64,000 nucleotides of DNA from Budvicia aquatica DSM 5075 = ATCC 35567 (GTDB lineage Bacteria > Pseudomonadota > Gammaproteobacteria > Enterobacterales > Enterobacteriaceae), in contig NZ_KE386585.1 of the NCBI RefSeq assembly GCF_000427805.1, forward strand, positions 1 to 64,000, read 5' to 3'. The translations under genes and the position numbers were made by a program. The stretch's first letter is position 1; each line of letters starts with the position of its first letter. The notes beneath the pieces were generated by a model, which was not told the origin of the DNA, searched no databases, and saw only the letters and a list, made by a program, of their open reading frames with translations. Shown here in pieces: positions 1 to 64,000 of this stretch.

Positions 1-422
1 CGTCAGTGTGCCAGTGGTGTGAGCGTAGAAGTTCATGCACCCAAAATAGAAAAGCTCAAAAAACCATCACCCGACATGTGTGGGAAGAGGCGAAGGAAAC
101 GGCGAATGAGTTACGGCTAACCAAATGGGGCAAAAAGATATATGAACGGCGCAAGGAAACAGTAGAACGCAGCTTCGCGGATGCAAAACAACATCATGGT
201 CATCGTTATGCCCGGTTCCGTGGACTAATGAAAGTGCAGATGCAGTGTCTTCTGGCGGCTGCAGCGCAGAATATGAAGAAGATAGCGCTGATGGTGGCGT
301 TTTTTTGGCTTTATGAGCAGTACTGGATGAGGTTACAGCTGATAATGAAGCTATCAAGGGCTCTAAACAGACAAAATGAATGTAGGCAAAAAAATATCGC
401 GATCGCGACCTTCGGTCGCTAG
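1..422 (+). CDS. Transposase, C-terminal part (IS1182-like, cut by left window edge)
   Basis: The reading frame is open from the left edge to a stop at 420-422, so only the C-terminal end of the protein is present. The Cys pair in CQWC...SSC, followed by a region with RRKETVERSFADAKQHHG and a C-terminal helix, is typical of the end of IS1182-type DDE transposases, where the final catalytic Glu lies in an 'ERxFxxxK' context (E at about residue 52 of the visible part). An intrinsic terminator follows. In E. coli the gene beyond amtB on this side is tesB; here the insertion sequence occupies that place. The family name is from memory of the motif, not a database search. Whether the whole element is intact cannot be seen. 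Confidence 0.75.
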   Translation, partial: SVCQWCERRSSCTQNRKAQKTITRHVWEEAKETANELRLTKWGKKIYERRKETVERSFADAKQHHGHRYARFRGLMKVQMQCLLAAAAQNMKKIALMVAFFWLYEQYWMRLQLIMKLSRALNRQNECRQKNIAIATFGR

Positions 423-468
423 AAAGAGCGAACCCCACGTAAAAACATGGGGTTCGTCAGCAGTCTGA

Positions 469-491
469 GACGGCATAAGCCGTCTTTTTTT
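469..491 (+). terminator. Intrinsic terminator after the transposase
   Basis: The stem GACGGC/GCCGTC with an ATAA loop is followed directly by a run of seven T on the plus strand. A second inverted repeat, GAACCCCA (430-437) with TGGGGTTC (448-455), lies just upstream. Both sit between the transposase stop and the amtB stop, and the T-run orientation fits transcripts coming from the insertion sequence. Confidence 0.75.
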
Positions 492-514
492 ATTTTCAGA
501 GTTGAAACCAAATC

Positions 515-1801
515 TTATTGGTTATACGCCCTTTCCCCGTGGCTGTTGACGTCCAGACCTTCACGTTCAATCTCTTCAGAGACCCGCAGACCAACACAGA
601 CATCCGCGATTTTAAAAGCAACGTAGGCAACAATACCGGACCATAGAATACATACACCGATGCTGGCAGCCTGTATTCCAACCTGTTTCAGCATGGTAAT
701 GCCTTCGGCATAACCTGTCCCCCCCAGAGCGGCAGAGGTCAGAATACCGGTTCCCAAACAGCCGACGATACCGCATACGCCATGCACCCCGAACACATCA
801 CAAGTATCATCAACCTTTAACCAAGACTTAAGCACAACCACGCCCCAAAGCCCTGCGATACCCGCAACTAATCCCAGAATTAATGCACCACCAATACCAA
901 CTGAGCCTGCGGCTGGAGTGATAGCTACTAACCCAGCGATACAACCCGAACAGGCACCTAACAGCGAAGGCTTCCCACGCACCATCCATTCAGCGAAGAC
1001 CCAAGACAATACCGCACCCGCCGTTGCTACCACCGTATTCACAAAAGCCAGAGCCGCAATTTCATTGGCACTGCTGGCTGAACCGGCATTAAAGCCAAAC
1101 CAACCGATATACAGAATAGCGGTACCAATAAACACCATCGGCAGGTTATGCGGTTTAAATGCTTCGCGGCCAAACCCGCTACGTTTACCAACCATATATG
1201 CCCCGACTAAAGCGGCTACCGCGGCATTGATATGTACCACAGTACCACCGGCAAAATCGATTGCACCTAGGGTAAACAGATATCCACCACCCCATACCAT
1301 ATGTGCCATCGGCAGGTAGGCAAAAGTGAACCAGATGACAATGAAAAGAATTACCGCAGAAAAACGGGCCCGCTCCGCGAAACCGCCAACGATCAATCCT
1401 ACGGTAATACAGGCAAAAGAAGCCTGAAAAACGACATGGATAAGCTTATAAAATGTTCCTGTCACATCCGTTAGTTGAATATTTTTAAGCATCAGTCCAT
1501 CAAAACTACCAAAGAATGCATTTCCTTCACCAAAAGCCAGGGTATAGCCGTAGATCACCCAGAGCACACAGACTAGTGAAAAGGTGGTTATCACTTGGGT
1601 CATCAGCGACAATACGTTTTTAGAGCGCAGCAGCCCGCCGTAAAACAGGGCAATCCCCGGAATGCTCATAAACAGCACCAGCGCAGTACAAATCATCATA
1701 AATGCGTTGTCTGCTTTATCCGCGACTTCTTCAGCGGCCATCACCGCCCCGGGTAATATAGCCAGCAGACCGATCGCCAGTGTGGACAAGAGTTTTTTCA
1801 T
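515..1801 (-). CDS. amtB: Ammonium channel AmtB
   Basis: Inner-membrane ammonium/ammonia channel of the Amt/Mep/Rh family. The 428-residue product begins with a cleavable signal sequence (MKKLLSTLAIGLLAILPGAVMA) and then shows the expected series of eleven membrane helices. Family hallmarks are the stretches around PMAHMVWGGGYL and DVFGVHGVCG, which carry the two pore histidines. It lies 38 bp downstream of glnK in the same orientation, the usual nitrogen-regulated pair: GlnK docks on AmtB and blocks it when nitrogen is plentiful. Transcription is expected from the sigma-54 promoter upstream of glnK. The downstream neighbour tesB, usual in E. coli, is missing. Confidence 0.97.
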   Translation of the reverse strand: MKKLLSTLAIGLLAILPGAVMAAEEVADKADNAFMMICTALVLFMSIPGIALFYGGLLRSKNVLSLMTQVITTFSLVCVLWVIYGYTLAFGEGNAFFGSFDGLMLKNIQLTDVTGTFYKLIHVVFQASFACITVGLIVGGFAERARFSAVILFIVIWFTFAYLPMAHMVWGGGYLFTLGAIDFAGGTVVHINAAVAALVGAYMVGKRSGFGREAFKPHNLPMVFIGTAILYIGWFGFNAGSASSANEIAALAFVNTVVATAGAVLSWVFAEWMVRGKPSLLGACSGCIAGLVAITPAAGSVGIGGALILGLVAGIAGLWGVVVLKSWLKVDDTCDVFGVHGVCGIVGCLGTGILTSAALGGTGYAEGITMLKQVGIQAASIGVCILWSGIVAYVAFKIADVCVGLRVSEEIEREGLDVNSHGERAYNQ

Positions 1802-1839
1802 CGCTATGCATCCTTCTTCAAATTTGAACGGGTAATAAC

Positions 1840-2178
1840 TTACAGCGCATCGTCGTCTGTTTCGCCGGTACGGATACGAACAACCCTAAGGAGTTCAGTG
1901 ACAAAAATTTTCCCATCGCCAATCTTTCCGGTATAGGCCGACTGGGTAATCGCAGCAATTGCCGTATCGACCTGGTCGTCAGACATGGCAATATCAATTT
2001 TGACCTTAGGCAGAAAATTGACGCTATATTCCGCACCGCGGTATAGCTCTGCGTGGCCTTTTTGGCGGCCAAATCCTTTTACTTCGCTGACAGTTAGCCC
2101 CTGAATACCGATTGAAGATAAGGCTTCGCGCACATCTTCTAGTTTGAAGGGTTTGATCACTACAGTGACAAGTTTCAT
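1840..2178 (-). CDS. glnK: Nitrogen regulatory P-II protein GlnK
   Basis: Trimeric P-II signalling protein, 112 residues, the standard length. The T-loop contains Tyr51 (GAEYSVNF), the uridylylation site used by GlnD. The ATP/2-oxoglutarate-binding region (TGKIGDGKIFV) and the C-terminal RTGETDDDAL are intact. It binds AmtB and reports nitrogen status, and NtrB/NtrC signalling also responds to it. It is first in a two-gene operon with amtB. A sigma-54 promoter (2249-2265) lies about 70 bp upstream and an NtrC-type palindrome about 350 bp upstream. In E. coli the gene on this side is mdlB; here about 18 kb of other DNA, including tad locus 1, intervenes. Confidence 0.97.
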   Translation of the reverse strand: MKLVTVVIKPFKLEDVREALSSIGIQGLTVSEVKGFGRQKGHAELYRGAEYSVNFLPKVKIDIAMSDDQVDTAIAAITQSAYTGKIGDGKIFVTELLRVVRIRTGETDDDAL

Positions 2179-2248
2179 ATGCCTCTCCTCAGATAAACGG
2201 ACTAACGCTTAACGCGTTCAAATTGTAATTTGCCAACGATTACAACAG

Positions 2249-2265
2249 AGCAAGTAGCATGCCAA
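2249..2265 (-). promoter_or_regulatory. Sigma-54 promoter of glnK-amtB
   Basis: Read on the minus strand the site is TTGGCATGCTACTTGCT. It matches the sigma-54 consensus TGGCAC-N5-TTGCW at nearly every position, with the invariant GG and GC exactly ten bases apart. It points toward glnK and implies a 5' leader of about 60 nt. This is the expected promoter type for glnK-amtB. Confidence 0.88.
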
Positions 2266-2532
2266 TTTAGTGTTCTGATTAGATAGCCGGGGAAGAAATG
2301 GGTATTCTGCAGAAGGAATTGAAGCGATATATAGTAGATTAAATGATGATTTAAAGTTTAATTATATCTTTTATATCAATAGGTTTTATAACAATAAAAT
2401 TACATTTGAATTACAAAGCTACCTGGTCAGTTTCAGTCAATAAATTATTTTTTTGTCTGCCCTCATCCGCATTCATAATTACATAAATACAGACCAAGAT
2501 ATAAATGAATAAGCCAACTTCAGAGATTGCGC

Positions 2533-2549
2533 TGCACTAAAACAGTGCA
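2533..2549. promoter_or_regulatory. NtrC-type enhancer site
   Basis: TGCACTAAAACAGTGCA differs from the classical NtrC site TGCACTAAAATGGTGCA at only two positions. It lies about 270 bp upstream of the sigma-54 promoter, within the range at which NtrC works by DNA looping. Only this one strong copy was seen; a second, weaker site was not identified. Confidence 0.8.
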
Positions 2550-2623
2550 TAAAAGTGAGTGAATTGATTCAGAAGGAGGCACAAAAGTATTGACCGATAA
2601 ATTAATAATAAATATTGCACCGT

Positions 2624-2647
2624 AAAAAACCCCGGAAATCCGGGGTT
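2624..2647 (-). terminator. Intrinsic terminator of the Asr-like pair
   Basis: On the minus strand the stem AACCCCGG/CCGGGGTT with a four-base loop runs into a T tract (the A-run at 2624-2629 on the plus strand). It lies 41 bp beyond the stop codon of the downstream Asr-like gene. Confidence 0.85.
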
Positions 2648-2688
2648 CTCAATTTGTGTATATCGGTAAACTAAATATCAGAAATTTA

Positions 2689-2898
2689 TTAAGCAGCCGG
2701 GGTACCAGCAGCGTCTTTAGTTACTTTTTTAGCGTTACTGTGTTTTTTATGCTGCTTAGTTTTGTCACCGGCCTTATGAGGGGTTGCCGAGGATTGCTCA
2801 GTCGCTGCTTTTACTGGTTGAGTTGCTGTTTCAGCTGCGAAAGCCGAGCCGGACAGAACAAACATCGTTGCTACAGCCAGTGATAATAGTTTTTTCAT
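2689..2898 (-). CDS. Asr-like small basic periplasmic protein, copy 2
   Basis: A 69-residue protein with a clear signal peptide, cut after AFA at about residue 21. The short mature chain is rich in Ala, Thr, Lys and His (KQHKKHSNAKK). This composition and the MKKLLSLAVA...AETATQP beginning resemble the enterobacterial acid-shock protein Asr, which is exported and helps cells survive moderate acid. Here the Lys/His-rich repeats are fewer. An AGGG ribosome site lies about 9 bp before the ATG. It is a clear duplicate of the gene just upstream (2935-3147), and both probably share one transcript ending at the 2624-2647 terminator. The Asr assignment rests on composition and N-terminal similarity. 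Confidence 0.65.
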   Translation of the reverse strand: MKKLLSLAVATMFVLSGSAFAAETATQPVKAATEQSSATPHKAGDKTKQHKKHSNAKKVTKDAAGTPAA

Positions 2899-2934
2899 TT
2901 TAGATACCCTGATTATAAAATTTAATTAAGCGGC

Positions 2935-3147
2935 TTATTTAGCTGCAGGTTGGCTTGCTGCGTCTTTAACTTCTTTTTTAGCTTTACTGTGTTTCTTATG
3001 CTGCTTAGTTTGCTCACTGGCCTTATGAGGAGTAGCTGAAGATTGTTCAGTCGTCGCTTTGGCTGGTTGAGTTGCTGTTTCAGCCGCAAACGCTGAACCG
3101 GACAGAACAAACATTGTTGCTACAGCCAGTGATAATAGTCTTTTCAT
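2935..3147 (-). CDS. Asr-like small basic periplasmic protein, copy 1
   Basis: A 70-residue paralogue of the gene at 2689-2898: the signal peptide (MKRLLSLAVATMFVLSGSAFA) is nearly identical and the mature part (AETATQPAKATTEQSS..., KQHKKHSKAKK) follows the same plan. An AGGGG ribosome site precedes the ATG. The two genes are 36 bp apart in the same direction. The strongly basic His/Lys-rich mature segment suits a periplasmic proton buffer or chaperone as proposed for Asr; function is inferred. No convincing RstA box was found upstream. Confidence 0.65.
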   Translation of the reverse strand: MKRLLSLAVATMFVLSGSAFAAETATQPAKATTEQSSATPHKASEQTKQHKKHSKAKKEVKDAASQPAAK

Positions 3148-4035
3148 TTGGTATACCCCTAAGTAAGTTAATAACGTTTTTATTCAGAGTATTCAGCGGT
3201 GAGTTAATCAACTGACAAAGTGATTTCTTATCGTTGAATCTGAAATGAATTCTAGGCCTGATTCTGTCAATGACGGTAAAACAAAAGTAATTAGCGTGTA
3301 AATTACATGTAACACAAGAAATCATTAACTTAACCATGACGGGAATAATAAAATCATTACTAATCAACAGGTAAAATAAAACTCAAGGAATATACCGTCA
3401 TTCTGCATAAATGATGCCATCTATTTTCTTGTATACACATAGAATCACTTATTAACATATAAAATATTTACTAACAGCTCCTACCTGAGACCAATCGTTA
3501 TTCCTACTGAACAATTTTATAAAAAACCACTGTCACTAATAATAAAGATAATCATTACTTAGAAATATATATCACGTATAAAACAGCATAGACTTGTAAC
3601 GCCATTAATAAATTGTCAATATTTACTGTTAAAATTGTATTTGTATAAAACAAATGGTTATGCATAGCGGGAGTCCGGCATGTTTATCACTAAAGGGGGG
3701 AAGTTAGTACTGCTATTAGAAGGGTCGACAAAAAATCACGCTGCACAATGTGTGCTTACTGATATCTGACAATAGTGGAACCGTATCAGGATACCTATTT
3801 ATGGGATTACAGCAATGTTGCTACGTTTTGGCAGGTAGCAGCATTCAATAATCCCGCTTTGATAAACAGCAGCTAGAACGCTATTTACAGCACTCAGTCG
3901 ACTATATTCATCATGACTAAAGCTGTTTTGCTAATTACTATTACGCTGACCGGCATATTCGCCAGTCACCGTTTTATTCTCTATATCACTACTGGCATGT
4001 CGTATGAAATAGAACGCTCAGTTTTATTTCAGACT
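3148..4035. other. AT-rich gene-poor stretch between the Asr-like pair and tad locus 1
   Basis: No gene is supported here. A 30-codon frame at 3680-3769 on the plus strand has a good GGGAG ribosome site but no recognisable product. A 43-codon hydrophobic frame at 3913-4044 overlaps the tadD 3' end and lacks a ribosome site. The stretch may hold decayed coding sequence left by insertion of the tad locus. Confidence 0.4.
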
Positions 4036-4983
4036 TCATCTTAAACCAACAACGTCATTACCGGCTTCATTTGCTTCGACCGGCTTAACGGATACTGTTT
4101 TTGTCTTTGCCGGCGTGGCTACTACCGGTTCGATAAATGGCGTTGCTGAAGGCTGAGCCGGCACAATAAAGGATTCTGAGTTTTCTCTGGCCCCGCTCAG
4201 CATCACAGTCTGACCAACGCTGCCGTCAGGCGCATAAGGCTGAATGCTAACATCGGCTAAAGCTTCTAAGAAAATATCCGGGTAAGGGGCCAGATTCTCT
4301 ACCAGCACAATTTCTTTGGCATAACCATAATCACCTGATTTAACCAAAGCAAACACCAGATTGTGGGTCAACTTAGCATCTTTATATCCACGCTGATACA
4401 GAGGTAGCAGGTAACGCACCGCTGACTGATAACGCTGAGAGAAAATCTCTACCATTGCTAAATTATTATTAATCACATCATCTTTTACATACAGATTTCG
4501 TGCTGTTTCAAAAGCTTCTTTTGCCTGAGGCAGCAGCCCGCTTTCTGACAGAATAATCCCTTTAACGTTATAAGCCTCACCGGATTTAGGATTGCTACTT
4601 ATTGCCATATTGATAGCATCAATAGCCGATTTATATTGATGCTGAGCCGATAAATTTTTAGCCTGCAATAAATAAGCTGGCTCTGATGGCGAATTCTCTA
4701 ATAATACCGACAAATAGTGGAGAGATGAATTATAGTCATTGGCCAGATAGTAATATTCAGCTAATTTTAAACGGGTCTCTTTATCTTCACGATATTGCAG
4801 CCGCTGTTTATAAACAGCAATTAGCCCATTATAATTTTTGGCATTCTGCAAAATAAATTCTTTTTCAGCCGTATCTTTCGTTTGGTAATCACTATTACCT
4901 GCAAACCTATAAGATGGTGATAGTTGGCAGGCACTGAGCAACAACACCGAAAGTCCAATTAAAATTCGCGTAGACATTAACAT
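4036..4983 (-). CDS. tadD: Tad locus 1 TPR lipoprotein TadD
   Basis: Predicted outer-membrane lipoprotein of the Tad (Flp) pilus system: after a short hydrophobic stretch the lipobox LLSAC places the lipidated Cys about 17-19 residues from the start. The body consists of tetratricopeptide repeats (for example AYNVKGIILSESGLLPQAKEAFETA), as in TadD proteins that help secretin assembly. The frame extends upstream to 5028, but that part overlaps tadC. The ATG at 4983 (AGGGG seven bases before it) is chosen; the ATG at 4977 is nearly as good. The C-terminus is Pro/Thr/Lys-rich and low in complexity. It is the last gene of the flp-to-tadD operon. Confidence 0.85.
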   Translation of the reverse strand: MLMSTRILIGLSVLLLSACQLSPSYRFAGNSDYQTKDTAEKEFILQNAKNYNGLIAVYKQRLQYREDKETRLKLAEYYYLANDYNSSLHYLSVLLENSPSEPAYLLQAKNLSAQHQYKSAIDAINMAISSNPKSGEAYNVKGIILSESGLLPQAKEAFETARNLYVKDDVINNNLAMVEIFSQRYQSAVRYLLPLYQRGYKDAKLTHNLVFALVKSGDYGYAKEIVLVENLAPYPDIFLEALADVSIQPYAPDGSVGQTVMLSGARENSESFIVPAQPSATPFIEPVVATPAKTKTVSVKPVEANEAGNDVVGLR

Positions 4984-4987
4984 CCTT

Positions 4988-5836
4988 TTACCCCTGAGCC
5001 ATAACACGCATAACGCCCGGTGCCGCAATAATAATCACGACCGGGAACATAAAAAATAGAATAAGTGGAACACTCATTTTTGCTGAAATCTTACCGATCA
5101 ATTCTTCGGTCTTTAATAATTGGAGCTCACGCATTTCCGTTGAAAGCTCCATCAGGTACTCATAAATGGAAGAACCATAGCGCAGGCTCTGCTTCAGGGT
5201 GACACACAGCATACTCACTTCTCGGCTGGGTAATTCATGCTGTAACTGACTCAGCCCAGACTCCAGACCATTAACGTCAATCCTCTTCACCAGACGAGTC
5301 AAGAAGGGTACAAAGCTCGAGTTAACATCACCCACGCTTTCGGATAAGAACTTTAATGAGACCTCAATAGTTAGGCCTGACTGTACGCAAATAGCCAACA
5401 GGTCAACAAACATCGGCATATCTTTTTCTATTTTACTGATCCTATTACCTACAATAACTTTTCTTATCATGCCCGGAATCACGATCACCGCAATGATGAT
5501 AAACAGGCAAAGCACCATCATATTGTTATTTTTTATTTCTAACTTAAATACAATATCGGCGGCCATTAGAATAATGACCAGAAAAGCCGAAACCAGTACT
5601 TTACCTAACCCTTTCTCATCAAATAACTTTAAAAGTTGCAGAGCGCTGCTTCCGGCTGCAAGCACTTTTTCAGCTTTAGAATCAGCGCTATTAACTACCA
5701 CCGAAATAAGCTCTGAATCAGAGTCTGACAATTGAGTCATTTTTTCTTTCATTCGGGATATTTGTTTGTTCTTTATCGACATATAAAAAACAAACATCAG
5801 TCCCAAAATAAGAATGGTGGAAAAAATAATTGTCAT
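4988..5836 (-). CDS. tadC: Tad locus 1 inner-membrane platform protein TadC
   Basis: Polytopic inner-membrane protein of the T2SSF/TadC family that forms the assembly platform with TadB and is worked on by the TadA ATPase. It has an N-terminal membrane segment, a cytoplasmic stretch, a central membrane pair and the conserved T2SSF block (VDLLAICVQSGLTIEVSLKFLSE ... REVSMLCVTLKQSLRYGSSI) ending in a C-terminal hydrophobic helix. The frame is open to 5869, but the ATG at 5836 directly follows the tadB stop and has GAGGAA nine bases upstream, so that start is preferred. Confidence 0.9.
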   Translation of the reverse strand: MTIIFSTILILGLMFVFYMSIKNKQISRMKEKMTQLSDSDSELISVVVNSADSKAEKVLAAGSSALQLLKLFDEKGLGKVLVSAFLVIILMAADIVFKLEIKNNNMMVLCLFIIIAVIVIPGMIRKVIVGNRISKIEKDMPMFVDLLAICVQSGLTIEVSLKFLSESVGDVNSSFVPFLTRLVKRIDVNGLESGLSQLQHELPSREVSMLCVTLKQSLRYGSSIYEYLMELSTEMRELQLLKTEELIGKISAKMSVPLILFFMFPVVIIIAAPGVMRVMAQG

Positions 5837-5838
5837 AA

Positions 5839-6759
5839 TTACAGTTTCCTCATTAAAAACATCACACACACCATGCCAAAGGCTTCACTACCGAGGAAGT
5901 AATAAAGGATTCCCCGCCCATCAGGATCGTTCATGATATATTCATAATTTATCGGGCTAAGGTACTGTAGGCCGATGAGAAACATAAACGGAATAATGGC
6001 TGTAATTTTCGATGACATCCGCACTTCCGAGGTCATTGCCATTTTTTTACTTTCAATTGCCTTTGCATTAGCAACCGTTTTACCTAACCGCAATAAAACT
6101 TCACGCAGTCGTGCACCACTTTTAAGGTTGATAAGAATAGCAACGGTAAAGAAGTAATATTCTTTAAAAGGCAGACGCTTATAAGAAGCCTTAAGCACCC
6201 GCTCAGGAGCCTCACCAACGTTCAGCCTACGGCTAATCCGACCAAACTCCTCACCTAAAGGTTCAGGCATAATCAGTGCACAGTCAGCCAGCGCTTGAGA
6301 AATACTCGTGCCGGAGGTAAGTGCACCATTTATCACCGATAACGCCTCTGGGAATACCCTGGAGAAAGACTTCTGTAAAATGCGTTTTTCAACCCTGACT
6401 AACACCAGTAAAGAAAGAATAAAGCCTGCACCGATAACACCCAACTCATCCTGGTGAGTAACAAACTTATTAAAAATCAGCGCTCCCATAATAACGCCAA
6501 TAACAATAACAATATTACGGATTAAAACTTTACGCTGGCGGCGATAGAACAGATCAATATAGGTTTGGACAAAACCTCTGGCCCCCCAAACTAAGCGACG
6601 GGCCGTAGACTGGGTATTATTTTGATTCAGCGTTGTTTTCAGCAGGCTATTTGCCTCACCTAAGCTGATATTCTTTTGCATTAGTTGCCAGCGTTTACCA
6701 ACCAGATAAAGCAGCAATACGCCAAAACATAAAATGAGCACATAAAGTCTAATCATCAT
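5839..6759 (-). CDS. tadB: Tad locus 1 inner-membrane platform protein TadB
   Basis: Second T2SSF-domain platform protein, 306 residues. It has two N-terminal membrane regions, the central domain with ALSVINGALTSGTSISQAL and GEEFGRISRRLNVGEAPERVL, and C-terminal membrane helices. Its start codon overlaps the tadA stop by one base, so the two are translationally coupled. The partner TadC follows immediately. A diverged homologue sits in tad locus 2 (59975-60880). Confidence 0.92.
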   Translation of the reverse strand: MMIRLYVLILCFGVLLLYLVGKRWQLMQKNISLGEANSLLKTTLNQNNTQSTARRLVWGARGFVQTYIDLFYRRQRKVLIRNIVIVIGVIMGALIFNKFVTHQDELGVIGAGFILSLLVLVRVEKRILQKSFSRVFPEALSVINGALTSGTSISQALADCALIMPEPLGEEFGRISRRLNVGEAPERVLKASYKRLPFKEYYFFTVAILINLKSGARLREVLLRLGKTVANAKAIESKKMAMTSEVRMSSKITAIIPFMFLIGLQYLSPINYEYIMNDPDGRGILYYFLGSEAFGMVCVMFLMRKL

Positions 6760-8045
6760 TACCTCTCAAAAATAATTTTGAGAAAATGCTCTAAATTCAT
6801 CATCCGAGCCTGAGCATATAAAGCAGAGCGTTGAGATAATCCGTGACAAACAAATTTCCCGACGATCCTGTCCTGACTATCTCTTTCACCATCAACAACA
6901 AAACTAAAGATATCCTGTATAACAATGACGTCCCCTTCAACGCCCATGACTTCAGACACATTCATGATCTTTCTCGAACCATCATTCATACGTGAAACCT
7001 GAATGATCAAATTTACCGCAGAAGCGATGTTGCGACGAATAACTTCAACCGGCAAATTAAGACCGGCCATCATCACCATATTCTCTAAACGAGCAACGGC
7101 ATCCCTTGGAGTATTAGCATGCAGCGTGGTCATTGACCCATCGTGTCCGGTGTTCATTGCCTGTAGCATCTCAAAGGCCTCTTCACCTCGGCACTCACCG
7201 ACAATTATTCGATCCGGGCGCATACGCAGTGCATTCATCACCAAGTTACGCATACTAATTTTGCCGGTATTTTCAATACTGGCCATTTTGGTTTCAAGGC
7301 GAACTACGTGAGGCTGTTGCAGGCGTAATTCGGCGGCATCTTCCAGGGTTAAGATTCGCTCATCGCTGGAAATATGCTGTGATAACGCATTCAACAAGGT
7401 GGTTTTACCCGACCCGGTACCGCCGGAAATCACGATATTTGCCCGGCACTTACCGGCAATAATTAAAAAATTAGCTAACCGTTCGTCAAGCGTTCCGTAG
7501 GCAATCAGATCTTTAAAGGTCTTTGACTCTTTACTGAATTTACGAATAGATATTGAAGTTCCGTCCAGTGAAACCGGATTCATAACGACGTTTAAACGGC
7601 TACCATCCTGTAAACGGGCATCTACCAGCGGTTGTGACTCATCAATTCGTCGCCCTACTCTTGCAACTAAACGCTTAGCAATATCGGTAAGCTGGTCGTT
7701 GTCTAAAAACTTAAGATTGGTTTTTTCCAGCTTTCCTCTGCGCTCAACAAAAATATTATCCGGGCCGTTAACTAAGATATCATTGACCGTCTCGTCTTCA
7801 AGCAGTTCGCGTAAGGGGCCAAAGCCAAGAATCTCATCGGTAATTGCCCCACTTAACACGTCGAGATCGTCTTTCGATATGTAGCGGTTCATTGCCTGAC
7901 TGGTTTTCTGAACCATGACAATAACTTCACGCAGCAGCGCAAAGCGATTACCGACAAGGCTATCAACCCGGTCCAGATCAATCGATTCTAAAACTTGCTG
8001 GCGTATAACCCGTTGAGTTTCATTAAAGCTGTCATCACGTTCCAT
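6759..8045 (-). CDS. tadA: Tad locus 1 assembly ATPase TadA/CpaF
   Basis: Hexameric secretion ATPase of the VirB11/PulE superfamily that powers Flp pilus extension and, in some systems, retraction. Walker A is ISGGTGSGKTTLLNAL. The Asp box (ILTLEDAAELRLQQPHVVRLE), Walker B region (MRPDRIIVGECRGEEAFEML) and His box (GHDGSMTTLHANTPRDA) are all present, so it should be active. At 428 residues it is a standard CpaF-type protein. It lies between tadZ and tadB, and is closely similar to the second TadA at 60877-62166. Confidence 0.96.
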   Translation of the reverse strand: MERDDSFNETQRVIRQQVLESIDLDRVDSLVGNRFALLREVIVMVQKTSQAMNRYISKDDLDVLSGAITDEILGFGPLRELLEDETVNDILVNGPDNIFVERRGKLEKTNLKFLDNDQLTDIAKRLVARVGRRIDESQPLVDARLQDGSRLNVVMNPVSLDGTSISIRKFSKESKTFKDLIAYGTLDERLANFLIIAGKCRANIVISGGTGSGKTTLLNALSQHISSDERILTLEDAAELRLQQPHVVRLETKMASIENTGKISMRNLVMNALRMRPDRIIVGECRGEEAFEMLQAMNTGHDGSMTTLHANTPRDAVARLENMVMMAGLNLPVEVIRRNIASAVNLIIQVSRMNDGSRKIMNVSEVMGVEGDVIVIQDIFSFVVDGERDSQDRIVGKFVCHGLSQRSALYAQARMMNLEHFLKIIFER

Positions 8046-8069
8046 ATGTACTTACCCTACTGCACTGAA

Positions 8070-9194
8070 TTATTTTTTAAATTTATTCAGCAAGCGTGAA
8101 ATAGAGCTGCCGGTTGATTTATTAGCGGCCATATTTTGTCCTAACACCTGATTAGCCAGAGCCGATACCGCACTATTTTGTTTGGCTAAAAAACGCAGAG
8201 GCTTAGAAGGATCGCCCGGAGGACGCTGATATAAAATATGAGATGAAATATCTCCGCCAAGTAGCGAAGTTAAATCGCCAATGGTTAGTACACCATTAGC
8301 AGTAGGTCGAATTTGGTTTAAACAAACAAACTCACGTTTTACACCGCCGCTAACCGTTCTCAGAAAACGGTTAACGTCTAACGCTGACTTTGCCACACGT
8401 AGTGAAGCTAAATCATGGCCGATGACCAACACGACACAATCTGATGAGCTTAGAACAAACTCAATATCTTCTTTATTGAGATTGAAAATAGGGTAATCAA
8501 ACACTACGAAGTTATAGCGTTCAAGCGCCTTATCATTGAGGTCATCAGTGTATTTGGCATTTCCCGGTTTCACAGACAGGTAAGTCGTTAACTCGCTAAC
8601 GTCCTTTTCCAGTGCTTTATCAGAAATCAGATCGATATCCTGAGATCCACCCGCCCCCTGAACTAAGAGCACCGGAACGCGGTTTTTAGTCGCGATATGC
8701 TGGGCGACATGGTAACTAATAAGAGAATTACCAATCCCGCCTTTACAGCCTAAGATAGATATTTTGATAGCAGAACGGCGATTTTTCATTTCTGCCGATG
8801 AATCTTTAACGTTCTGGACCACGTTAACTAACTGGGATGGATAGTGTAAATAGCTGACGCCTCCGGCAATAAATTGCTGGGATAATGTAATGGAGTCAGT
8901 ATCCCCTACAACCAGACACTTTGCCGAGCTGGGTAATAACGTAGTAATTTTATTTAGCAGCAGAGCGCAATTATCAGACTTCTCAATATCAATAATAATT
9001 GCACTAATATATTCAGGTAGATCAAGGACGTCTGCGGTTAAGAAATTTGCCTTGACCTGAAATAGTGGTTCTATATTTTTTAATACCAGTTGGCTGCAAA
9101 TATCACTCATCCAATCAGGACGCGAAGAGACAATGACAACGTACTCTTGTCCTTCAGATCCCTTTGATTTATCTGCATTTGAAAATAATAACAT
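8070..9194 (-). CDS. tadZ: Tad locus 1 localisation protein TadZ/CpaE
   Basis: ParA/MinD-superfamily protein with an N-terminal receiver-like region (roughly residues 15-130), known in the family to place the Tad machine, often at a pole. The ATPase part starts near residue 145 with ISILGCKGGIGNSLISYHVA. The lysine normally found in the KGGxGK(S/T) P-loop is Asn here, while the signature lysine of KGG remains. Such an atypical P-loop occurs in some TadZ proteins and suggests nucleotide binding without normal hydrolysis. It lies between the rcpB-like gene and tadA. Confidence 0.88.
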   Translation of the reverse strand: MLLFSNADKSKGSEGQEYVVIVSSRPDWMSDICSQLVLKNIEPLFQVKANFLTADVLDLPEYISAIIIDIEKSDNCALLLNKITTLLPSSAKCLVVGDTDSITLSQQFIAGGVSYLHYPSQLVNVVQNVKDSSAEMKNRRSAIKISILGCKGGIGNSLISYHVAQHIATKNRVPVLLVQGAGGSQDIDLISDKALEKDVSELTTYLSVKPGNAKYTDDLNDKALERYNFVVFDYPIFNLNKEDIEFVLSSSDCVVLVIGHDLASLRVAKSALDVNRFLRTVSGGVKREFVCLNQIRPTANGVLTIGDLTSLLGGDISSHILYQRPPGDPSKPLRFLAKQNSAVSALANQVLGQNMAANKSTGSSISRLLNKFKK

Positions 9195-9242
9195 AAACCT
9201 ACAACCTATAATTTATCGGATGATATATGCTTAATTTTAAAG

Positions 9243-9719
9243 TTATTTATTGATCACACTGGCACGTCGTAAGTTATCCAGCGAACAACCCACTTTATCT
9301 CGGTCACGGTATTTATAGTCTTGTCGATGATAATTACAGGTGTGGAATACTGTTGTATCCTTGCCGATAGAGAGATTAACCAAACTACTCCCGCCCCCTA
9401 TTTTTTTCTCCATAACAATTAGTGATGGATCAATGCCAGCGTTAACTAAGCGAGAACGCATGTCATAGGCTAGGTTCTTATTTTCCGCCTTATACCACGT
9501 CAGTAATAAGGTGCTTTCAGCCATCATACTAAAGCGCTGTAGCGTATCGCTAACAAAGCGTTTTTTGTCAGCTTCAGCGTTTTTTAACAGTGAAATATCA
9601 AACTTATCATCAGATGCTAAAGCTGAATCATGCCAGGTCACCGTAGGCGCAGCCGCCAATATGCCTGACATCGCCATAGCACCGAAAAAAATCCAGATCG
9701 AAAAAATAGCTCTTTTCAT
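9243..9719 (-). CDS. Tad locus 1 CpaD/RcpB-like periplasmic protein
   Basis: A 158-residue exported protein (signal sequence ending near ILAAA). It sits where rcpB/cpaD is expected, directly after the secretin gene, whose end it overlaps by four bases. The C-terminal pattern, including NAGIDPSLI and VGCSLDNLRRASV, resembles the end of CpaD proteins, which have a conserved GC...NL motif. CpaD/RcpB proteins are usually lipoproteins that support the secretin; this one has no lipobox cysteine at its N-terminus. The assignment is from position and weak similarity. Confidence 0.6.
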   Translation of the reverse strand: MKRAIFSIWIFFGAMAMSGILAAAPTVTWHDSALASDDKFDISLLKNAEADKKRFVSDTLQRFSMMAESTLLLTWYKAENKNLAYDMRSRLVNAGIDPSLIVMEKKIGGGSSLVNLSIGKDTTVFHTCNYHRQDYKYRDRDKVGCSLDNLRRASVINK

Positions 9720-11095
9720 TGTGCAAAACCGCCTTTACTAAGAAACTCTGCAACCTGTTTTCTCGATTTAGGTTCGCTGACTGAGCTCAGATTAAAAAAG
9801 CGTTCGGCAACGGTACTACGTGAAAAATCAGGTAATACAGCATCTCGGGATGAAATAGGTTTAACTAAATTGACTGTCGCAACGACAACCAGCTCAGTAC
9901 GCTCTCTCTCTGTCGTAGCATGACGGAAAAGTGAACCTAAAATAGGTATTTCACTAATGAATGGTATTCCGGAAAGTGTTTCCCGGTCATTTTCATTTAA
10001 TAGCCCGGCTAAAATGAAGCTATCACCATCAGCCAGTTCAACGGTGGTTCTCGCCTTGCGGCTTTTTAGTTTAGGAATGTTAAAAATTCCCATCTGATAC
10101 TCACCGTCAAGATTACTGATCTCTTCAGACAGTCTGAGCTTTATCTGGTTTTGGTTTTCAACTTTTGCCGCGATGCCTAGCTTTACCCCAAACTCTTTGT
10201 AAGTCACACTAACGCCGTCGCTATTAGTCGTCACAATAGGAATTTCGCCGCCGACCAAAAAGTCCGCCGTTTCACCGGACATTACCGATAAATTAGGCTC
10301 AGCCAATACGCGTGCAATCGAATCATTTTTCATGGCATAAATCATGTTGTTCAAGGTCGTGGCATCAAATTTAAATTTAGTCAGGCTAAACTGGCCGGTA
10401 GGCAAACCGGCATTACTCCAGTCAATGCCAACGTTATCCATAAACTTTTTTGAGACTTCAACCACGCTTAGCTTAACGTTGACCTGATTAGCCATCGGTA
10501 ATTTCATACGGTTAACTAACCCTTCAAACGTCGTTCTTTCCATAAAACCGACGTCTTCATTACTATCTCCGCCTTTTCCGCCACCGGTGGTATATTTAAG
10601 CTCTCTGATTTTTCTCTTTAAACCTAAAGCCTCACCAACCGTCATATAAATTCCATCACGAGCCTCTTCGCTCGGTACGGTACCCGATACCACATATCCC
10701 TTGCCATACTGGCTAATTTCAATCTGGCTTCCCGGATATTCAGCTGCAATATCATCGGCGATATTGCCAAGCAAAGGGTCAACAACAATGTCCATAGATA
10801 TCAATGGGGTTGCATTTTCACCGCCATAAACAACCAGTTGAGAACGTCCATTTTTTCTAGCAAAAACTACCAGTTGTCTATTATCAACCAGCTCATAATC
10901 AGCTATTTCAGGATTAGAGATAAATACCGTACCGATATCCTGTGTCACTTTAAACGTACGAGCCTCCCCTTCTTTAATATAGGTTGACTTAGCGTTAGCC
11001 CAAGCTGAAGTGAAAATAAATATGATTGAAATACAGACCAATGAACCAAATAGTTTTTGTATCTGTAACCAAGAAGCCGTTTTATTGGTATTCAT
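9716..11095 (-). CDS. rcpA: Tad locus 1 outer-membrane secretin RcpA/CpaC
   Basis: Secretin through which the Flp pilus crosses the outer membrane. After a signal sequence (ending near AWA) come the pilus-type N-terminal domain (FKVTQDIGTVFISNPEIADYELVD), a BON-like module (GYVVSGTVPSEEARDGIY) and the C-terminal secretin domain (VLAEPNLSVMSGETADFLVGGEIPI ... LADGDSFILAGLLNEND ... PILGSLFRHATTERERTELVV). Length 459 is normal. It is three bases from the end of rcpC and overlaps the rcpB-like gene. Confidence 0.95.
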   Translation of the reverse strand: MNTNKTASWLQIQKLFGSLVCISIIFIFTSAWANAKSTYIKEGEARTFKVTQDIGTVFISNPEIADYELVDNRQLVVFARKNGRSQLVVYGGENATPLISMDIVVDPLLGNIADDIAAEYPGSQIEISQYGKGYVVSGTVPSEEARDGIYMTVGEALGLKRKIRELKYTTGGGKGGDSNEDVGFMERTTFEGLVNRMKLPMANQVNVKLSVVEVSKKFMDNVGIDWSNAGLPTGQFSLTKFKFDATTLNNMIYAMKNDSIARVLAEPNLSVMSGETADFLVGGEIPIVTTNSDGVSVTYKEFGVKLGIAAKVENQNQIKLRLSEEISNLDGEYQMGIFNIPKLKSRKARTTVELADGDSFILAGLLNENDRETLSGIPFISEIPILGSLFRHATTERERTELVVVATVNLVKPISSRDAVLPDFSRSTVAERFFNLSSVSEPKSRKQVAEFLSKGGFAQ

Positions 11096-11098
11096 AAA

Positions 11099-11968
11099 TT
11101 ATCTTTTTTTACCTCTTAGTTGCCGGATATTTTCAGGCAAAGTTTCATCCGTGGAAATCGCTCGGTTATCCTTAAAGCTGGCTGGAAATAAAATGAAAGT
11201 GCCAAAGGGTTCAATCGAATATATGCTCTTAATTTCTTTATCAGTCAGTTCAACATAGGCCGTCACTCCACCTTCGATAGCTGACTCATCTGCCTCTTTA
11301 GTTTTCGTGGCTTTCTTAACCGTACTGGCTATTTCAGAGATCGGCTTACTCATTGAATTGGCATCGATATAGAGTAGTTTTTTGCTATTTAAAACGGGTA
11401 GCAGCTTGGTTTGATTAAAATCACCCAGCTTTTTTAATTCCAAATCGTAATTTTGCAGAATTCGCGTTTGATAATCGTTTTGAATGAGGTTGTAACGAAA
11501 ATAGATATCCAGGTGTTCGCCGGCTTTTATCGATACCAGTTGGGCAGCCTGACGGCTATCGAGTTGAAAAGAAAATACGCTATTACCCGGTGAGACTAAA
11601 CGGGCCAAATAGGCATTTGAACCAGGAGCAGCAACCTGCCCGGTCAGGATACGACTATTGGCGGTAATATCACTTAGGGCCACATAACCCATTAGCGGCA
11701 TGCTACCAGCATCAGACTCTTCTTTAGTCCACTGTCCGGGCTCAAGATCGAAAGATTGAAGTTTAAAATCACCGGCGGTGATTATCTGCCCCTCTTTGAG
11801 ATTGGTATTAGCTACCGCAAAAACCACCCTGACTTTTTCTACGCCACTATTGGTCGCAATTTCCTGGGGTTGTGCAGGGTTATTATTGGAGTCTGAAAAA
11901 AGAAGTAGCCCAAGCCCGCCAACAATAACTAACAAAATGGCCATTCCCATGATCATTTTCTGATTCAA
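11099..11968 (-). CDS. rcpC: Tad locus 1 pilus assembly protein RcpC/CpaB
   Basis: CpaB/RcpC family, 289 residues: an N-terminal membrane anchor (residues about 5-25), then a SAF-like domain (VVFAVANTNLKEGQIITAGDFKLQSFD...GYVALSDITANSRIL) and an RcpC-type domain with VSIKAGEHLDIYFRYN. In other Tad systems it sits in the periplasm with the secretin and contributes to pilus stability or glycan contact. It lies directly upstream of rcpA. Confidence 0.9.
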   Translation of the reverse strand: MNQKMIMGMAILLVIVGGLGLLLFSDSNNNPAQPQEIATNSGVEKVRVVFAVANTNLKEGQIITAGDFKLQSFDLEPGQWTKEESDAGSMPLMGYVALSDITANSRILTGQVAAPGSNAYLARLVSPGNSVFSFQLDSRQAAQLVSIKAGEHLDIYFRYNLIQNDYQTRILQNYDLELKKLGDFNQTKLLPVLNSKKLLYIDANSMSKPISEIASTVKKATKTKEADESAIEGGVTAYVELTDKEIKSIYSIEPFGTFILFPASFKDNRAISTDETLPENIRQLRGKKR

Positions 11969-11995
11969 TTTCTAACTCCCTGTATAGCGGATATT

Positions 11996-12442
11996 TTAGT
12001 AATTAACTTGTGCTAATATTCCTATAAGAACAAATAGATAGCTTCCTGATATTGCAACACCATAAGGCAGCCCTCGAGCCACATGTTTTTTATTAAAGCG
12101 CCTCAAAAAAAATTCAATTAATGCTAAAAACACACCAATGATAGACATTAGTAATAAATAACTTACAACATCACCTCGAGGAATTGTTAATGCGAGAACG
12201 GATAACAGTTTGATATCTCCTGCACCAACAATGTTAATGGCTACCAGAATAAAGCCAATAGCAAAAATAATCAGCGCAGCTAAAAAATTAGGCGACTGAC
12301 TGGTAATCAATAGAGTCGCAATAACTAACAAAAGAACAAATGCCACATCAATATTTTTTATCAACCGATAACGAATATCTGTGTAACAGATTCTTATCAA
12401 GATAAAAAACCAAGGAAGCATCAGTCCAATTAAAACCCACAC
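11996..12442 (-). CDS. tadV: Tad locus 1 prepilin peptidase TadV/CpaA
   Basis: Short type IV prepilin peptidase (A24 family), 148 residues, with about five membrane helices. Both catalytic aspartates of the family are visible: one in CYTDIRYR near residue 21 and one in the GxGD motif (VGAGDIKLLS). It cleaves the leader of the Flp pilin encoded just upstream and probably of TadE/TadF. A strong hairpin (12589-12617) separates it from flp. Confidence 0.92.
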   Translation of the reverse strand: MWVLIGLMLPWFFILIRICYTDIRYRLIKNIDVAFVLLLVIATLLITSQSPNFLAALIIFAIGFILVAINIVGAGDIKLLSVLALTIPRGDVVSYLLLMSIIGVFLALIEFFLRRFNKKHVARGLPYGVAISGSYLFVLIGILAQVNY

Positions 12443-12588
12443 ACATCACCCCTGATTTAATATCATTTAGCTATTTTTATAAGGCAACAAGTGATAACCA
12501 CTGCAAATTAAAATCATAGCAATTTGATATTATCTATTTAATAGCATAGCTATTTATTTCTTATTATTTTTCGCTATACATACCTAAG

Positions 12589-12617
12589 ATCTCTGCTGGT
12601 AATTAACCAGCAGAGAT
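12589..12617 (-). promoter_or_regulatory. Strong hairpin between flp and tadV
   Basis: A perfect 12-bp stem ATCTCTGCTGGT/ACCAGCAGAGAT with a five-base loop lies 19 bp after the flp stop. No T tract follows on the minus strand, so it looks more like an RNA-stabilising or processing hairpin, or an attenuator, than a full terminator. It would let pilin mRNA accumulate above that of the assembly genes. Confidence 0.7.
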
Positions 12618-12635
12618 AACAGCTAACTGCCTAAC

Positions 12636-12899
12636 TTACGCAGGGAAAGCTGAGATAGATTTATCTAAGCTATCTTTAATTTTACCAAAGGCTTCAATAA
12701 TCTTACCTAAGAAGTTATCACCTGAAGTACCATCACCCAGAACGATATACAGCATTGCAGAAACAGCAACGGCAATCATTGAATATTCAATTGCGGTAAC
12801 GCCGTTCTCATTAGCCATCAGCTCTTTAAATTTTTGTTGAGTTTTAACAGCAACAAATACAGAACCGCCTAATACTGCGTTAGAAATTTTACCAAACAT
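12636..12899 (-). CDS. flp: Flp major pilin of tad locus 1
   Basis: An 87-residue Flp/Fap-type prepilin. The processing site is G33 followed by VTAIEY, giving the family Glu at +5 and Tyr at +6, then a hydrophobic helix (SMIAVAVSAMLYIVLG). The leader of 33 residues is somewhat long for the family. AAGGGA lies before the ATG. It is the first gene of the minus-strand operon and the only Flp pilin gene in the window; tad locus 2 must use this one or one beyond the right edge. Confidence 0.94.
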   Translation of the reverse strand: MFGKISNAVLGGSVFVAVKTQQKFKELMANENGVTAIEYSMIAVAVSAMLYIVLGDGTSGDNFLGKIIEAFGKIKDSLDKSISAFPA

Positions 12900-13260
12900 T
12901 ATCTATTCCCTTATATGATATATAAATCAAACAATTTCATCTATCCAGCCAGTATCCAACATTTTAAAGTAGTGAATATTATTGACTGGATAACTTATCA
13001 CCGGCGCAATACCAGTAATACGGAGCATTATATTTTCACAATAATATTTATGTAGCACCAAAGGGATAAATTTCATGACATCAAACAGAAATAAAAACCA
13101 TGAACAAAAAAATAAAAAATAACCAAGACAAAATAAAAAATACTTTTCACACAGCCATCATTGAAATAAAAAACACCATAAGACAACGCATTAAAAGCAT
13201 AAATATAAAAACAAACATCAATAAAACAGCCAGAGCAGGGGTTAATCAGATGATATTAGT
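12900..13260. promoter_or_regulatory. flp upstream region with repeated TATCCA elements
   Basis: Non-coding stretch expected to hold the flp promoter. TATCCAG at 12942-12948, TATCCA at 12953-12958 (11 bp apart, one helical turn) and the inverted CTGGATA at 12986-12992 form a candidate regulator-binding cluster close to the start of flp. No sigma-70 elements were assigned with confidence. Confidence 0.35.
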
Positions 13261-13282
13261 GATATGAAAATTTTTTCATATC
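13261..13282. repeat. 22-bp perfect palindrome
   Basis: GATATGAAAA and TTTTCATATC are separated by TT. The palindrome lies between the regulator's terminator and flp. It could be an operator or a weak hairpin; nothing identifies a binding protein. Confidence 0.4.
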
Positions 13283-13296
13283 CTATAAATAGGAAC

Positions 13297-13332
13297 GACA
13301 AAAACCATTTATAAGTTGAACTATAAATGGTT
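13297..13332 (-). terminator. Intrinsic terminator after the MocR-type regulator
   Basis: On the minus strand an 11-bp stem (AACCATTTATA/TATAAATGGTT, eight-base loop) runs into TTTTT. It lies about 35 bp after the regulator's stop codon and separates the regulator's transcript from flp. Confidence 0.75.
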
Positions 13333-13366
13333 AATAAGGAATACGTTTGTATTCAATAAAATAAAA

Positions 13367-14716
13367 CTATCTATTCAAAGCCAGCTGCTGATTAATTCGA
13401 CCAATCTCATCAAGGCTAAGTGATGCAAACGGGTAAATGACCCGATTCTTAAACTCAGGATAATCAGTACAATTACAGCGATCTGAAATCAGCGTTATCT
13501 TATTTAGAATCTCACTGTTTTTCAGCAACCCGACATCCTGCATATTAAATGAAAAATAGGTCGACCGTGGTTCACCCCACACGTCAGGATCGTCAAATGC
13601 CCGATTAACCCCTTCTATGGCCAACTGATACTTTTCCCTTCTTTTTTGTGCAAGATTGGCAATATCCCTGATAATTCTATTTGAACCCAGATAGTCTGAA
13701 ATCAGTTTAGAAAACATCACTGAAGATTCATTATTAACGATGTTTTCAATATCCTGTACCTTGTCCAGTAAAGCCTCCGGAAAGACCCCAATACCAACAC
13801 TGGTTTCACTACCAAGAATAAGCCCCAGAGAAGTCACATAAATCAGGCGATCATTCTGGCCATTAAGGTAAATCGGACTGGTGATTTTTTTGCCTAAATT
13901 CATGATAGCCCAGGAGTCATCCTCAATCAGCCAAGCGTCGTTTTTTAAACACCACTCGGTCAAATAAGCTCGCCGTTCCTGATTTAAGATTCCACCGGTA
14001 GGAAACTGGTAAGATGGCGTCACATAAATACAATCAACCGGTTCATTAGGCAGTTGGTCAACCATCAGGCCGTTGCTGTCTACAGGAACAAGCTTGATAT
14101 CGAAGTTGAACGAATTAAATATTTCATAGATCAATTGATTACAAGGAAACTCTAGCACTACGCAAGGATTTGGATTGTGATTTTTAATCGCTAAAGCGAT
14201 TGAAAATACCAGCGATGTCGCACTTTTGGATACGACGGTATTGCTGAATTTCATTTTCATACCCCGCAGAGAGAGTACGGTATTGATGATATTCTCTTTC
14301 AAATCAAAATGTTCAGCGTCAGCCGTTTTATTCAAATGCAGGTCAAGAAAGTATTTCTTCATAAAGGCCCCGGGAATATTAGTATCATCTACATATTCCA
14401 ACAGTCCTTTACCATCATTGGGTCTTTGATTGTTATCAATAAAGAGTACATCCTTCGCCTTTTCGTGTAGCTCACGATCAAAAATAGCGGCAACAAAAAA
14501 ACCGCTTCTCTCTTTACTTTGAACAACCCCAAGACTGGCTAGTTTTTCATAAGCACCGATAACAGAACTGCGTGATATTGAGAAGTGATCGCTCATAGAC
14601 CTTATTGAGGGAAGGTAGTCACCAAATTTCAATTCGCCCTGATTGATTAAATCAATAATATTGGTAACCAGTTGGTTTTGTATATTTCCTTTTCTATCAA
14701 TCCGTAATAACAACAT
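13367..14716 (-). CDS. MocR-type GntR regulator with degenerate aminotransferase domain
   Basis: 449 residues with the MocR/PdxR layout: an N-terminal GntR winged helix (residues about 8-75, SIRSMSDHFSISRSSVIGAYEKLASLGVV), a linker, and a class-I aminotransferase-like domain (YVTPSYQFPTGGIL, WLIEDDSWA). In active MocR proteins a lysine in a 'GTFSKTL' segment binds pyridoxal phosphate. The matching segment here is VTSLGLIL, with Leu299 in the lysine's place, so covalent PLP binding should be lost. It stands between the divergent flp operon and tadEFG genes and is the natural candidate for their regulator. It has its own terminator (13297-13332). Confidence 0.85.
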   Translation of the reverse strand: MLLLRIDRKGNIQNQLVTNIIDLINQGELKFGDYLPSIRSMSDHFSISRSSVIGAYEKLASLGVVQSKERSGFFVAAIFDRELHEKAKDVLFIDNNQRPNDGKGLLEYVDDTNIPGAFMKKYFLDLHLNKTADAEHFDLKENIINTVLSLRGMKMKFSNTVVSKSATSLVFSIALAIKNHNPNPCVVLEFPCNQLIYEIFNSFNFDIKLVPVDSNGLMVDQLPNEPVDCIYVTPSYQFPTGGILNQERRAYLTEWCLKNDAWLIEDDSWAIMNLGKKITSPIYLNGQNDRLIYVTSLGLILGSETSVGIGVFPEALLDKVQDIENIVNNESSVMFSKLISDYLGSNRIIRDIANLAQKRREKYQLAIEGVNRAFDDPDVWGEPRSTYFSFNMQDVGLLKNSEILNKITLISDRCNCTDYPEFKNRVIYPFASLSLDEIGRINQQLALNR

Positions 14717-15732
14717 GATTAACTCCGTTAAAATATTCCATAATTAAATTCCCAATGATAACAAGTGCTTTACTATTTGATTACAACTTGTACTTCTGTC
14801 GAAAAAAACATAAAAAAAACATAACGATATAAATAATGCATTGATATCTTTATCTGACGTTTATTTCAATGACTATATGAAAGAGTTATTTACACCAATA
14901 GAGACATGATAAGAACACTAAATTGATAACTGATTCACAACTACTTAAAATCATTAAAATAATTTATTAAATCATCACAATCTTGTTCGTTTTATTTTAT
15001 TAGAGAATAATAGATAAAATCGATCAATCTCTTTAAATATCATAGCGAAAAACTATATTACATTAAATTTTTAGCATAAATCCGCACCACTTTACATAAA
15101 TCAATATCCAAAGACAACACATTACAATGGACGGAAAGGTACTAACAATAAAATATTACAGGTACAAAAAAAATGTCAACTCATTGAAAATGGTGACAAA
15201 AAAACACAAAAAACCAATACAAAAAAATAAATGATAATTAATAATCAGAGAAAAAAAGTTAATACATAACAAACAAAAAACATTGTATAGGCTCATCGAT
15301 AACGGTCAATCAAAAAAATAAAAAATTCATAACAAAATATATATATTTATAGCGACAGCACGCAACACCATGAAAAAAATATCATTTTATTTAAAACCGA
15401 TAACGGTTGTGATTAATAGTCAAATAATGTTTAAAAATAGATATTGAAACCATATTGATATTGAAGTTATATTACCCAAAATCTATCAATCCTTATTGTT
15501 AACTGACCAAAAATAGAATAACAAATAACCAACAAATGCGTGTTGACTTCATTTCAAAACTAAAGAATTATTTTAGATACTTGTTTTAAGATGTGATTAT
15601 CAGCATAAAATAAACTTCATCTGGTGAGTTCTAACGCTTAAGAAAATCCTCATAAGCGATAACTTTATTGATGAGGAAAATAACTCATAACATTATAAAT
15701 ATAATAATAAAACAGGCTATTAGGGACATTCA
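14717..15732. promoter_or_regulatory. 1-kb AT-rich divergent control region
   Basis: No gene is supported in this very AT-rich kilobase between the minus-strand MocR-type gene and plus-strand tadE. CGATAACGGT occurs twice in direct orientation, at 15297-15306 and 15398-15407. The second copy sits inside the palindrome AACCGATAACGGTT (15395-15408). Near tadE, TCCTCAT/ATGAGGA (about 15650-15680) forms a weak hairpin. These are candidate operators for the neighbouring regulator or for H-NS-type silencing. No promoter was assigned. Confidence 0.4.
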
Positions 15733-16251
15733 ATGAGTACCAACACAGGACGTTTCAATCGGTTAATAAAGCTGGGTTCTTCTTTCAATAATGAATCCGG
15801 GGCGACAACCCTTGAGTTTACTTTTTTCATTACCTCTTTTCTTATCATCCTGTTCTTCTTTATCGAACTGTGCCGCGTCATTTTTATTTCAGCGGCGCTG
15901 GATCTCGCCGTTGCGCAGTCAGGCAGAGCAGCCTCCTTTGACAGCAATGCCGCAGTGAATTACACCGCGGTATTTAAAAAGAGCTTGGCTGAAAATAGTC
16001 GACTCTGGCCATTTCTTGGCAACGATGATGATATTGAGATAAAACCCGTCAAGTATTGTCTGGACGTTCAACAACTGATTGATGACACCTGCAGCTCAAC
16101 GCAGTCACCTTCTGGCTCTGTATTAGCTATTTATAGCATTCAATATGCCTACAGCCCCGTTTTGGCTAAATTACTCCTGATGAATAACTTCAATAACAGC
16201 ATGTTAAAGCGTGAAGTTATTTATGTTCAGCAATACGAATTAGTTCAATGA
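15733..16251 (+). CDS. tadE: Tad locus 1 minor pilin TadE
   Basis: 172-residue TadE-like pseudopilin. The N-terminal motif SGATTLEFTFFITSF with a following long hydrophobic helix (IILFFFIELCRVIFISAALD) matches the TadE family, in which the E five residues after the cleaved Gly is conserved. The remainder is a small periplasmic domain with a Cys pair (YCLDVQQLIDDTC). AGGGA lies eight bases before the ATG. It is first in a plus-strand operon and overlaps tadF by ATGA. Its homologue in locus 2 is 54917-55399. Confidence 0.85.
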   Translation: MSTNTGRFNRLIKLGSSFNNESGATTLEFTFFITSFLIILFFFIELCRVIFISAALDLAVAQSGRAASFDSNAAVNYTAVFKKSLAENSRLWPFLGNDDDIEIKPVKYCLDVQQLIDDTCSSTQSPSGSVLAIYSIQYAYSPVLAKLLLMNNFNNSMLKREVIYVQQYELVQ

Positions 16252-16871
16252 GGATGGACACGGACATGTTTAAGAAGGGAATCAACACCTTAAAAAGCGA
16301 CAGTGGTGCCGTGACTCTTGAAGCCGCCGGCGTTTTTGTCTGCATGATAATGCTGATCTTTTTCGTTTTTGACCTAAGTAAACTGATCTTGAATAAAGGA
16401 AAAGTTGAACGAGTCGCCCACTCTATAGCCTCTATTGTTCGGGAAAGAACATATCTGTACAACAGTCAAAATCTGCTTACCCGCCAAGACGTTGAGGATA
16501 TGGCCGATGTAGCTAAAAGGCTATTGGGGGATACCTTTCCGGGAAAAAATGTCGCCATTCAAATTGAAACGCTCTATTTCGATAACGCCAATAAAAACAG
16601 CGCCACTATCGATGACACTATGAGCGTGTCCTATTCCACATTATTTAGCTCCGTTAGCTCATGCAAAGCTGCCGGTAATACGCTTAAAAATACACCTGAG
16701 CTGAAAAACATGACCTTTTGGAGTGAACGTTCATCCTGGGGCTGGGTGCCTGTTTATCGGGTCACTGTCTGCGTTGAACGAGATGACTTCAGCGGCTTTT
16801 CTCGTTTTGTAGGGCAAATGATTAATATGCCGGCAAGCATAACTATCTCCAACGTGGTCATGCCTCGCTAA
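16248..16871 (+). CDS. tadF: Tad locus 1 minor pilin TadF-like
   Basis: 207-residue pilin-like protein. The motif SGAVTLEAAGVFVCMIMLIFFVFDLSKLIL gives a prepilin-type cleavage site and helix, and a periplasmic domain with two Cys follows. Position, size and the conserved VRER segment (SIASIVRERTYLY) match the TadF-like protein of locus 2 (54313-54942). Its ATG overlaps the tadE stop (ATGA), so translation is coupled; an ATG six bases later is an alternative start. Confidence 0.82.
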   Translation: MRMDTDMFKKGINTLKSDSGAVTLEAAGVFVCMIMLIFFVFDLSKLILNKGKVERVAHSIASIVRERTYLYNSQNLLTRQDVEDMADVAKRLLGDTFPGKNVAIQIETLYFDNANKNSATIDDTMSVSYSTLFSSVSSCKAAGNTLKNTPELKNMTFWSERSSWGWVPVYRVTVCVERDDFSGFSRFVGQMINMPASITISNVVMPR

Positions 16872-16900
16872 GGGCTCCGTTTTACCTAACTTATAACAAG

Positions 16901-16928
16901 TTGGCCGGCGAGCGATCTCACCGGCCAA
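16901..16928 (+). repeat. Hairpin between tadF and the first tadG-like gene
   Basis: The inverted repeat TTGGCCGG/CCGGCCAA with a 12-base loop lies 30 bp after the tadF stop. There is no T tract. It may stabilise or process the tadEF mRNA. Confidence 0.45.
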
Positions 16929-16983
16929 AGAATACTCCGCAAACACGGGATTATGCGGTCACCGGCAATAAGGAAGCAGAATT

Positions 16984-18783
16984 ATGTCCGACATCAGAAT
17001 AATAAAGCTCTTCAGAGCATTTATTAAAAATGACAGCGGAGCATTCGCTATTATGTATGCCCTGCTACTTCCGGTTTTGGCCCTACTACTGGCGCTGACT
17101 ATCGATGGTAGTAATCTATTATCTAAACAGGCTCGGCTATCAGACGTAGTGACTGAAAGTTTGGTTAGCAATAGTACCCACAGCTACAGCGATGAAACCC
17201 GGAGTAACCAAACGTTAGGGTCCAGTCTGAAATATCACTTCCCTCAGGATCAGGTAACTAAAAAAACGGTCAAAATTGATATACAGCGTTCGTCCGGCAA
17301 CACGGTGACTTATAAACAAATTGCAGCCGCTATTATTAAAGTCCGAACCTTTCTTCCGCTGACTAAATCTGGCTTTAAGGATTTTGAAGAGGTGGCCTAT
17401 GTCAGTCCTAAATACAACCAAACCTCGCATAATCTGGGCATTAAAATGACGCATCAAACGTCATTGGATATGACCGGCGTCGGTATGGATGAAGACGGTG
17501 GCATTTGGGTGTGGGGTTGGCGTAGAACCGGCCAGCAGGGAAATGGGACCGTTTCTGTAGGTGATAACGTAGCCCCTACTCGGGTACAAATTCCTCCGGG
17601 TCAGCCGAATAATCAAGTTAAAAATATTAAATATGCCGGCGGTTACGCCAGTATATTAGCCCTCGATGAAAACGGTGACGTTTGGGGATGGGGCCAAGAT
17701 CTCTACGGTGAACTCGGCTCTGCCGTTTGCAATGGCAGCAGGGTGACCTATAACCCAACGCCGTGTAAAGCCTTTAGCGGCGTTGCTGATATCACCATGG
17801 GCGAGTATGCGACGCTTATGCTCAGGAAAGACGGTACCCTATGGTATATGGGAGAATGTCGGTATGCCCAGTGCGGCAATGGCAGCAACCCTACCTATGT
17901 CCTGAGACCAACCGAAGTGAGTCTGACTTCCAGAAATAAGAATGATGGCCAAATAGAAAAGGAAACTGTTGTTCTGATCGGCAGTGCCTACGAAGGTAGC
18001 CTGGCGGTTACCAAAAATAAAGACGGGGTGTACAGCGTATGGGGATGGGGAGATAACGAAGGCTGTGGCCTCGGTACCGCCCAATCTCATGCGGGAGGCG
18101 GCTCACTTATTCCGATGGAAACGGCTAAAAACGGTACCCAATCGCAGTGCCATTACTTTTGGCAAGATTATAGAGGTAGAACCAAAACCCCTTACAAGAT
18201 CCCACGCCTTGAGAAGTATGCCAAGGATATCGTCTATATTGCCGGCGGCAACGGTTGGTCTGAAGCGTTACTCAAAGATGGTACGGTTATCGGTTGGGGA
18301 ACCCATGCCCACTTAGGTCAGGGCTGGACCTATGGTGATGCCCCCCATGAACCCGCAACCAACCTTGATGTCGATGAGCCTATTGTCATCATGAAAAATG
18401 TCAGAGAGCTGCAGGCACGCTATATAGGCAGCGCTGCTCTCACTAATGACAATAAGCTGTATACATGGGGGGGTATCGAACTCTATCAAGTTTATGGTCG
18501 ATATGTAACCCACCGGGCTGATAACGTTAAATCTATGTCTACCGGTAAAGAATTTATGTTTTATACCGATATGAATGATGAAAGCTACGGCGTGGGCTAT
18601 TTCATCCACGATAAATTTTTACTCGGTTCTGAAACAGCCTACCACAGCCACCCGCTCAACGGTTCAAGGCCCGGCAATCCGGGCAATATCTACACCATAA
18701 ACTGGCCGGGAATCAAAATGGATTTCGGTAAGTTTAATCTCAATACCGGCGGTGGAGATCCTAAGCCAACGCCAGAAAAATAA
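16984..18783 (+). CDS. TadG-like protein with RCC1-type beta-propeller, copy 1
   Basis: 599 residues. The N-terminus (SGAFAIMYALLLPVLALLLALTIDGSNLL) is the standard TadG/TadE-like membrane anchor. The C-terminal two thirds is not the usual vWA domain but a series of RCC1-type repeats. Characteristic WGWG blades occur near residues 175 (IWVWGWRRTGQQGNG), 233 (VWGWGQDLYGELG), 287, 352 (VWGWGDNEGCGLG), 436 and 493 (YTWGGIELYQVYG), suggesting a six- or seven-bladed propeller. RCC1-like domains usually bind proteins or other partners, so this may be an adhesive tip or anchor protein of the pilus. A paralogue follows after a terminator. Confidence 0.85.
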   Translation: MSDIRIIKLFRAFIKNDSGAFAIMYALLLPVLALLLALTIDGSNLLSKQARLSDVVTESLVSNSTHSYSDETRSNQTLGSSLKYHFPQDQVTKKTVKIDIQRSSGNTVTYKQIAAAIIKVRTFLPLTKSGFKDFEEVAYVSPKYNQTSHNLGIKMTHQTSLDMTGVGMDEDGGIWVWGWRRTGQQGNGTVSVGDNVAPTRVQIPPGQPNNQVKNIKYAGGYASILALDENGDVWGWGQDLYGELGSAVCNGSRVTYNPTPCKAFSGVADITMGEYATLMLRKDGTLWYMGECRYAQCGNGSNPTYVLRPTEVSLTSRNKNDGQIEKETVVLIGSAYEGSLAVTKNKDGVYSVWGWGDNEGCGLGTAQSHAGGGSLIPMETAKNGTQSQCHYFWQDYRGRTKTPYKIPRLEKYAKDIVYIAGGNGWSEALLKDGTVIGWGTHAHLGQGWTYGDAPHEPATNLDVDEPIVIMKNVRELQARYIGSAALTNDNKLYTWGGIELYQVYGRYVTHRADNVKSMSTGKEFMFYTDMNDESYGVGYFIHDKFLLGSETAYHSHPLNGSRPGNPGNIYTINWPGIKMDFGKFNLNTGGGDPKPTPEK

Positions 18784-18790
18784 TCCTTTC

Positions 18791-18827
18791 AAACACTCTG
18801 GCAAATCTTTTGTCAGAGTGTTTTTTT
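18791..18827 (+). terminator. Intrinsic terminator between the two RCC1-TadG genes
   Basis: The stem AAACACTCTG/CAGAGTGTTT is followed by a T tract ending at 18827. It lies eight bases after the first gene's stop and should end or reduce transcription before the second copy, which could allow separate control of the two. Confidence 0.85.
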
Positions 18828-18852
18828 AACATAAATAATAAGGAATATTATT

Positions 18853-20610
18853 GTGTTCCTCTGCAGTATAATTAAAAAAATCATAGCATTAACCCGAAGT
18901 TCCACAGGGTCATTTTCCATTATGTATGCCCTGTTATTACCGCTACTGGTGGCTTTTCTCTCCTTATCCATCGACAGCAGCAATCTGTTGGCTAAACAGG
19001 CTCGCCTGGCTGATATTGTCACCGAAAGTCTGGTCAGTACCGGCACACATAGCTACACCAGTGAATACCAAAGTAAAAAGGTACTGGATGCCAGTCTTGC
19101 CCACTCGTTTCCCGATGATGAAACCCTTATCAGCGCGATTAAAATCGAAATTACCCAACAGAACTCAGGTAAAACCCACTATCAGCAGTTGGCTGCCGCT
19201 CAAATTGATACTCAGGTTTTTCTGCCGTTAACTAAACTGGGCTTTAGTGACAAACAAAAAATCAGTTATTTAAGTCCTGAATATAGCCAGACCTCGTCCG
19301 GCAAAGGCATTCTGATGAATCACCAAACAACGTTGGATATGACCGGTATCGGTATGGACCACGATGGCGGGATCTGGATGTGGGGATTTCGTGGCACCGG
19401 GCAACAGGGTAACGGTGTTACCAATGTTACCGACAGCCAGCCACCTCAAAAAGTGATGATTCCCCCTAACGATCCGCTCAATCAGGTTAAAAATATTAAG
19501 TATGCCGGCGGTTATGCCAATCTGATTACGCTGGACAGCAACGGCGACGCATGGGCGTGGGGGCAGGATTTGTACGGCGAAGCCGGTTCCGCAGTATGTA
19601 AAGGCCAGAACCGTAACCCCAACCCAACGCCATGTAAGGTATTAAGTAACGTTGCAGATATCTCTAGCGGTGAATATGTCACTACGTTGTTGAAAAAAGA
19701 CGGAACCTTGTGGTTTATGGGCCAATGCCTGTATAGCCAATGCGGCGATCCGACCAATCGCCGCTCTCGTTGGGTACCTGAGCAAATCAACCTTGATGGC
19801 GAAAGAGTAACTCTTATTGGCAGCGCCTATGAAGGGACTTTTGCCATCACCGTCGATAATAAAGGCAAGTATTCCGTTTGGGGGTTTGGTGATAATGAAG
19901 GATGCGGCTTAGGTTTTACGCAAACTAACGTTTCTGGCCAGACCGATATCAACGGTAAGTTTTCACAATGTCGCTACCCTACTCAAGACTATAACGGGCT
20001 ATCACGCTCTCCGCGTCGTATTACCGGGTTAGATAAGTACGCAGATCAAATCGTGTATATCGGTGGGGGTGACGGCTGGGGTGAAGCCCTGCTGGAAGAT
20101 GGCACGGTAATTGGCTGGGGAGCCCACGTCCATCTGGGCCAGGGTTATACCTACCCGCCGGCCATTACAACGCCTTATACCAATCTTGAGGTTGAAGAGC
20201 CTATTGTTATCATGCATAACGTTCGCACCCTTCATGCCCGATACGTTGGCAGTGCTGCTATTACCAATGATAACAAGCTCTATACCTGGGGTGGCCTGGA
20301 GATTTATCAAATCTATGGTCGAAATGTGACTCATCGGGCTGACAACGTCTATTCAATTTCAACCGGAAAAGAGTTTATGTTTTACACCGACTTAGATTTT
20401 AACAGCTACGGCGTCGGTTATCATACCCGAGATAAATTCCTGCTGGGAAATCGCCAAAATTATCTTAATCATCCGCTAAATGGCCTTAACCCCGGCCAGC
20501 CGGGCAATGAAAACGCGATCAACTGGCCGGGAATTGAGATGAATTTTGCCCAGTTTGATATCGATATTGGTAATGGAAAAGATCCTAAACCGATGCCGGT
20601 TCTTCATTAA
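18853..20610 (+). CDS. TadG-like protein with RCC1-type beta-propeller, copy 2
   Basis: 585-residue paralogue of 16984-18783, collinear over its whole length and similar by eye at roughly two thirds of positions. It has the same TadG-type anchor (SGSFSIMYALLLPLLVAFLSLSIDSSNLL) and the same chain of WGxG repeats (IWMWGFRGTGQQGNG, AWAWGQDLYGEAG, VWGFGDNEGCGLG, YTWGGLEIYQIYG). The start is a GTG with AAGGA eight bases upstream. It lies after a terminator and so may have its own promoter in a 25-bp gap, or be read through. It is the last gene of tad locus 1 on this side. Confidence 0.83.
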   Translation: MFLCSIIKKIIALTRSSTGSFSIMYALLLPLLVAFLSLSIDSSNLLAKQARLADIVTESLVSTGTHSYTSEYQSKKVLDASLAHSFPDDETLISAIKIEITQQNSGKTHYQQLAAAQIDTQVFLPLTKLGFSDKQKISYLSPEYSQTSSGKGILMNHQTTLDMTGIGMDHDGGIWMWGFRGTGQQGNGVTNVTDSQPPQKVMIPPNDPLNQVKNIKYAGGYANLITLDSNGDAWAWGQDLYGEAGSAVCKGQNRNPNPTPCKVLSNVADISSGEYVTTLLKKDGTLWFMGQCLYSQCGDPTNRRSRWVPEQINLDGERVTLIGSAYEGTFAITVDNKGKYSVWGFGDNEGCGLGFTQTNVSGQTDINGKFSQCRYPTQDYNGLSRSPRRITGLDKYADQIVYIGGGDGWGEALLEDGTVIGWGAHVHLGQGYTYPPAITTPYTNLEVEEPIVIMHNVRTLHARYVGSAAITNDNKLYTWGGLEIYQIYGRNVTHRADNVYSISTGKEFMFYTDLDFNSYGVGYHTRDKFLLGNRQNYLNHPLNGLNPGQPGNENAINWPGIEMNFAQFDIDIGNGKDPKPMPVLH

Positions 20611-20668
20611 GTCAACAACCGGGATCGGTCTTGATAGGGTTTACACCTTAACCAGCCAGCAACTATCT

Positions 20669-20703
20669 TGGTCCGCTTAAGGATTATCGCCACCAGCGGA
20701 CCA
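20669..20703. repeat. Inverted repeat between RCC1-TadG copy 2 and mdlB
   Basis: TGGTCCGCT and AGCGGACCA are separated by 17 bases in the gap between two convergent genes. No T tract follows on either strand, so termination is possible but not certain. It marks one border of the inserted tad locus. Confidence 0.4.
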
Positions 20704-20748
20704 AGCGTTAGCCACAGAATCAGTTTTTGATATTTGACAGGCAGTCGG

Positions 20749-22530
20749 CTACGACTGGTACTCCAACTCTGTAGCAGCCAGCTGTAACTGATGCATCTGA
20801 TAATATCGGCCTTTGGCTGCCAGCAGCTGTTGATGAGTTCCCCTCTCAACAATCTGGCCACGGTTAAGCACTACGATCTGGTCAGCATCGACAATTGTCG
20901 ACAGTCGGTGAGCGATCACCACTAAGGTAGTTTTATGACGAATTGCGCTGAGTGCGCGATGGATTGCCTGCTCAGTACCCGAATCGATATTGGCAGTTGC
21001 CTCATCCAAAATCAGAATTTCAGGCGTTTGTACCAATACTCTGGCTAACGCCAGTAACTGTTTCTGACCAACGGATAGGTTATTTCCTTGCTCACCCAGA
21101 ATACTCTCCATTCCCTTTGGCATTAAATTAACCAGCGTATCCAACTGAGAAATTCTCAAGGCTTCAGTCACCCGTTGATCGCTGATATCCCGCCCTAAGG
21201 CAACGTTGGCATAAACGGTATCAGCCAGAACCACCGGATCCTGCTGGACCATAGCAATACCGGAACGTAGAGTTTCGTGACTGAGGGAATTTAATGGCCG
21301 GTCATCTAAATAAATCTCACCGCGACTAAGGGGATAATATCCCATCAATAAATTCGCCAAGGTACTTTTTCCGCTACCGGTATGACCAACCAATGCCACA
21401 AAGCTGCGGGAAGGAATCGACAAATTGATATCCTGCAGAACCGGCTTTGAACGGTTATATGAAAAGCTGACGTCACAAATATCAATTTTACCGGATGACA
21501 GGGGTCGAGTATCTGCGCCGTATTCTTGTTGGACACCGTCCATCAGTTCAAAAATACGCTCACCGGCAACCACCGCCTGTTGCATCATCGACTGTTGCGA
21601 TGTCAGTTCGATTAACGGCTCATTCAGCCTGGAGAGATAATTAATAAAGGCATACAGCACGCCCACGCCAATTGAACCTTGCGGACTAAAGCCAAATAAC
21701 ACCAACAGCCCGCTCAGAATAAGAGCAGAGATCAAACTCAATAACGGCCGGAGTAGCAGACTTTCCAGACGCAGCGTTTTTATCCGCATATGGTAGTGAG
21801 CCAGGTTTGTCGCACTCAGGCGCTGACCAAACCGAGCCTGTTGGCGGAACTGCTGTAACACCGACATACCGCTGATTGCTTCATTAAATCCGTTATTGAT
21901 ATCGGCCAGTAAACTACGCACCTGGCGAATAATCGGCGTGCTGATACGCTGATAGATGGTCATCAAAACGGCAACAACCGGGAAAATAGTAATTGCGATC
22001 AATGCCATACGCCAGTTAAGGCTAAACATGGCTATCAGCATGGCGCTTACCAGTGCAGCACTGCGTAATACGGTGGCTACCACCGTAACGTACAGATCTT
22101 TAATCACCTCGGTATCATTGGTTACTTTTGATATTAGTTGCCCTACCGGCTGAGTATCAAAGACTGAGATCGGCTGTTTAAGCGCGGCATCCATAACGTC
22201 GCTACGAATAGTCTGTACAACGCCAACCGCGGCACTGTTAAACAGTAATGCCTGGTTATAACGTAAGGTTGCTGCCAGTATCTGAAGCAATAAAAAGACG
22301 ACCCCCAGCCCGATAACTTTCTCCATCGGCATGGTATTTTTAGCCACCATGGTATCAATAAAATAACTGATAATAACCGGGCCACAGACTTCGGCTGCTG
22401 CCGCTAGCCATAGTAATAACGCCGCAATGGTTAACGGCTTGCGGTAGGGTAATCCATAGGTCAGCAGTCGTTTTAACGTTGGCCACAGCTGCTGGAATTT
22501 TTGGGGTGTTTTAGGATTCATGTCACTCAT
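20749..22530 (-). CDS. mdlB: ABC transporter half MdlB (SmdB)
   Basis: 593-residue multidrug-type ABC exporter half: an N-terminal membrane domain of six helices, then a nucleotide-binding domain with Walker A ([14 protein letters not shown]), signature ([17 protein letters not shown]) and Walker B ([12 protein letters not shown]). It overlaps the end of mdlA by eight bases and surely forms a heterodimer with it. In E. coli glnK follows mdlB directly; here tad locus 1 lies between them. Confidence 0.96.
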
Positions 22531-24262
22531 CTAAAGCCGCTTCCAGTTGCTGATAACGATACATATTGCGATACCATCCCGACTGCTCTGACAACTGCGC
22601 ATGTGAGCCTCGCTGGGCTATGCGCCCGTCCTGTAATACCAGAATTTCGTTGGCATTCAGCAGGCCGGAAAGCCGGTGAGCACTGATGATTAGCGTACGC
22701 CCTTCTCCCCAGCTGCGAAGATTCTGTAAAATTTGATATTCGGTCTGCCCGTCAACGGCCGACAGAGCATCATCCAGAACTAAAATTTCACAGTCTAGTA
22801 ATAGCGCTCTGGCAATTGAAATCCGCTGTTTTTGCCCGCCGGATAACATAACGCCCCGCTCTCCGACCTCGGTTTGATATCCCTGAGCCAAATTAAGAAT
22901 ATCTTCATGAACGCAGGCCAAAGCCGCCACCCGCTCAATATCATCCTGAGTCGCGTCCGGTTTACCCAGTGAGATGTTCTCAGCAATGCTGGCAGAAAAC
23001 AGGAATGGCGTCTGGCTAACCACTGACAAACGGGCACGCCATTCATCCAGTTTTAGCTGTCGAATGGGCAGTGAATGGAAACAAATATCACCGTCAGTCA
23101 CATCAAACTGACGCTGAACCAAGGCCAGTAAGGTACTTTTACCCGATCCCGTCGGGCCACACAGCCCCAAGGTTTGCCCCGGAGCCAACCTGGCCTGAAT
23201 ATTTTCTAAGGTCGGGGACTCTGCCTGCGGATAAGTAAACTGACCAATATTAAATTCCAGCACTCCGCGCCCGGCAGGAACAGAGAGATCGCCGTCGGCC
23301 ACTTCCGGTTGTTCCGTTAATAAACTCGAAATCCGGCTATAGGCCGCGCTACCGCGTTCGACGATATTAAACATCCACGCCAGTGCCAGCATCGGCCAGA
23401 TCATTAAGCCTAAATACATTACAAAGCTGGTCAGTTGGCCTAGCGTCAGTTGGTTATTGACTACCATCCAGCTTCCGCCACCAACGGCCAGCATATTGGC
23501 ACAGGCAATGGTCAGATAGATGGTCGGATCAAAGCGGGCGTCCACGCGAGCCACTAACATATTCTTGCTGCCGGCATCTTTAGCGACTTCGGCAAACAGG
23601 CGAGACTGATAGCGCTCCAGCCCAAAAGCCTTGATCATTCGAATACTGGTTAAGCTTTCCTGAGTGCGATCGTTTAGTGAGGAAAATGCCGCCTGGGCCG
23701 TTTTAAAGCGGTTATGCAGCTGTTCGCCAAATCGCTTAATGAAGATGGCCATAATCGGCATGGGTAACAGTGAAAACAGCGTGAGCTCCCAGCTAATCTG
23801 AATGCTCATAATGATAAACACCGCACATCCCATCACCAACGAATCGACCAGCGTCAGAACGCCTTCACCGGCGGCAAACACCACCCGGTCAACGTCATTG
23901 GTTGCTCTGGCAATCAGATCGCCGGTACGGTGACGTAAATAGAAATTGGGGTGCTGTCGGCTCAATTGATGGTAGAAATTTTCTCTCAGCTTTACCGCTA
24001 ACATGTAGGACGCGCCAAACAGTAAGATTCGCCATACATAGCGCAGCAGGTAAATAGTCAGCGCGGTGGCAATAATCAGGCCGACCCACATTAACAATGT
24101 TCGCCCGCTCATCTGCTCGCGGGTGATGCCATCAACAATAGTTCCGACCAATTTAGGCGGAAGCAGCTGCAACATAGCGATCGCAACCAGCAGTGTTACT
24201 GCACCTAAATAGCGTTTCCACTGTAATTTAAAGAACCAGCGCAGTTGAGAAAACAATTTCAC
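22523..24262 (-). CDS. mdlA: ABC transporter half MdlA (SmdA)
   Basis: 579-residue partner of MdlB with the same exporter layout: membrane domain, then Walker A ([14 protein letters not shown]), signature ([17 protein letters not shown]) and Walker B ([13 protein letters not shown]). In MdlA the residue after the Walker B Asp is Asp rather than the usual catalytic Glu, while MdlB keeps Glu. This points to a heterodimer with one full catalytic site. It follows decR with a gap of 124 bp. The substrate is unknown. Confidence 0.96.
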
Positions 24263-24386
24263 ATTATTAATCCGATAGTTATGGCAAAAAAATCACCATA
24301 CTTTATTAAAATTGACGTTAAATCTTATCCGTAGAATATCATTTTCGTCAGGTCTAAATGAAATTATTTCTCATTTAGACTGAAAG

Positions 24387-24848
24387 TCATTCCGGGATCG
24401 GTAAACAGGTTGTGAACTTAATTTCTTCCATAGAAAAGCTGGATGTGACATCGCTTAAACCTGCCACGCCGTTCACCAGCCGTTTATAAAAACTATCGAA
24501 GCTTTTCATATCGGTGACCTGAACACGCATCAGATAGTCATACTCCCCGGCCATACGATAGAATGCCATAACCTCCGGCATTTCACTGACCTGATTTACA
24601 AAAACCTGATACCACTCACTGCTGTGACACTGAGTTTTAATCAGTACAAATGCCGTCAGATCCAACCCTAACTTTTCCGCATCCAGTAACGCAACCTTAT
24701 TGCGAATATAGCCGTCATCTTCCAGCTTTTTTAGCCGTTTCCAGCAGGGCGTTGAGGTTAAATTGACTTCATCAGCCAGTGCCTGAAGGGACAACGTGCA
24801 GTCCTGTTGTAACAAACTCAGCAATTTACGGTCAGTTTTATCTAGCAT
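24387..24848 (-). CDS. decR: Lrp/AsnC-family regulator DecR
   Basis: 153 residues, nearly collinear with E. coli DecR (YbaO): an N-terminal helix-turn-helix ([30 protein letters not shown]) and a RAM ligand-binding domain ([26 protein letters not shown]). In E. coli it senses cysteine and turns on a cysteine desulfidase to detoxify it. Here a PLP-dependent lyase gene is divergent and 123 bp away, the likely target. The order decR-mdlA-mdlB is as in E. coli. Confidence 0.95.
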
Positions 24849-24971
24849 ATGAACACCAGGGAGAAAATATTTCTCCTATTTAGCGATTCAGCAACAAAAA
24901 TAGCAATAACTTTTTCTCTAATAGTCGGTAATCTATTAACACTGAATGTCATACCGCTATGGGAAAAAATT

Positions 24972-26012
24972 ATGTCACGTCATTGGGTAAAACAAGCTAT
25001 CAGTGAAATTGAAGCCGACTTCCAACGTTCGGCCGACACTCACTTAATTCGCGTTTGTCTGCCACAGTTTCCCGGTATTTATCTTTATCTCAAAGATGAA
25101 AGCACACACCCGACCGGTAGCTTAAAACACCGCCTGGCCCGTTCACTGTTTTTATACGGCCTGTCGAACGGTTGGATTCAAAAAGATACCACTATTATAG
25201 AATCATCTTCAGGGAGTACCGCTGTTTCTGAGGCTTATTTTGCCCGCCTGCTCGGATTACCCTTTGTCGCCGTGATGCCAAGCTGTACCGCCAAGCGCAA
25301 AGTGGAGCAAATTGAATTTTACGGTGGCCGCTGCCACTTTGTTGATCATGCGGCCCAAATCTATCAGGCATCAGAACAGTTGGCTAAAGAACTTAATGGC
25401 CACTATATGGATCAGTTCACCTATGCAGAGCGGGCTACCGACTGGCGCGGCAACAACAATATTGCAGACAGTATTTTCCGCCAAATGGAACGTGAGCCAA
25501 CCCCGACGCCTAATTATATTGTGATGAGTGCGGGAACCGGCGGCACATCGGCCACGCTGGGCCGCTATATTCGCTATCAGGGCTATGATACTGAACTGGT
25601 GGTGGTTGATCCTGAAAACTCAGTATTCTATGACTATTACCACTCTGGCGATAAAACACAAACCGGACACTGCGGTAGCCGTATTGAAGGCATCGGCCGC
25701 CCGCGCGTAGAGCCGTCATTTATTCCCAAAGTTATTGATGAAATGATTCGCGTACCTGATGCCGCCAGCATTGCGACCATCCAGTGGCTGGAAACTATTC
25801 TTGGCCGTAAAACAGGCGCATCAACCGGAACCAACGTATGGGGTGCTCTACAGTTAGCAAAACGCATGCGTGACCGTGGCGAAACGGGTTCAATTGTGAC
25901 GCTACTGTGCGACAGCGGGGAGCGCTATCTGGACACTTATTACAACGCTGATTGGGTTAAAACCAATATTGGTGATGTGACTCAGTATCGGGAAATGCTA
26001 GACAATCTCTGA
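24972..26012 (+). CDS. PLP-dependent cysteine synthase-fold enzyme, probable cysteine desulfhydrase
   Basis: 346 residues from the chosen start. It has the fold-type II PLP signature [16 protein letters not shown], where the Lys of SLKHR binds the cofactor, a substrate loop ([19 protein letters not shown]) and a glycine-rich phosphate loop ([13 protein letters not shown]). The frame is open back to 24849, but that would start on the base next to the divergent decR start and leave no promoter, so the ATG at 24972 is preferred. The pairing with DecR suggests L-cysteine breakdown to pyruvate, sulfide and ammonia; cysteine synthase activity is an alternative. Confidence 0.8.
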
Positions 26013-26039
26013 CAGCGTGACGTTATCACCACGCTGTTT
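26012..26039 (+). terminator. Terminator after the PLP-dependent enzyme
   Basis: The stem ACAGCGTG/CACGCTGT starts within the stop codon region and is followed by TTTCTG. The T tract is short, so termination may be partial. Confidence 0.55.
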
Positions 26040-26107
26040 CTGCCCTAAAAGCTCTGTGATTAAAACGCCGCCGCAATATGTAAAAGGTGCAGAAGGTGCA
26101 AAAGCAC

Positions 26108-27022
26108 TTAAGCGGCGTTGCCCTCACCGGCTGCGACTGACTCTAACTTCCCCTTCGGCTTAATCGTCATTGATGCCCCCATAGAGGCAATAATCACTGC
26201 TGCCAGTCCGGCCCACTGCATAAAGGATAATGTTTCATTGAGAAATATCAGCCCGGATAGTGCCCCCATAGCAGGTTCCAGGCTGGTCAGTGTGCCAAAC
26301 GTTTTGGCCGGTAAGCGGGTTAACGCAACCATTTCCAGTGAATAAGGCAGTGCCGTCGATAAAATTGCCACCCCAATAGCCACCGGCAGAATAGCCAAAG
26401 AGAACATGCTGGCCCCGGCGTATGCCACGCCTATCGGGAAAGCAACCGCGGTTGCTACCAACGCCCCCAATGCTACCGAACGGGTGCCATAGTTAGCACC
26501 GGCCTTCTGGCCAAAAATAATATACAGCGCCCAGAAAACCCCGGCACCTAAGGCATAACAAGCGCCAACCGGATCAACGCCATCGACTGACTGATTGAGC
26601 GGTAATAAAAGCGCCAGTCCGATAATCACCAGACCGATCCACAGGAAATCGACGATCCGACGTGATGAAAACATCGCCACGGCTAATGGCCCGATAAATT
26701 CAAGGGCAACGGCAATTCCCAGCGGCACCGTTCTTAGTGACATATAAAACAGCAGGTTCATGCCACCGAGAGACAGGCCATAGGCCAGCAACCACCACCT
26801 TGCTCCCGCTGCGGGAACCCGTGTTTTATGCTTACGCCATGGTCGCAAAAAAATCATCAGAATAATCGTACCCAGCCCTAAGCGCAGGGCCGTCATCCCC
26901 TGAGCACCAATCAATGGAAACAGGCTTTTTGCCAGCGAAGCACCGCTTTGAATCGACAACATAGCGATTAAAAGCAGCACGATTGGCAGCACAATAGATG
27001 ATTTATTCTCTTTTAACGACAT
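26108..27022 (-). CDS. rhtA: Threonine/homoserine exporter RhtA
   Basis: 304-residue EamA-family transporter with ten membrane helices, closely collinear with E. coli RhtA (SIQSGASLAKSLFPLIGAQGMTALRLGLGT, VPLGIAVALEFIGPLAVA, AILSTALPYSLEMVALTRLP). It exports threonine, homoserine and other amino acids. In E. coli rhtA is far from fabB and decR, so this position marks a change of gene order. Confidence 0.92.
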   Translation of the reverse strand: MSLKENKSSIVLPIVLLLIAMLSIQSGASLAKSLFPLIGAQGMTALRLGLGTIILMIFLRPWRKHKTRVPAAGARWWLLAYGLSLGGMNLLFYMSLRTVPLGIAVALEFIGPLAVAMFSSRRIVDFLWIGLVIIGLALLLPLNQSVDGVDPVGACYALGAGVFWALYIIFGQKAGANYGTRSVALGALVATAVAFPIGVAYAGASMFSLAILPVAIGVAILSTALPYSLEMVALTRLPAKTFGTLTSLEPAMGALSGLIFLNETLSFMQWAGLAAVIIASMGASMTIKPKGKLESVAAGEGNAA

Positions 27023-27156
27023 AGATTTTTATACCTTCGCTGGCCACACTTAAGGTTAAATAAGCCAGAGAGTTATTATTCCTGTAAGACAAAATATAAT
27101 GAAGATGCCGTTATGATACCCGAATACATCGGCATATTTTACCCCCTACAGAGAAT

Positions 27157-27193
27157 AAAAAATGCCGCTGAATGATTATCAGCGGCATTTTCT
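27157..27193 (-). terminator. Bidirectional terminator downstream of fabB
   Basis: An AAAATGCCGCTGA/TCAGCGGCATTTT stem with a seven-base loop has A and T tracts on either side. It lies 37 bp past the fabB stop on the minus strand. Confidence 0.88.
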
Positions 27194-27229
27194 TAATCGG
27201 TTATCGCGGGCAATCAGCACCCGATAAGC

Positions 27230-28447
27230 TTACTTCTGGTATTTACGCATCACTAAGGTTGCGTTTGTGCCACCAAAACCAAAGCTGTTTGACATAACGG
27301 TGGTTAATTCACGTTTAGTCGGCTCAGTCACGATATTCATACCCGCCGCTTTTTCATCTAAATTATCGATGTTGATGCTAGGGGCGATAAAGCCATGCTC
27401 AACCATCAATAATGAATAAATCGCTTCGTGTACGCCGGCGGCACCCAATGCATGACCGGTCATCGCTTTAGTCGAAGAAATTGCCGGTGTGTTATCGCCG
27501 AAGACTTCGCGAATAGCACCCAGTTCTTTGACATCACCTACCGGAGTAGATGTACCGTGTACGTTCAGGTAGTCAATCGGAGTATCAACACCGTCCATTG
27601 CCATCTGCATACAGCGTACTGCGCCTTCACCTGACGGAGCAACCATATCTGCACCATCGGAAGTTGCGCCGTAGCCAACGATTTCAGCATAGATATGTGC
27701 GCCACGCGCTAATGCATGTTCCAGCTCTTCCACAACAACGATACCGCCACCGCCGGAGATAACAAAACCATCACGGGCAGAGTCATAAGTACGGGACGCT
27801 TTTTCTGGCGTGTCGTTATATTGAGTTGAAAGTGCACCCATGGCATCAAATTCACAAGACAGTTCCCAGCATAGCTCTTCGCCACCGCCGGCAAAAACAA
27901 CATCTTGTTTACCCAGTTGAATCAGTTCAACCGCATGGCCGATACAGTGTGCGGAAGTAGCACAGGCCGAACTAATTGAATAGTTCACGCCTTTAATTTT
28001 AAACGGAGTCGCCAGGCAGGCTGATACGCCAGATGCCATAGCTTTAGTGACCATATATGGACCTACTGCACGTACACCACGTGGTGAACGCATGGCGTCA
28101 GCACCTACAACTTGGCTACGCGGAGAACCGCCGCCAGAACCGACGACCAGCCCGCTACGAATATTAGATACCTGTTCGTCAGTTAAGCCGGAATCTGCAA
28201 TCGCTTCTTGCATAGAAAGGTAAGCATAGATTGATGCATCGCTCATGAAACGAACAATTTTGCGATCGATCAATCCATCTGTATCCAGTTTGATATTTCC
28301 CCAGACATGGCTACGCATGCCTGCTTCTTGCAGTTCCGAGGAATGGGTAATGCCGGAACGCCCGATCTGTAAAGATTCTAAGACTTCCTGCTTATTGTTA
28401 CCGATACTCGAAATAACACCTAGACCGGTGATGACTGCACGTTTCAT
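27230..28447 (-). CDS. fabB: Beta-ketoacyl-ACP synthase I
   Basis: 405-residue condensing enzyme of fatty acid synthesis, needed for elongating unsaturated acyl chains. The Cys-His-His catalytic set is in place: [21 protein letters not shown] and [10 protein letters not shown]. Length matches E. coli. Its upstream region carries adjacent FabR and FadR sites. It is divergent from mnmC, as in E. coli. Confidence 0.97.
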
Positions 28448-28499
28448 TTAATACCTCTTTCTACATTTTATTGCTTGGCGGGATTTCGCTTACAGATTA

Positions 28500-28517
28500 G
28501 CTTACACTTGTAAGCTG
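28500..28517. promoter_or_regulatory. FabR operator of fabB
   Basis: AGCTTACACTTGTAAGCT is a perfect 18-bp palindrome matching the FabR site found before fabA and fabB in enterobacteria. It lies about 52 bp upstream of the fabB start codon and immediately beside the FadR site. FabR represses fabB when unsaturated acyl chains are abundant. Confidence 0.85.
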
Positions 28518-28518
28518 A

Positions 28519-28535
28519 ACAAGTCCGATCAGCAA
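28519..28535 (-). promoter_or_regulatory. FadR activator site of fabB
   Basis: On the minus strand TGCTGATCGGACTTGTT fits the FadR consensus (AnCTGGTCnGACnnGTT) at most positions. Its place just upstream of the FabR palindrome is the E. coli arrangement in which FadR activates fabB. Confidence 0.85.
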
Positions 28536-28621
28536 AATATATTGCAACAAGAGATGTTAATTGCCACATCAGGCTTCCACCTTTAATATTACGTCAGCAC
28601 CTGAACAGTCGGTCTTTTATC

Positions 28622-30649
28622 GTGAATGACACACACATTGAAAATGCCTTACTCGACTGGAACGAACAGGGTACACCTGTTTCCCGAGAGTTTGATGATG
28701 TTTACTTCTCTAACCAAAATGGGCTGGAAGAAACCCGTTATGTGTTCCTGAATGGTAATCAAATACCCGCCAGATTTGTTTGTCACCAACGGGATAACTT
28801 TACAATCGCCGAGACCGGATTTGGCACCGGCTTAAACTTTTTGACGCTATGGCATGCCTTTCGCCAGTTCAGACAGCAGTATCCTCAGGCTAAGTTACAA
28901 CGGCTGCACTTTATCAGCTTTGAAAAATTCCCGTTAAAGCGTGAAGACCTGAGCAACGTGCATCACTCGTGGCCAGAATTTCAACAACTCAGTGCCCAGT
29001 TGCAGCAACAGTGGCCGTTAGCCCTACCCGGTTGCCAACGCCTCCTGCTGGATAATGAAACGGTGACGTTGGATTTATGGTTCGGTGATGTCAATCTGTT
29101 ATTACCCGCCCTTGATTCAACCATCAATCGTAAAGTTGATGCCTGGTTTCTGGACGGATTTGCACCGTCAAAAAATCCGGATATGTGGACCCCGTTATTG
29201 TTCCGACATATGGCAAAGCTGGCCGCTGTAAACGGCACTTTTGCAACCTTTACCGCCGCCGGTTTTGTGCGTCGCGGGTTACAGGAGGCTGGTTTTGAAG
29301 TATCAAAAATAAAAGGATTTGGTCATAAGCGAAATATGTTAACCGGCATATTACCTGCAGAGAGTGCCGAACCGGAGCCCTCTGCCTCGCCGTGGTTTGC
29401 AAGGCCAGCCGCCAAAGACCTTTCTGATATTGCGATTATTGGCGGCGGTATTTCATCAGCCATGCTTGCCCTTTCTTTGCTGCGCCGGGGCGCCAAAGTA
29501 ACGCTTTACTGTGCGGACTCATTACCGGCCCAGTCCGCATCGGGCAACGCTCAGGGCGTGCTCTATCCCTTGTTAAGTGCGGAAGAGCCGCTGCTAAGCC
29601 AGTTTTTCATGCAAGCATTTACCTTTGCCCGCAGAACCTATGACAGCTTATTAGACCATCACATCACCTTTGATCATCAATGGTGCGGCGTCAGTCAGTT
29701 GGGTTATAACGCTAAAAACAGTCATAAAAACGCCGAAATAGTGACATTAGTGAACAACCCTAAAATTGTTCACCATCAGTCACAGCAACGGCTGGAACAG
29801 GCCTGTGGCTTACCTACCGGGTGCGAAGGAATTCACTACCCGATGGGCGGTTGGTTGTCGCCAAGCCAGTTAACCGAGAAGGTGATTAAGCAGGCTCAAT
29901 CACAAGGCTTAGTGATTCATTATCAACACCAGCTCACTCAGTTGACACCAACGACATCCGGCTGGCAGCTCGATTTTGAGCAGGGTCATTCAGCTTTTCA
30001 CCCGACGGTGGTGCTGGCTAACGGGCATAATGCTATTGATTTTTTACAGACCGAAAAACTGCCGTTATCACCGGTACGAGGGCAAGTCACACAGGTTCCC
30101 GCCTCATCCTTATCTACCCGGTTAAAACAGGTTATTTGCTATGACGGCTACATCACCCCTGCGGATAGTCAGCAACAGTTTCACTGTCTGGGTGCCAGCT
30201 ATTGTCGGGAAGAGAGAGATACTGAATATAAACAGGCCGAGCAGCAAGATAACCTGAATCGGTTGATAAATTGCCTGCCGAACACCCCTTGGCCCAAAGA
30301 GCTCGATATCAGCGGCAAACTTGCCAGAGTCAGCGTACGCAGTAGCATCAGAGATCACTTTCCGATGATTGGGGCAGTACCTGATTACCCTCATCTACTA
30401 GAGGTTTATCACGGGTTAGACGCTAAAATCAGAAATCAGCAGCCGTTAGGCAATGCCCCGATTTGGCCTGAACTCTATATTATAGCAGGCTTAGGGTCTC
30501 GCGGCCTGTGCACCGCACCACTGCTGGCTGAAACGCTGGCCGGTCAGATATTCGATGAGCCTCTGCCGCTATCGGCGGATATTCTGGCGGCATTAAGTCC
30601 GAACAGGATTTGGATCAGAAGATTACTACGCGGAAGGCCGGTGAATTAA
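28622..30649 (+). CDS. mnmC: Bifunctional tRNA modification enzyme MnmC
   Basis: 675-residue enzyme that completes the 5-methylaminomethyl group at tRNA wobble uridine 34. The N-terminal methyltransferase half has AETGFGTGLNFLTLW (residues about 62-76) and WFLDGFAPSKNPDMW. The C-terminal FAD-dependent half starts near residue 272 with the dinucleotide motif IIGGGISSAMLALSLLRRGAKVTLY. The start is GTG, supported by alignment of the N-terminus with E. coli MnmC. It is divergent from fabB. Confidence 0.96.
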   Translation: MNDTHIENALLDWNEQGTPVSREFDDVYFSNQNGLEETRYVFLNGNQIPARFVCHQRDNFTIAETGFGTGLNFLTLWHAFRQFRQQYPQAKLQRLHFISFEKFPLKREDLSNVHHSWPEFQQLSAQLQQQWPLALPGCQRLLLDNETVTLDLWFGDVNLLLPALDSTINRKVDAWFLDGFAPSKNPDMWTPLLFRHMAKLAAVNGTFATFTAAGFVRRGLQEAGFEVSKIKGFGHKRNMLTGILPAESAEPEPSASPWFARPAAKDLSDIAIIGGGISSAMLALSLLRRGAKVTLYCADSLPAQSASGNAQGVLYPLLSAEEPLLSQFFMQAFTFARRTYDSLLDHHITFDHQWCGVSQLGYNAKNSHKNAEIVTLVNNPKIVHHQSQQRLEQACGLPTGCEGIHYPMGGWLSPSQLTEKVIKQAQSQGLVIHYQHQLTQLTPTTSGWQLDFEQGHSAFHPTVVLANGHNAIDFLQTEKLPLSPVRGQVTQVPASSLSTRLKQVICYDGYITPADSQQQFHCLGASYCREERDTEYKQAEQQDNLNRLINCLPNTPWPKELDISGKLARVSVRSSIRDHFPMIGAVPDYPHLLEVYHGLDAKIRNQQPLGNAPIWPELYIIAGLGSRGLCTAPLLAETLAGQIFDEPLPLSADILAALSPNRIWIRRLLRGRPVN

Positions 30650-30658
30650 TGGCGTGGC

Positions 30659-30701
30659 TTGGTTATCGTCAGCCAGTATTTTACCGAATGACGATAACCA
30701 A
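30659..30701. repeat. Long inverted repeat between convergent mnmC and yfcL
   Basis: A 13-bp perfect stem (TTGGTTATCGTCA/TGACGATAACCAA) with a 17-base loop begins 10 bp after the mnmC stop. There is no T tract. It probably ends or protects the converging transcripts. Confidence 0.5.
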
Positions 30702-30735
30702 TGGACAGAAACTGAAGCGAATAATTCAAAAAAGG

Positions 30736-31008
30736 CTACTGAACCTGCTGATGTAACTTATTCCATAGCCCGAAGACTAAAACCTGATCCGGAGGAGAGA
30801 GCTCACCGGCTTTTATCGCCTTATCAAGGCTGGCTTCAATCAGTTGAGCATAAGATGCCAAATCTTGACTGCCCTGCTCTTCAGCCTGAGCAGCCGCTAA
30901 AGTGATATGACCGCGTAAATACCCACCGGCAAACAGTTCATCATCATTGGCGTGTTCAACATTATTATCAATTAACGCCAAAATGCGGCTTTCATATTCT
31001 GCGATCAT
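30736..31008 (-). CDS. yfcL: YfcL family protein
   Basis: 90-residue cytosolic protein, strongly similar to E. coli YfcL (MIAEYESRILALIDNNVEHANDDELFAGGYLRGHITLA). Function is not established. It is predicted to be mostly helical. It lies downstream of epmC in a minus-strand cluster with yfcA, mepA, aroC and prmB, in E. coli order. Confidence 0.92.
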   Translation of the reverse strand: MIAEYESRILALIDNNVEHANDDELFAGGYLRGHITLAAAQAEEQGSQDLASYAQLIEASLDKAIKAGELSPPDQVLVFGLWNKLHQQVQ

Positions 31009-31073
31009 TCACAATCCTCAATCAGGTCGGCTTTAAAGGGGTATTAACGGTCAATAACAGTATCGGTAAACAG

Positions 31074-31622
31074 TTATTCCGGATACTCCGAATAAGGGAA
31101 ATCTTCAATGCTCAATGGCTTTGTCTTATAAAAATCCTGTAGTGCCTGAATAAACCGGGCCGGGCGTTCAGGTAAGCCGTTAGTTAAATAATCAGCCACC
31201 TGCGCATGAACCTTACGCTGGAAAGCAACGCGATCTAACTCTAAATCACCGTTCAGATTATCGCAGCTCACATTAAATGGAAAACCTGAAGCCACGCTGA
31301 ACAGCCAGTCAAATGCCTGAGGTTTAATTTCAACCACTTCAAATTCAGCCTGCTTTTCTGCGCTACGTCCGTCAGGGCAATACCAATAGCCGAAATCAAC
31401 TAACTTACGGCGTTCAGCACCGGCAATACACCAATGAGAAATCTCATGGAACGCGCTGGCATAGTAACCATGGGCAAAAATAATACGGTTATACGGGGTC
31501 GTTTCATCGGCGGGTAAATAAATGGGCTCATCACCGTCGTTAACAAGTTTAGTCTGATACTCAGCACCAAAAGTGTGCTCAAACAGATCGATAAGGTCCT
31601 GTGGATTATGTTGTCTGGTCAA
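31074..31622 (-). CDS. epmC: Elongation factor P hydroxylase EpmC
   Basis: 182 residues, collinear with E. coli EpmC (YfcM), which hydroxylates the beta-lysyl-lysine of elongation factor P. The metal-binding motif HEISHWC (residues about 60-66) is intact, along with GYWYCPDGR and PFNVSCDNL. It lies between yfcA and yfcL. Confidence 0.95.
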   Translation of the reverse strand: MTRQHNPQDLIDLFEHTFGAEYQTKLVNDGDEPIYLPADETTPYNRIIFAHGYYASAFHEISHWCIAGAERRKLVDFGYWYCPDGRSAEKQAEFEVVEIKPQAFDWLFSVASGFPFNVSCDNLNGDLELDRVAFQRKVHAQVADYLTNGLPERPARFIQALQDFYKTKPLSIEDFPYSEYPE

Positions 31623-31652
31623 TTAAATTAACTCTGATTTTATAAACATGGA

Positions 31653-32453
31653 TTAAAAGAAGCCTGAAAACCACTGGTGAATTTGGTCACCGTGATTATC
31701 ATAAATTAATTTGCTGCTCATGACGAATGACACCGTAATCAGCATAGGTCGAATCAGTTTCTGTCCGCGGGTTAATACCATCTTAGCCCCCGTTCTGGCA
31801 CCGATAACCTGCCCGCATAACATCACCAGCCCGATACTCCAGATAACTTTACCGCCAAGAATAAAAAATAGCAGGGAAGCAAAGTTAGAAGTGAAGTTAA
31901 GCACTTTGGCATGCGCCGTTGATTTGGTCAGGTTAAAGCCACACAGCGTCACGTAAGCTAACGCAAAGAATGAGCCGGCACCGGGCCCAAAGAATCCGTC
32001 ATAAAAGCCAATGCCCATTCCGGCTATTAGCGCAAAAGGCCATGCGGATAAACGCTTTTGCCTTTCTACTTCACCAATTTTAGGGCTGAACAAAAAGTAC
32101 AAGCCAATGGCAATCACCAGTACCGGCAGTACCGAACGTAGTAACTCCGCCTCTAAGCGCTGAATAAGAATGGCGCCAATCATCGCACCAATAAAAGTAC
32201 AGAGAATAGTCCAGCGCTGATCTTTTAAATCAACGGCTTTCTGGCGGATAAAATACAGGCTGGCGGAAAACGATCCGCCCACCGATTGGAGCTTGTTGGT
32301 TGCTAAAGCCTGAGCAGGAGGCAGGCCCACGGCTAACAGCGCCGGCAGGCCAATTAACCCGCCGCCGCCGGCAATGGAATCGATAAAACCGGCCAGCATT
32401 GCGACAAAAAACAAGATGACATAGATCTCAACGCCGATCGGAAACCATTCCAT
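31653..32453 (-). CDS. yfcA: TauE/SafE-family membrane protein YfcA
   Basis: 266-residue inner-membrane protein of the TauE/SafE (TSUP) family with about eight helices and the two repeated halves typical of the group (GFIDSIAGGGGLIGLPALL and GIGFYDGFFGPGAGSFFALAY). Members carry sulfur-containing or organic anions; the substrate of YfcA is unknown. It ends just before epmC and starts four bases after the mepA stop. Confidence 0.93.
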   Translation of the reverse strand: MEWFPIGVEIYVILFFVAMLAGFIDSIAGGGGLIGLPALLAVGLPPAQALATNKLQSVGGSFSASLYFIRQKAVDLKDQRWTILCTFIGAMIGAILIQRLEAELLRSVLPVLVIAIGLYFLFSPKIGEVERQKRLSAWPFALIAGMGIGFYDGFFGPGAGSFFALAYVTLCGFNLTKSTAHAKVLNFTSNFASLLFFILGGKVIWSIGLVMLCGQVIGARTGAKMVLTRGQKLIRPMLITVSFVMSSKLIYDNHGDQIHQWFSGFF

Positions 32454-32456
32454 GAA

Positions 32457-33287
32457 TTATTTAGCCTTAAAATGATTGGCTAATAAAGCCTTACAAGACG
32501 CCGGCGGTTCAGGTATCACAGGATCTTTTGGCTTAGCATTAGGTAACTTTTTCGGTGCTTCCAGCCAACTGGCCAGTTCGGCACCACAGCCGTCACCGGC
32601 CGGGATAGCAGCCTGTTCTTCACACTCCAGGCTGGATGCCGGGCAACGTAGACGCACGTGCATATGAGCACGGTGTCCGAACCAAGGACGAACCTTACGT
32701 AGCCAAGTGCGGTCAGTGCCTGCGGTATCACAAAGCTTTTGTTTAATCGCCGGGTGAACAAAGATCCGGGTCACTTCACTGTCCTGAGCGGCCAGCTTAA
32801 TCAATTGCCCTACCTGCGGCTGCCAGATACTTTCTACTACCGCCTTCCCGTTACCGGCGACCAAATCGATAGCTCTTGGGTTCTTCAACTGGGTTGCACT
32901 CCAGCGTGAACTGGGTAGCTGTAACCAGATATCAACATCAAGACCGCTCTGATGGCTGGCATGGCCGGTAGCAAATCGCCCGCCGGCAGGCATGCCCATA
33001 TCACCAATCATCACCGTGCCTAAGCCGTTAGAACTGGTTTGGGTCGTCAAGCGTTTGATAAAAGCCAGCAGATCCGGGTGACCAAAATAGCGAAGCTGCT
33101 GAGAACGCATCACCTGATAACCATCGCGCTCAAGCGGCAATGCCTGAGCACCAATGATACAGCCGTTAGAAAACCCGCCAATCGACTGGGCGGTACCGGC
33201 AACCGGTTCTTTAACCTGCTGCCACGGCGTTGCCGCTGTTGCTGACGCAGACATCATAAAAGCGGCAGCAAGAAGCCAATGTTTCAT
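32457..33287 (-). CDS. mepA: Penicillin-insensitive murein endopeptidase MepA
   Basis: 276-residue periplasmic LAS-type zinc peptidase that cuts D-Ala-meso-DAP cross-links. A signal peptide (ends near ATA) precedes the catalytic part. Zinc ligands are visible in [14 protein letters not shown] (His-x6-Asp) and [12 protein letters not shown]. Several Cys residues for disulfides are kept. It is part of the yfcA-mepA-aroC-prmB block. Confidence 0.95.
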
Positions 33288-33302
33288 TTAAAAATATCCT
33301 TA

Positions 33303-34388
33303 TTACCAGCGTGGAACGTCTGATTTTACGTCATAGCACTGGGCACGATGACGTAATAAATGGTCCATCAAAACAATCGCCATCATTGCTTCAGCAATGG
33401 GAACCGCACGAATACCAACGCAAGGGTCATGGCGCCCTTTGGTAATCATATCGACCTCTTCGCCTTGCTTCGTAATGGTACGGCCGGGAATCGTGATGCT
33501 CGACGTCGGCTTAAGCGCAATATTGGCAATAATAGGCTGCCCGCTGCTGATCCCCCCCAGAATGCCGCCGGCATGATTACTCTGGAAGCCGTCTTGGCGG
33601 ATCTCATCACGATTTTCGCTACCGCGCTTATTGACCACGCCAAAACCATCGCCAATCTCAACGCCTTTTACCGCATTGATACTCATCAGAGCGTGGGCTA
33701 AATCTGCATCAAGGCGGTCAAAAACTGGCTCACCTAATCCGACAGGAACAGCATCAGCCACTACAGTGACTTTAGCTCCCACTGAATCACCGGCTTTTCT
33801 CAATTCACGCATTAATTCATCGAGCTGTTCCAAACGATCAACATCCGGGCAGAAGAAAGGGTTTTGTTCAACTTGCTCCCAGTCTTTAAGCTCGCAGCTA
33901 ATATCGCCCATTTGGGACATATAACCACGAATCTGAATGCCAAACTGCAGATGTAGATATTTTTTAGCAATCGCCCCTGCCGCGACGCGCATCGCCGTTT
34001 CACGGGCTGAAGAGCGACCACCGCCGCGATAATCGCGCAGGCCGTATTTTTGCTCATAGGTATAGTCAGCATGACCCGGGCGAAACAGATCTTTGATTTC
34101 ACCGTAGTCCTGAGAACGCTGGTCAGTATTTTCAATCAATAAACCAATGCTGGTACCGGTTGTCACCCCGTCAAAAACGCCCGATAAAATACGTACGCTG
34201 TCGGGCTCCCGGCGCTGGGTAGTATAGCGAGAGGTTCCCGGGCGGCGGCGATCTAAATCATGCTGTAGATCCGCTTCACTCAGAGGAATACCCGGAGGAA
34301 CGCCGTCAACGATACATCCAAGAGCAACCCCGTGAGATTCACCAAAGGTGGTTACACGAAATAATTGTCCAATACTGTTCCCTGCCAT
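33303..34388 (-). CDS. aroC: Chorismate synthase
   Basis: 361-residue enzyme making chorismate from EPSP, the last step of the shikimate pathway, with FMNH2 as cofactor. Motifs [26 protein letters not shown] and [21 protein letters not shown] are typical. The ATG at 34388 has AAGGAG five bases upstream; a GTG directly before it is too close to that site. It lies between prmB and mepA. Confidence 0.97.
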
Positions 34389-34479
34389 CACAGCTCCTTA
34401 GCCGTTATTCATACAGAAATGAGCATTCAAAGAGCCCGGTAAAAGTGCCTGTTGCAACAAACTGGCTGCCACAGAAAGA

Positions 34480-35412
34480 TTAATCACGATAAATTCTGAA
34501 ATGCTCGCTGCAATCTAATAACTGCTGCCGCGTTAGCATAAATACCCCGTTGCCGCCGAATTCAAACTCAATCCAGGTAAACGGAATATCAGGATATTCA
34601 TCCATCAGATGCACCATGCTGTTACCCACTTCGCAAATCAGCACGCCGTCTTCGTTGAGGTAATCAGGCGCACAGGCCAGAATTCTGCGGGCCAGTTTAA
34701 GACCATCGCTACCTGCGGCTAGGCCAAGCTCAGGCTCGAAGCGGAACTCTTTTGGCAAATCGGACATATCTTCAGCGTCCACATAAGGTGGATTAGTGAC
34801 GATTAAGTCATATTTAACCGGTGGCATATCACGGAATAAATCAGAGCGAATCGGCGTAACCTGGTGCTCAAGACGATGGGCTTCAATGTTTTGCTCAGCA
34901 ACGGCTAATGCATCAATAGAAATATCGACGGCATCAACTTCGGCTTCTGGAAAAGCGTAAGCACAGGCGATGGCAATACAGCCGCTGCCGGTACACATAT
35001 CCAAAATAGCCTGAGGTTCCTGAGGCAATAATGCATCAAAACGGTTGTTGATCAGTTCACCAATCGGTGAGCGGGGAACAAGCACGCGCTCATCAACAAA
35101 AAATTCGTGACCGGCAAACCAGGCCTTGTTGGTCAGATAGGCAACCGGGAGGCGTTCATTAACCCGGCGGATAACCCGCTCAACGATGCGATGACGTTCA
35201 CTCACGGTCAAACGAGCGAGATACATTTCCGGCGGAATATCCAGCGGAAGAAATAAGGTGGGGAGCACTAACTGAACGGCTTCATCCCATGGATTATCGG
35301 TTCCATGACCGTAATAAATATTTTCCGCATTAAAACGGCTAACGGACCAGCGCAGCATATCCTGAATGGTATGCATATCATTCACAACTTCATCAACAGA
35401 AATCTTGTCCAA
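34480..35412 (-). CDS. prmB: Ribosomal protein uL3 glutamine methyltransferase PrmB
   Basis: 310-residue SAM-dependent N5-glutamine methyltransferase acting on ribosomal protein L3. It has motif I ([20 protein letters not shown]) and the catalytic NPPY ([15 protein letters not shown]). It aligns with E. coli PrmB throughout ([27 protein letters not shown]). It is divergent from smrB, and the gap between them holds a tandem repeat array. Confidence 0.96.
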
Positions 35413-35570
35413 CTAACCCTCCGGGGGGGAATGCACCTTGGAAATAGCGATATAGTTTGCCATGAAGCGAGCGACAAATCAGCCTCAATCACCGGTTATT
35501 CTTATGTTATATTCACACAATCAATTGAAATGGCTCTGCCCGCTAACAGAACGTAGCTTATGCATCTACG

Positions 35571-36001
<431 letters not shown>

Positions 36002-36055
36002 GGGTTAACGTTACACTAACGCTATCTTTTACATTAATCACTTAGTTTTTATCCC

Positions 36056-36586
36056 GTGGCCAAAAAGAAATTTGCGTTAACTGACGATGATTTTACCCTG
36101 TTCAGAGAGTCTGTACGGGGAGCTAAACCTATTTTACAAGACAAGATTGTTCATCGTTCTAAGCCTAAAAAGTTCAACCAATCTCCTGAACGTTTGCTAC
36201 AAGAACAAATTGACGCCAGCTTTTATTTTTCTGATGAGTTTCAGCCACTGCTTAGTCATGATGGTCCGGTTCGTTATATCCGTTCCGGCGTAGATCCCTA
36301 TGAGCTAAAAAAATTAAGGCGTGGTGATTATTCACCGGAGCTGTTTCTCGACCTGCATGGTTTGACTCAGTTAGAAGCAAAACAGGAACTGGGCGCACTG
36401 ATTGCAGCCTGTCGGCGTGAGCATATTCATTGTGCCTGCGTGATGCATGGACACGGCAAACATATATTAAAGAAACAAACGCCGCTGTGGCTGGCCCAAC
36501 ATCCTGATATTATCGCCTTCCATCAGGCGCCTAAAGAATTTGGCGGTGATGCGTCTATTCTGGCGCTAATCGAGCTGGACGAGTAG
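36056..36586 (+). CDS. smrB: Ribosome rescue nuclease SmrB
   Basis: 176-residue protein with a C-terminal Smr domain ([42 protein letters not shown]). In E. coli SmrB cuts mRNA between collided ribosomes. Start is GTG, chosen by similarity to E. coli SmrB; no clear ribosome site was seen. It ends shorter than E. coli SmrB, which has a few more residues after the final acidic stretch. Confidence 0.94.
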
Positions 36587-36702
36587 TTCCAACCTGCTAT
36601 TTAATTTTGTATAATCCCGCCCGACAACGGCACGTTTTGCCTATTGTCCCTCTCTGTATTATCGCGGCTGCTGAACCACGATTTCACATTTGAGGCATAA
36701 AA

Positions 36703-36918
36703 ATGAACGACTCCCGTAGCAGAGCCTGGCGGCTCGCACAAAATAAACGTAATAAAAACAGAGGCAACGGCTCAGGAAAGCGTGAGTTTCCCAGAGAGAA
36801 AAACTGGAAAATGCTCTATATCCGTTCTGAGAAGCTGGCCCGCGCGGCTCAATTAGGTATTGATTACCCGCGAGTCACTAATGCGCAGATAGCCCTGAAG
36901 GCCATGGATGAAATTTAA
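36703..36918 (+). CDS. Small basic protein of unknown function
   Basis: 71 residues with a GAGG ribosome site seven bases before the ATG. The N-terminal third is very basic and asparagine-rich (RAWRLAQNKRNKNRGNGSGKR); the rest looks helical. It resembles small RNA- or DNA-binding proteins in composition, but no family was recognised. It is seven bases upstream of the phosphatase-like gene and probably shares its transcript. Neither gene occurs here in E. coli. Confidence 0.7.
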   Translation: MNDSRSRAWRLAQNKRNKNRGNGSGKREFPREKNWKMLYIRSEKLARAAQLGIDYPRVTNAQIALKAMDEI

Positions 36919-36925
36919 TTAGCCG

Positions 36926-37252
36926 ATGAACATTCTTTTTGTTTGCAGTCGTAACCAGTGGCGTAGCCCCACGGCAGAGCAGGTTTGGCGTAACTATCCC
37001 GGTTTATCGGTTAAATCGGCGGGAACCAGTCGTAACGCTAAAAAGCCAATCTCGATTGACCTGCTCCAATGGGCCGACGTGATATTTACCATGGAACAAA
37101 AACATAAGAATCGTATCGTGGCCGAATTTCATCGCGTGGTTGAACACAAAACGATTCATGTATTAGATATTCCTGATGACTATCAGTATATGGACCCTGA
37201 ATTAGTGGAACATATCAAAGACAGCGTGAGCCACCGGCTCGGTCTGGAATAG
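36926..37252 (+). CDS. Low-molecular-weight tyrosine phosphatase-like protein
   Basis: 108 residues. The N-terminus NILFVCSRNQWRSP carries the C-x5-R(S) phosphate-binding motif (Cys7, Arg13), though with unusual residues between compared with the common CxGNxCRS. An Asp-containing loop (DIPDDYQYMD) follows, as in the family. It is shorter than typical enzymes (about 150 residues), so activity is uncertain. It follows the small basic protein and ends before a bidirectional terminator shared with sixA. Confidence 0.75.
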   Translation: MNILFVCSRNQWRSPTAEQVWRNYPGLSVKSAGTSRNAKKPISIDLLQWADVIFTMEQKHKNRIVAEFHRVVEHKTIHVLDIPDDYQYMDPELVEHIKDSVSHRLGLE

Positions 37253-37257
37253 CCAAC

Positions 37258-37294
37258 AAAAAAGCGGACAATAAAATTATTGCCCGCTTTTTTT
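37258..37294. terminator. Bidirectional terminator between the phosphatase-like gene and sixA
   Basis: An AAAAAGCGG...CCGCTTTTT stem with one mismatch has A and T tracts on both sides. It lies between two convergent genes and can serve both. Confidence 0.88.
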
Positions 37295-37308
37295 ATCATT
37301 TCTTAATC

Positions 37309-37788
37309 TCAGCTAACTGAACCCGCGGTTTGCTGCCACTCAAGTTTCCCGCGCCCTTCACCCGTATCAATCGAAACACAGGCAACGGCCGATGTACTAA
37401 ACATCGGAGGGTAAACGCCCGGGCAGAGATCGGCAACCAGATAGCCCACTAACGGTAAATGCGAAACAATCAGAACGGAATCAACCCCGTCCTCAGCCAG
37501 CGCTATCAAATATTCAATAGTCTGTTCCGGATCGCCGCCGGGGGTCAGTTCAGATAAAACATCAATATCAGAGGTGGCAGGCAGTGGAAACTCAGCTTTA
37601 AACACGTCCAGCGTTTGCTGAGCCCGAATATAAGGACTCACCAAAACCCGATCGATACGCGAAACTTTAGTCCTTAACCAAACCGCCATCTGAGCCGTTT
37701 GTTCTCGGCCCCTATTGGTTAAATTACGCGCAGCATCGCTCTCAGCATGAAAACTGGCCTCGCCATGTCGCATAATCAGTACTTGCAT
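37309..37788 (-). CDS. sixA: Phosphohistidine phosphatase SixA
   Basis: 159-residue member of the histidine phosphatase branch. RHG with catalytic His8 (MQVLIMRHGEAS) and the second His in IVSHLPLVGYL are present. In E. coli it removes phosphate from histidine phosphotransfer proteins. In E. coli fadJ-fadI lie between sixA and yfcZ; here only 276 bp of repeats separate them. Confidence 0.95.
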   Translation of the reverse strand: MQVLIMRHGEASFHAESDAARNLTNRGREQTAQMAVWLRTKVSRIDRVLVSPYIRAQQTLDVFKAEFPLPATSDIDVLSELTPGGDPEQTIEYLIALAEDGVDSVLIVSHLPLVGYLVADLCPGVYPPMFSTSAVACVSIDTGEGRGKLEWQQTAGSVS

Positions 37789-38064
37789 TATCTGCGCCCT
37801 CTTATCATGTTAAAAATGCCGGAGAATCAACGGAATGTTTGCCAGTTAAGCATTCCTAATACCCTGTAACTATCCTCAATAGCCATCTTCCCCTCGTGAA
37901 TGGCCCACAGGGTGAGCGCAGCGAATCATCCAGATTTTAGTTAACAAGCTAACTCTCGGCCTAAAGGCTGGATCCCCGCTTTCGCGGGGATGACGAGGAT
38001 GATAATTAGGGTATTTGAAATAACTAACGCAGCCTCTGGATGCTAACTAGGGTATTCGAAATAA
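37789..38064. repeat. Repeat-filled gap where fadJ-fadI would be
   Basis: The gap holds a REP-like hairpin (ATCCCCGC/GCGGGGAT at 37972-37991). It also holds a partial direct repeat: TAGGGTATTTGAAATAACTA begins at 38007 and a near copy begins at 38048, running into the yfcZ 3' end. No trace of fadJ or fadI coding sequence was recognised. Confidence 0.6.
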
Positions 38065-38358
38065 TTAACGCAGACCCAACTGGAAAATCATCGTTTCGGC
38101 CTGGCAGCAGAAGGTGAAATCGATAGTTAACTCAACGCCACCGTCCACGTCTTTAAAAGTACTGTCAATCTGACAAGGCTCAGACTCTGTCGCACGGGCT
38201 TTTTCAGTCAACGTCTTCAGCATTAATTCAGCTTCACCACGGTTAGCAAAAACGTGCTGATAAGAGGCGGTACAGTCGGTGTTATCCATCACGGTACCAA
38301 CGTCTACGCAACAGCAAGCCGCCGTTTCTTGTGCATTACATTTTAACGAATCAGACAT
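38065..38358 (-). CDS. yfcZ: YfcZ/YiiS family protein
   Basis: 97 residues, aligned end to end with E. coli YfcZ (TAACCCVDVGTVMDNTDCTASYQHVFANRGEAE ... FQLGLR). It is rich in cysteine. Function is unknown. The frame is open to 38391, but the ATG at 38358 matches the family start and has AGGAG upstream. It is divergent from fadL. Confidence 0.93.
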   Translation of the reverse strand: MSDSLKCNAQETAACCCVDVGTVMDNTDCTASYQHVFANRGEAELMLKTLTEKARATESEPCQIDSTFKDVDGGVELTIDFTFCCQAETMIFQLGLR

Positions 38359-38680
38359 ATCTCTCTTCTCCTGTGGAATAAAACGAGCCAATGGTCGCTC
38401 TATTGAAAGCGCTTTATGAGATCTAGCTCAAAAATAATTAATCTGCCTTATACTACTCTTCCTGCCCGATTTTCGCATGGACTTTGTGTTTCATTGCCGC
38501 ACATATGACTTAGACCCTAATAAACCAATGGCTATAAATCTATCTAATCAGATGAATTATAAATATTTTTAATTGATCTATTTTAAATCACGGTTTTTTG
38601 TGCCGAATAAAACACTAAGGACTATTGTATTTGCATCTATTATTTATCGTCAAAACCACACAATCCCCATAATTTCAATC

Positions 38681-38697
38681 AACTGGTCTAATCTGTC
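38681..38697 (+). promoter_or_regulatory. Candidate FadR site before fadL
   Basis: AACTGGTCTAATCTGTC has a perfect left half of the FadR consensus (AACTGGTC) and a poor right half. It lies 80 bp before the fadL start. FadR represses fadL in E. coli. The rest of the 38359-38776 gap is AT-rich with no further feature assigned. Confidence 0.5.
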
Positions 38698-38776
38698 ATC
38701 GCTGACATCCTACCTACAATGCCGCCTTGATTATTACAATCCGTAATAATTTATGTCGTTAATTTGAGATTTTGGT

Positions 38777-40072
38777 ATGCCCCATAAAAATATTTTAATA
38801 AAGTCAGCAGTGGCCATTGTAGTTGCAACCCTGTCTTCAAATCTTTATGCCTCCGGTTTTCAGATCAATGAATCATCAGCGTCAGGTTTAGGCCGTGCAT
38901 TCTCCGGCGAAGGTGTGATCGCCGATAATGCGTCTTCAGGAAACCGTAATCCTGCATCCATGACCATGTTCGATCGCCCTACTTTCTCCGGTGGTGCAAT
39001 CTATGTTCGCCCGACGGTTGAAGTAACGGGCACATCGCCGTCCGGCAGTGACATGTCGGTTAGCGATATCACGCCCAATGAGTGGGTCCCTAACCTACAT
39101 TTCATCTACCCGCTGAACGATCGTTGGGCAGTAGGAACCTCCATTACCTCTAACTTTGGTTTATCTACTGAGTTTGGTGATAACTACGTTGCCGGACCGC
39201 TGGCAGGAACAACCGAGCTGGTAACCGGAAACCTCAATGCGAGCGCGGCTTATCGCATTAATGACTTTTTCAGTATCGGAGCCGGCCTTAACGCTGTGTA
39301 CGCTAAAGCTAAAATCATCCGTCATGCAGGCGAAAACAAAAACGGCTTACCAAATAACACTGAAGTCGCCCATATGAAAGGTGATGAGTGGGGTTATGGC
39401 TGGAACGCAGGCCTGATGTATGAAATAGACAAAGACAATCGCGTCGGGCTTAGCTATCGCTCTAAAGTGGATATCGACTTTAAGGGTGATTACCGTAGCA
39501 GCCTGCCATCAAAATATAACGGTATGCAGTCAATCACCGGCATGCCATGGGGCACCGATGGTAAAACGGTTAGCGGTAACCTGACATTAAACCTACCTGA
39601 AATTTGGGAGCTGTCCGGCTATCACAAAGTGGCACCGAAATGGGCCATGCATTACGGATTGAGCTACACCAGTTGGAGCCAGTTTCAAGAGCTGAAAGGC
39701 ACCGACTCTGATGGTAATACCCTATTCTATAAGCATGAAGGCTTCCGCGATGCTTACCGTATGTCGCTAGGTACCACCTACTATCATAATGAAACCTGGA
39801 CCTACCGCGCCGGTATTGCTTTTGATGACAGTGCGGTGCCCGCTAACAATCGTTCGATCTCTATCCCGGATCAGGACCGTTTGTGGCTCAGCGCAGGAAC
39901 GACGTATAACTTTACGCCTGATGCATCGGTCGACGTAGGTGTTTCCTATATGCACGGTCAGAAAGTGAAAATTGAAGAGAAGCTGAATAACGCGCCGAAC
40001 AGTCCGGTATATTCCTTTGAGTCTAAGGGTAAAGCTTGGTTATATGGCGTTAACCTGAACTATACGTTCTAA
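38777..40072 (+). CDS. fadL: Long-chain fatty acid outer-membrane channel FadL
   Basis: 431-residue outer-membrane beta-barrel. A signal peptide ends near LYA. The mature N-terminus [21 protein letters not shown] plugs the barrel as in FadL, and the NPA segment ([13 protein letters not shown]) is kept. The C-terminus ends in aromatic Phe (NLNYTF), as needed for barrel assembly. It also takes up aromatic compounds in some species. The presence of fadL without fadJ-fadI nearby is notable. Confidence 0.96.
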
Positions 40073-40099
40073 TCGCGCTCAGTTGATTAGCCCTATCTA

Positions 40100-40131
40100 A
40101 AAGCCTGCAGCTAAAAACTGCGGGCTTTTTT
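40100..40131 (+). terminator. Intrinsic terminator after fadL
   Basis: The stem AAGCCTGCAG/CTGCGGGCTT with one mismatch is followed by TTTTTT, about 30 bp past the fadL stop. Confidence 0.88.
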
Positions 40132-40208
40132 ATGATCGTATCTGGCAGACGATGGACCCGCCGATATTAATAACAGCAATAACCTATTCTCAATACTTAT
40201 TATTGAAT

Positions 40209-40240
40209 TAAAAAACCCGCGACTTTTATCGCGGGCCTTT
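40209..40240 (-). terminator. Intrinsic terminator after mlaA
   Basis: The stem CCCGCGA/TCGCGGG reads into a T tract on the minus strand (A-run at 40209-40215), 40 bp past the mlaA stop. A short T-run on the other side may serve read-through from fadL. Confidence 0.88.
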
Positions 40241-40279
40241 TAATAGACTTAAACCTAAGGCTAATGCCTGAAATCAATA

Positions 40280-41032
40280 TCAGTCAATATCACCTAGCTG
40301 GTCTTTAAGCGCGTCAGCATTTGGGTTTTGTTCCGCATCTTGCGCTTTGCCATCATTGACTAAGAAGTCATTACGCTGGAAGTAAGCTTCACGCACAAAA
40401 ATGTAAGGGTCAGGTGAGTTAGCCAACATCTGATCCTGATCCAGGAATTGAGCGCGGGTCTCAATACCTTCAACCGTCCATTTACCCACCGAGCCCCAGA
40501 ACGTGATCCAGCTAAGAACAGGGTAAACGTAGTCAACATAGGCACCGCCCTCTTCACGAGGCGTGGCAGAGCCATAAACAGGCAGAACAACATACGGGCC
40601 ATAAGGAACATTATAGTGGCCCAGAACCTGACCAAACTGGCGGTTATCAGTACGCTGCAGCTTTTCGTTAGACATACCGGCAACGTCAATAAAACCGCCC
40701 ATCCCTAACAGCGTATTCAGGAAGAAGCGGTTAAAGTGGCGGAACCCCTGATACACATTACCCTGTAGAAAATAGTTCACCATGCTGGCCGGTTCACCTA
40801 AGTTACTGGTGAAATTGCTTAAACCATTACGGGCAGGCTGAGGGACATAATCACGCCATACGACGGCAACCGGACGAACAACATACGGATCCATATATTC
40901 GTAGTTAAACGTAAACATGGTGCGGTTAAAGCCTTCTAATGGATCGGAACGTCCATCTTCATCGCTACTGTTGCTGGCACAACCCGTGAGCATTGCTCCG
41001 GCAAGTGCGACACTTATAAGATGGCGTTTCAT
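40280..41032 (-). CDS. mlaA: Phospholipid-removing lipoprotein MlaA (VacJ)
   Basis: 250-residue outer-membrane lipoprotein that takes mislocalised phospholipids from the outer leaflet and passes them to the MlaFEDB system through MlaC. Lipobox LTGC places the lipidated Cys near residue 18. The body matches E. coli MlaA closely (SDPLEGFNRTMF, PQPARNGLSNF, GMGGFIDVAGMSN). The ATG four codons inside the open frame is chosen because it matches the family start. It is followed by a terminator; ccmI lies 34 bp upstream. Confidence 0.96.
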   Translation of the reverse strand: MKRHLISVALAGAMLTGCASNSSDEDGRSDPLEGFNRTMFTFNYEYMDPYVVRPVAVVWRDYVPQPARNGLSNFTSNLGEPASMVNYFLQGNVYQGFRHFNRFFLNTLLGMGGFIDVAGMSNEKLQRTDNRQFGQVLGHYNVPYGPYVVLPVYGSATPREEGGAYVDYVYPVLSWITFWGSVGKWTVEGIETRAQFLDQDQMLANSPDPYIFVREAYFQRNDFLVNDGKAQDAEQNPNADALKDQLGDID

Positions 41033-41066
41033 CTTTATCTCCATTAATGCAGGCTCCTGATAACAT

Positions 41067-42272
41067 TTATTGTTTAAAATGTCCGACCGTTAAACTAATT
41101 GTTTCATTACCACTAAACGGATGAACTTCACTCTCGCCGGATAAACGACGAGTGTCAGCAATATCATCACTGGTAATCGTTGCCGTTATCTTTACCTGTT
41201 TAAGTTCCGAAAGCAAACGCGATGGCATCATTGCATTACTATCATCCAGTGATAATTCTAGCGGGAAAACACCCAATGGCAATTGCTTAACCGCTATCGG
41301 AATCGGGCTTTTACCGTCAGTAACGGCGATCAAAATACTTCCCTGTGCCGGTAACTGTTTTTGCACCTCAGGTGATAATGTCAGAACCACTGAAACCTTA
41401 GAGCCGTTGGCCGCAACCTGAGATTTAGCATAGGCCAGGCTGCTTTTAATTACATCAAGCCCTTTGGCATCAGCAGGAGACAGTGCAATCACCTTTTCCC
41501 AGGCTGCAATAGCCTGATTAAAATCACCCTGTCCGAAAGCATTCATGGCTAATGCAGACAGCGCATCAACATTATTCGGATCGGCAGCAATCATCTTTTT
41601 CAAGATTTTCGCAGCATCTTTAATATCATTAGGGTCATTAGAACGGGTCAATAATTTAGCATAAATAATCTGGATATAGGCATCGTTCGGAGCCAATGCA
41701 TAGGCTTTTTCATAAGACTGTAGCGCCATGCCTCCGTCACCCAGCTTCAAGCCAGCCAGACCAAGCATGGTCCAATCGCGCACGTTTGTCGGATCGGAAA
41801 GCAAATTGGTACGCAGCCCCAAACCAAACCGGGCAATATCTTCAGGAGATGAGAGTTGTCCGCTGTCAGCACGCTGACGCAGTTCCGGCATCTCTTTCAT
41901 CACCTGTTGCCATTGCATAACCTGAGCCAAGCCTCCGGTATTCAGATAAAGCCCCAGCGAAACAACAACCAGCAACAAAACCCCGGGCACTAAAGTCATT
42001 TTATTGAATGGTGCCTGCGCAGACTGAGATTGACCTTCAGGAATATCTTCCAGTAAGTTGTGCTGTAATTCTGCCACTAAGGTTTCACGATCGGTAACAA
42101 CGCCCTGATCTTCATCGTCACTCAATTCATTAAGGCGTTGCTGATAATATGCCTTATTAATGGCATCACGGCTGGTTTCATCCTTACCGTTCGGCTTACG
42201 CAGTGCAGGAATAATCAATAACGCCGACGAGATCAGCAGTAATACAATAATTGTCAGCCAAAATCCGATCAT
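41067..42272 (-). CDS. ccmI: Cytochrome c maturation protein CcmI
   Basis: 401-residue inner-membrane protein with two N-terminal membrane helices and a periplasmic TPR domain (QSYEKAYALAPNDAYIQIIYAKLL, DPNNVDALSALAMNAFGQGDF). It holds apocytochrome c for the haem lyase complex with CcmF and CcmH. In E. coli this part is fused to CcmH; here it is a separate gene overlapping ccmH by four bases. It is the last ccm gene before mlaA. Confidence 0.93.
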   Translation of the reverse strand: MIGFWLTIIVLLLISSALLIIPALRKPNGKDETSRDAINKAYYQQRLNELSDDEDQGVVTDRETLVAELQHNLLEDIPEGQSQSAQAPFNKMTLVPGVLLLVVVSLGLYLNTGGLAQVMQWQQVMKEMPELRQRADSGQLSSPEDIARFGLGLRTNLLSDPTNVRDWTMLGLAGLKLGDGGMALQSYEKAYALAPNDAYIQIIYAKLLTRSNDPNDIKDAAKILKKMIAADPNNVDALSALAMNAFGQGDFNQAIAAWEKVIALSPADAKGLDVIKSSLAYAKSQVAANGSKVSVVLTLSPEVQKQLPAQGSILIAVTDGKSPIPIAVKQLPLGVFPLELSLDDSNAMMPSRLLSELKQVKITATITSDDIADTRRLSGESEVHPFSGNETISLTVGHFKQ

Positions 42273-42760
42273 GATTTCCTGCCCTTGGCGTTATTTTCAT
42301 CGCTTAATAGTTGTTGCAGTCGTTTCTTCTCATCAGAAGAGAGCACCTCAGGCTCACCGCCTGATATGGCACCTTTACGGCGTCGGGCCAGCATAATCAC
42401 CGCACCACCACCGATAACGACGCACAGCGCAGGAATCACCCATAGAATAATGGTTGCCGGCGTCACCGGTGGTTCATAGGTGACGAAATTGCCGTAGCGA
42501 TCCACCATATAGTTGACGATGTCTTGGCGAGACTTGCCCTGCTCCATTAATTCATACACTTTCGCCCGCATATCCGTCGCAATAGGTGCATTCGAATCAG
42601 CAATGCTGTTGTTCTGACATTTAGGGCAGCGCAGTTGATTGGTCAGTTCACGAAACTGTTGCTCTTCATCAACGGACTTAAAGTCATAGGTATCAATGGC
42701 GGCGTGAGCGCCAAAGGTCATCATCACACCGAACAGCATAAATGAAAGTTGCTTTAGCAT
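42269..42760 (-). CDS. ccmH: Cytochrome c maturation protein CcmH
   Basis: 163-residue membrane-anchored thiol protein of the haem lyase. It has a signal peptide, the LRCPKCQNNSIADSNA motif with its CxxC pair, and a C-terminal membrane helix before a basic tail. The preferred ATG at 42760 overlaps the ccmG stop (TAATG). The C-terminal TPR half found in E. coli CcmH is encoded separately as ccmI. Confidence 0.93.
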   Translation of the reverse strand: MLKQLSFMLFGVMMTFGAHAAIDTYDFKSVDEEQQFRELTNQLRCPKCQNNSIADSNAPIATDMRAKVYELMEQGKSRQDIVNYMVDRYGNFVTYEPPVTPATIILWVIPALCVVIGGGAVIMLARRRKGAISGGEPEVLSSDEKKRLQQLLSDENNAKGRKS

Positions 42761-43314
42761 TATGAACCACTCCCCTGATACTTGAGCCAAAGAGGTTTAA
42801 TCTCTTCTTCCCAGATACGATCGTTCAGATCGCCGGCGTGGCGATAGCGAACAATACCGTCACCATCAATCAGAAAGGTTTCAGGTGCGCCATAAACGCC
42901 TAAGTCTAACCCCAGCAGCCCGTTATTATCGTAAAGGCTCAGCGAATAAGGATTACCCAAATCGTTTAGCCATTTAATGGCTTTTTGGCGTTCATCTTTA
43001 TAGTTCAGACCGACAACCCGAATTCCTTGAGCTGAAAGCTTATTCAAGAATTGATGTTCGGCATAACAGGTCGGGCACCAGGTGGCCCAGACATTAAGCA
43101 GCAATGGCTGTCCGTCAACCAGAGCACTCTGATCGTAAACTTTACCCGCAATGTCTAACGACTCTAACTTAAACTGAGGAACCGGTTTACCAATCAGCGC
43201 AGACTCCAACGACGTCGGGTCATCTCCGTCAGCATTACGCTGAAGCTGAACCATAAATGCCGTCACCATAATGAGAAATACGGCTAATGGAATAAACAGT
43301 AATTTTTTATTCAT
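42760..43314 (-). CDS. ccmG: Thiol:disulfide interchange protein CcmG (DsbE)
   Basis: 184-residue periplasmic thioredoxin-like protein tethered by an N-terminal helix. The active site is WATWCPTCYAEH. It reduces apocytochrome c or CcmH so haem can attach. Its start overlaps the ccmF stop by four bases. Confidence 0.94.
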   Translation of the reverse strand: MNKKLLFIPLAVFLIMVTAFMVQLQRNADGDDPTSLESALIGKPVPQFKLESLDIAGKVYDQSALVDGQPLLLNVWATWCPTCYAEHQFLNKLSAQGIRVVGLNYKDERQKAIKWLNDLGNPYSLSLYDNNGLLGLDLGVYGAPETFLIDGDGIVRYRHAGDLNDRIWEEEIKPLWLKYQGSGS

Positions 43315-45272
43315 ACTGTTCCCTTATTGGTTAACTGTTTTTTTGTACGATACCGCGGGTCAATAATACACAGCAGACCGCCGAGAGCCATAAAAATACC
43401 ACCAAACCATATCCAGCGGATAAACGGTTTGTAATACAGCCTCACGGCCCATGCGCCATCACCCAGTTCTTCGCCTAAGGCAGCATACAGGTCACGCGTG
43501 AAGCCACCATCGATAGCGGCTTCAGTCATCATGCTGCCGGCAACTTTGTAATAGCGCTTCTCTGCGTGTAATACCGCTTCAGGTTTACCATTACGGGTAA
43601 TTTCGATCTCCCCCGCTCCGCCGGTGTAGTTTGGCCCTTCAATAGCCCGAACGTCGCGGAAAGTAAATTTGTAGTCATGAATCATCACGCTGTCGCCGTC
43701 TTTCAGGCGAACATCACGCTCAACGCTATAATTTTGGCTAAAGGCAATACCAAATACCGTGACTGCAACGCCCATATGGGCAATCACCATTCCCCAATGG
43801 CTGCGGGAAAGCTGGGTCATACCTTTGAACAAACCGTGACGGTGAGTGGAACGCTCATATAGCTCCATCAGCGATAATACAAAGACCCAGACTGACATCA
43901 TCAGCCCGACCACCGTCATAACCACGATCTTATCTTGTAGTAACCACGGCAGGCCAATCGCCACCACCAGCGTCACAACCACGGCCACCATCAGGCGTTT
44001 TACCAGTTTAGACGGTTGGTCTCTGCGCCAGCGAACCAGCGGCCCGACGCCTAGCAATAAGGTAAACGGCACCATCAGCCACACAAACATGGTATTAAAG
44101 AAAGGCTCGCCTACCGAAATAGAGCCTAAACCCAGCTGCTTGTGTACTAACGGCAACAGGGTCCCCAGCAGAACCACCAGCATCGCGGCCAGTAATAAAA
44201 TATTGTTACCCAGTAAGAAAGACTCACGCGAGAAAAACTCATGATGGGCCTTCGTTTTACTGACTTTACTACCGTTAATGGCATACAGCAGCAGTGAGCC
44301 GCCGATCACCACAATCAGGAATGCCAGAATAAACATACCCCGGGCAGGATCGGAAGCAAATGAGTGCACCGAAACCAAAATTCCTGAACGAACCAGGAAG
44401 GTGCCTAATAAGCAGAGAGAGAAAGCAACGATGGCCAGTAACACGGTCCATGCTTTAAACGAGCCTCTCTTCTCCGTCACCGCCAATGAGTGAAGCAGTG
44501 CAGTACCGACAATCCACGGCATCAATGAAGCATTCTCTACCGGATCCCAGAACCACCAGCCGCCCCAACCCAGTTCGTAATAGGCCCAGAAAGAGCCCAG
44601 CGCAATACCTAATGTCAGGAAGAACCAGGCTGCGGTAGTCCACGGACGAGACCAGCGGGCCCAGGCGGTATCTAAACGGCCGATCATCAGGGATGAAATC
44701 GCAAAGGCAAAGGCAACCGAGAAACCGACATAGCCCATATATAACAACGGCGGGTGGAAAATTAATCCGACATCTTGCAGTAGCGGATTGAGATCTCGCC
44801 CGTCAATCGGGAACATCGGTAGCGTACGTAAGAACGGGTTTGACGTCAGGATAATAAACAGCAGGAAACCGACGTTAATCATGCCCAATACGGACAGCAC
44901 TCGGGCAACTGCATCAAGCGGCATACTCCGACTGAATAACGCCACTGCCGTTGTCCAAACGGATAACAGCACTACCCACAGCAGTAAAGAACCTTCGTGA
45001 GCGCCCCAAACTGCCGCCATCCGGAAATAAACCGGTAGCTGGCTGTTGGAGTTAGTGGCGACATAAACCACGCTGAAATCGTTAATAATAAAAGCATAAA
45101 CCAAACAGCCGAAAGCCAGTAACGTTGTGGCAAACAGGCCATAGGTTAACGGCCGGGATACCGCCATCATGCGGGCATCTTGTTTATACGCCCCTAACAG
45201 CGGATAGATGCTTAACAGCAGTGCCAACGCGGCTGAAAGGGCGAGGGCAAAATTGCCTAACTCAGGAATCAT
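43311..45272 (-). CDS. ccmF: Haem lyase subunit CcmF
   Basis: 653-residue polytopic protein (about 15 helices) of the CcmF/CcmC/CcsA family. The haem-handling WWD domain is present ([19 protein letters not shown]), flanked by conserved His residues. It ligates haem from holo-CcmE to apocytochrome c. Start and stop overlap ccmE and ccmG by four bases each. Confidence 0.96.
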
Positions 45273-45775
45273 TTACCACTCCTCGGAGCCTGTTCCAGTG
45301 CCGATTCTGCTTTATAAGACTCCGCCGGCCGTTGATGGTTATCTTTCATCGCCTCTTCAACTTCCGGTGGCATATAGTTTTCATCGTGTTTCGCCAGTAC
45401 TTCTTTGGCAGTAATCACGTTATTTTCACCAAACTCACCCTGCGCAACTACGCTCTGATCTTCACGGAACAGATCGGGCAAGATCCCCTCATACTGAACG
45501 TCAATGGCACCGCGGGCATCGTAAACTTTAAAGGTCACTTTGAGCGATTGCGGATCGCGTTTTACCGATCCCGGCATCACCATACCGCCAATCCGTAAGC
45601 GCTGGCCGACTTCCGGCTTCAGCTTTTGTTCACCTTTACCATAAATAATCTCACCCGGCGTATAGAACAGGTCGATATTGGAGCGTAATGCATAGAGAAC
45701 CAGAGAGATAGTCACAGCCATTCCGATAAGAACAGCCAGAGCTAAATACATTCTACTTTTACGGCGCGGATTCAT
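45269..45775 (-). CDS. ccmE: Haem chaperone CcmE
   Basis: 168-residue periplasmic haem carrier anchored by one N-terminal helix. The His that binds haem covalently lies in [13 protein letters not shown]. The oligonucleotide-binding-like beta-barrel part ([14 protein letters not shown]) is typical. It overlaps ccmD and ccmF by four bases each. Confidence 0.95.
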
Positions 45776-45987
45776 AGTGTGGCCTCTTGCTGGTTTTGAG
45801 CATTCTTAATCCGGGCTTCTCTGGATTTACGACGCTGAATTTCAGTTAATAATTGCTTACGCTGCCAGCGGGTATGAAAAACCAGCGCCAGTAAAGGAAT
45901 AATGGTTGCGGCAACGGCCAGCCAGACAAAGAAGCCATAGCCACCCATCGCAAAAAACGCCTGCCATGAAGAAAATGCCGGTGTCAT
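45772..45987 (-). CDS. ccmD: Haem exporter accessory protein CcmD
   Basis: 71-residue membrane protein with one helix ([20 protein letters not shown]) and a basic cytoplasmic tail, the standard layout. It helps release holo-CcmE from CcmABC. It is one base into the ccmC stop and four bases over the ccmE start. Confidence 0.92.
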
Positions 45988-46721
45988 CAGCGAGCCTCCT
46001 TACCAATCAGTGATTCAACCCACGGCTTCTGGCGATCGTGAGCAAGAATTAAATTACGTAACCGCATTAACGTTAACGTAATAAAGAAGAATAAATAGCC
46101 AAAGATAGACAGGCGAAGCGGCGGCCTCATGCTCGGGTCAACCGTCTGCTGCATATTGGTTGAGCCCTGATGTAAGGTATTCCACCACTCTACGGAGAAA
46201 TGAATAATCGGCAGATTAATAACGCCAACCAGCACTAAAATACCGGCAGCACGCCCAGCCAAGCGACGGTCTTCAAAGGCATTATAAAGCGCAATCGCGC
46301 CCAGATATAAAAACAGTAATACCAGTTCAGACGTTAAACGAGCATCCCATACCCACCAGGTTCCCCACATAGGTTTGCCCCATGCCGAACCGGTTGCCAG
46401 CGCAATAAAGGTAAATACCGCACCGACCGGAGCCATGGCTGAAGCAGCCATATCGGCCGATTTCATTTGCCAGATTAAGCCAATAAACGCCGCTATCGCC
46501 ATAGAGCCATAAATGCCCATCGACCAGATAGCCGCAGGAACGTGGATATAAATTATCCTAAAGCTGTCGCCCTGTTGGTAGTCTGACGGAGCAAAACCAA
46601 AGCCCCAGATCCAACCTGCAGATAAACACAGGACACCGGCGGTTGCCAGCCAGGGAATAAACTTACCGCAAAGACGGTATAGCGTCTCGGGTTTAGCTAA
46701 TGAATGTAGCCACTTCCACAT
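45987..46721 (-). CDS. ccmC: Haem exporter subunit CcmC
   Basis: 244-residue six-helix protein that attaches haem to CcmE. WWD domain: WGTWWVWDARLTSEL, with conserved His in IIYIHVPAA and LPIIHFSVEWW. The ATG at 46721 matches E. coli CcmC (MWKWLHSLAKPE); the open frame extends six codons further. Confidence 0.95.
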   Translation of the reverse strand: MWKWLHSLAKPETLYRLCGKFIPWLATAGVLCLSAGWIWGFGFAPSDYQQGDSFRIIYIHVPAAIWSMGIYGSMAIAAFIGLIWQMKSADMAASAMAPVGAVFTFIALATGSAWGKPMWGTWWVWDARLTSELVLLFLYLGAIALYNAFEDRRLAGRAAGILVLVGVINLPIIHFSVEWWNTLHQGSTNMQQTVDPSMRPPLRLSIFGYLFFFITLTLMRLRNLILAHDRQKPWVESLIGKEAR

Positions 46722-46780
46722 AATCGTATTTGCTCGCACTTTAGTTTAATTAAAATATCGGTTAATCAATTTCGATTCCG

Positions 46781-47440
46781 TTACTGCACGCTAACCCTTA
46801 GAGCGGCGGATGCAGCAAAAGGCGATAAAGTGGCTGTTCCTGCCAAAATAGCGCCAAGAATAGCCAGATAACCATTAATTGGCAGCGACATCGACGCTGC
46901 GTCTATCGCTGATGTCGCAAAAATCAGCACCGGAATATACAAAGGTAAAATAAGCAGGCTTAACAACACCCCGCCCTTTCTCAAACCAACGGTTAACGAC
47001 ACCCCAATTGCACCAATAAAGCTCAGGGTTGGTGTGCCTAACAATAAGGTCAATGTGACCGCCTTCCAGGTCGCATAATCAAAGGATAAAAGCAGTGCAA
47101 CCAGCGGCGATAAAATAATTAAAGGCAGCCCGGTTAACAGCCAGTGTGCGCAGACTTTAGCTAGAATGGTTAACGGCAAGGGCACCGGAAGTAACATAAG
47201 CTGTTCTAACGAACCGTCTAAAAAATCATCCCGCAGCAGGCGTTCCAGAGAAAGTAATGAAGCCAGCAAGGCTGCAACCCAAACAATGCCGGGCGCAATA
47301 CGGGCCAAAAGCTGAGGTTCAGGACCAATGCTCAATGGAAACAGCGTAATAACAATCAGAAAAAACCACAGCGGATTAATAATTTCTGACCCTTTGCGCA
47401 TGGCTATCTTGAGCTCGCGGTGCAAAACAGGAATAAACAT
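46781..47440 (-). CDS. ccmB: ABC-type haem exporter membrane subunit CcmB
   Basis: 219-residue six-helix membrane subunit, strongly similar to E. coli CcmB (ANPLWFFLIVITLFPLSIGPEPQ region and DGSLEQLMLLP). The ATG at 47440 overlaps the ccmA stop (TGATG). With CcmA it uses ATP to release haem-loaded CcmE. Confidence 0.95.
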   Translation of the reverse strand: MFIPVLHRELKIAMRKGSEIINPLWFFLIVITLFPLSIGPEPQLLARIAPGIVWVAALLASLLSLERLLRDDFLDGSLEQLMLLPVPLPLTILAKVCAHWLLTGLPLIILSPLVALLLSFDYATWKAVTLTLLLGTPTLSFIGAIGVSLTVGLRKGGVLLSLLILPLYIPVLIFATSAIDAASMSLPINGYLAILGAILAGTATLSPFAASAALRVSVQ

Positions 47441-48066
47441 CAGCGCCACACCCCGCCGGTCAGCTTAATTTTACGAATAGGACGACCGGCATTAACCATA
47501 TCCTGATGGGTGGTCAATATAACGATCCCGCCCTTCTCTGCATGCTGTTCAAATAAATTAACTAGATGCTCAACCCCTTGCTTATCAATGGCGGTCAGCG
47601 GCTCGTCCAGAATCCATAACGGTGCGTCACTCAGCCAAAGGCGGGCCAAAGCAACCCGGCGATGCTGCCCGGCAGACAGTTGGGCGACTGGAACGTCTTC
47701 ATAACCGACTAATCCAACCTGTGAAAGCGCCTGCCAAATGGCATCATCATCTTTTTTACCGCTGGCCTTTTGGAAGAAGGAGAGATTTTCAAACGGGGTC
47801 AGAACCTCTTTTACACCGGCGTGGTGGCCGATATATAGCAGAGCCTGATTATAAATATCGCGATTACGGCGAGTCGACTCGCCCTGCCAGAGAATATCAC
47901 CGGCTTCACCGCTGGATAAACCGGCCAGAATACGCAGCAGGCTGGTTTTTCCTGCACCATTAGGTCCTTCGACCTGAACCAGCTCTCCGGGATGTATAGC
48001 AAAGCTAAGCTCTGTAAATAGAGCTCGTTCATCACGAATACAACTTAGTCCTTGAGCTTCCAGCAT
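47440..48066 (-). CDS. ccmA: ABC-type haem exporter ATPase CcmA
   Basis: 208-residue ATPase: Walker [18 protein letters not shown], signature [16 protein letters not shown] and Walker [13 protein letters not shown]. First gene of the nine-gene ccmABCDEFGHI operon, all on the minus strand with start-stop overlaps at most joints. The promoter should lie in 48067-48350; none was assigned. Confidence 0.95.
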
Positions 48067-48352
48067 GGTTATTACATAAACTTAAAATAGGATTTGGAGG
48101 GTATCATAGCACAGCCTTTGCGAGGCTCGAAGCACAGCGCTAGGCTCTTAAGTACCTAATTGTGAGTAAAATCTGGGGTCAGATCAAACACTAAATAGGA
48201 AACTCAACAGAATGTGAAGCGGCTCAAAGAATCAAATAAGTAAAATAAAAAACTATTGCGTTATTTCTAAATAAATTGGTTACCAGATGAACAAACGGTT
48301 ATCTGCCTGCTGAATTGTTGATTAAAAACAGATATACTCCGCTCCGTACTAC

Positions 48353-48427
48353 GCCCTCGTAGTTAAATGGATATAACAAGCCCCTCCTAAGGGCTAGTTA
48401 CAGGTTCGATTCCTGTCGGGGGTACCA
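48353..48427 (+). tRNA. argW: tRNA-Arg (anticodon CCU), argW type
   Basis: 75 nt with CCA encoded. Anticodon CCT at 48386-48388 in loop CTCCTAA, closed by AGCCC/GGGCT. The T arm is CAGGTTCGATTCCTG. The acceptor pairs GCCCTCG with CGGGGGT, starting with a G-U pair. It is nearly identical to E. coli argW in the D and anticodon arms. In E. coli argW also lies near mlaA and is a prophage attachment site; an integrase remnant follows here. Confidence 0.95.
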
Positions 48428-48656
48428 AATACACTTCGCGTTATATCACCCCTAATTTCCCAACCCATAAAAATCCTATATACATAGCTATAACAAAGAA
48501 AAAGCTGTTTACCTTCATCTGGTATCAACGTCTCCCCCAAATCAACATCATCTTGAGGGCTTTTGGGCAGGGTATTGTCTTAGATAAATATTAAGACCGG
48601 AAAGATGTATTCACCTAATGTTCCTTAGCCAGATACAGCGAAGTTTAATAAAAGGT

Positions 48657-48849
48657 AAACCTGACACATTATCTGATGGGGGTTATACCCTCCTATCAAT
48701 GTCAATGGTTCAAATTACTGGAAATTAAAACAGCGCGAATCAGGCAAAGAGAAAAGCGTTCATTTGGTGTCTATCTTGATACGTCATTAGCTGATGTAAA
48801 AACCAAGCTAGAAAAGGCCAGAAAAATAATCGCTAACGGGGAATTCTAG
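48657..48849 (+). pseudogene. Remnant of a tyrosine integrase (N-terminal arm-binding domain)
   Basis: Three reading frames in order give LSDGG (48669-48683), VNGSNYWKLKQRESGKEKS (from 48701) and SFGVYLDTSLADVKTKLEKA ending ARKIIANGEF-stop (48760-48849). This is the usual order of the DUF4102 arm-binding domain of P4-type integrases (LSDGGGLYL..., GSKYWRLKYR..., GVYPEVSLADARKKREEARKLIANG). At least two frameshifts and a stop have killed it. It lies 230 bp downstream of the tRNA, the normal place for an integrase that used the tRNA as its site. Confidence 0.8.
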
Positions 48850-49697
48850 TGAAGTAAAAAAGTCTGAACAATAGCGCTTAAGAAAGCTCTCCGTATGGCA
48901 GGATAAATAGACTAATCATGTCATGAGGGTAGTTAAAAATAATGTGTTTCCTTATATATAGGTAACCAGCCTATTCACGAAATCCCCCTTGAATGACTCT
49001 CTTTGTTGCAATGCACAGAAAAGTGTAATCATCCTGACCTTGCCTATGCATTATAAATGCGACCAGAAACAACACGGCCCTTTTCTTTTAAAGCAAGATT
49101 GCCAAAGTTTTCCAACACACCAACCCTATACAATAAAAATCCAATGACATACCAGACAACCTGACCATCAGTGATAACAGAATTGTAATTCTCGGGTAAA
49201 CATAATCAGCGAGTCATTCGGCTAACTGAGATATGTTAGATTCTAATATTCAATGAGGTTACTCGAATGTAGCTAGCTGATTGAGGTGATAATGAGGGAA
49301 CCATAGGATTAAATATATTTAACGCTAATACACTGAGAAATACTCCCCTAATAAATCACTTACACCTCATATTAAAACCACCTTTATATGCAAGGCAAAA
49401 TAATACCTACTGCAGCCAGTGCCACTGTATAACAAGAATAACAGCCTATGCATTGGCTTTATTTTAAATAATAAATTATTTTTTGTAATTAATATTGCCA
49501 ACTTTATTTTGGCTATTATACATAGAAGCCACACAAACAATGTGCTTTTTGTGCAAAATTAAAACCACAAAAAAAACAACGCGTTAATATATAAACAAAA
49601 AATAAACACCCTCATTATTAATATGAAAATTGATATTGACATCGAACACACAATACCAATACATTACCAGAGTCGATAATATATAGAATTTGAGAAC
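48850..49697. other. Gene-poor stretch behind the integrase remnant
   Basis: No intact gene is seen. On the minus strand, 49044-49205 gives 53 open codons ending in NFGNLALKEKGRVVSGRIYNA after a hydrophobic stretch (VVWYVIGFLLY). It may be the tail of a decayed membrane protein. The last 250 bp before the AraC-type gene are very AT-rich and probably hold its promoter. Confidence 0.35.
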
Positions 49698-50576
49698 ATG
49701 AAAATAAAGATGCAAGTTGTTAGCGATATTCTTAAATGGATAGAGGAAAACTTAGATAATAACATTAGAATCGAGGATGTTGTTAATAAGTCAGGCTACA
49801 GCCGTAGAGGAATTCAATTAATATTTAAAGAGTATACCGGGTTACCTCTGGGGTCATATATAAGACATAGAAAACTATGTCGTTCAGCGATGCTGCTGCG
49901 ACTAACCAACCAATCTATATTTGATATATCTGACCAGCTGGGGTTTGATTCCCAAACCAGTTTTAGCCGTGAGTTTAAAAAGTACTTTGATTATACGCCG
50001 AATAAATATAGAGCAAATCCCTCCTGGGATCTAAAAAAATTTAGAGCAAGAATCATTTTGGATGAAGGCAATCAACTGGTCCCAAGCTTTCGTTATTTAA
50101 ATGATGATGCAATTTTCGGCTGTAATAATAATAGCTACAAAATAAGTTATCAGAAAAGTTTTCTTCAGCCAAGCACTAATGATAACGACATACGACTTGA
50201 TATCGTTAAAAAGAACATTAAGACAAGTAAAAAAACGCTACTTATACTATCTAAATTTAAACCATCTAAGTTAGATCACCATATATTAGATATCGATACC
50301 ATCATTGCATTTGAAGACTCAATCATAAAAAGCAATGAAGGTCATAAACGCTACGATATTGATAGTGGATTATATGTAATGTTTCCTTATAAGGGTAACT
50401 GGAGTGAATTATCATCATTCTCAAGAAAGATTTATACCGAAATATTCCCAGCATATGGTCTTAGCCGCCGTCCGGGCTACGATATAGAGATATTTTATTA
50501 TAATGACAGCTTATTACTGGACGATTATAGTGATATCACCGTTGAATGTGATTACTACATTCCAATTAGTAAATAA
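49698..50576 (+). CDS. AraC-family regulator, Rob-like
   Basis: 292 residues: two helix-turn-helix motifs at the N-terminus (IRIEDVVNKSGYSRRGIQLIFKEYTGLPLGSYIRHRKL and SIFDISDQLGFDSQTSFSREFKKYFDYTPNKYR, residues about 8-105). A C-terminal region of about 170 residues follows, the order seen in Rob, where that part is a GyrI-like ligand domain. The C-terminal part is only weakly like GyrI. It is convergent with tad locus 2 and lies in the AT-rich island after argW. It could regulate the tad genes, but nothing in the sequence proves this. Confidence 0.8.
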   Translation: MKIKMQVVSDILKWIEENLDNNIRIEDVVNKSGYSRRGIQLIFKEYTGLPLGSYIRHRKLCRSAMLLRLTNQSIFDISDQLGFDSQTSFSREFKKYFDYTPNKYRANPSWDLKKFRARIILDEGNQLVPSFRYLNDDAIFGCNNNSYKISYQKSFLQPSTNDNDIRLDIVKKNIKTSKKTLLILSKFKPSKLDHHILDIDTIIAFEDSIIKSNEGHKRYDIDSGLYVMFPYKGNWSELSSFSRKIYTEIFPAYGLSRRPGYDIEIFYYNDSLLLDDYSDITVECDYYIPISK

Positions 50577-50995
50577 CTAGAAAAATTAATATTTACAATA
50601 AGCTGATTAATTATATAACCGTCCTCTTTTAGTAACGCACAATAGTTTATTTCATCATAAATAAATGACTTAATTCATTTAAACTAAAGCCTTATCTTTC
50701 CATCATATAGGTTTATTATATGATAAGCCTATATGAGATACAGAGGATTTAAATTAATCGTCAGCCAACTATAACATATCAATTTTTTAATACTTAAAAA
50801 CTATAACCAGGGTGTTCATAAATGTAGATGAAAGCATTATCTTGAATTTAAGTCAGCAAGCGGGGGGCCCTTCAAGAGCGATGATTTGATTAAAATTAAA
50901 TACTTCAATAATTTAAATTATTATATCTTGATTTCGTGATAGTAGACACACTCAATGAATGTAAATTGTTATGGGAATATGAAATCTTACGATAG
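50577..50995. other. AT-rich gap with one hairpin
   Basis: No gene is seen. TCATATAGG (50703-50711) and CCTATATGA (50728-50736) form a hairpin with a 16-base loop, about 130 bp after the AraC-type gene; no T tract follows. Confidence 0.4.
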
Positions 50996-51178
50996 CTATA
51001 TCCCTATAGCCGGCTGAATACTACCTTTAGCATGATAAATATATTTAGCTTGGAATGTTTTTTTGCATACTCCACAGTAATAACGCTGAATTTTTGTTGA
51101 ACTAGCCACTCCATGTTTGCGGACTTGATTAGTCTTACCACAATAACGGCAAGCTATAATTGCTGAACGATTTTTCAT
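50996..51178 (-). CDS. IS1 InsA-like zinc-ribbon protein, orphan
   Basis: 60 residues from the preferred ATG at 51178, which has GAGGTGAG ten bases upstream; the frame is open 13 codons further. CRYCGKTNQVRKHG...QRYYCGVCKKTFQAKYIYHAKG matches the zinc-ribbon N-terminal part of IS1 InsA (CPxC...QRYLCxxCRKTWQ). The helix-turn-helix half of InsA and all of InsB are missing. It may be an IS1 fragment or a small DNA-binding protein derived from it. The good ribosome site and open frame suggest it could still be made. Confidence 0.65.
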   Translation of the reverse strand: MKNRSAIIACRYCGKTNQVRKHGVASSTKIQRYYCGVCKKTFQAKYIYHAKGSIQPAIGI

Positions 51179-51217
51179 ATTACTATTACTCACCTCACAG
51201 AAATAATCATACCACAA

Positions 51218-51572
51218 AGAAATGGCCTTGATATTTTACAGTTAAATATAAAAAATAAAGGCCACAAATATATTGGTTACAAATAAATGTATTAATAAAA
51301 ATAAAAATTGATAATAATATTGAGCAGTACGAATATCCCGACACATCCTACACTAATATTTTTATTACCATTATCTTTCAACTCAAGCCTCTTAGAAATT
51401 CAAGGAGACATGACGGATACTGGCTATGCTAATATGCTTACCTAATTTAAATACTCCCCAAAGTAGTAAAATCCCCCCCAAAATAATTAAAACAACAATA
51501 TCGCATTTCCCATATGCTGCATAAGGATATAAATCACTTATTCAATGCCTTAGAAACAAACAATGACTTGTG
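51218..51572. other. AT-rich gap before tad locus 2
   Basis: Nothing is recognised in this stretch: no open frame of note, no strong hairpin and no tRNA. It lies between the InsA-like gene and the 3' end of the last gene of tad locus 2. Confidence 0.4.
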
Positions 51573-52310
51573 CTAAATATTGTCGAAGAAGCGAACGATT
51601 TGTTCCTGTACCATTGCGGATTTCTTCTGAAAGTTACCCGCTAATTCACATTTCGCGACACCAGCACCTTCAGCAATATAAATATCTACAACTTCCTGTA
51701 CACAGCGATGAAAATCATGGTGAAGTTTCATTATCTCTTGAAATTCCGACATACTACCATATTGATTTTGGCCAACAGAATGTAACCATTGTCCTAGTTC
51801 ACACCTGTCATCCATTCCTAGTTCACTTAAATTGGTTTCAGTATCCGTACCATTGATAATGGCGATTAATTTATCACGCCAACGACAGTGAGCATCCAAC
51901 GCAGACTTAACGTTAAAGCCATGGTTTTGAGTATCGCCATATGTGTACATAGTAGAGATTAGGTTAGCCTCAACATCGGCGATATTACGTTTAAGTAATG
52001 CCAGATTAGCACGCTCACGATTCGCAACAAGGTAGATAAAAATATCCTTCATACCACGGCAGGGATACAACAGTTGGTATTCATCGTCAGTGGTAATCAG
52101 AATATCCAATACATCATCATTTACTTCTAATAGATTAATGGTTTTAAGCTCTGCTCGCATCACCCGTATAGAGCAGTCAATAAGTGCATCACTATCCTTA
52201 GGCATCCCCACAGAAGCCAGCTTCATTCCACTGTTCATATCAACAAATGCGACATAACTTACAGAGCTATCGGGGCGCAATTGTTCTAAAACGTTGTCAA
52301 ACTTATTCAT
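51573..52310 (-). CDS. Roadblock/LC7 - CZB fusion protein of tad locus 2
   Basis: 245 residues from the ATG at 52310, which has AAGGAGAG eight bases upstream; the frame is open to 52451 but without similarity. Residues about 3-120 match the Roadblock protein of this locus at 57450-57812 (SYVAFVDMNSGMKLASVG, RAELKTINLLEVNDDVLDILIT, FIYLVANRERANLALLKRNIADVEA). Residues about 135-230 form a CZB domain: H141 (AHCRWRDKL), C170 (DRCELGQWL), H197 and H201 (LHHDFH) match its zinc ligands. CZB domains sense zinc or oxidants such as hypochlorous acid in chemoreceptors and cyclases. It is the last gene of the locus, 168 bp after tadG. Confidence 0.85.
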   Translation of the reverse strand: MNKFDNVLEQLRPDSSVSYVAFVDMNSGMKLASVGMPKDSDALIDCSIRVMRAELKTINLLEVNDDVLDILITTDDEYQLLYPCRGMKDIFIYLVANRERANLALLKRNIADVEANLISTMYTYGDTQNHGFNVKSALDAHCRWRDKLIAIINGTDTETNLSELGMDDRCELGQWLHSVGQNQYGSMSEFQEIMKLHHDFHRCVQEVVDIYIAEGAGVAKCELAGNFQKKSAMVQEQIVRFFDNI

Positions 52311-52478
52311 ATCTATACTCTCCTTCGATAAATTCCTAGGCGTTTCAACATTGTCTTTAATAAAAAATCGACTTAAAAATTGTAATATCATTTTAGGAAC
52401 TGCTCGCAGCCTCCCATATACTAAAATAAATATTAAAAAGAGGCGCAGCAAATAAAAATATATTATTACACCACAATT

Positions 52479-54293
52479 CTACATTTTATTTGTAAATTTG
52501 ATTCCGCCGGGCTCCTTATTTAATACACTGGTAATAGCATCTTTGAGTGCAGAATAATCAGTAGCAACAAAAGCACCATCATCACCGACACAGTTTTCGC
52601 GCCAATCAGAAAGCACTGATTTATCATCAAGAGTTGAAACAAAATAAATCTTCACTTCTTTTGTACCAGGTGAATTATTCATAATGCCTTCTGTTATTTT
52701 TTCACACATACCGGCAGCAAAAAATCTTTTTTCAAGCAGCTTCGCATCCGCGGTAGTTTGCCCATCAGTAACTATTATTATTAATTTCCTTGGATTTTTC
52801 CCTTTAGCAGCTACATGTGCAGAATATAAAAGCCCGGGAAGTATATCTGTACCCGAATCCTCTACAGGGTTCATTCTGTTAAATGCAAAGACTTCTGATT
52901 TATTCTTAGTAAGATCAATTGAATAGACGTTTTGGCGCACATCTTTAAGATATCTTGAGTAATAGTCGCCTTTACCATATGGATGCCCTGCAGGGATCGT
53001 AACGCCAGTATCTGCAAGTACCGGTGATGTTATATTAAAACCGGACTGACACATATATTTAAACATATTCCCATTATATCCTGATGTAAATGGGGACTCA
53101 AATACTGACATGGAATTATCATTGAACAAGTGCGCTTTACTTAAAGTTCCAGCAACATCGACAGTTTCATCAGCAATTGTTGTTCCTAAAAAATGAACCT
53201 TATTCAGGTAGGGATCGTAATAATCTTCTATAATTTTATAGCTTTTCTGTATTTCAGTAAAATTTAAGGGGGATGTAGCACTAATTTTTGTAATTGCTTC
53301 ACAAGATAAGGGGTTTGAATTTATATTACCACCCCATGTATCTTTATCATAAAGTGGATTGCTAACACAGAAGCCTTTATAAAAGTCACCAATGGCAGCC
53401 TTGATAGTATTAGAGTAATAACTAAATCGTTGTAAGTCTAAATATCGCTTTATAAATTCCTCATGAATATCCCCAGGTTGTTCTAGTAAAGAATCTTTCC
53501 AATTAACATTTTTATTTGCCCAAAAAGAAAAATCAATCTGATATTTATCCTTTAACTTATAAGGGACTATACAACCTATTCGGTCACCACCAGCTTCATT
53601 TTTTTCTTCAATTTTAGTCGGTACACCCGTATCGAAAGGAACGATTGCAATTTTAGAATTGGAGGCTTCGTCTACTATTTGCGTAGCTAAATCGCTTACA
53701 ACTTCACGCAATATCACGAGATAAGGTTTACCATCTTCGGTTTTATCAAGAATTGATCCAGAAAAATCAACGGCAAAAACAATATCACTTTCAATATTGA
53801 CATCCCCCATCGTTCTCCTCACGATGCCATTGTTTTCATCAGCAATAATTGAAACATCCTTACTAAACCCAGGCAAAGCGTTGCTAACACCATCAATTAT
53901 TGGATGTGCAATAATTTTGGCAGTTGCTACATATGCAATACTGTTAATTTTTGTCGCATCGCTCGGATCTTTTTCAATAACAGCCTGAACATTGAGTGTG
54001 CTTTCATCTATCAAATCACCAGGCAAATAATAGTTAATATAGTTTCGAACAAGCTCTTTTCCTTCAGTCTTTTCTTGAGAGGTTGTCAGGTTAGTGTTAG
54101 TCGACGCTACAGCAAAACTGCCTTGGGAGAGAGCATCCGCTAACCGGGCTCTCTTTATAAGAAAGCGCGAACCGTCAATCCCTAGTGAAAAAGTGGCTAA
54201 TAACAGAGGCAGAACGATCGCAAACATAATAGAAACCCCTGCGCGTCTGTTATGACAAAAAAATTTTATTCTGGATCTTTTTAATTCGCTCAT
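52479..54293 (-). CDS. tadG: Tad locus 2 TadG with vWA domain
   Basis: 604 residues: a basic N-terminus, the TadG anchor helix (RRAGVSIMFAIVLPLLLATFSLGIDGSRFL) and a periplasmic region with a von Willebrand A-like domain whose metal site DxSxS is seen in FAVDFSGSILDK (residues about 172-183). Later parts include IIIVTDGQTTADAKLLEKRFFAAGMCEKI. This is the usual TadG architecture, in contrast to the RCC1 versions in locus 1. AGAGGA precedes the ATG. It follows tadF by 19 bp. Confidence 0.88.
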   Translation of the reverse strand: MSELKRSRIKFFCHNRRAGVSIMFAIVLPLLLATFSLGIDGSRFLIKRARLADALSQGSFAVASTNTNLTTSQEKTEGKELVRNYINYYLPGDLIDESTLNVQAVIEKDPSDATKINSIAYVATAKIIAHPIIDGVSNALPGFSKDVSIIADENNGIVRRTMGDVNIESDIVFAVDFSGSILDKTEDGKPYLVILREVVSDLATQIVDEASNSKIAIVPFDTGVPTKIEEKNEAGGDRIGCIVPYKLKDKYQIDFSFWANKNVNWKDSLLEQPGDIHEEFIKRYLDLQRFSYYSNTIKAAIGDFYKGFCVSNPLYDKDTWGGNINSNPLSCEAITKISATSPLNFTEIQKSYKIIEDYYDPYLNKVHFLGTTIADETVDVAGTLSKAHLFNDNSMSVFESPFTSGYNGNMFKYMCQSGFNITSPVLADTGVTIPAGHPYGKGDYYSRYLKDVRQNVYSIDLTKNKSEVFAFNRMNPVEDSGTDILPGLLYSAHVAAKGKNPRKLIIIVTDGQTTADAKLLEKRFFAAGMCEKITEGIMNNSPGTKEVKIYFVSTLDDKSVLSDWRENCVGDDGAFVATDYSALKDAITSVLNKEPGGIKFTNKM

Positions 54294-54312
54294 CGCTCTT
54301 ATCCTCTCAATT

Positions 54313-54942
54313 TCACCTTGGAATTACGATATTACTTGTGGAAAGCGTTTCTGCTATAACGCCTACACCAGCAAGAGCATTTTTAAAAAGGCTATCCCTT
54401 CCTTTGGTGCATAATGTCAGTTGATATAGTGGTGCCCACTTTCCTTCAGAATCACTCGTCTTCATCCACGGAGACATATTAATAACATTGGTGCTTGTCA
54501 TATTATAATGACCACTACACTTGTCTTTATCGACTGGATTAAGACTACCAGAAACATAAATATCGACAGTTTTGCTACTATCGACAATTTTATTAGTTTT
54601 ACTAGAGGCATCACTAAAGTAAATCGCCTGAACTCTAACGCCGACACTCCCTTTCAAAGTATCAGAACCAAGTAATACATCGACAACTTTTTTGATACTC
54701 TCTACATCCTCTGATTTAATCACATCGCTTGCAGCATAAAGAATACTTCGCTCGCGGATAACTGAAGACATGGAATTACTGAGCCTGGCAAGTTTACTCT
54801 CTGTAGAAAAATGAAATGTAAAGTCAATAAGCATTAACCCTAATAATACTATTATCGGAAAAACCATTGAAAATTCGATTGTTGCAGTAGCATCATCATC
54901 ATAAAGATATAGGTTATTATATTCTGTTTTGCTCTTGTACAT
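54313..54942 (-). CDS. tadF: Tad locus 2 minor pilin TadF-like
   Basis: 209-residue pilin-like protein with DATATIEFSMVFPIIVLLGLMLIDFTFHF near the N-terminus, followed by a periplasmic domain. The segment SSVIRERSILY matches SIVRERTYLY of the locus 1 protein, confirming they are counterparts. The start overlaps the end of tadE by 26 bases. Ribosome binding is weak, so translation probably depends on tadE. Confidence 0.82.
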   Translation of the reverse strand: MYKSKTEYNNLYLYDDDATATIEFSMVFPIIVLLGLMLIDFTFHFSTESKLARLSNSMSSVIRERSILYAASDVIKSEDVESIKKVVDVLLGSDTLKGSVGVRVQAIYFSDASSKTNKIVDSSKTVDIYVSGSLNPVDKDKCSGHYNMTSTNVINMSPWMKTSDSEGKWAPLYQLTLCTKGRDSLFKNALAGVGVIAETLSTSNIVIPR

Positions 54943-55399
54943 AGACTATATTCCGTTCAAAAATCGAAGTAAAAAAACTCGATCCAAAAAAGAAAAAAAC
55001 AGGTTCATAATTATATTTAAATGAATAAATGGCCAGTGACTTGTCTGTTGAAGCACCTCCAGTTATACAAGTAAAATTTATAATTTCAGAGATGTCTTTA
55101 CATTGTTTCACGGTGACTGTTATTTCATTTCCTGTATATAAAAGTGGCCAGAATTTTACATTCTCCTCCAACGCTCGCTCAAACTCAGCAGAGTATTCTG
55201 AGACGCCATCTTTAAGTGAAATATATCGGCCAGACTCGGCTAGCACTAAGTCCAGAGCAGAAGAAAGATACATGACCCGACAAAGTTCAATAATAAAGAA
55301 AATTGAAACAAGAAAAGGAATTAATACTAATGACAATTCTATTGCAATAGCCCCATCTTCTTTAAAGTATCTGCCGGTAATTTTTTTTAATATATACAA
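54917..55399 (-). CDS. tadE: Tad locus 2 minor pilin TadE
   Basis: 160 residues. EDGAIAIELSLVLIPFLVSIFFIIELCRVMYLSSALDLVLAESGR is collinear with the locus 1 TadE, including ELCRV and the following SAALDL-type segment. The prepilin site is after the Gly of DGAIAIE. The single Cys pair (QCKDISEIINFTC) is also shared. It follows tadV by nine bases. Confidence 0.84.
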   Translation of the reverse strand: MYILKKITGRYFKEDGAIAIELSLVLIPFLVSIFFIIELCRVMYLSSALDLVLAESGRYISLKDGVSEYSAEFERALEENVKFWPLLYTGNEITVTVKQCKDISEIINFTCITGGASTDKSLAIYSFKYNYEPVFFFFGSSFFTSIFERNIVYVQEQNRI

Positions 55400-55408
55400 A
55401 ACGCCTCC

Positions 55409-55837
55409 TTACAAAACCAGCATTGTAGCCATATAGCCTAAACTTAGTGCAATACCATAAGGCACTGATTTATATTTTCCTTTCAACCTCGGAATCGCTA
55501 GCATAATAACAGCCAAAATCCCACCGGCCAGAGAAGTAAATAACAGAAAAGTTGGAATATATTCTCCAGGTAAGGACAATGACAAAGCGAAACAAAACTT
55601 TGCATCCCCAGCCCCCCAAAAGTTATATACACTTAATAAAAAACCAGAAATAAATATTACCACGACCGAGATATAAGAAATTTTCAATTCAGTAAACAAT
55701 ATCAATAGTACACTTACGAAAATAATCGTCAGTGGTATTTTATTAAATATCTTCCTGAATTTAACATCTGTATATATCGCATAAAACAGACATAATGATA
55801 TGACACTATAACCCAAGCAACTCAAATACATTAACAT
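55409..55837 (-). CDS. tadV: Tad locus 2 prepilin peptidase TadV/CpaA
   Basis: 142-residue A24-family membrane peptidase. Catalytic Asp residues lie in AIYTDVKFRK and in the GxGD motif (WGAGDAKFCF). It is the second prepilin peptidase of the window. It overlaps the unrecognised upstream gene by one base, so it is translationally linked to the GTPase/Roadblock cluster. Its position, far from the secretin genes, differs from locus 1. Confidence 0.9.
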   Translation of the reverse strand: MLMYLSCLGYSVISLCLFYAIYTDVKFRKIFNKIPLTIIFVSVLLILFTELKISYISVVVIFISGFLLSVYNFWGAGDAKFCFALSLSLPGEYIPTFLLFTSLAGGILAVIMLAIPRLKGKYKSVPYGIALSLGYMATMLVL

Positions 55838-56289
55838 TAACTCTTACGTGTGAATTTTTTATTTTTCTTTTTCCCTGATGACTTAATACTCTTAGCGATA
55901 ACCGGCTGAAATAGCCCTACTACATCAGGAACAACTCCATTTATTGGCATATCAATTAAGTTAATATATTTCTCAACTGATTTAACAATCATAATATCAC
56001 GATCGCATAAAACAGGTGAGTGCCCAATAAAACCTGCCGAAATATCGGCGCTAACAAGAGAAACCGCATGTTCTATTAATTCATCCAGCTGTTCATTATT
56101 ATAATCCCTCATGTTTCCTTGTTTACGCCATGCTTCGATATGTTCAGAAAGCATGGCAGAATATATTTGTAGCCTCTCACTCACTAACTGTTCGCGATTT
56201 TCAAGAACTGGCCTCAAAGGAATAAACTCAGAAATAATATCCGCAGTGGCTAATTTCAAAGATAATCTGAAAACTAACACATTACTCAT
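55837..56289 (-). CDS. Unrecognised protein between the GTPase module and tadV
   Basis: 150 residues, no family recognised. It is mostly helical by appearance, has no signal peptide or membrane segment, and ends in a very basic tail (KSIKSSGKKKNKKFTRKS). AAGGA lies eight to nine bases before the ATG. It overlaps tadV by one base and follows the Roadblock protein at 56320-56871 by 30 bp. The position between the GTPase module and pilus genes suggests it may link the two, for example as an effector or adaptor; this is inference only. Confidence 0.7.
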   Translation of the reverse strand: MSNVLVFRLSLKLATADIISEFIPLRPVLENREQLVSERLQIYSAMLSEHIEAWRKQGNMRDYNNEQLDELIEHAVSLVSADISAGFIGHSPVLCDRDIMIVKSVEKYINLIDMPINGVVPDVVGLFQPVIAKSIKSSGKKKNKKFTRKS

Positions 56290-56319
56290 TTATTATATCC
56301 TTCTGGTAGCTAAACCATG

Positions 56320-56871
56320 TTATTCAATTAATATTTTGACTTCATCAACTAATTTTTGCATCATCCACAAGGCTTGACCAAGAGAATCAATCTCACCTGA
56401 AACAGCCATAAGCACAACATCCACTTTGGCACCTGAAATGAGGTAAATAAAAACGGAACGATTACCGTTATTTAAATATAAATACTGATACCCCGGTGCA
56501 CCAATCTCTCTAAGTATTGCCGAACCAATAGACTGCAGAGAACTTGACATTGCCGCAACCTTACGGATAGTTTCCTCCCCTCCTTGATCCAACACCGATG
56601 AAATCTCAAAGCCATCAACGGTAGAAAGTATCAAATTCTGGATATCCGGGAATTTTTTCACATAATTCGCTAATGTCTTGTCAATTTGCTCTTTAAGTAA
56701 TGCATCGATAAGGGCATCGCTATTTTCGCTAATATTTTCTTGTGTCTCATCAAGAGGATGAAATACGGGCTCATCATAGGTTAACGGCTCATTTTCTTCA
56801 TCCATATCGACACCAGCGTTTCTTTCAGTAGTCGCTGTAAACTTCAACGGAAAAGGAAGTCTATTCTTCAT
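56320..56871 (-). CDS. Roadblock/LC7 family protein of tad locus 2 (second)
   Basis: 183 residues: a variable acidic N-terminal part (about 1-70), then a Roadblock/LC7 domain of the MglB type. Typical segments are FPDIQNLILSTVDGFEISSVLDQGGEETIRKVAAMSSSLQSIGSAILREIG and RSVFIYLISGAKVDVVLMAV. Such proteins act as GTPase-activating or scaffold partners of small GTPases, usually as dimers. GGGAGGT precedes the ATG, two bases after the GTPase stop. Of the three Roadblock proteins here it looks most like the conservon/MglB group. Confidence 0.85.
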   Translation of the reverse strand: MKNRLPFPLKFTATTERNAGVDMDEENEPLTYDEPVFHPLDETQENISENSDALIDALLKEQIDKTLANYVKKFPDIQNLILSTVDGFEISSVLDQGGEETIRKVAAMSSSLQSIGSAILREIGAPGYQYLYLNNGNRSVFIYLISGAKVDVVLMAVSGEIDSLGQALWMMQKLVDEVKILIE

Positions 56872-56873
56872 AA

Positions 56874-57413
56874 TTACCTCCCGATTTGCTTTAATAAAAT
56901 ATTCAAGACAGATAACACTGCATCCTTGCTTCTGGCATCAATCCACAACACAGGTAATGAAATATTTGCCTTACTCACGTTTTCTTTAAATTGTGACAAT
57001 CCTTCAAGGGAAAGCAGATCGCCTTTTACTATGGCTATCACTGTTGGTAATTGAATTCTTTTCGAAGTGTTTTCCCCAGCGGAAGTATAATAATGAATAT
57101 CATCGATGGCACACCGATCTGTGGCATCTATCATCAAAACTACACCTGAACATCCCTGCTGAAAAATCTCCCATGAAAAGGAGAAGCGAGACTGCCCTGG
57201 CACACCGTACAACCGCAGCCGCCTCTGCCCCCCGGGAATCGAAACCATTAAGTCGCCATAATCTAAACCAACCGTAGTTTCCTTTTTTACATCTGTTGTC
57301 ATAAATGACATCAATACATCTGTAGAAACAACTTTTACCTGACTGGCGGAGTTTATTGCGGTTGTTTTAGCGGAGCCACTACGCCCGATAAATAAAATTT
57401 TAAAATCATCCAT
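56874..57413 (-). CDS. Small GTPase of the Cvn4/COG2229 (MglA-related) type
   Basis: 179-residue Ras-like GTPase. P-loop GRSGSAKTT (residues 10-18) has Ala where most have the second Gly but keeps Lys16 and Thr17. Switch I: KKETTVGLDYGDL with Thr46/47. The G3 region is LYGVPGQSRFSFSWEIFQQG (about 68-87), the PGQ(E/S)RF form of the bacterial GTPases found in Streptomyces conservons. The G4 motif is VKGD (129-132). Flanked by Roadblock proteins on both sides, it is probably the switch of a complex placed inside the tad operon. Its role in the pilus is inferred. Confidence 0.87.
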   Translation of the reverse strand: MDDFKILFIGRSGSAKTTAINSASQVKVVSTDVLMSFMTTDVKKETTVGLDYGDLMVSIPGGQRRLRLYGVPGQSRFSFSWEIFQQGCSGVVLMIDATDRCAIDDIHYYTSAGENTSKRIQLPTVIAIVKGDLLSLEGLSQFKENVSKANISLPVLWIDARSKDAVLSVLNILLKQIGR

Positions 57414-57449
57414 ATCGTTATATATTCAGTATAAGGTAGGTAAAAAGTA

Positions 57450-57812
57450 TTAAATCGATTCTACCGAAGCTTCGACATCCATAACCTTACGTCGAGCCAG
57501 AGCAAGATTACTCTCTCTTTTATCAAGCACCAGATAGATAAAAACAGATTCAACTTTCTGCAAAGGGCGTAAAATATGGTATTGTTTTTCCAATGTAATA
57601 AGAATATCTTCAATGGTCTCATTCAAACCAAGTAACTTAATTGTCTTAAGTTTTGCTTTCAATACATCAGTATTTCCCGCGGCAGCAATCTCAATATCAA
57701 TACCTGAGCCAACATGACCAAGAATCATGCCATTACGTGTATCAACGACGGCGGCGCATACTGAACCATCAAGTTCCATTAAATTATCAAGTGCATCACT
57801 TAATTTACTCAT
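57450..57812 (-). CDS. Roadblock/LC7 family protein of tad locus 2 (first)
   Basis: 120 residues from the ATG at 57812, which has AGGAG six bases upstream. It is a single Roadblock-like domain (CAAVVDTRNGMILGHVGSGIDIEIA, KLKTIKLLGLNETIEDILITLEKQYHILRPL, FIYLVLDKRESNLALARRKVMDVEAS). It is clearly homologous to the N-terminal half of the Roadblock-CZB protein at 51573-52310, so one arose from the other by duplication and fusion. It is the first gene after tadD, 36 bp upstream of the GTPase. Confidence 0.82.
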   Translation of the reverse strand: MSKLSDALDNLMELDGSVCAAVVDTRNGMILGHVGSGIDIEIAAAGNTDVLKAKLKTIKLLGLNETIEDILITLEKQYHILRPLQKVESVFIYLVLDKRESNLALARRKVMDVEASVESI

Positions 57813-57852
57813 AAACAACTCCTACTCAGGTTTAAACTATGCCTTATCAGGC

Positions 57853-59103
57853 TTAAAAAATAATATCTAATACTAGTCGATTATTAGATATGGATGAATT
57901 TGGTAAGGTATTGACTTTAACTTGCTTTACAAGCCTCTTGGCGCTAAACGTTAATAATAAATCATTTCCTTGTTCTTCAATTGAGATAGAATTTAACGTT
58001 TTAGTATATTTCTTAATATTCTTAATCAGATCGTCTGTCTTATTATTTTTTTTCATATTCCGAATAACGATCTGAACGTGGTTATCACGTCCTCCAGAAA
58101 GCTTACTACCATTAATAACTGATGATGAGATGAAAACCAGACGAACAAATTTTCCATGATCGCCGATGACAACATTATCAATCTCTCCGCTAGATTTAGA
58201 TCCAGCTACAACTGACTCTGAATCAGATGAAGTTATACTAATCGATTTTACATTATCCTTAATAACGACCGTTTTTTTAGTCTCTGGCAAAAGTACTTTT
58301 TCTGGTTTAGTTACATTGACTAAAGGCGTTTTATCTTTTTCTGAATCTGACTCTTTCGCAATTGGTGAAATATCGGTCTTCACCATCGGCTCAGGTATTT
58401 TTGAACTCACACTATCTAAATCTGCAATCAACTGTTGCGCAGAGTTTTCAATATTATTTTGCCTAATCAGCATTTCTGCCGTTGGGTAATCATTCAACTT
58501 AACCAGCGTAAAAATTAAGTTGTGTACAATTTGTGGTGAAGTATAACCTCGCGAATACAGTGGCATTAGGTATGAGTTGGCAAGATTATAATCTTTTTCG
58601 ATAATAGCGATCATTGCCAGATTGTTATTTACAATCTCCTCGGCAACAAATAAATTTCTCGCACTTTCAAAATAATATTTAGCATTTTCCATATCACCCA
58701 CTTGTGCCAATATTACCCCCTTTAGATTGTATGCCACCCCCATTTTAGGATTTAGCTTCAAAGCATCATCTATTTGTTTTAATGCAATTTCGTTATGACC
58801 AAGTGCGCTATTATTCTGCGCAGATAATAATAATGACTTATCCGTTGGTGAGTTATTGATCAGTTCTTTCAGGCAATTTTGTGATGATTCATAATCATCA
58901 ATTTTATTATAGACTTCACATAACTTAAATCGAACCTCTGGCGTATCACTTTTACTCAGTTGTTCTCTATAAAATGAAATAAGCCCTTTATAATTATTTA
59001 CCTTGGTTAAGATAAATTCACGCTCTTTATTATCCAGATCGTTTTTGGAACTACATCCGAGTAAACATATAGCCACAATAACCAGAGTAATTAATTTCCC
59101 CAT
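57853..59103 (-). CDS. tadD: Tad locus 2 TadD-like TPR lipoprotein with C-terminal extension
   Basis: 416 residues. Lipobox LLGC puts the lipidated Cys at residue 16. TPR repeats follow to about residue 240 (KQIDDALKLNPKMGVAYNLKGVILAQVGDMENAKYYFESARNLF), matching TadD of locus 1. After a Ser/Lys-rich linker comes a domain of about 110 residues absent from locus 1 (IDNVVIGDHGKFVRLVFISSS ... NDLLLTFSAKRL ... NNRLVLDIIF). Its beta-strand pattern resembles AMIN-type domains that bind peptidoglycan or secretins; this likeness is tentative. It overlaps tadC by 13 bases. Confidence 0.82.
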   Translation of the reverse strand: MGKLITLVIVAICLLGCSSKNDLDNKEREFILTKVNNYKGLISFYREQLSKSDTPEVRFKLCEVYNKIDDYESSQNCLKELINNSPTDKSLLLSAQNNSALGHNEIALKQIDDALKLNPKMGVAYNLKGVILAQVGDMENAKYYFESARNLFVAEEIVNNNLAMIAIIEKDYNLANSYLMPLYSRGYTSPQIVHNLIFTLVKLNDYPTAEMLIRQNNIENSAQQLIADLDSVSSKIPEPMVKTDISPIAKESDSEKDKTPLVNVTKPEKVLLPETKKTVVIKDNVKSISITSSDSESVVAGSKSSGEIDNVVIGDHGKFVRLVFISSSVINGSKLSGGRDNHVQIVIRNMKKNNKTDDLIKNIKKYTKTLNSISIEEQGNDLLLTFSAKRLVKQVKVNTLPNSSISNNRLVLDIIF

Positions 59104-59933
59104 ATTGACATCATCCTAATAAATCCCGGACCTGCAACAATTGCCAGGATTGGAAACATAATAAAAAGAATCATAGGTGCAGCCATTTTGGCAGATAAAC
59201 TAGCCACCTTCTCTTCTACGGCAAGGAGTTGCATTTCACGCATCTCCTTGGTTAGCTCAACCAAAACTGGCGCAATCGACGAGCCATAAGTAATACTTTG
59301 CTGGAGAGTTGTACAAAACATACGAACTTCAGCGCTCGGAACTTCTTCATATAACTGTTCAAGCGCACTGGAAATGCCACTAACTTCAATTTTAATAGCC
59401 GTTCTCTCCAATAAACTCGCAATATCACTGTTGATAAAGACGATATTCTTGGATATATAAATCAGCGCATTCTCTATTGTCATACCGGACTGAACACATA
59501 TTGCCATAATATCAATAACATAAGGCAAATCGACATTCACTTTTCGGGTTTTACTTTTCATTATTATTCCCTTGATTCTTGGTGGTACGAGAATCATCAG
59601 GACCAGAACAGCACCAATTGCAATAGCCTGGGTATCTTTACCCATTGTGACGATACCTAAAGCACCTAATAGAAAAATGATAAGTGCAATAACAATAACA
59701 ATACAAAACTTAAGTAACGTATTGGAATCTAGGTACTCAAAAAAGGATACAGATTTACTTGTCTTCCGGTATATTTTTTCAATACTGGACACAACCTCTT
59801 CGCTATTAATAGTATCTTTATCCTTTCGGTCTAATATTTCTGATATTCTTCTTTTTGGTTTATTTCTTATAAGATAAAGAAAGCCAAAAAAGAACGCCGA
59901 CACTATTAAAAAATAAATGACAAATAATGACAT
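59091..59933 (-). CDS. tadC: Tad locus 2 inner-membrane platform protein TadC
   Basis: 280 residues from the ATG at 59933, which has GGGAA before it; the frame opens five codons earlier without a ribosome site. The T2SSF block IDIMAICVQSGMTIENALIYISKN ... EVRMFCTTLQQSITYGSSIAPVLVEL parallels that of locus 1 TadC. It has an N-terminal helix, a central pair and a C-terminal helix. Confidence 0.9.
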   Translation of the reverse strand: MSLFVIYFLIVSAFFFGFLYLIRNKPKRRISEILDRKDKDTINSEEVVSSIEKIYRKTSKSVSFFEYLDSNTLLKFCIVIVIALIIFLLGALGIVTMGKDTQAIAIGAVLVLMILVPPRIKGIIMKSKTRKVNVDLPYVIDIMAICVQSGMTIENALIYISKNIVFINSDIASLLERTAIKIEVSGISSALEQLYEEVPSAEVRMFCTTLQQSITYGSSIAPVLVELTKEMREMQLLAVEEKVASLSAKMAAPMILFIMFPILAIVAGPGFIRMMSIWGN

Positions 59934-59974
59934 AGTAATTTCCCACATACTATTAAAACTGATTTATTATATTT

Positions 59975-60880
59975 TTAAACTGCTTTATTCATCATATTCC
60001 ATATAATAGCCAAGCCTAAACATACACTGCCAACAGCATAATAAAGGATATACTGCCCAGTCTCAGTATTGATCAAAATATCAAAATTTTCCGGACTTAA
60101 AAAATTCATAATAAAAATGAAGCCAACTGGTATTAATGCCAATACCTTTACTGACATCCTTGCCTCAGATGTCATAGCAAACTTTTTTCTATCCATAATT
60201 TTTGCATCTGAAATCTGTTTAGCCAGCCGTGACATAACATCTCTGACTTGCCCACCACCATTAATATTAATCATCACGGCCAGAATAAAAAAATAGTATT
60301 CACGATAAGGTAATCTTTGATAGGAATCCAACAAAACGGAACGAGCATCTTCGCCAATACTAAGTCGTCTTGATATTATTTTCAGCTCTGGACCAACCAC
60401 GGTTCCACGCAATTTATTACCACACTGAGTGATACCATTAACGATAGAATTCCCTGAGCTTAACGAGCTATTAATAATATTGAGTGCTTCAGAAAATTCG
60501 GATTCAAATAAAGCGCGTATTTTCTTTTGGCTTATTCTATAGTGAATATAAGTTAGCATGACCAGTAACACAATACTAGCAATAATAATGTTTAACTTGA
60601 AATACATTACATCTATATATATCCCTGTTAAAAACAAACCACAATATATAACTACATCTTTTGGTTTAGTTCTTCTATATATAGACTTAACGCTCCTAAT
60701 ATCACCCGTCAGTAAAATTTTTAATTTGTCGAAAAAATGAGTTTTCCAATTATCTTTTCGGCCAACAGCGGTTAGTCGAATCTCTCCGCTATTAATTCTT
60801 TTAACTTTCTTAAAGTAAACCAATACGGTAAGAAAGTTTATAGCCCCCAATATAATCAATATGAAAAAAAGGATAGTCAT
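59975..60880 (-). CDS. tadB: Tad locus 2 inner-membrane platform protein TadB
   Basis: 301-residue T2SSF protein (EALNIINSSLSSGNSIVNGI, KIISRRLSIGEDARSVL, RLPYREYYFFILAVMININGGGQV), counterpart of 5839-6759. Its ATG overlaps the tadA stop (ATGA). Partner TadC follows after 41 bp. Confidence 0.91.
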   Translation of the reverse strand: MTILFFILIILGAINFLTVLVYFKKVKRINSGEIRLTAVGRKDNWKTHFFDKLKILLTGDIRSVKSIYRRTKPKDVVIYCGLFLTGIYIDVMYFKLNIIIASIVLLVMLTYIHYRISQKKIRALFESEFSEALNIINSSLSSGNSIVNGITQCGNKLRGTVVGPELKIISRRLSIGEDARSVLLDSYQRLPYREYYFFILAVMININGGGQVRDVMSRLAKQISDAKIMDRKKFAMTSEARMSVKVLALIPVGFIFIMNFLSPENFDILINTETGQYILYYAVGSVCLGLAIIWNMMNKAV

Positions 60881-62166
60881 ATAATTTCGCTCCCGAACAA
60901 TTCGTTCAGCGCATCAGTCATGCCATAGATCACACCTTGACGATAGACGACTGAACGCTTTAACAGACCATTAAACTTATAGTTTCCCTGAATTTTTCCA
61001 TCCCGATCTCGCTGCGAAGATGTCTCAAAAGTAAAAATATCCTGAATGATAATATTTTCGCCTTCCATCCCCATGACTTCAGAAACATTCATGACCTTTC
61101 TTGAGCCATCTGGCATACGCGATACCTGAATGATCAAATGAATTGCTGATGAGATATTTCTTCTTATTGCCATCAAAGGCAGCGATGCGCTAGCCATCAT
61201 CACCATACTTTCTAACCGGGCAATAGCATCTCTTGGAGAATTCGCGTGAAGCGTAGACATTGAACCATCGTGACCCGTGTTCATTGCCTGCAACATTTCA
61301 AATGCTTCTTCACCGCGACACTCTCCAACAATTATCCGGTCAGGGCGCATACGTAATGAGTTAATCACCAATGACCGCATCGGGATCATCCCCTGCTGCT
61401 CAGCACCGGCCATACGTGTTTCCATCCGCACAACATGGGGCTTTATCAGCCTTAGCTCTGCAGCATCTTCCAATGTGATGATACGTTCAGTTTCACCAAT
61501 ATATTGCGATAACGCATTCAATAGCGTGGTTTTTCCTGAACCAGTCCCCCCCGAAATGATAATGTTGACTTTACAGCTGGCAGCAATAACCAAAAAATTG
61601 GCCATCATCTCATCCATACTTCCGTAGTTGATAAGATCGCCCAGCGTCTTCTTGCCCTTACCAAATTTACGGATAGAAATCGAGGTACCGTCCAGAGTGA
61701 TCGGGGCAATCACCACATTCAGCCGGCTACCGTCCGGTAAACGAGCGTCAACAAGAGGCTGTGAGTCATCAACACGGCGACCAACTTTGGAGACCAATCG
61801 CCTTGCAATTTCCGTTAATTGTTGATTATTAAGAAAAAAAGTATCTGTTTTTTCTAGCAACCCTCTCCGCTCAACGAAAATTTGTTCTGGTCCGTTGACC
61901 AGAATATCGCTGATGGTATCGTCCTCCATAAGATCGCGTAATGGACCATAGCCGGAAATTTCATCAGAAATAAGCTTGATAAGCTCCAACCTAAGCTGCG
62001 TAGATAAATATTGACCTATTTCAGTAGATACGCGCTGCAGGACATCACTTATCTCAAGTTCAAGCGCTGCTCTATCGTCTTTTATAGCATCAACGCGATC
62101 CAGGTCTAACTTCTTAAGAATATTTTCTCTGAAAACTCGCAGTAATGATAATTCATTCGGTCCCAT
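60877..62166 (-). CDS. tadA: Tad locus 2 assembly ATPase TadA/CpaF
   Basis: 429 residues with all ATPase motifs: Walker A ISGGTGSGKTTLLNAL, Asp box IITLEDAAELRLIKPHVVRME, Walker B MRPDRIIVGECRGEEAFEML and His box GHDGSMSTLHANSPRDA. It is the most conserved protein shared by the two tad loci. The first 120 residues and the C-terminal end differ most. A 248-bp gap with a tadZ-tail remnant lies upstream. Confidence 0.96.
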   Translation of the reverse strand: MGPNELSLLRVFRENILKKLDLDRVDAIKDDRAALELEISDVLQRVSTEIGQYLSTQLRLELIKLISDEISGYGPLRDLMEDDTISDILVNGPEQIFVERRGLLEKTDTFFLNNQQLTEIARRLVSKVGRRVDDSQPLVDARLPDGSRLNVVIAPITLDGTSISIRKFGKGKKTLGDLINYGSMDEMMANFLVIAASCKVNIIISGGTGSGKTTLLNALSQYIGETERIITLEDAAELRLIKPHVVRMETRMAGAEQQGMIPMRSLVINSLRMRPDRIIVGECRGEEAFEMLQAMNTGHDGSMSTLHANSPRDAIARLESMVMMASASLPLMAIRRNISSAIHLIIQVSRMPDGSRKVMNVSEVMGMEGENIIIQDIFTFETSSQRDRDGKIQGNYKFNGLLKRSVVYRQGVIYGMTDALNELFGSEII

Positions 62167-62182
62167 TTATGCTCCACAGCTG

Positions 62183-62276
62183 TTATTTATTACTAAATAA
62201 CTTTATTTTATTTAACATACTAAATTCTTTTGCACTTGGTTTAAGATCGTCTTTATCACAACCGGGACTGTTACTG
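62183..62276 (-). pseudogene. Second, vestigial copy of the tadZ 3' end
   Basis: In the gap between tadZ and tadA the minus strand reads CDKDDLKPSAKEFSMLNKI then KLFSNK-stop. This parallels the real TadZ C-terminus (RDKEDSKENTN...LNKI then NIFSKK-stop) at 62415-62510. The DNA matches too, for example TTACTAAATA and CTTTATC in register. The fragment is about 30 codons, in frame to its stop, with no start. It looks like a scar of duplication, replacement or recombination with a related tad locus. Confidence 0.7.
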
Positions 62277-62414
62277 TAAGACAATGGATAATATGAGAAA
62301 ATGTGCAATATCTTATTATTTAAATACATGATAATTTCGCATTAATTATATAATTAATGTGTTCTGATATATTTCAATTGAAATATTCATTGCTATTATC
62401 ATCTATATCTATAC

Positions 62415-63566
62415 TTATTTTTTACTAAATATATTTATCTTATTTAAAAAACCACTCAATATATTTGTATTTTCTTTAGAATCTTCTTTATCGCGACCTA
62501 GAACTGTTGCAGCAAGATGCTGAAGAATTTGAGTAAACGGATCATTTTCTTTTCTCACTTGAAAATGTGGCAATATCACATTAATTTCGCAACCAAGATA
62601 TTCAGAAATGTCTTCATTAGAAAATTTATTGCGATTATCACCCGGGTTATACTCATTTATGCATAACACTATCTTACGCATGAACGAATCCGTTTTTTGC
62701 CTTTCAAAGCGTATATATTCATCCATAATCCGCTTAGCCGTTCTGAAAGATGAGAAGTTACGGCCGATAATCAATACTATGGTGTTCGAATGATTAAAAA
62801 TCGACTCCAAATTCTCTGTTGAAATTGCAGTCGCATTATGATCAAAAAGCGCAATATTAAACTGGTTAAATACAGGATCCGTATAGTTAAACATCTCATT
62901 ATTCGATTCAAACTTCATAAATCTGTTATCGGTAATTTTCTGAACTTTACTGTCCGACGAATCAAGCTTATGTCCGGTGATCAGATCAAAATCGCGGCTT
63001 CCGGTCGCACCTTGTACCAATAAGCAAGGTACACTCGTATATTTATTCAATGAAGACAAAATACCACTACTTACGGTGGTCGTCCCACATCCACCTTTGC
63101 ATCCCAGAATACTTATTCTCAACGTCGATCTATCTGTTGAATGAACTAAAGCCTTCACGACAATATCCGGCAGCTCATTGAGTTGAGTGTCAATATATAA
63201 ATACCTGCCGCCTGACTTTTCTAATGATTTAGCAAATGCAATAGAATCGGTATTACCAACAAGCACATAATATACATCATAGGGAACAATTAGCGATGTA
63301 ACATCGTTAATAGCATTAATATCCTTTTCATCCTCAATATCCAGTATCATCCAGCCGGCATCTTTTGTACTCGCATCATCCAGATATTCATTGAGAGATA
63401 CTTTTTTTTGCACCACGTTATTTACATTGTGCATTTTAAGAATATTTTTAATATCCGTTTGTACTTTTTGATTACGGGAAATAAGGACAACCTTACTCCG
63501 GTCTAATATAATACGATTACCGTCATCTTTGTTGTCAGTTTCAGCTGATGTGCTAAATAATCTCAT
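62415..63566 (-). CDS. tadZ: Tad locus 2 localisation protein TadZ/CpaE
   Basis: 383 residues: a receiver-like N-terminal part (about 25-140) and a ParA/MinD-like part beginning near residue 150 with ISILGCKGGCGTTTVSSGIL. The P-loop lysine is replaced by Thr (KGGCGTTT), as it is by Asn in locus 1, so this is also an atypical ATPase. The two proteins share the pattern LLVQGA(G/T)GSxDxDLI. It follows rcpA by ten bases; no rcpB-like gene lies between them here. Confidence 0.86.
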   Translation of the reverse strand: MRLFSTSAETDNKDDGNRIILDRSKVVLISRNQKVQTDIKNILKMHNVNNVVQKKVSLNEYLDDASTKDAGWMILDIEDEKDINAINDVTSLIVPYDVYYVLVGNTDSIAFAKSLEKSGGRYLYIDTQLNELPDIVVKALVHSTDRSTLRISILGCKGGCGTTTVSSGILSSLNKYTSVPCLLVQGATGSRDFDLITGHKLDSSDSKVQKITDNRFMKFESNNEMFNYTDPVFNQFNIALFDHNATAISTENLESIFNHSNTIVLIIGRNFSSFRTAKRIMDEYIRFERQKTDSFMRKIVLCINEYNPGDNRNKFSNEDISEYLGCEINVILPHFQVRKENDPFTQILQHLAATVLGRDKEDSKENTNILSGFLNKINIFSKK

Positions 63567-63576
63567 TGCTTATCCC

Positions 63577-64000
63577 CTATTTAGCAAAGCCAACCTGATC
63601 AAGAAATTCCACGGTATCATCGTTTAAACGATTATTACGCGTTTTCTCATCAACACCGACATTGAAAAAAATCTTTGAAGATGACGTTTTCTTAAAGCTT
63701 GGTAACGCAATTCTTTCACCTGAAGATGTAGGCTTAACCAGATTGACTGTCGCAAAAACGACCAGTTCTGTTTTACTACGTTCGGAACCTGCTCTTCTAC
63801 CTAATGCCCCTAGAATAGGAATATCACCAATAAAAGGAACTTTAGTCAGCGTTTCCAGATCTGATTCATTCAACAGACCACCAATTGCAAAACTATCTCC
63901 GTCACCTAGTTCAATAGTAGAATTTGACTTACGGGTTCTTAGCGTAGGGATCTGGTATGTATTATAGGCGTATGTCCCCGTCACGCTGCTGACTTCATTC
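63577..64000 (-). CDS. rcpA: Tad locus 2 secretin RcpA/CpaC, C-terminal part (cut by right edge)
   Basis: The frame is open to the right edge, so the gene begins outside the window. The visible 140 residues are the end of a secretin domain (LRTRKSNSTIELGDGDSFAIGGLLNESD, KVPFIGDIPILGALGRRAGSERSKTELVVFATVNLVKP), strongly like the locus 1 RcpA end. The next genes outward should be rcpC and flp if the order follows locus 1. Confidence 0.93.
   Translation of the reverse strand, partial: NEVSSVTGTYAYNTYQIPTLRTRKSNSTIELGDGDSFAIGGLLNESDLETLTKVPFIGDIPILGALGRRAGSERSKTELVVFATVNLVKPTSSGERIALPSFKKTSSSKIFFNVGVDEKTRNNRLNDDTVEFLDQVGFAK

Follow-up and report, generated by a model that had tools for sequence, protein, structure and literature searches.

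Tandem TadG-type proteins with an RCC1-type propeller in place of the vWA domain in a tad locus of Budvicia aquatica

The tad locus and the tandem gene pair

The window analysed here, the first 64,000 nucleotides of contig NZ_KE386585.1 of Budvicia aquatica DSM 5075, carries what is apparently a complete tad locus (locus 1), with predicted genes for Flp, TadV, the secretin, the ATPase, TadE and TadF. The features of this locus, and a vWA-type TadG of a second tad locus that served as comparator, are as follows.

4036..5028, minus strand: tadD-like TPR protein (TPR models)
4988..5869, minus strand: tadC (T2SSF, 9.7e-14)
5839..6759, minus strand: tadB (T2SSF, 5.6e-14)
6759..8045, minus strand: tadA ATPase (T2SSE, 2.7e-65; TadA-family model, 1.8e-101, below its cut-off)
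8070..9194, minus strand: presumed tadZ-like gene (no Pfam match; weak NCBIfam matches only)
9243..9719, minus strand: unnamed locus gene, 158 aa (no Pfam match)
9716..11095, minus strand: rcpA secretin (Pfam Secretin, 1.7e-38)
11099..11968, minus strand: rcpC/cpaB (TIGR03177, 9.3e-11, below cut-off)
11996..12442, minus strand: tadV prepilin peptidase (Pfam Peptidase_A24)
12636..12899, minus strand: Flp major pilin (Pfam Flp_Fap, 3.7e-9)
13367..14716, minus strand: GntR/MocR-like regulator (Pfam scan)
15733..16251, plus strand: tadE (Pfam TadE, 4.3e-5, above cut-off)
16248..16871, plus strand: tadF (Pfam TadF, 3.9e-26)
16984..18783, plus strand: TadG-RCC1 fusion, copy 1, 599 aa, uninterrupted ORF (Pfam, profile, model)
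18791..18823, plus strand: terminator-like hairpin with a stem of 15 bp, U-rich after it, in the gap between copies 1 and 2
18853..20610, plus strand: TadG-RCC1 fusion, copy 2, 585 aa, GTG start, uninterrupted ORF (Pfam)
52479..54293, minus strand: comparator vWA-type TadG, second tad locus (VWA_2, 2.4e-5, just below cut-off)

All machinery genes listed for locus 1 have intact reading frames. The gene at 8070..9194 is one that we take to be tadZ-like from its position. The 158 aa gene has relatives at the same place both in this genome's third tad locus and in G200, a member of the window's family, where the regulator also has a counterpart at the same place (45% identity). Besides locus 1 the genome contains two tad loci, one of them being that of the comparator, whose N-terminus can be aligned with the fusion.

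Within locus 1 the TadG gene alone is doubled, beside a single tadE and a single tadF. The tandem pair described in the first-pass annotation is present as two intact ORFs with correct coordinates, and their products are 60% identical. The terminator said to separate them was likewise found: the hairpin has a predicted energy of -19.1 kcal/mol (z -7.65), and the consensus scan has no entry for it. The gap between tadF and the first fusion gene gave no significant signal on the plus strand in a dinucleotide-shuffle test (z -1.29); on its minus strand a 12-pair hairpin is listed.

Anchor and propeller of the fusion proteins

In copy 1 the anchor and pilin-like part occupies residues ~1-145 and the propeller residues ~155-585. 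Pfam TadE matched the two copies below its cut-off (E 2.4e-4 for copy 1 and 0.3 for copy 2), so that Pfam alone is no proof of TadG identity. A profile of four fusion N-termini, compared with one of 13 vWA-TadG N-termini, matched across residues 5-137 with an E-value of 1.5e-18, whereas the control profiles gave shorter and weaker matches confined to the helix (TadF, E 1.3e-6, residues 6-55 only; TadE, E 1.4e-4, residues 3-35 only). By profile similarity the N-terminus is thus of the TadG type, as had been proposed from its membrane-anchor start, and distinct from TadE and TadF. The placement of the genes, after tadE-tadF in a tad locus having Flp, TadV, RcpA and TadA, is that of tadG.

The remainder of both proteins belongs to the RCC1 family according to Pfam (E 2e-12 and 47.9 bits for copy 1, E 4.4e-11 and 43.6 bits for copy 2, with a curated cut-off of 21.7 bits). 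The whole-domain model WD40_RLD remained below its cut-off of 150 in the fusions (134.8 and 120.8 bits) and exceeded it in the two separate-gene relatives tested (155.6 and 158.8). A genome-wide Pfam search for RCC1 found two places only, both inside copy 1; the match in copy 2 was missed there and is visible only in the protein scan. The usual sensing domain of TadG is vWA, a proposed mechanosensor. Neither copy matches VWA at E<=1 in the Pfam scan, which sets the pair apart from vWA-type TadG/CpaL, and the NCBIfam scan gave nothing meaningful for either.

AlphaFold2 produced a model of copy 1 residues 150-599, built from a 3-row alignment, with modest confidence (pLDDT 55.4, pTM 0.69; pLDDT 46.1 and pTM 0.57 for the full-length protein). 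A structure search with the partial model returned RCC1-type domains, some of them presumed to be such, as the first 35 of the best 50 PDB entries listed, HERC2 being the closest among these (Z 24.7, rmsd 3.4, 306 aligned residues), and a Foldseek search with the full-length model likewise ranked RCC1-type domains highest. Seven blades were counted by eye from the strand pattern and the repeated motifs. A blade-motif regular expression, which detects four of these seven, matched four times per protein, compared with means of 0.07 and 0.05 and a maximum of 2 in 1000 shuffles. Cysteines 249 and 261 are invariant across the 11 aligned rows. The pair therefore combines a TadG N-terminus with an RCC1-type propeller instead of vWA, confirming the observation from which the analysis started and supporting the fold that it had anticipated.

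Fused, separate and broken forms in relatives

A search for TadG-N plus RCC1 architectures found the fusion in 3/392 genomes of the window's family, and all fusions fall in one clade (support 100/99). G200 carries a single copy in the corresponding locus. In G003 a single fusion is present, without a TadF match in the genome and with no tad gene found on its 52 kb contig, and so lacks the tad-locus placement of the window pair. Four other genomes of the family (G004, G179, G360 and G378) have an RCC1 gene of 421-436 aa adjoining a vWA tadG.

In a second family, a slot for a propeller gene between tadG and tadV was found in 17/17 TadF-positive genomes, of which 14 have it intact (two with extra copies); in the other three the gene is broken or the slot empty. 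The order tadE-tadF-tadG-RCC1-tadV was observed in all 14 RCC1-matched genomes, 12 of them with a single intact copy in the tad locus; lineage-specific copies occur in G488 (three) and G597 (two). The stops counted within several second-family matches fall, by position, outside the ORFs, which are uninterrupted. Since in relatives the propeller has a gene of its own adjoining a vWA tadG, the sequences support the view that it belongs with Tad loci, where it appears to behave as an exchangeable part, a separate partner in some loci and fused to TadG in others.

Among the genomes drawn from the order, 17 of the 19 RCC1-positive ones were also TadF-positive and two were without TadF, and a propeller was absent at E<=1e-30 from 52 of the 69 TadF-positive genomes. 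In G039 three RCC1 genes were found, two without a tad gene among those listed within 20 kb. The RCC1-positive order genomes G510 and G534 were set aside as unrelated; they have no TadF match, and their RCC1 protein, of 500 aa, looks like a lipoprotein on inspection.

Wider searches gave little that resembles this arrangement. Positions 15733-20700 had no blastn match among plasmids, and tblastn with copy 1 reached 37 plasmid records, none at 80% query coverage (22-28% identity among the 20 of 37 listed). A second-family relative matched 44 plasmid records, the best at about 23-30%, and the separate-gene relative of G004 had no match in E. coli genomes. The genome-contig scan yielded three loci (two ordinary RCC1 proteins of 24-26% identity and one 33-residue match) and the viral-contig scan one (L046, a 529 aa RCC1 protein), in whose surroundings no tad gene was recognised by eye. 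The class draw (350 genomes) and the phylum draw (388 genomes) gave only partial generic RCC1 matches, in 13 and 8 other genomes, respectively, one being common to both. A TadG-anchor profile hit no ORF at E<=0.1 in 31 loci from these draws, which span ~1.5 kb on each side, so that in a long ORF an anchor lying well upstream could escape. The same profile recovered 8 TadG ORFs from 7 control loci; seven of these ORFs belong to genes that contributed their N-termini to the profile, or to copies of such genes, and L091 is the independent one.

Origin and divergence of the two copies

The window copies are sisters in the tree (support 100/98), which places their duplication after the split from G200. 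In an rcpA tree of 24 rows, with long-branch warnings, the fusion locus and the partner loci lie on different branches; an origin of the fusion by simple deletion within one ancestral locus is not supported.

Non-synonymous difference between the copies is 0.27 against a synonymous difference of 0.77; it amounts to 0.336 in the anchor and to only 0.249 in the propeller. Loops diverge more than strands, as expected from fold constraint alone, and synonymous sites are saturated. The comparison of rates on the propeller faces thus gave no adaptive signal, and adaptive divergence of these faces is not supported; the divergence looks like fold constraint.

Another reading is that the pair is a fading relic, the fusion being membrane-bound, copy 2 silent behind the terminator and the other tad loci doing the work. 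The orphan fusion of G003, the three broken or empty second-family slots, the two further tad loci and the strong hairpin ahead of copy 2 would fit this, but both ORFs and the locus 1 machinery genes are intact and non-synonymous difference is far under synonymous, making a relic highly improbable. Even less credible is an obligate heteromer, one tip built from both copies. The first-pass annotation had offered a heteromer as one explanation of the pair, and the copies are indeed in tandem, 60% identical and both apparently maintained. However, G200 has one copy in the corresponding locus, 12 of the 14 second-family genomes have one intact copy in theirs, and the copies arose by a duplication that is late compared with the fusion event, so that a two-copy complex is not needed.

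Comparison with known systems

No paper joining TadG with RCC1 was found, and RCC1 with 'tight adherence' gave nothing relevant; both searches covered open-licence PMC papers only, so this absence is weak evidence.

CpaL is a predicted tip minor pilin with vWA, and a TadG orthologue has been detected in pilus preparations (PMC12607857). The window pair shares with vWA TadG/CpaL the anchor and pilin-like part and the place after tadE-tadF, and differs in the RCC1-type propeller. The TadG C-terminal domain is modular and Kil tips are interchangeable (PMC12075869); KilL/M/N of Myxococcus resemble the case here in being TadE/F/G-like sets whose KilN/TadG member has a variable domain, and in offering several alternative tips. 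Unlike here, whole tip sets are multiplied there, whereas locus 1 does not have several complete minor-pilin sets for one pilus, and the main text of that paper mentions neither RCC1 nor a propeller. PilX2 of Saccharibacteria TM7x, likewise a minor pilin, has at its C-terminus a propeller of seven blades formed by RCC1 repeats (PMC12206443), although it belongs to a type IVa system of another phylum and is likened here by description, not sequence. In PilY1/PilC a propeller of seven blades is placed at the tip of type IV pili, in some members together with vWA (PMC13190605), which resembles the arrangement proposed for the window pair, but the PilY1 propeller is PF05567, unmatched up to E 1 in the window pair by Pfam, and the window proteins bring a pilin anchor of their own. 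Surface RCC1 proteins of honeybee-gut bifidobacteria are secreted propellers in tandem copies as well, but are described as attached to peptidoglycan via LPxTG, with no pilus link in the parts of those papers drawn on (PMC3447821, PMC4449606).

Proposed role of the propeller

The window genes probably encode TadG-type minor pilins with a swapped display domain, in which the propeller would act as a binding module of the tip. The N-terminal helix and pilin-like part would be built into the cap complex of the Flp/Tad pilus together with TadE and TadF. The propeller would be displayed at the pilus end where vWA would sit, most likely binding a surface ligand in the manner of the PilY1 propeller of type IVa pili. 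In loci with the separate form, an apparently exported partner (signal peptides were judged by eye) may dock on a vWA-TadG tip, while in the window and in G200 the propeller is fused to TadG instead. Against this explanation stand the low to moderate confidence of the AlphaFold2 prediction, the 52 TadF-positive order genomes without a propeller, the two RCC1-positive ones without TadF, the orphan fusion of G003, the two G039 genes with no tad gene listed nearby, the separate rcpA branches of fusion and partner loci, and the missing adaptive signal on the propeller faces. The window copies most likely represent two variants of the tip, with the terminator keeping their expression apart; their use as alternative tips is plausible, and the multiple copies of G488 and G597 fit it.

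Alternatively, the propeller might control priming or extension and retraction of the pilus from the base or periplasm, ligand binding being secondary. The PilY1 propeller influences pilus formation and retraction (PMC13190605), the separate form lies amid core tad genes in the 14 second-family genomes, and the two copies resemble each other more closely in the propeller than in the anchor. This is nevertheless unlikely, as the 52 TadF-positive order genomes lacking a propeller argue against a general assembly factor, and variable copy number and the broken or empty slots fit an interaction module better.

A tip for contact-dependent antagonism, or for recognition of prey or competitors, possibly with a toxic partner, appears very unlikely. 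A transglycosylase gene follows the separate propeller gene in the two loci tested, but transglycosylases also serve envelope passage, and no toxin, immunity or T3SS-like gene was noticed among the ORFs flanking the pair. The argument in favour is that alternative TadG-like tips of Myxococcus function in killing (PMC12075869).

Returning to the propeller as a tip binding module, a broader reading can be put forward tentatively: it may be an unrecognised exchangeable module of the Tad tip that parallels PilY1, exists in split or fused form and arose on an unrelated propeller family. One branch would combine vWA TadG with a separate secreted propeller and the other would be a single chain without vWA, copies having been multiplied to vary binding. 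If true, the proposed vWA mechanosensor has been lost in the fused branch. With the fusions, a pilin joined to an RCC1 propeller is now seen in a second pilus lineage besides that of Saccharibacteria PilX2. The coexistence in one genome of TadG proteins with and without vWA, together with the separate-propeller relatives, offers a natural comparison, which predicts a contact between TadG and the propeller and separates binding from vWA-based sensing. The finding thus bears on how Tad pili select their targets and on whether the vWA domain of TadG/CpaL is needed for sensing.

Organisation of the tad loci

The genome of B. aquatica DSM 5075 contains three tad loci, as judged by TadF matches, and two of them lie in the window. 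Locus 1 is flanked by genes that we take to be glnK-amtB (515-2178) on one side and an mdlB-mdlA-like ABC transporter pair (20749-24262) on the other, and consists of two divergent halves:

Minus strand: tadD, tadC, tadB, tadA, tadZ, an unnamed gene of 158 aa, rcpA, rcpC, tadV, Flp pilin, GntR/MocR-like regulator
Plus strand: tadE, tadF, then both TadG-RCC1 fusion genes (16984-18783, 599 aa; 18853-20610, 585 aa)

The GntR/MocR-like regulator (13367-14716) is located between the divergent halves, has a 45%-identical counterpart in the same place in a related genome, G200, and is a candidate switch of the locus. An ORF of 138 aa with a transposase DDE domain (PF13751) is found beside amtB at the window edge (6-422).

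Locus 2 extends from 51573 to the window end, and its TadG has a vWA signal (VWA_2, 2.4e-5) slightly under the curated cut-off. This locus also contains genes of a CZB zinc-binding domain protein (51573-52451) and a small Ras-like GTPase (56874-57413), as well as a weak Roadblock/LC7 match under the cut-off (56320-56871); by analogy, the three may act as a switch of the MglA/MglB kind. Their relatives occur in tad loci of G004, G179, G360, G399 and G023. The third locus (contig C29) encodes a TadG of 439 aa that can be aligned with the vWA TadG; the 20 kb around it showed no recognisable propeller gene.

Domain architecture of the fusion proteins

Pfam TadE matched the fusion pair at 2.4e-4 and 0.3, each under the cut-off, so Pfam by itself is insufficient to settle the anchor type. 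In profile-profile comparison, four fusion N-termini (residues 1-152) matched 13 vWA-TadG N-termini at E 1.5e-18 over residues 5-137, whereas control matches were confined to residues 6-55 for TadF (E 1.3e-6) and 3-35 for TadE (E 1.4e-4). Judged by these profiles, the anchor is of TadG type, as the first-pass annotation had claimed, and extends past the helix common to TadE, TadF and TadG. Pairwise, the first copy and the window's vWA TadG share 29% identity over 91 positions.

Both copies contain Pfam RCC1 repeats above the cut-off. The whole-domain model WD40_RLD gave 134.8 and 120.8 bits, under its cut-off of 150, which was passed by two relatives encoded by separate genes (155.6 and 158.8). 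The nearest sequence with a solved structure is yeast Prp20/RCC1 (3.3e-16). For the full chain, AlphaFold2 with a three-row alignment gave pLDDT 46.1 and pTM 0.57; for residues 150-599, it gave 55.4 and 0.69. Among the best 50 entries of the structure comparison, ranks 1-35 were RCC1-type domains (Z 24.7 to 17.8), followed by bacterial lectins and other propellers. With the full-length model, UVR8, HERC2 and RCC1 topped the Foldseek matches listed (best E 6.2e-19), and RCC1 proteins made up most of the named rows against viral proteins. The repeats and the model bear out the presence of an RCC1 propeller in place of vWA; our reading of strand order and motifs suggests seven blades.

Expression and divergence of the two copies

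The terminator previously noted between the copies was recovered as a hairpin at 18791-18823 (z -7.65, shuffle folding), which should separate their expression. In the tadF-tadG gap, plus-strand folding was no better than shuffles (z -1.29); the minus strand there has a 12-pair terminator-like hairpin (16901-16928).

The copies are 60% identical. Non-synonymous difference was 0.271 overall (0.336 for residues 1-150, 0.249 for the remainder), and synonymous difference, about 0.77, was saturated. By model-based class, identical positions were 85/116 in strands, 12/14 and 19/30 in the two turn sets, and 115/200 in inter-blade loops. The rate comparison of propeller faces, proposed earlier together with alternative tips or a heteromer, gave, with synonymous sites saturated, the pattern expected from fold constraint, which is compatible with shared as well as with different ligands.

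Distribution among relatives

A search of 392 genomes of the same family with the first copy (E<=1e-10) found matches in eight. The fusion was present in three: B. aquatica itself, G200 and G003. G200 has a single copy in the corresponding place of a tad locus, with gene order and regulator as in locus 1. No tad neighbour was found on the 52 kb contig of G003 (all but 99 bases examined), nor TadF in its genome. Four genomes (G004, G179, G360 and G378, the last locus seen partly) encode a separate RCC1 protein of 421-436 aa, with a signal peptide judged by eye, adjoining vWA-type tadG; the G399 match was the TadG anchor only. A transglycosylase (SLT) gene follows the separate RCC1 gene in both loci tested (L033 13299-13961, L036 14037-14738), and a similar gene starts there in L035 and L037.

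Among 394 genomes of the order searched with a propeller alignment (E<=1e-30), 19 were positive: B. aquatica, G200, G039, 14 of a second family (f27) and two of f12. TadF was present in 17 of these 19; of all 69 TadF-positive genomes, 52 gave no propeller at this threshold. The genus pattern suggests that f27 is presumably Orbaceae, bee gut symbionts that include Frischella. All 14 propeller-positive f27 genomes have the order tadE-tadF-tadG-RCC1-tadV; G488 has three propeller genes in tandem, and G597 a second one past tadV. Among the TadF-positive f27 genomes of this draw, to which the slot counts refer, the tadG-tadV slot is broken or empty in the remaining 3 of 17 (L088, L089, L090): G560 retains a 169 aa remnant of the propeller gene, G658 two pieces of ~93 aa each, and in G649 no ORF was recognised. 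G733 has an ORF of 1393 aa (L073 2073-6254) with a C-terminal RCC1-like domain (WD40_RLD 4.8e-61), and no tad gene was found in the 10 kb examined.

Origin of the fusion

In a tree of 30 propellers, two of them long-branched, the four fusions formed one clade (100/99) with the window copies as sisters (100/98). The four same-family separate propellers also formed a clade (100/100), which grouped with 17 tad-linked f27 propeller genes (97/98). In the rcpA tree (24 rows), the fusion loci (locus 1 and G200) clustered with loci of vWA-type TadG without a propeller, away from those with a separate propeller gene. Because of these groupings, the fusion probably had a single origin, and the window pair a later duplication. 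The tandem copies of G488 arose inside its own lineage, whereas both G597 copies cluster with one from G550.

Possible role at the pilus tip

In the relevant parts of published Tad models, TadE/F/G-like proteins form the pilus cap, with the C-terminal domain of TadG outward, and TadG is noted in pilus preparations (PMC12075869, PMC12607857). Placed on this model, the fusion pair would display a propeller where other TadG show vWA. The type IVa tip protein PilY1 is described, in the portion of PMC13190605 concerned, as having a seven-bladed propeller and, in some cases, vWA. Compared with that description, vWA-TadG and a separate propeller would divide a similar design between two chains, and the fusion would keep the propeller alone, without vWA. 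The likeness is one of design and not of kinship, because the PilY1 propeller, PF05567, has no match in the fusion pair. Among the published proteins considered here, PilX2 of Saccharibacteria, a minor pilin with an RCC1 propeller, comes closest, going by the pertinent section of PMC12206443. For Frischella in bees, the passages of PMC10104596 on colonisation give the major Flp pilin mutant as the poorest coloniser among the deletion mutants tested.

Modular TadG tips have already been published, and the fusion is a real and informative domain exchange within this known kind of protein. Its architecture, together with the linked separate form, is surprising and open to direct testing.
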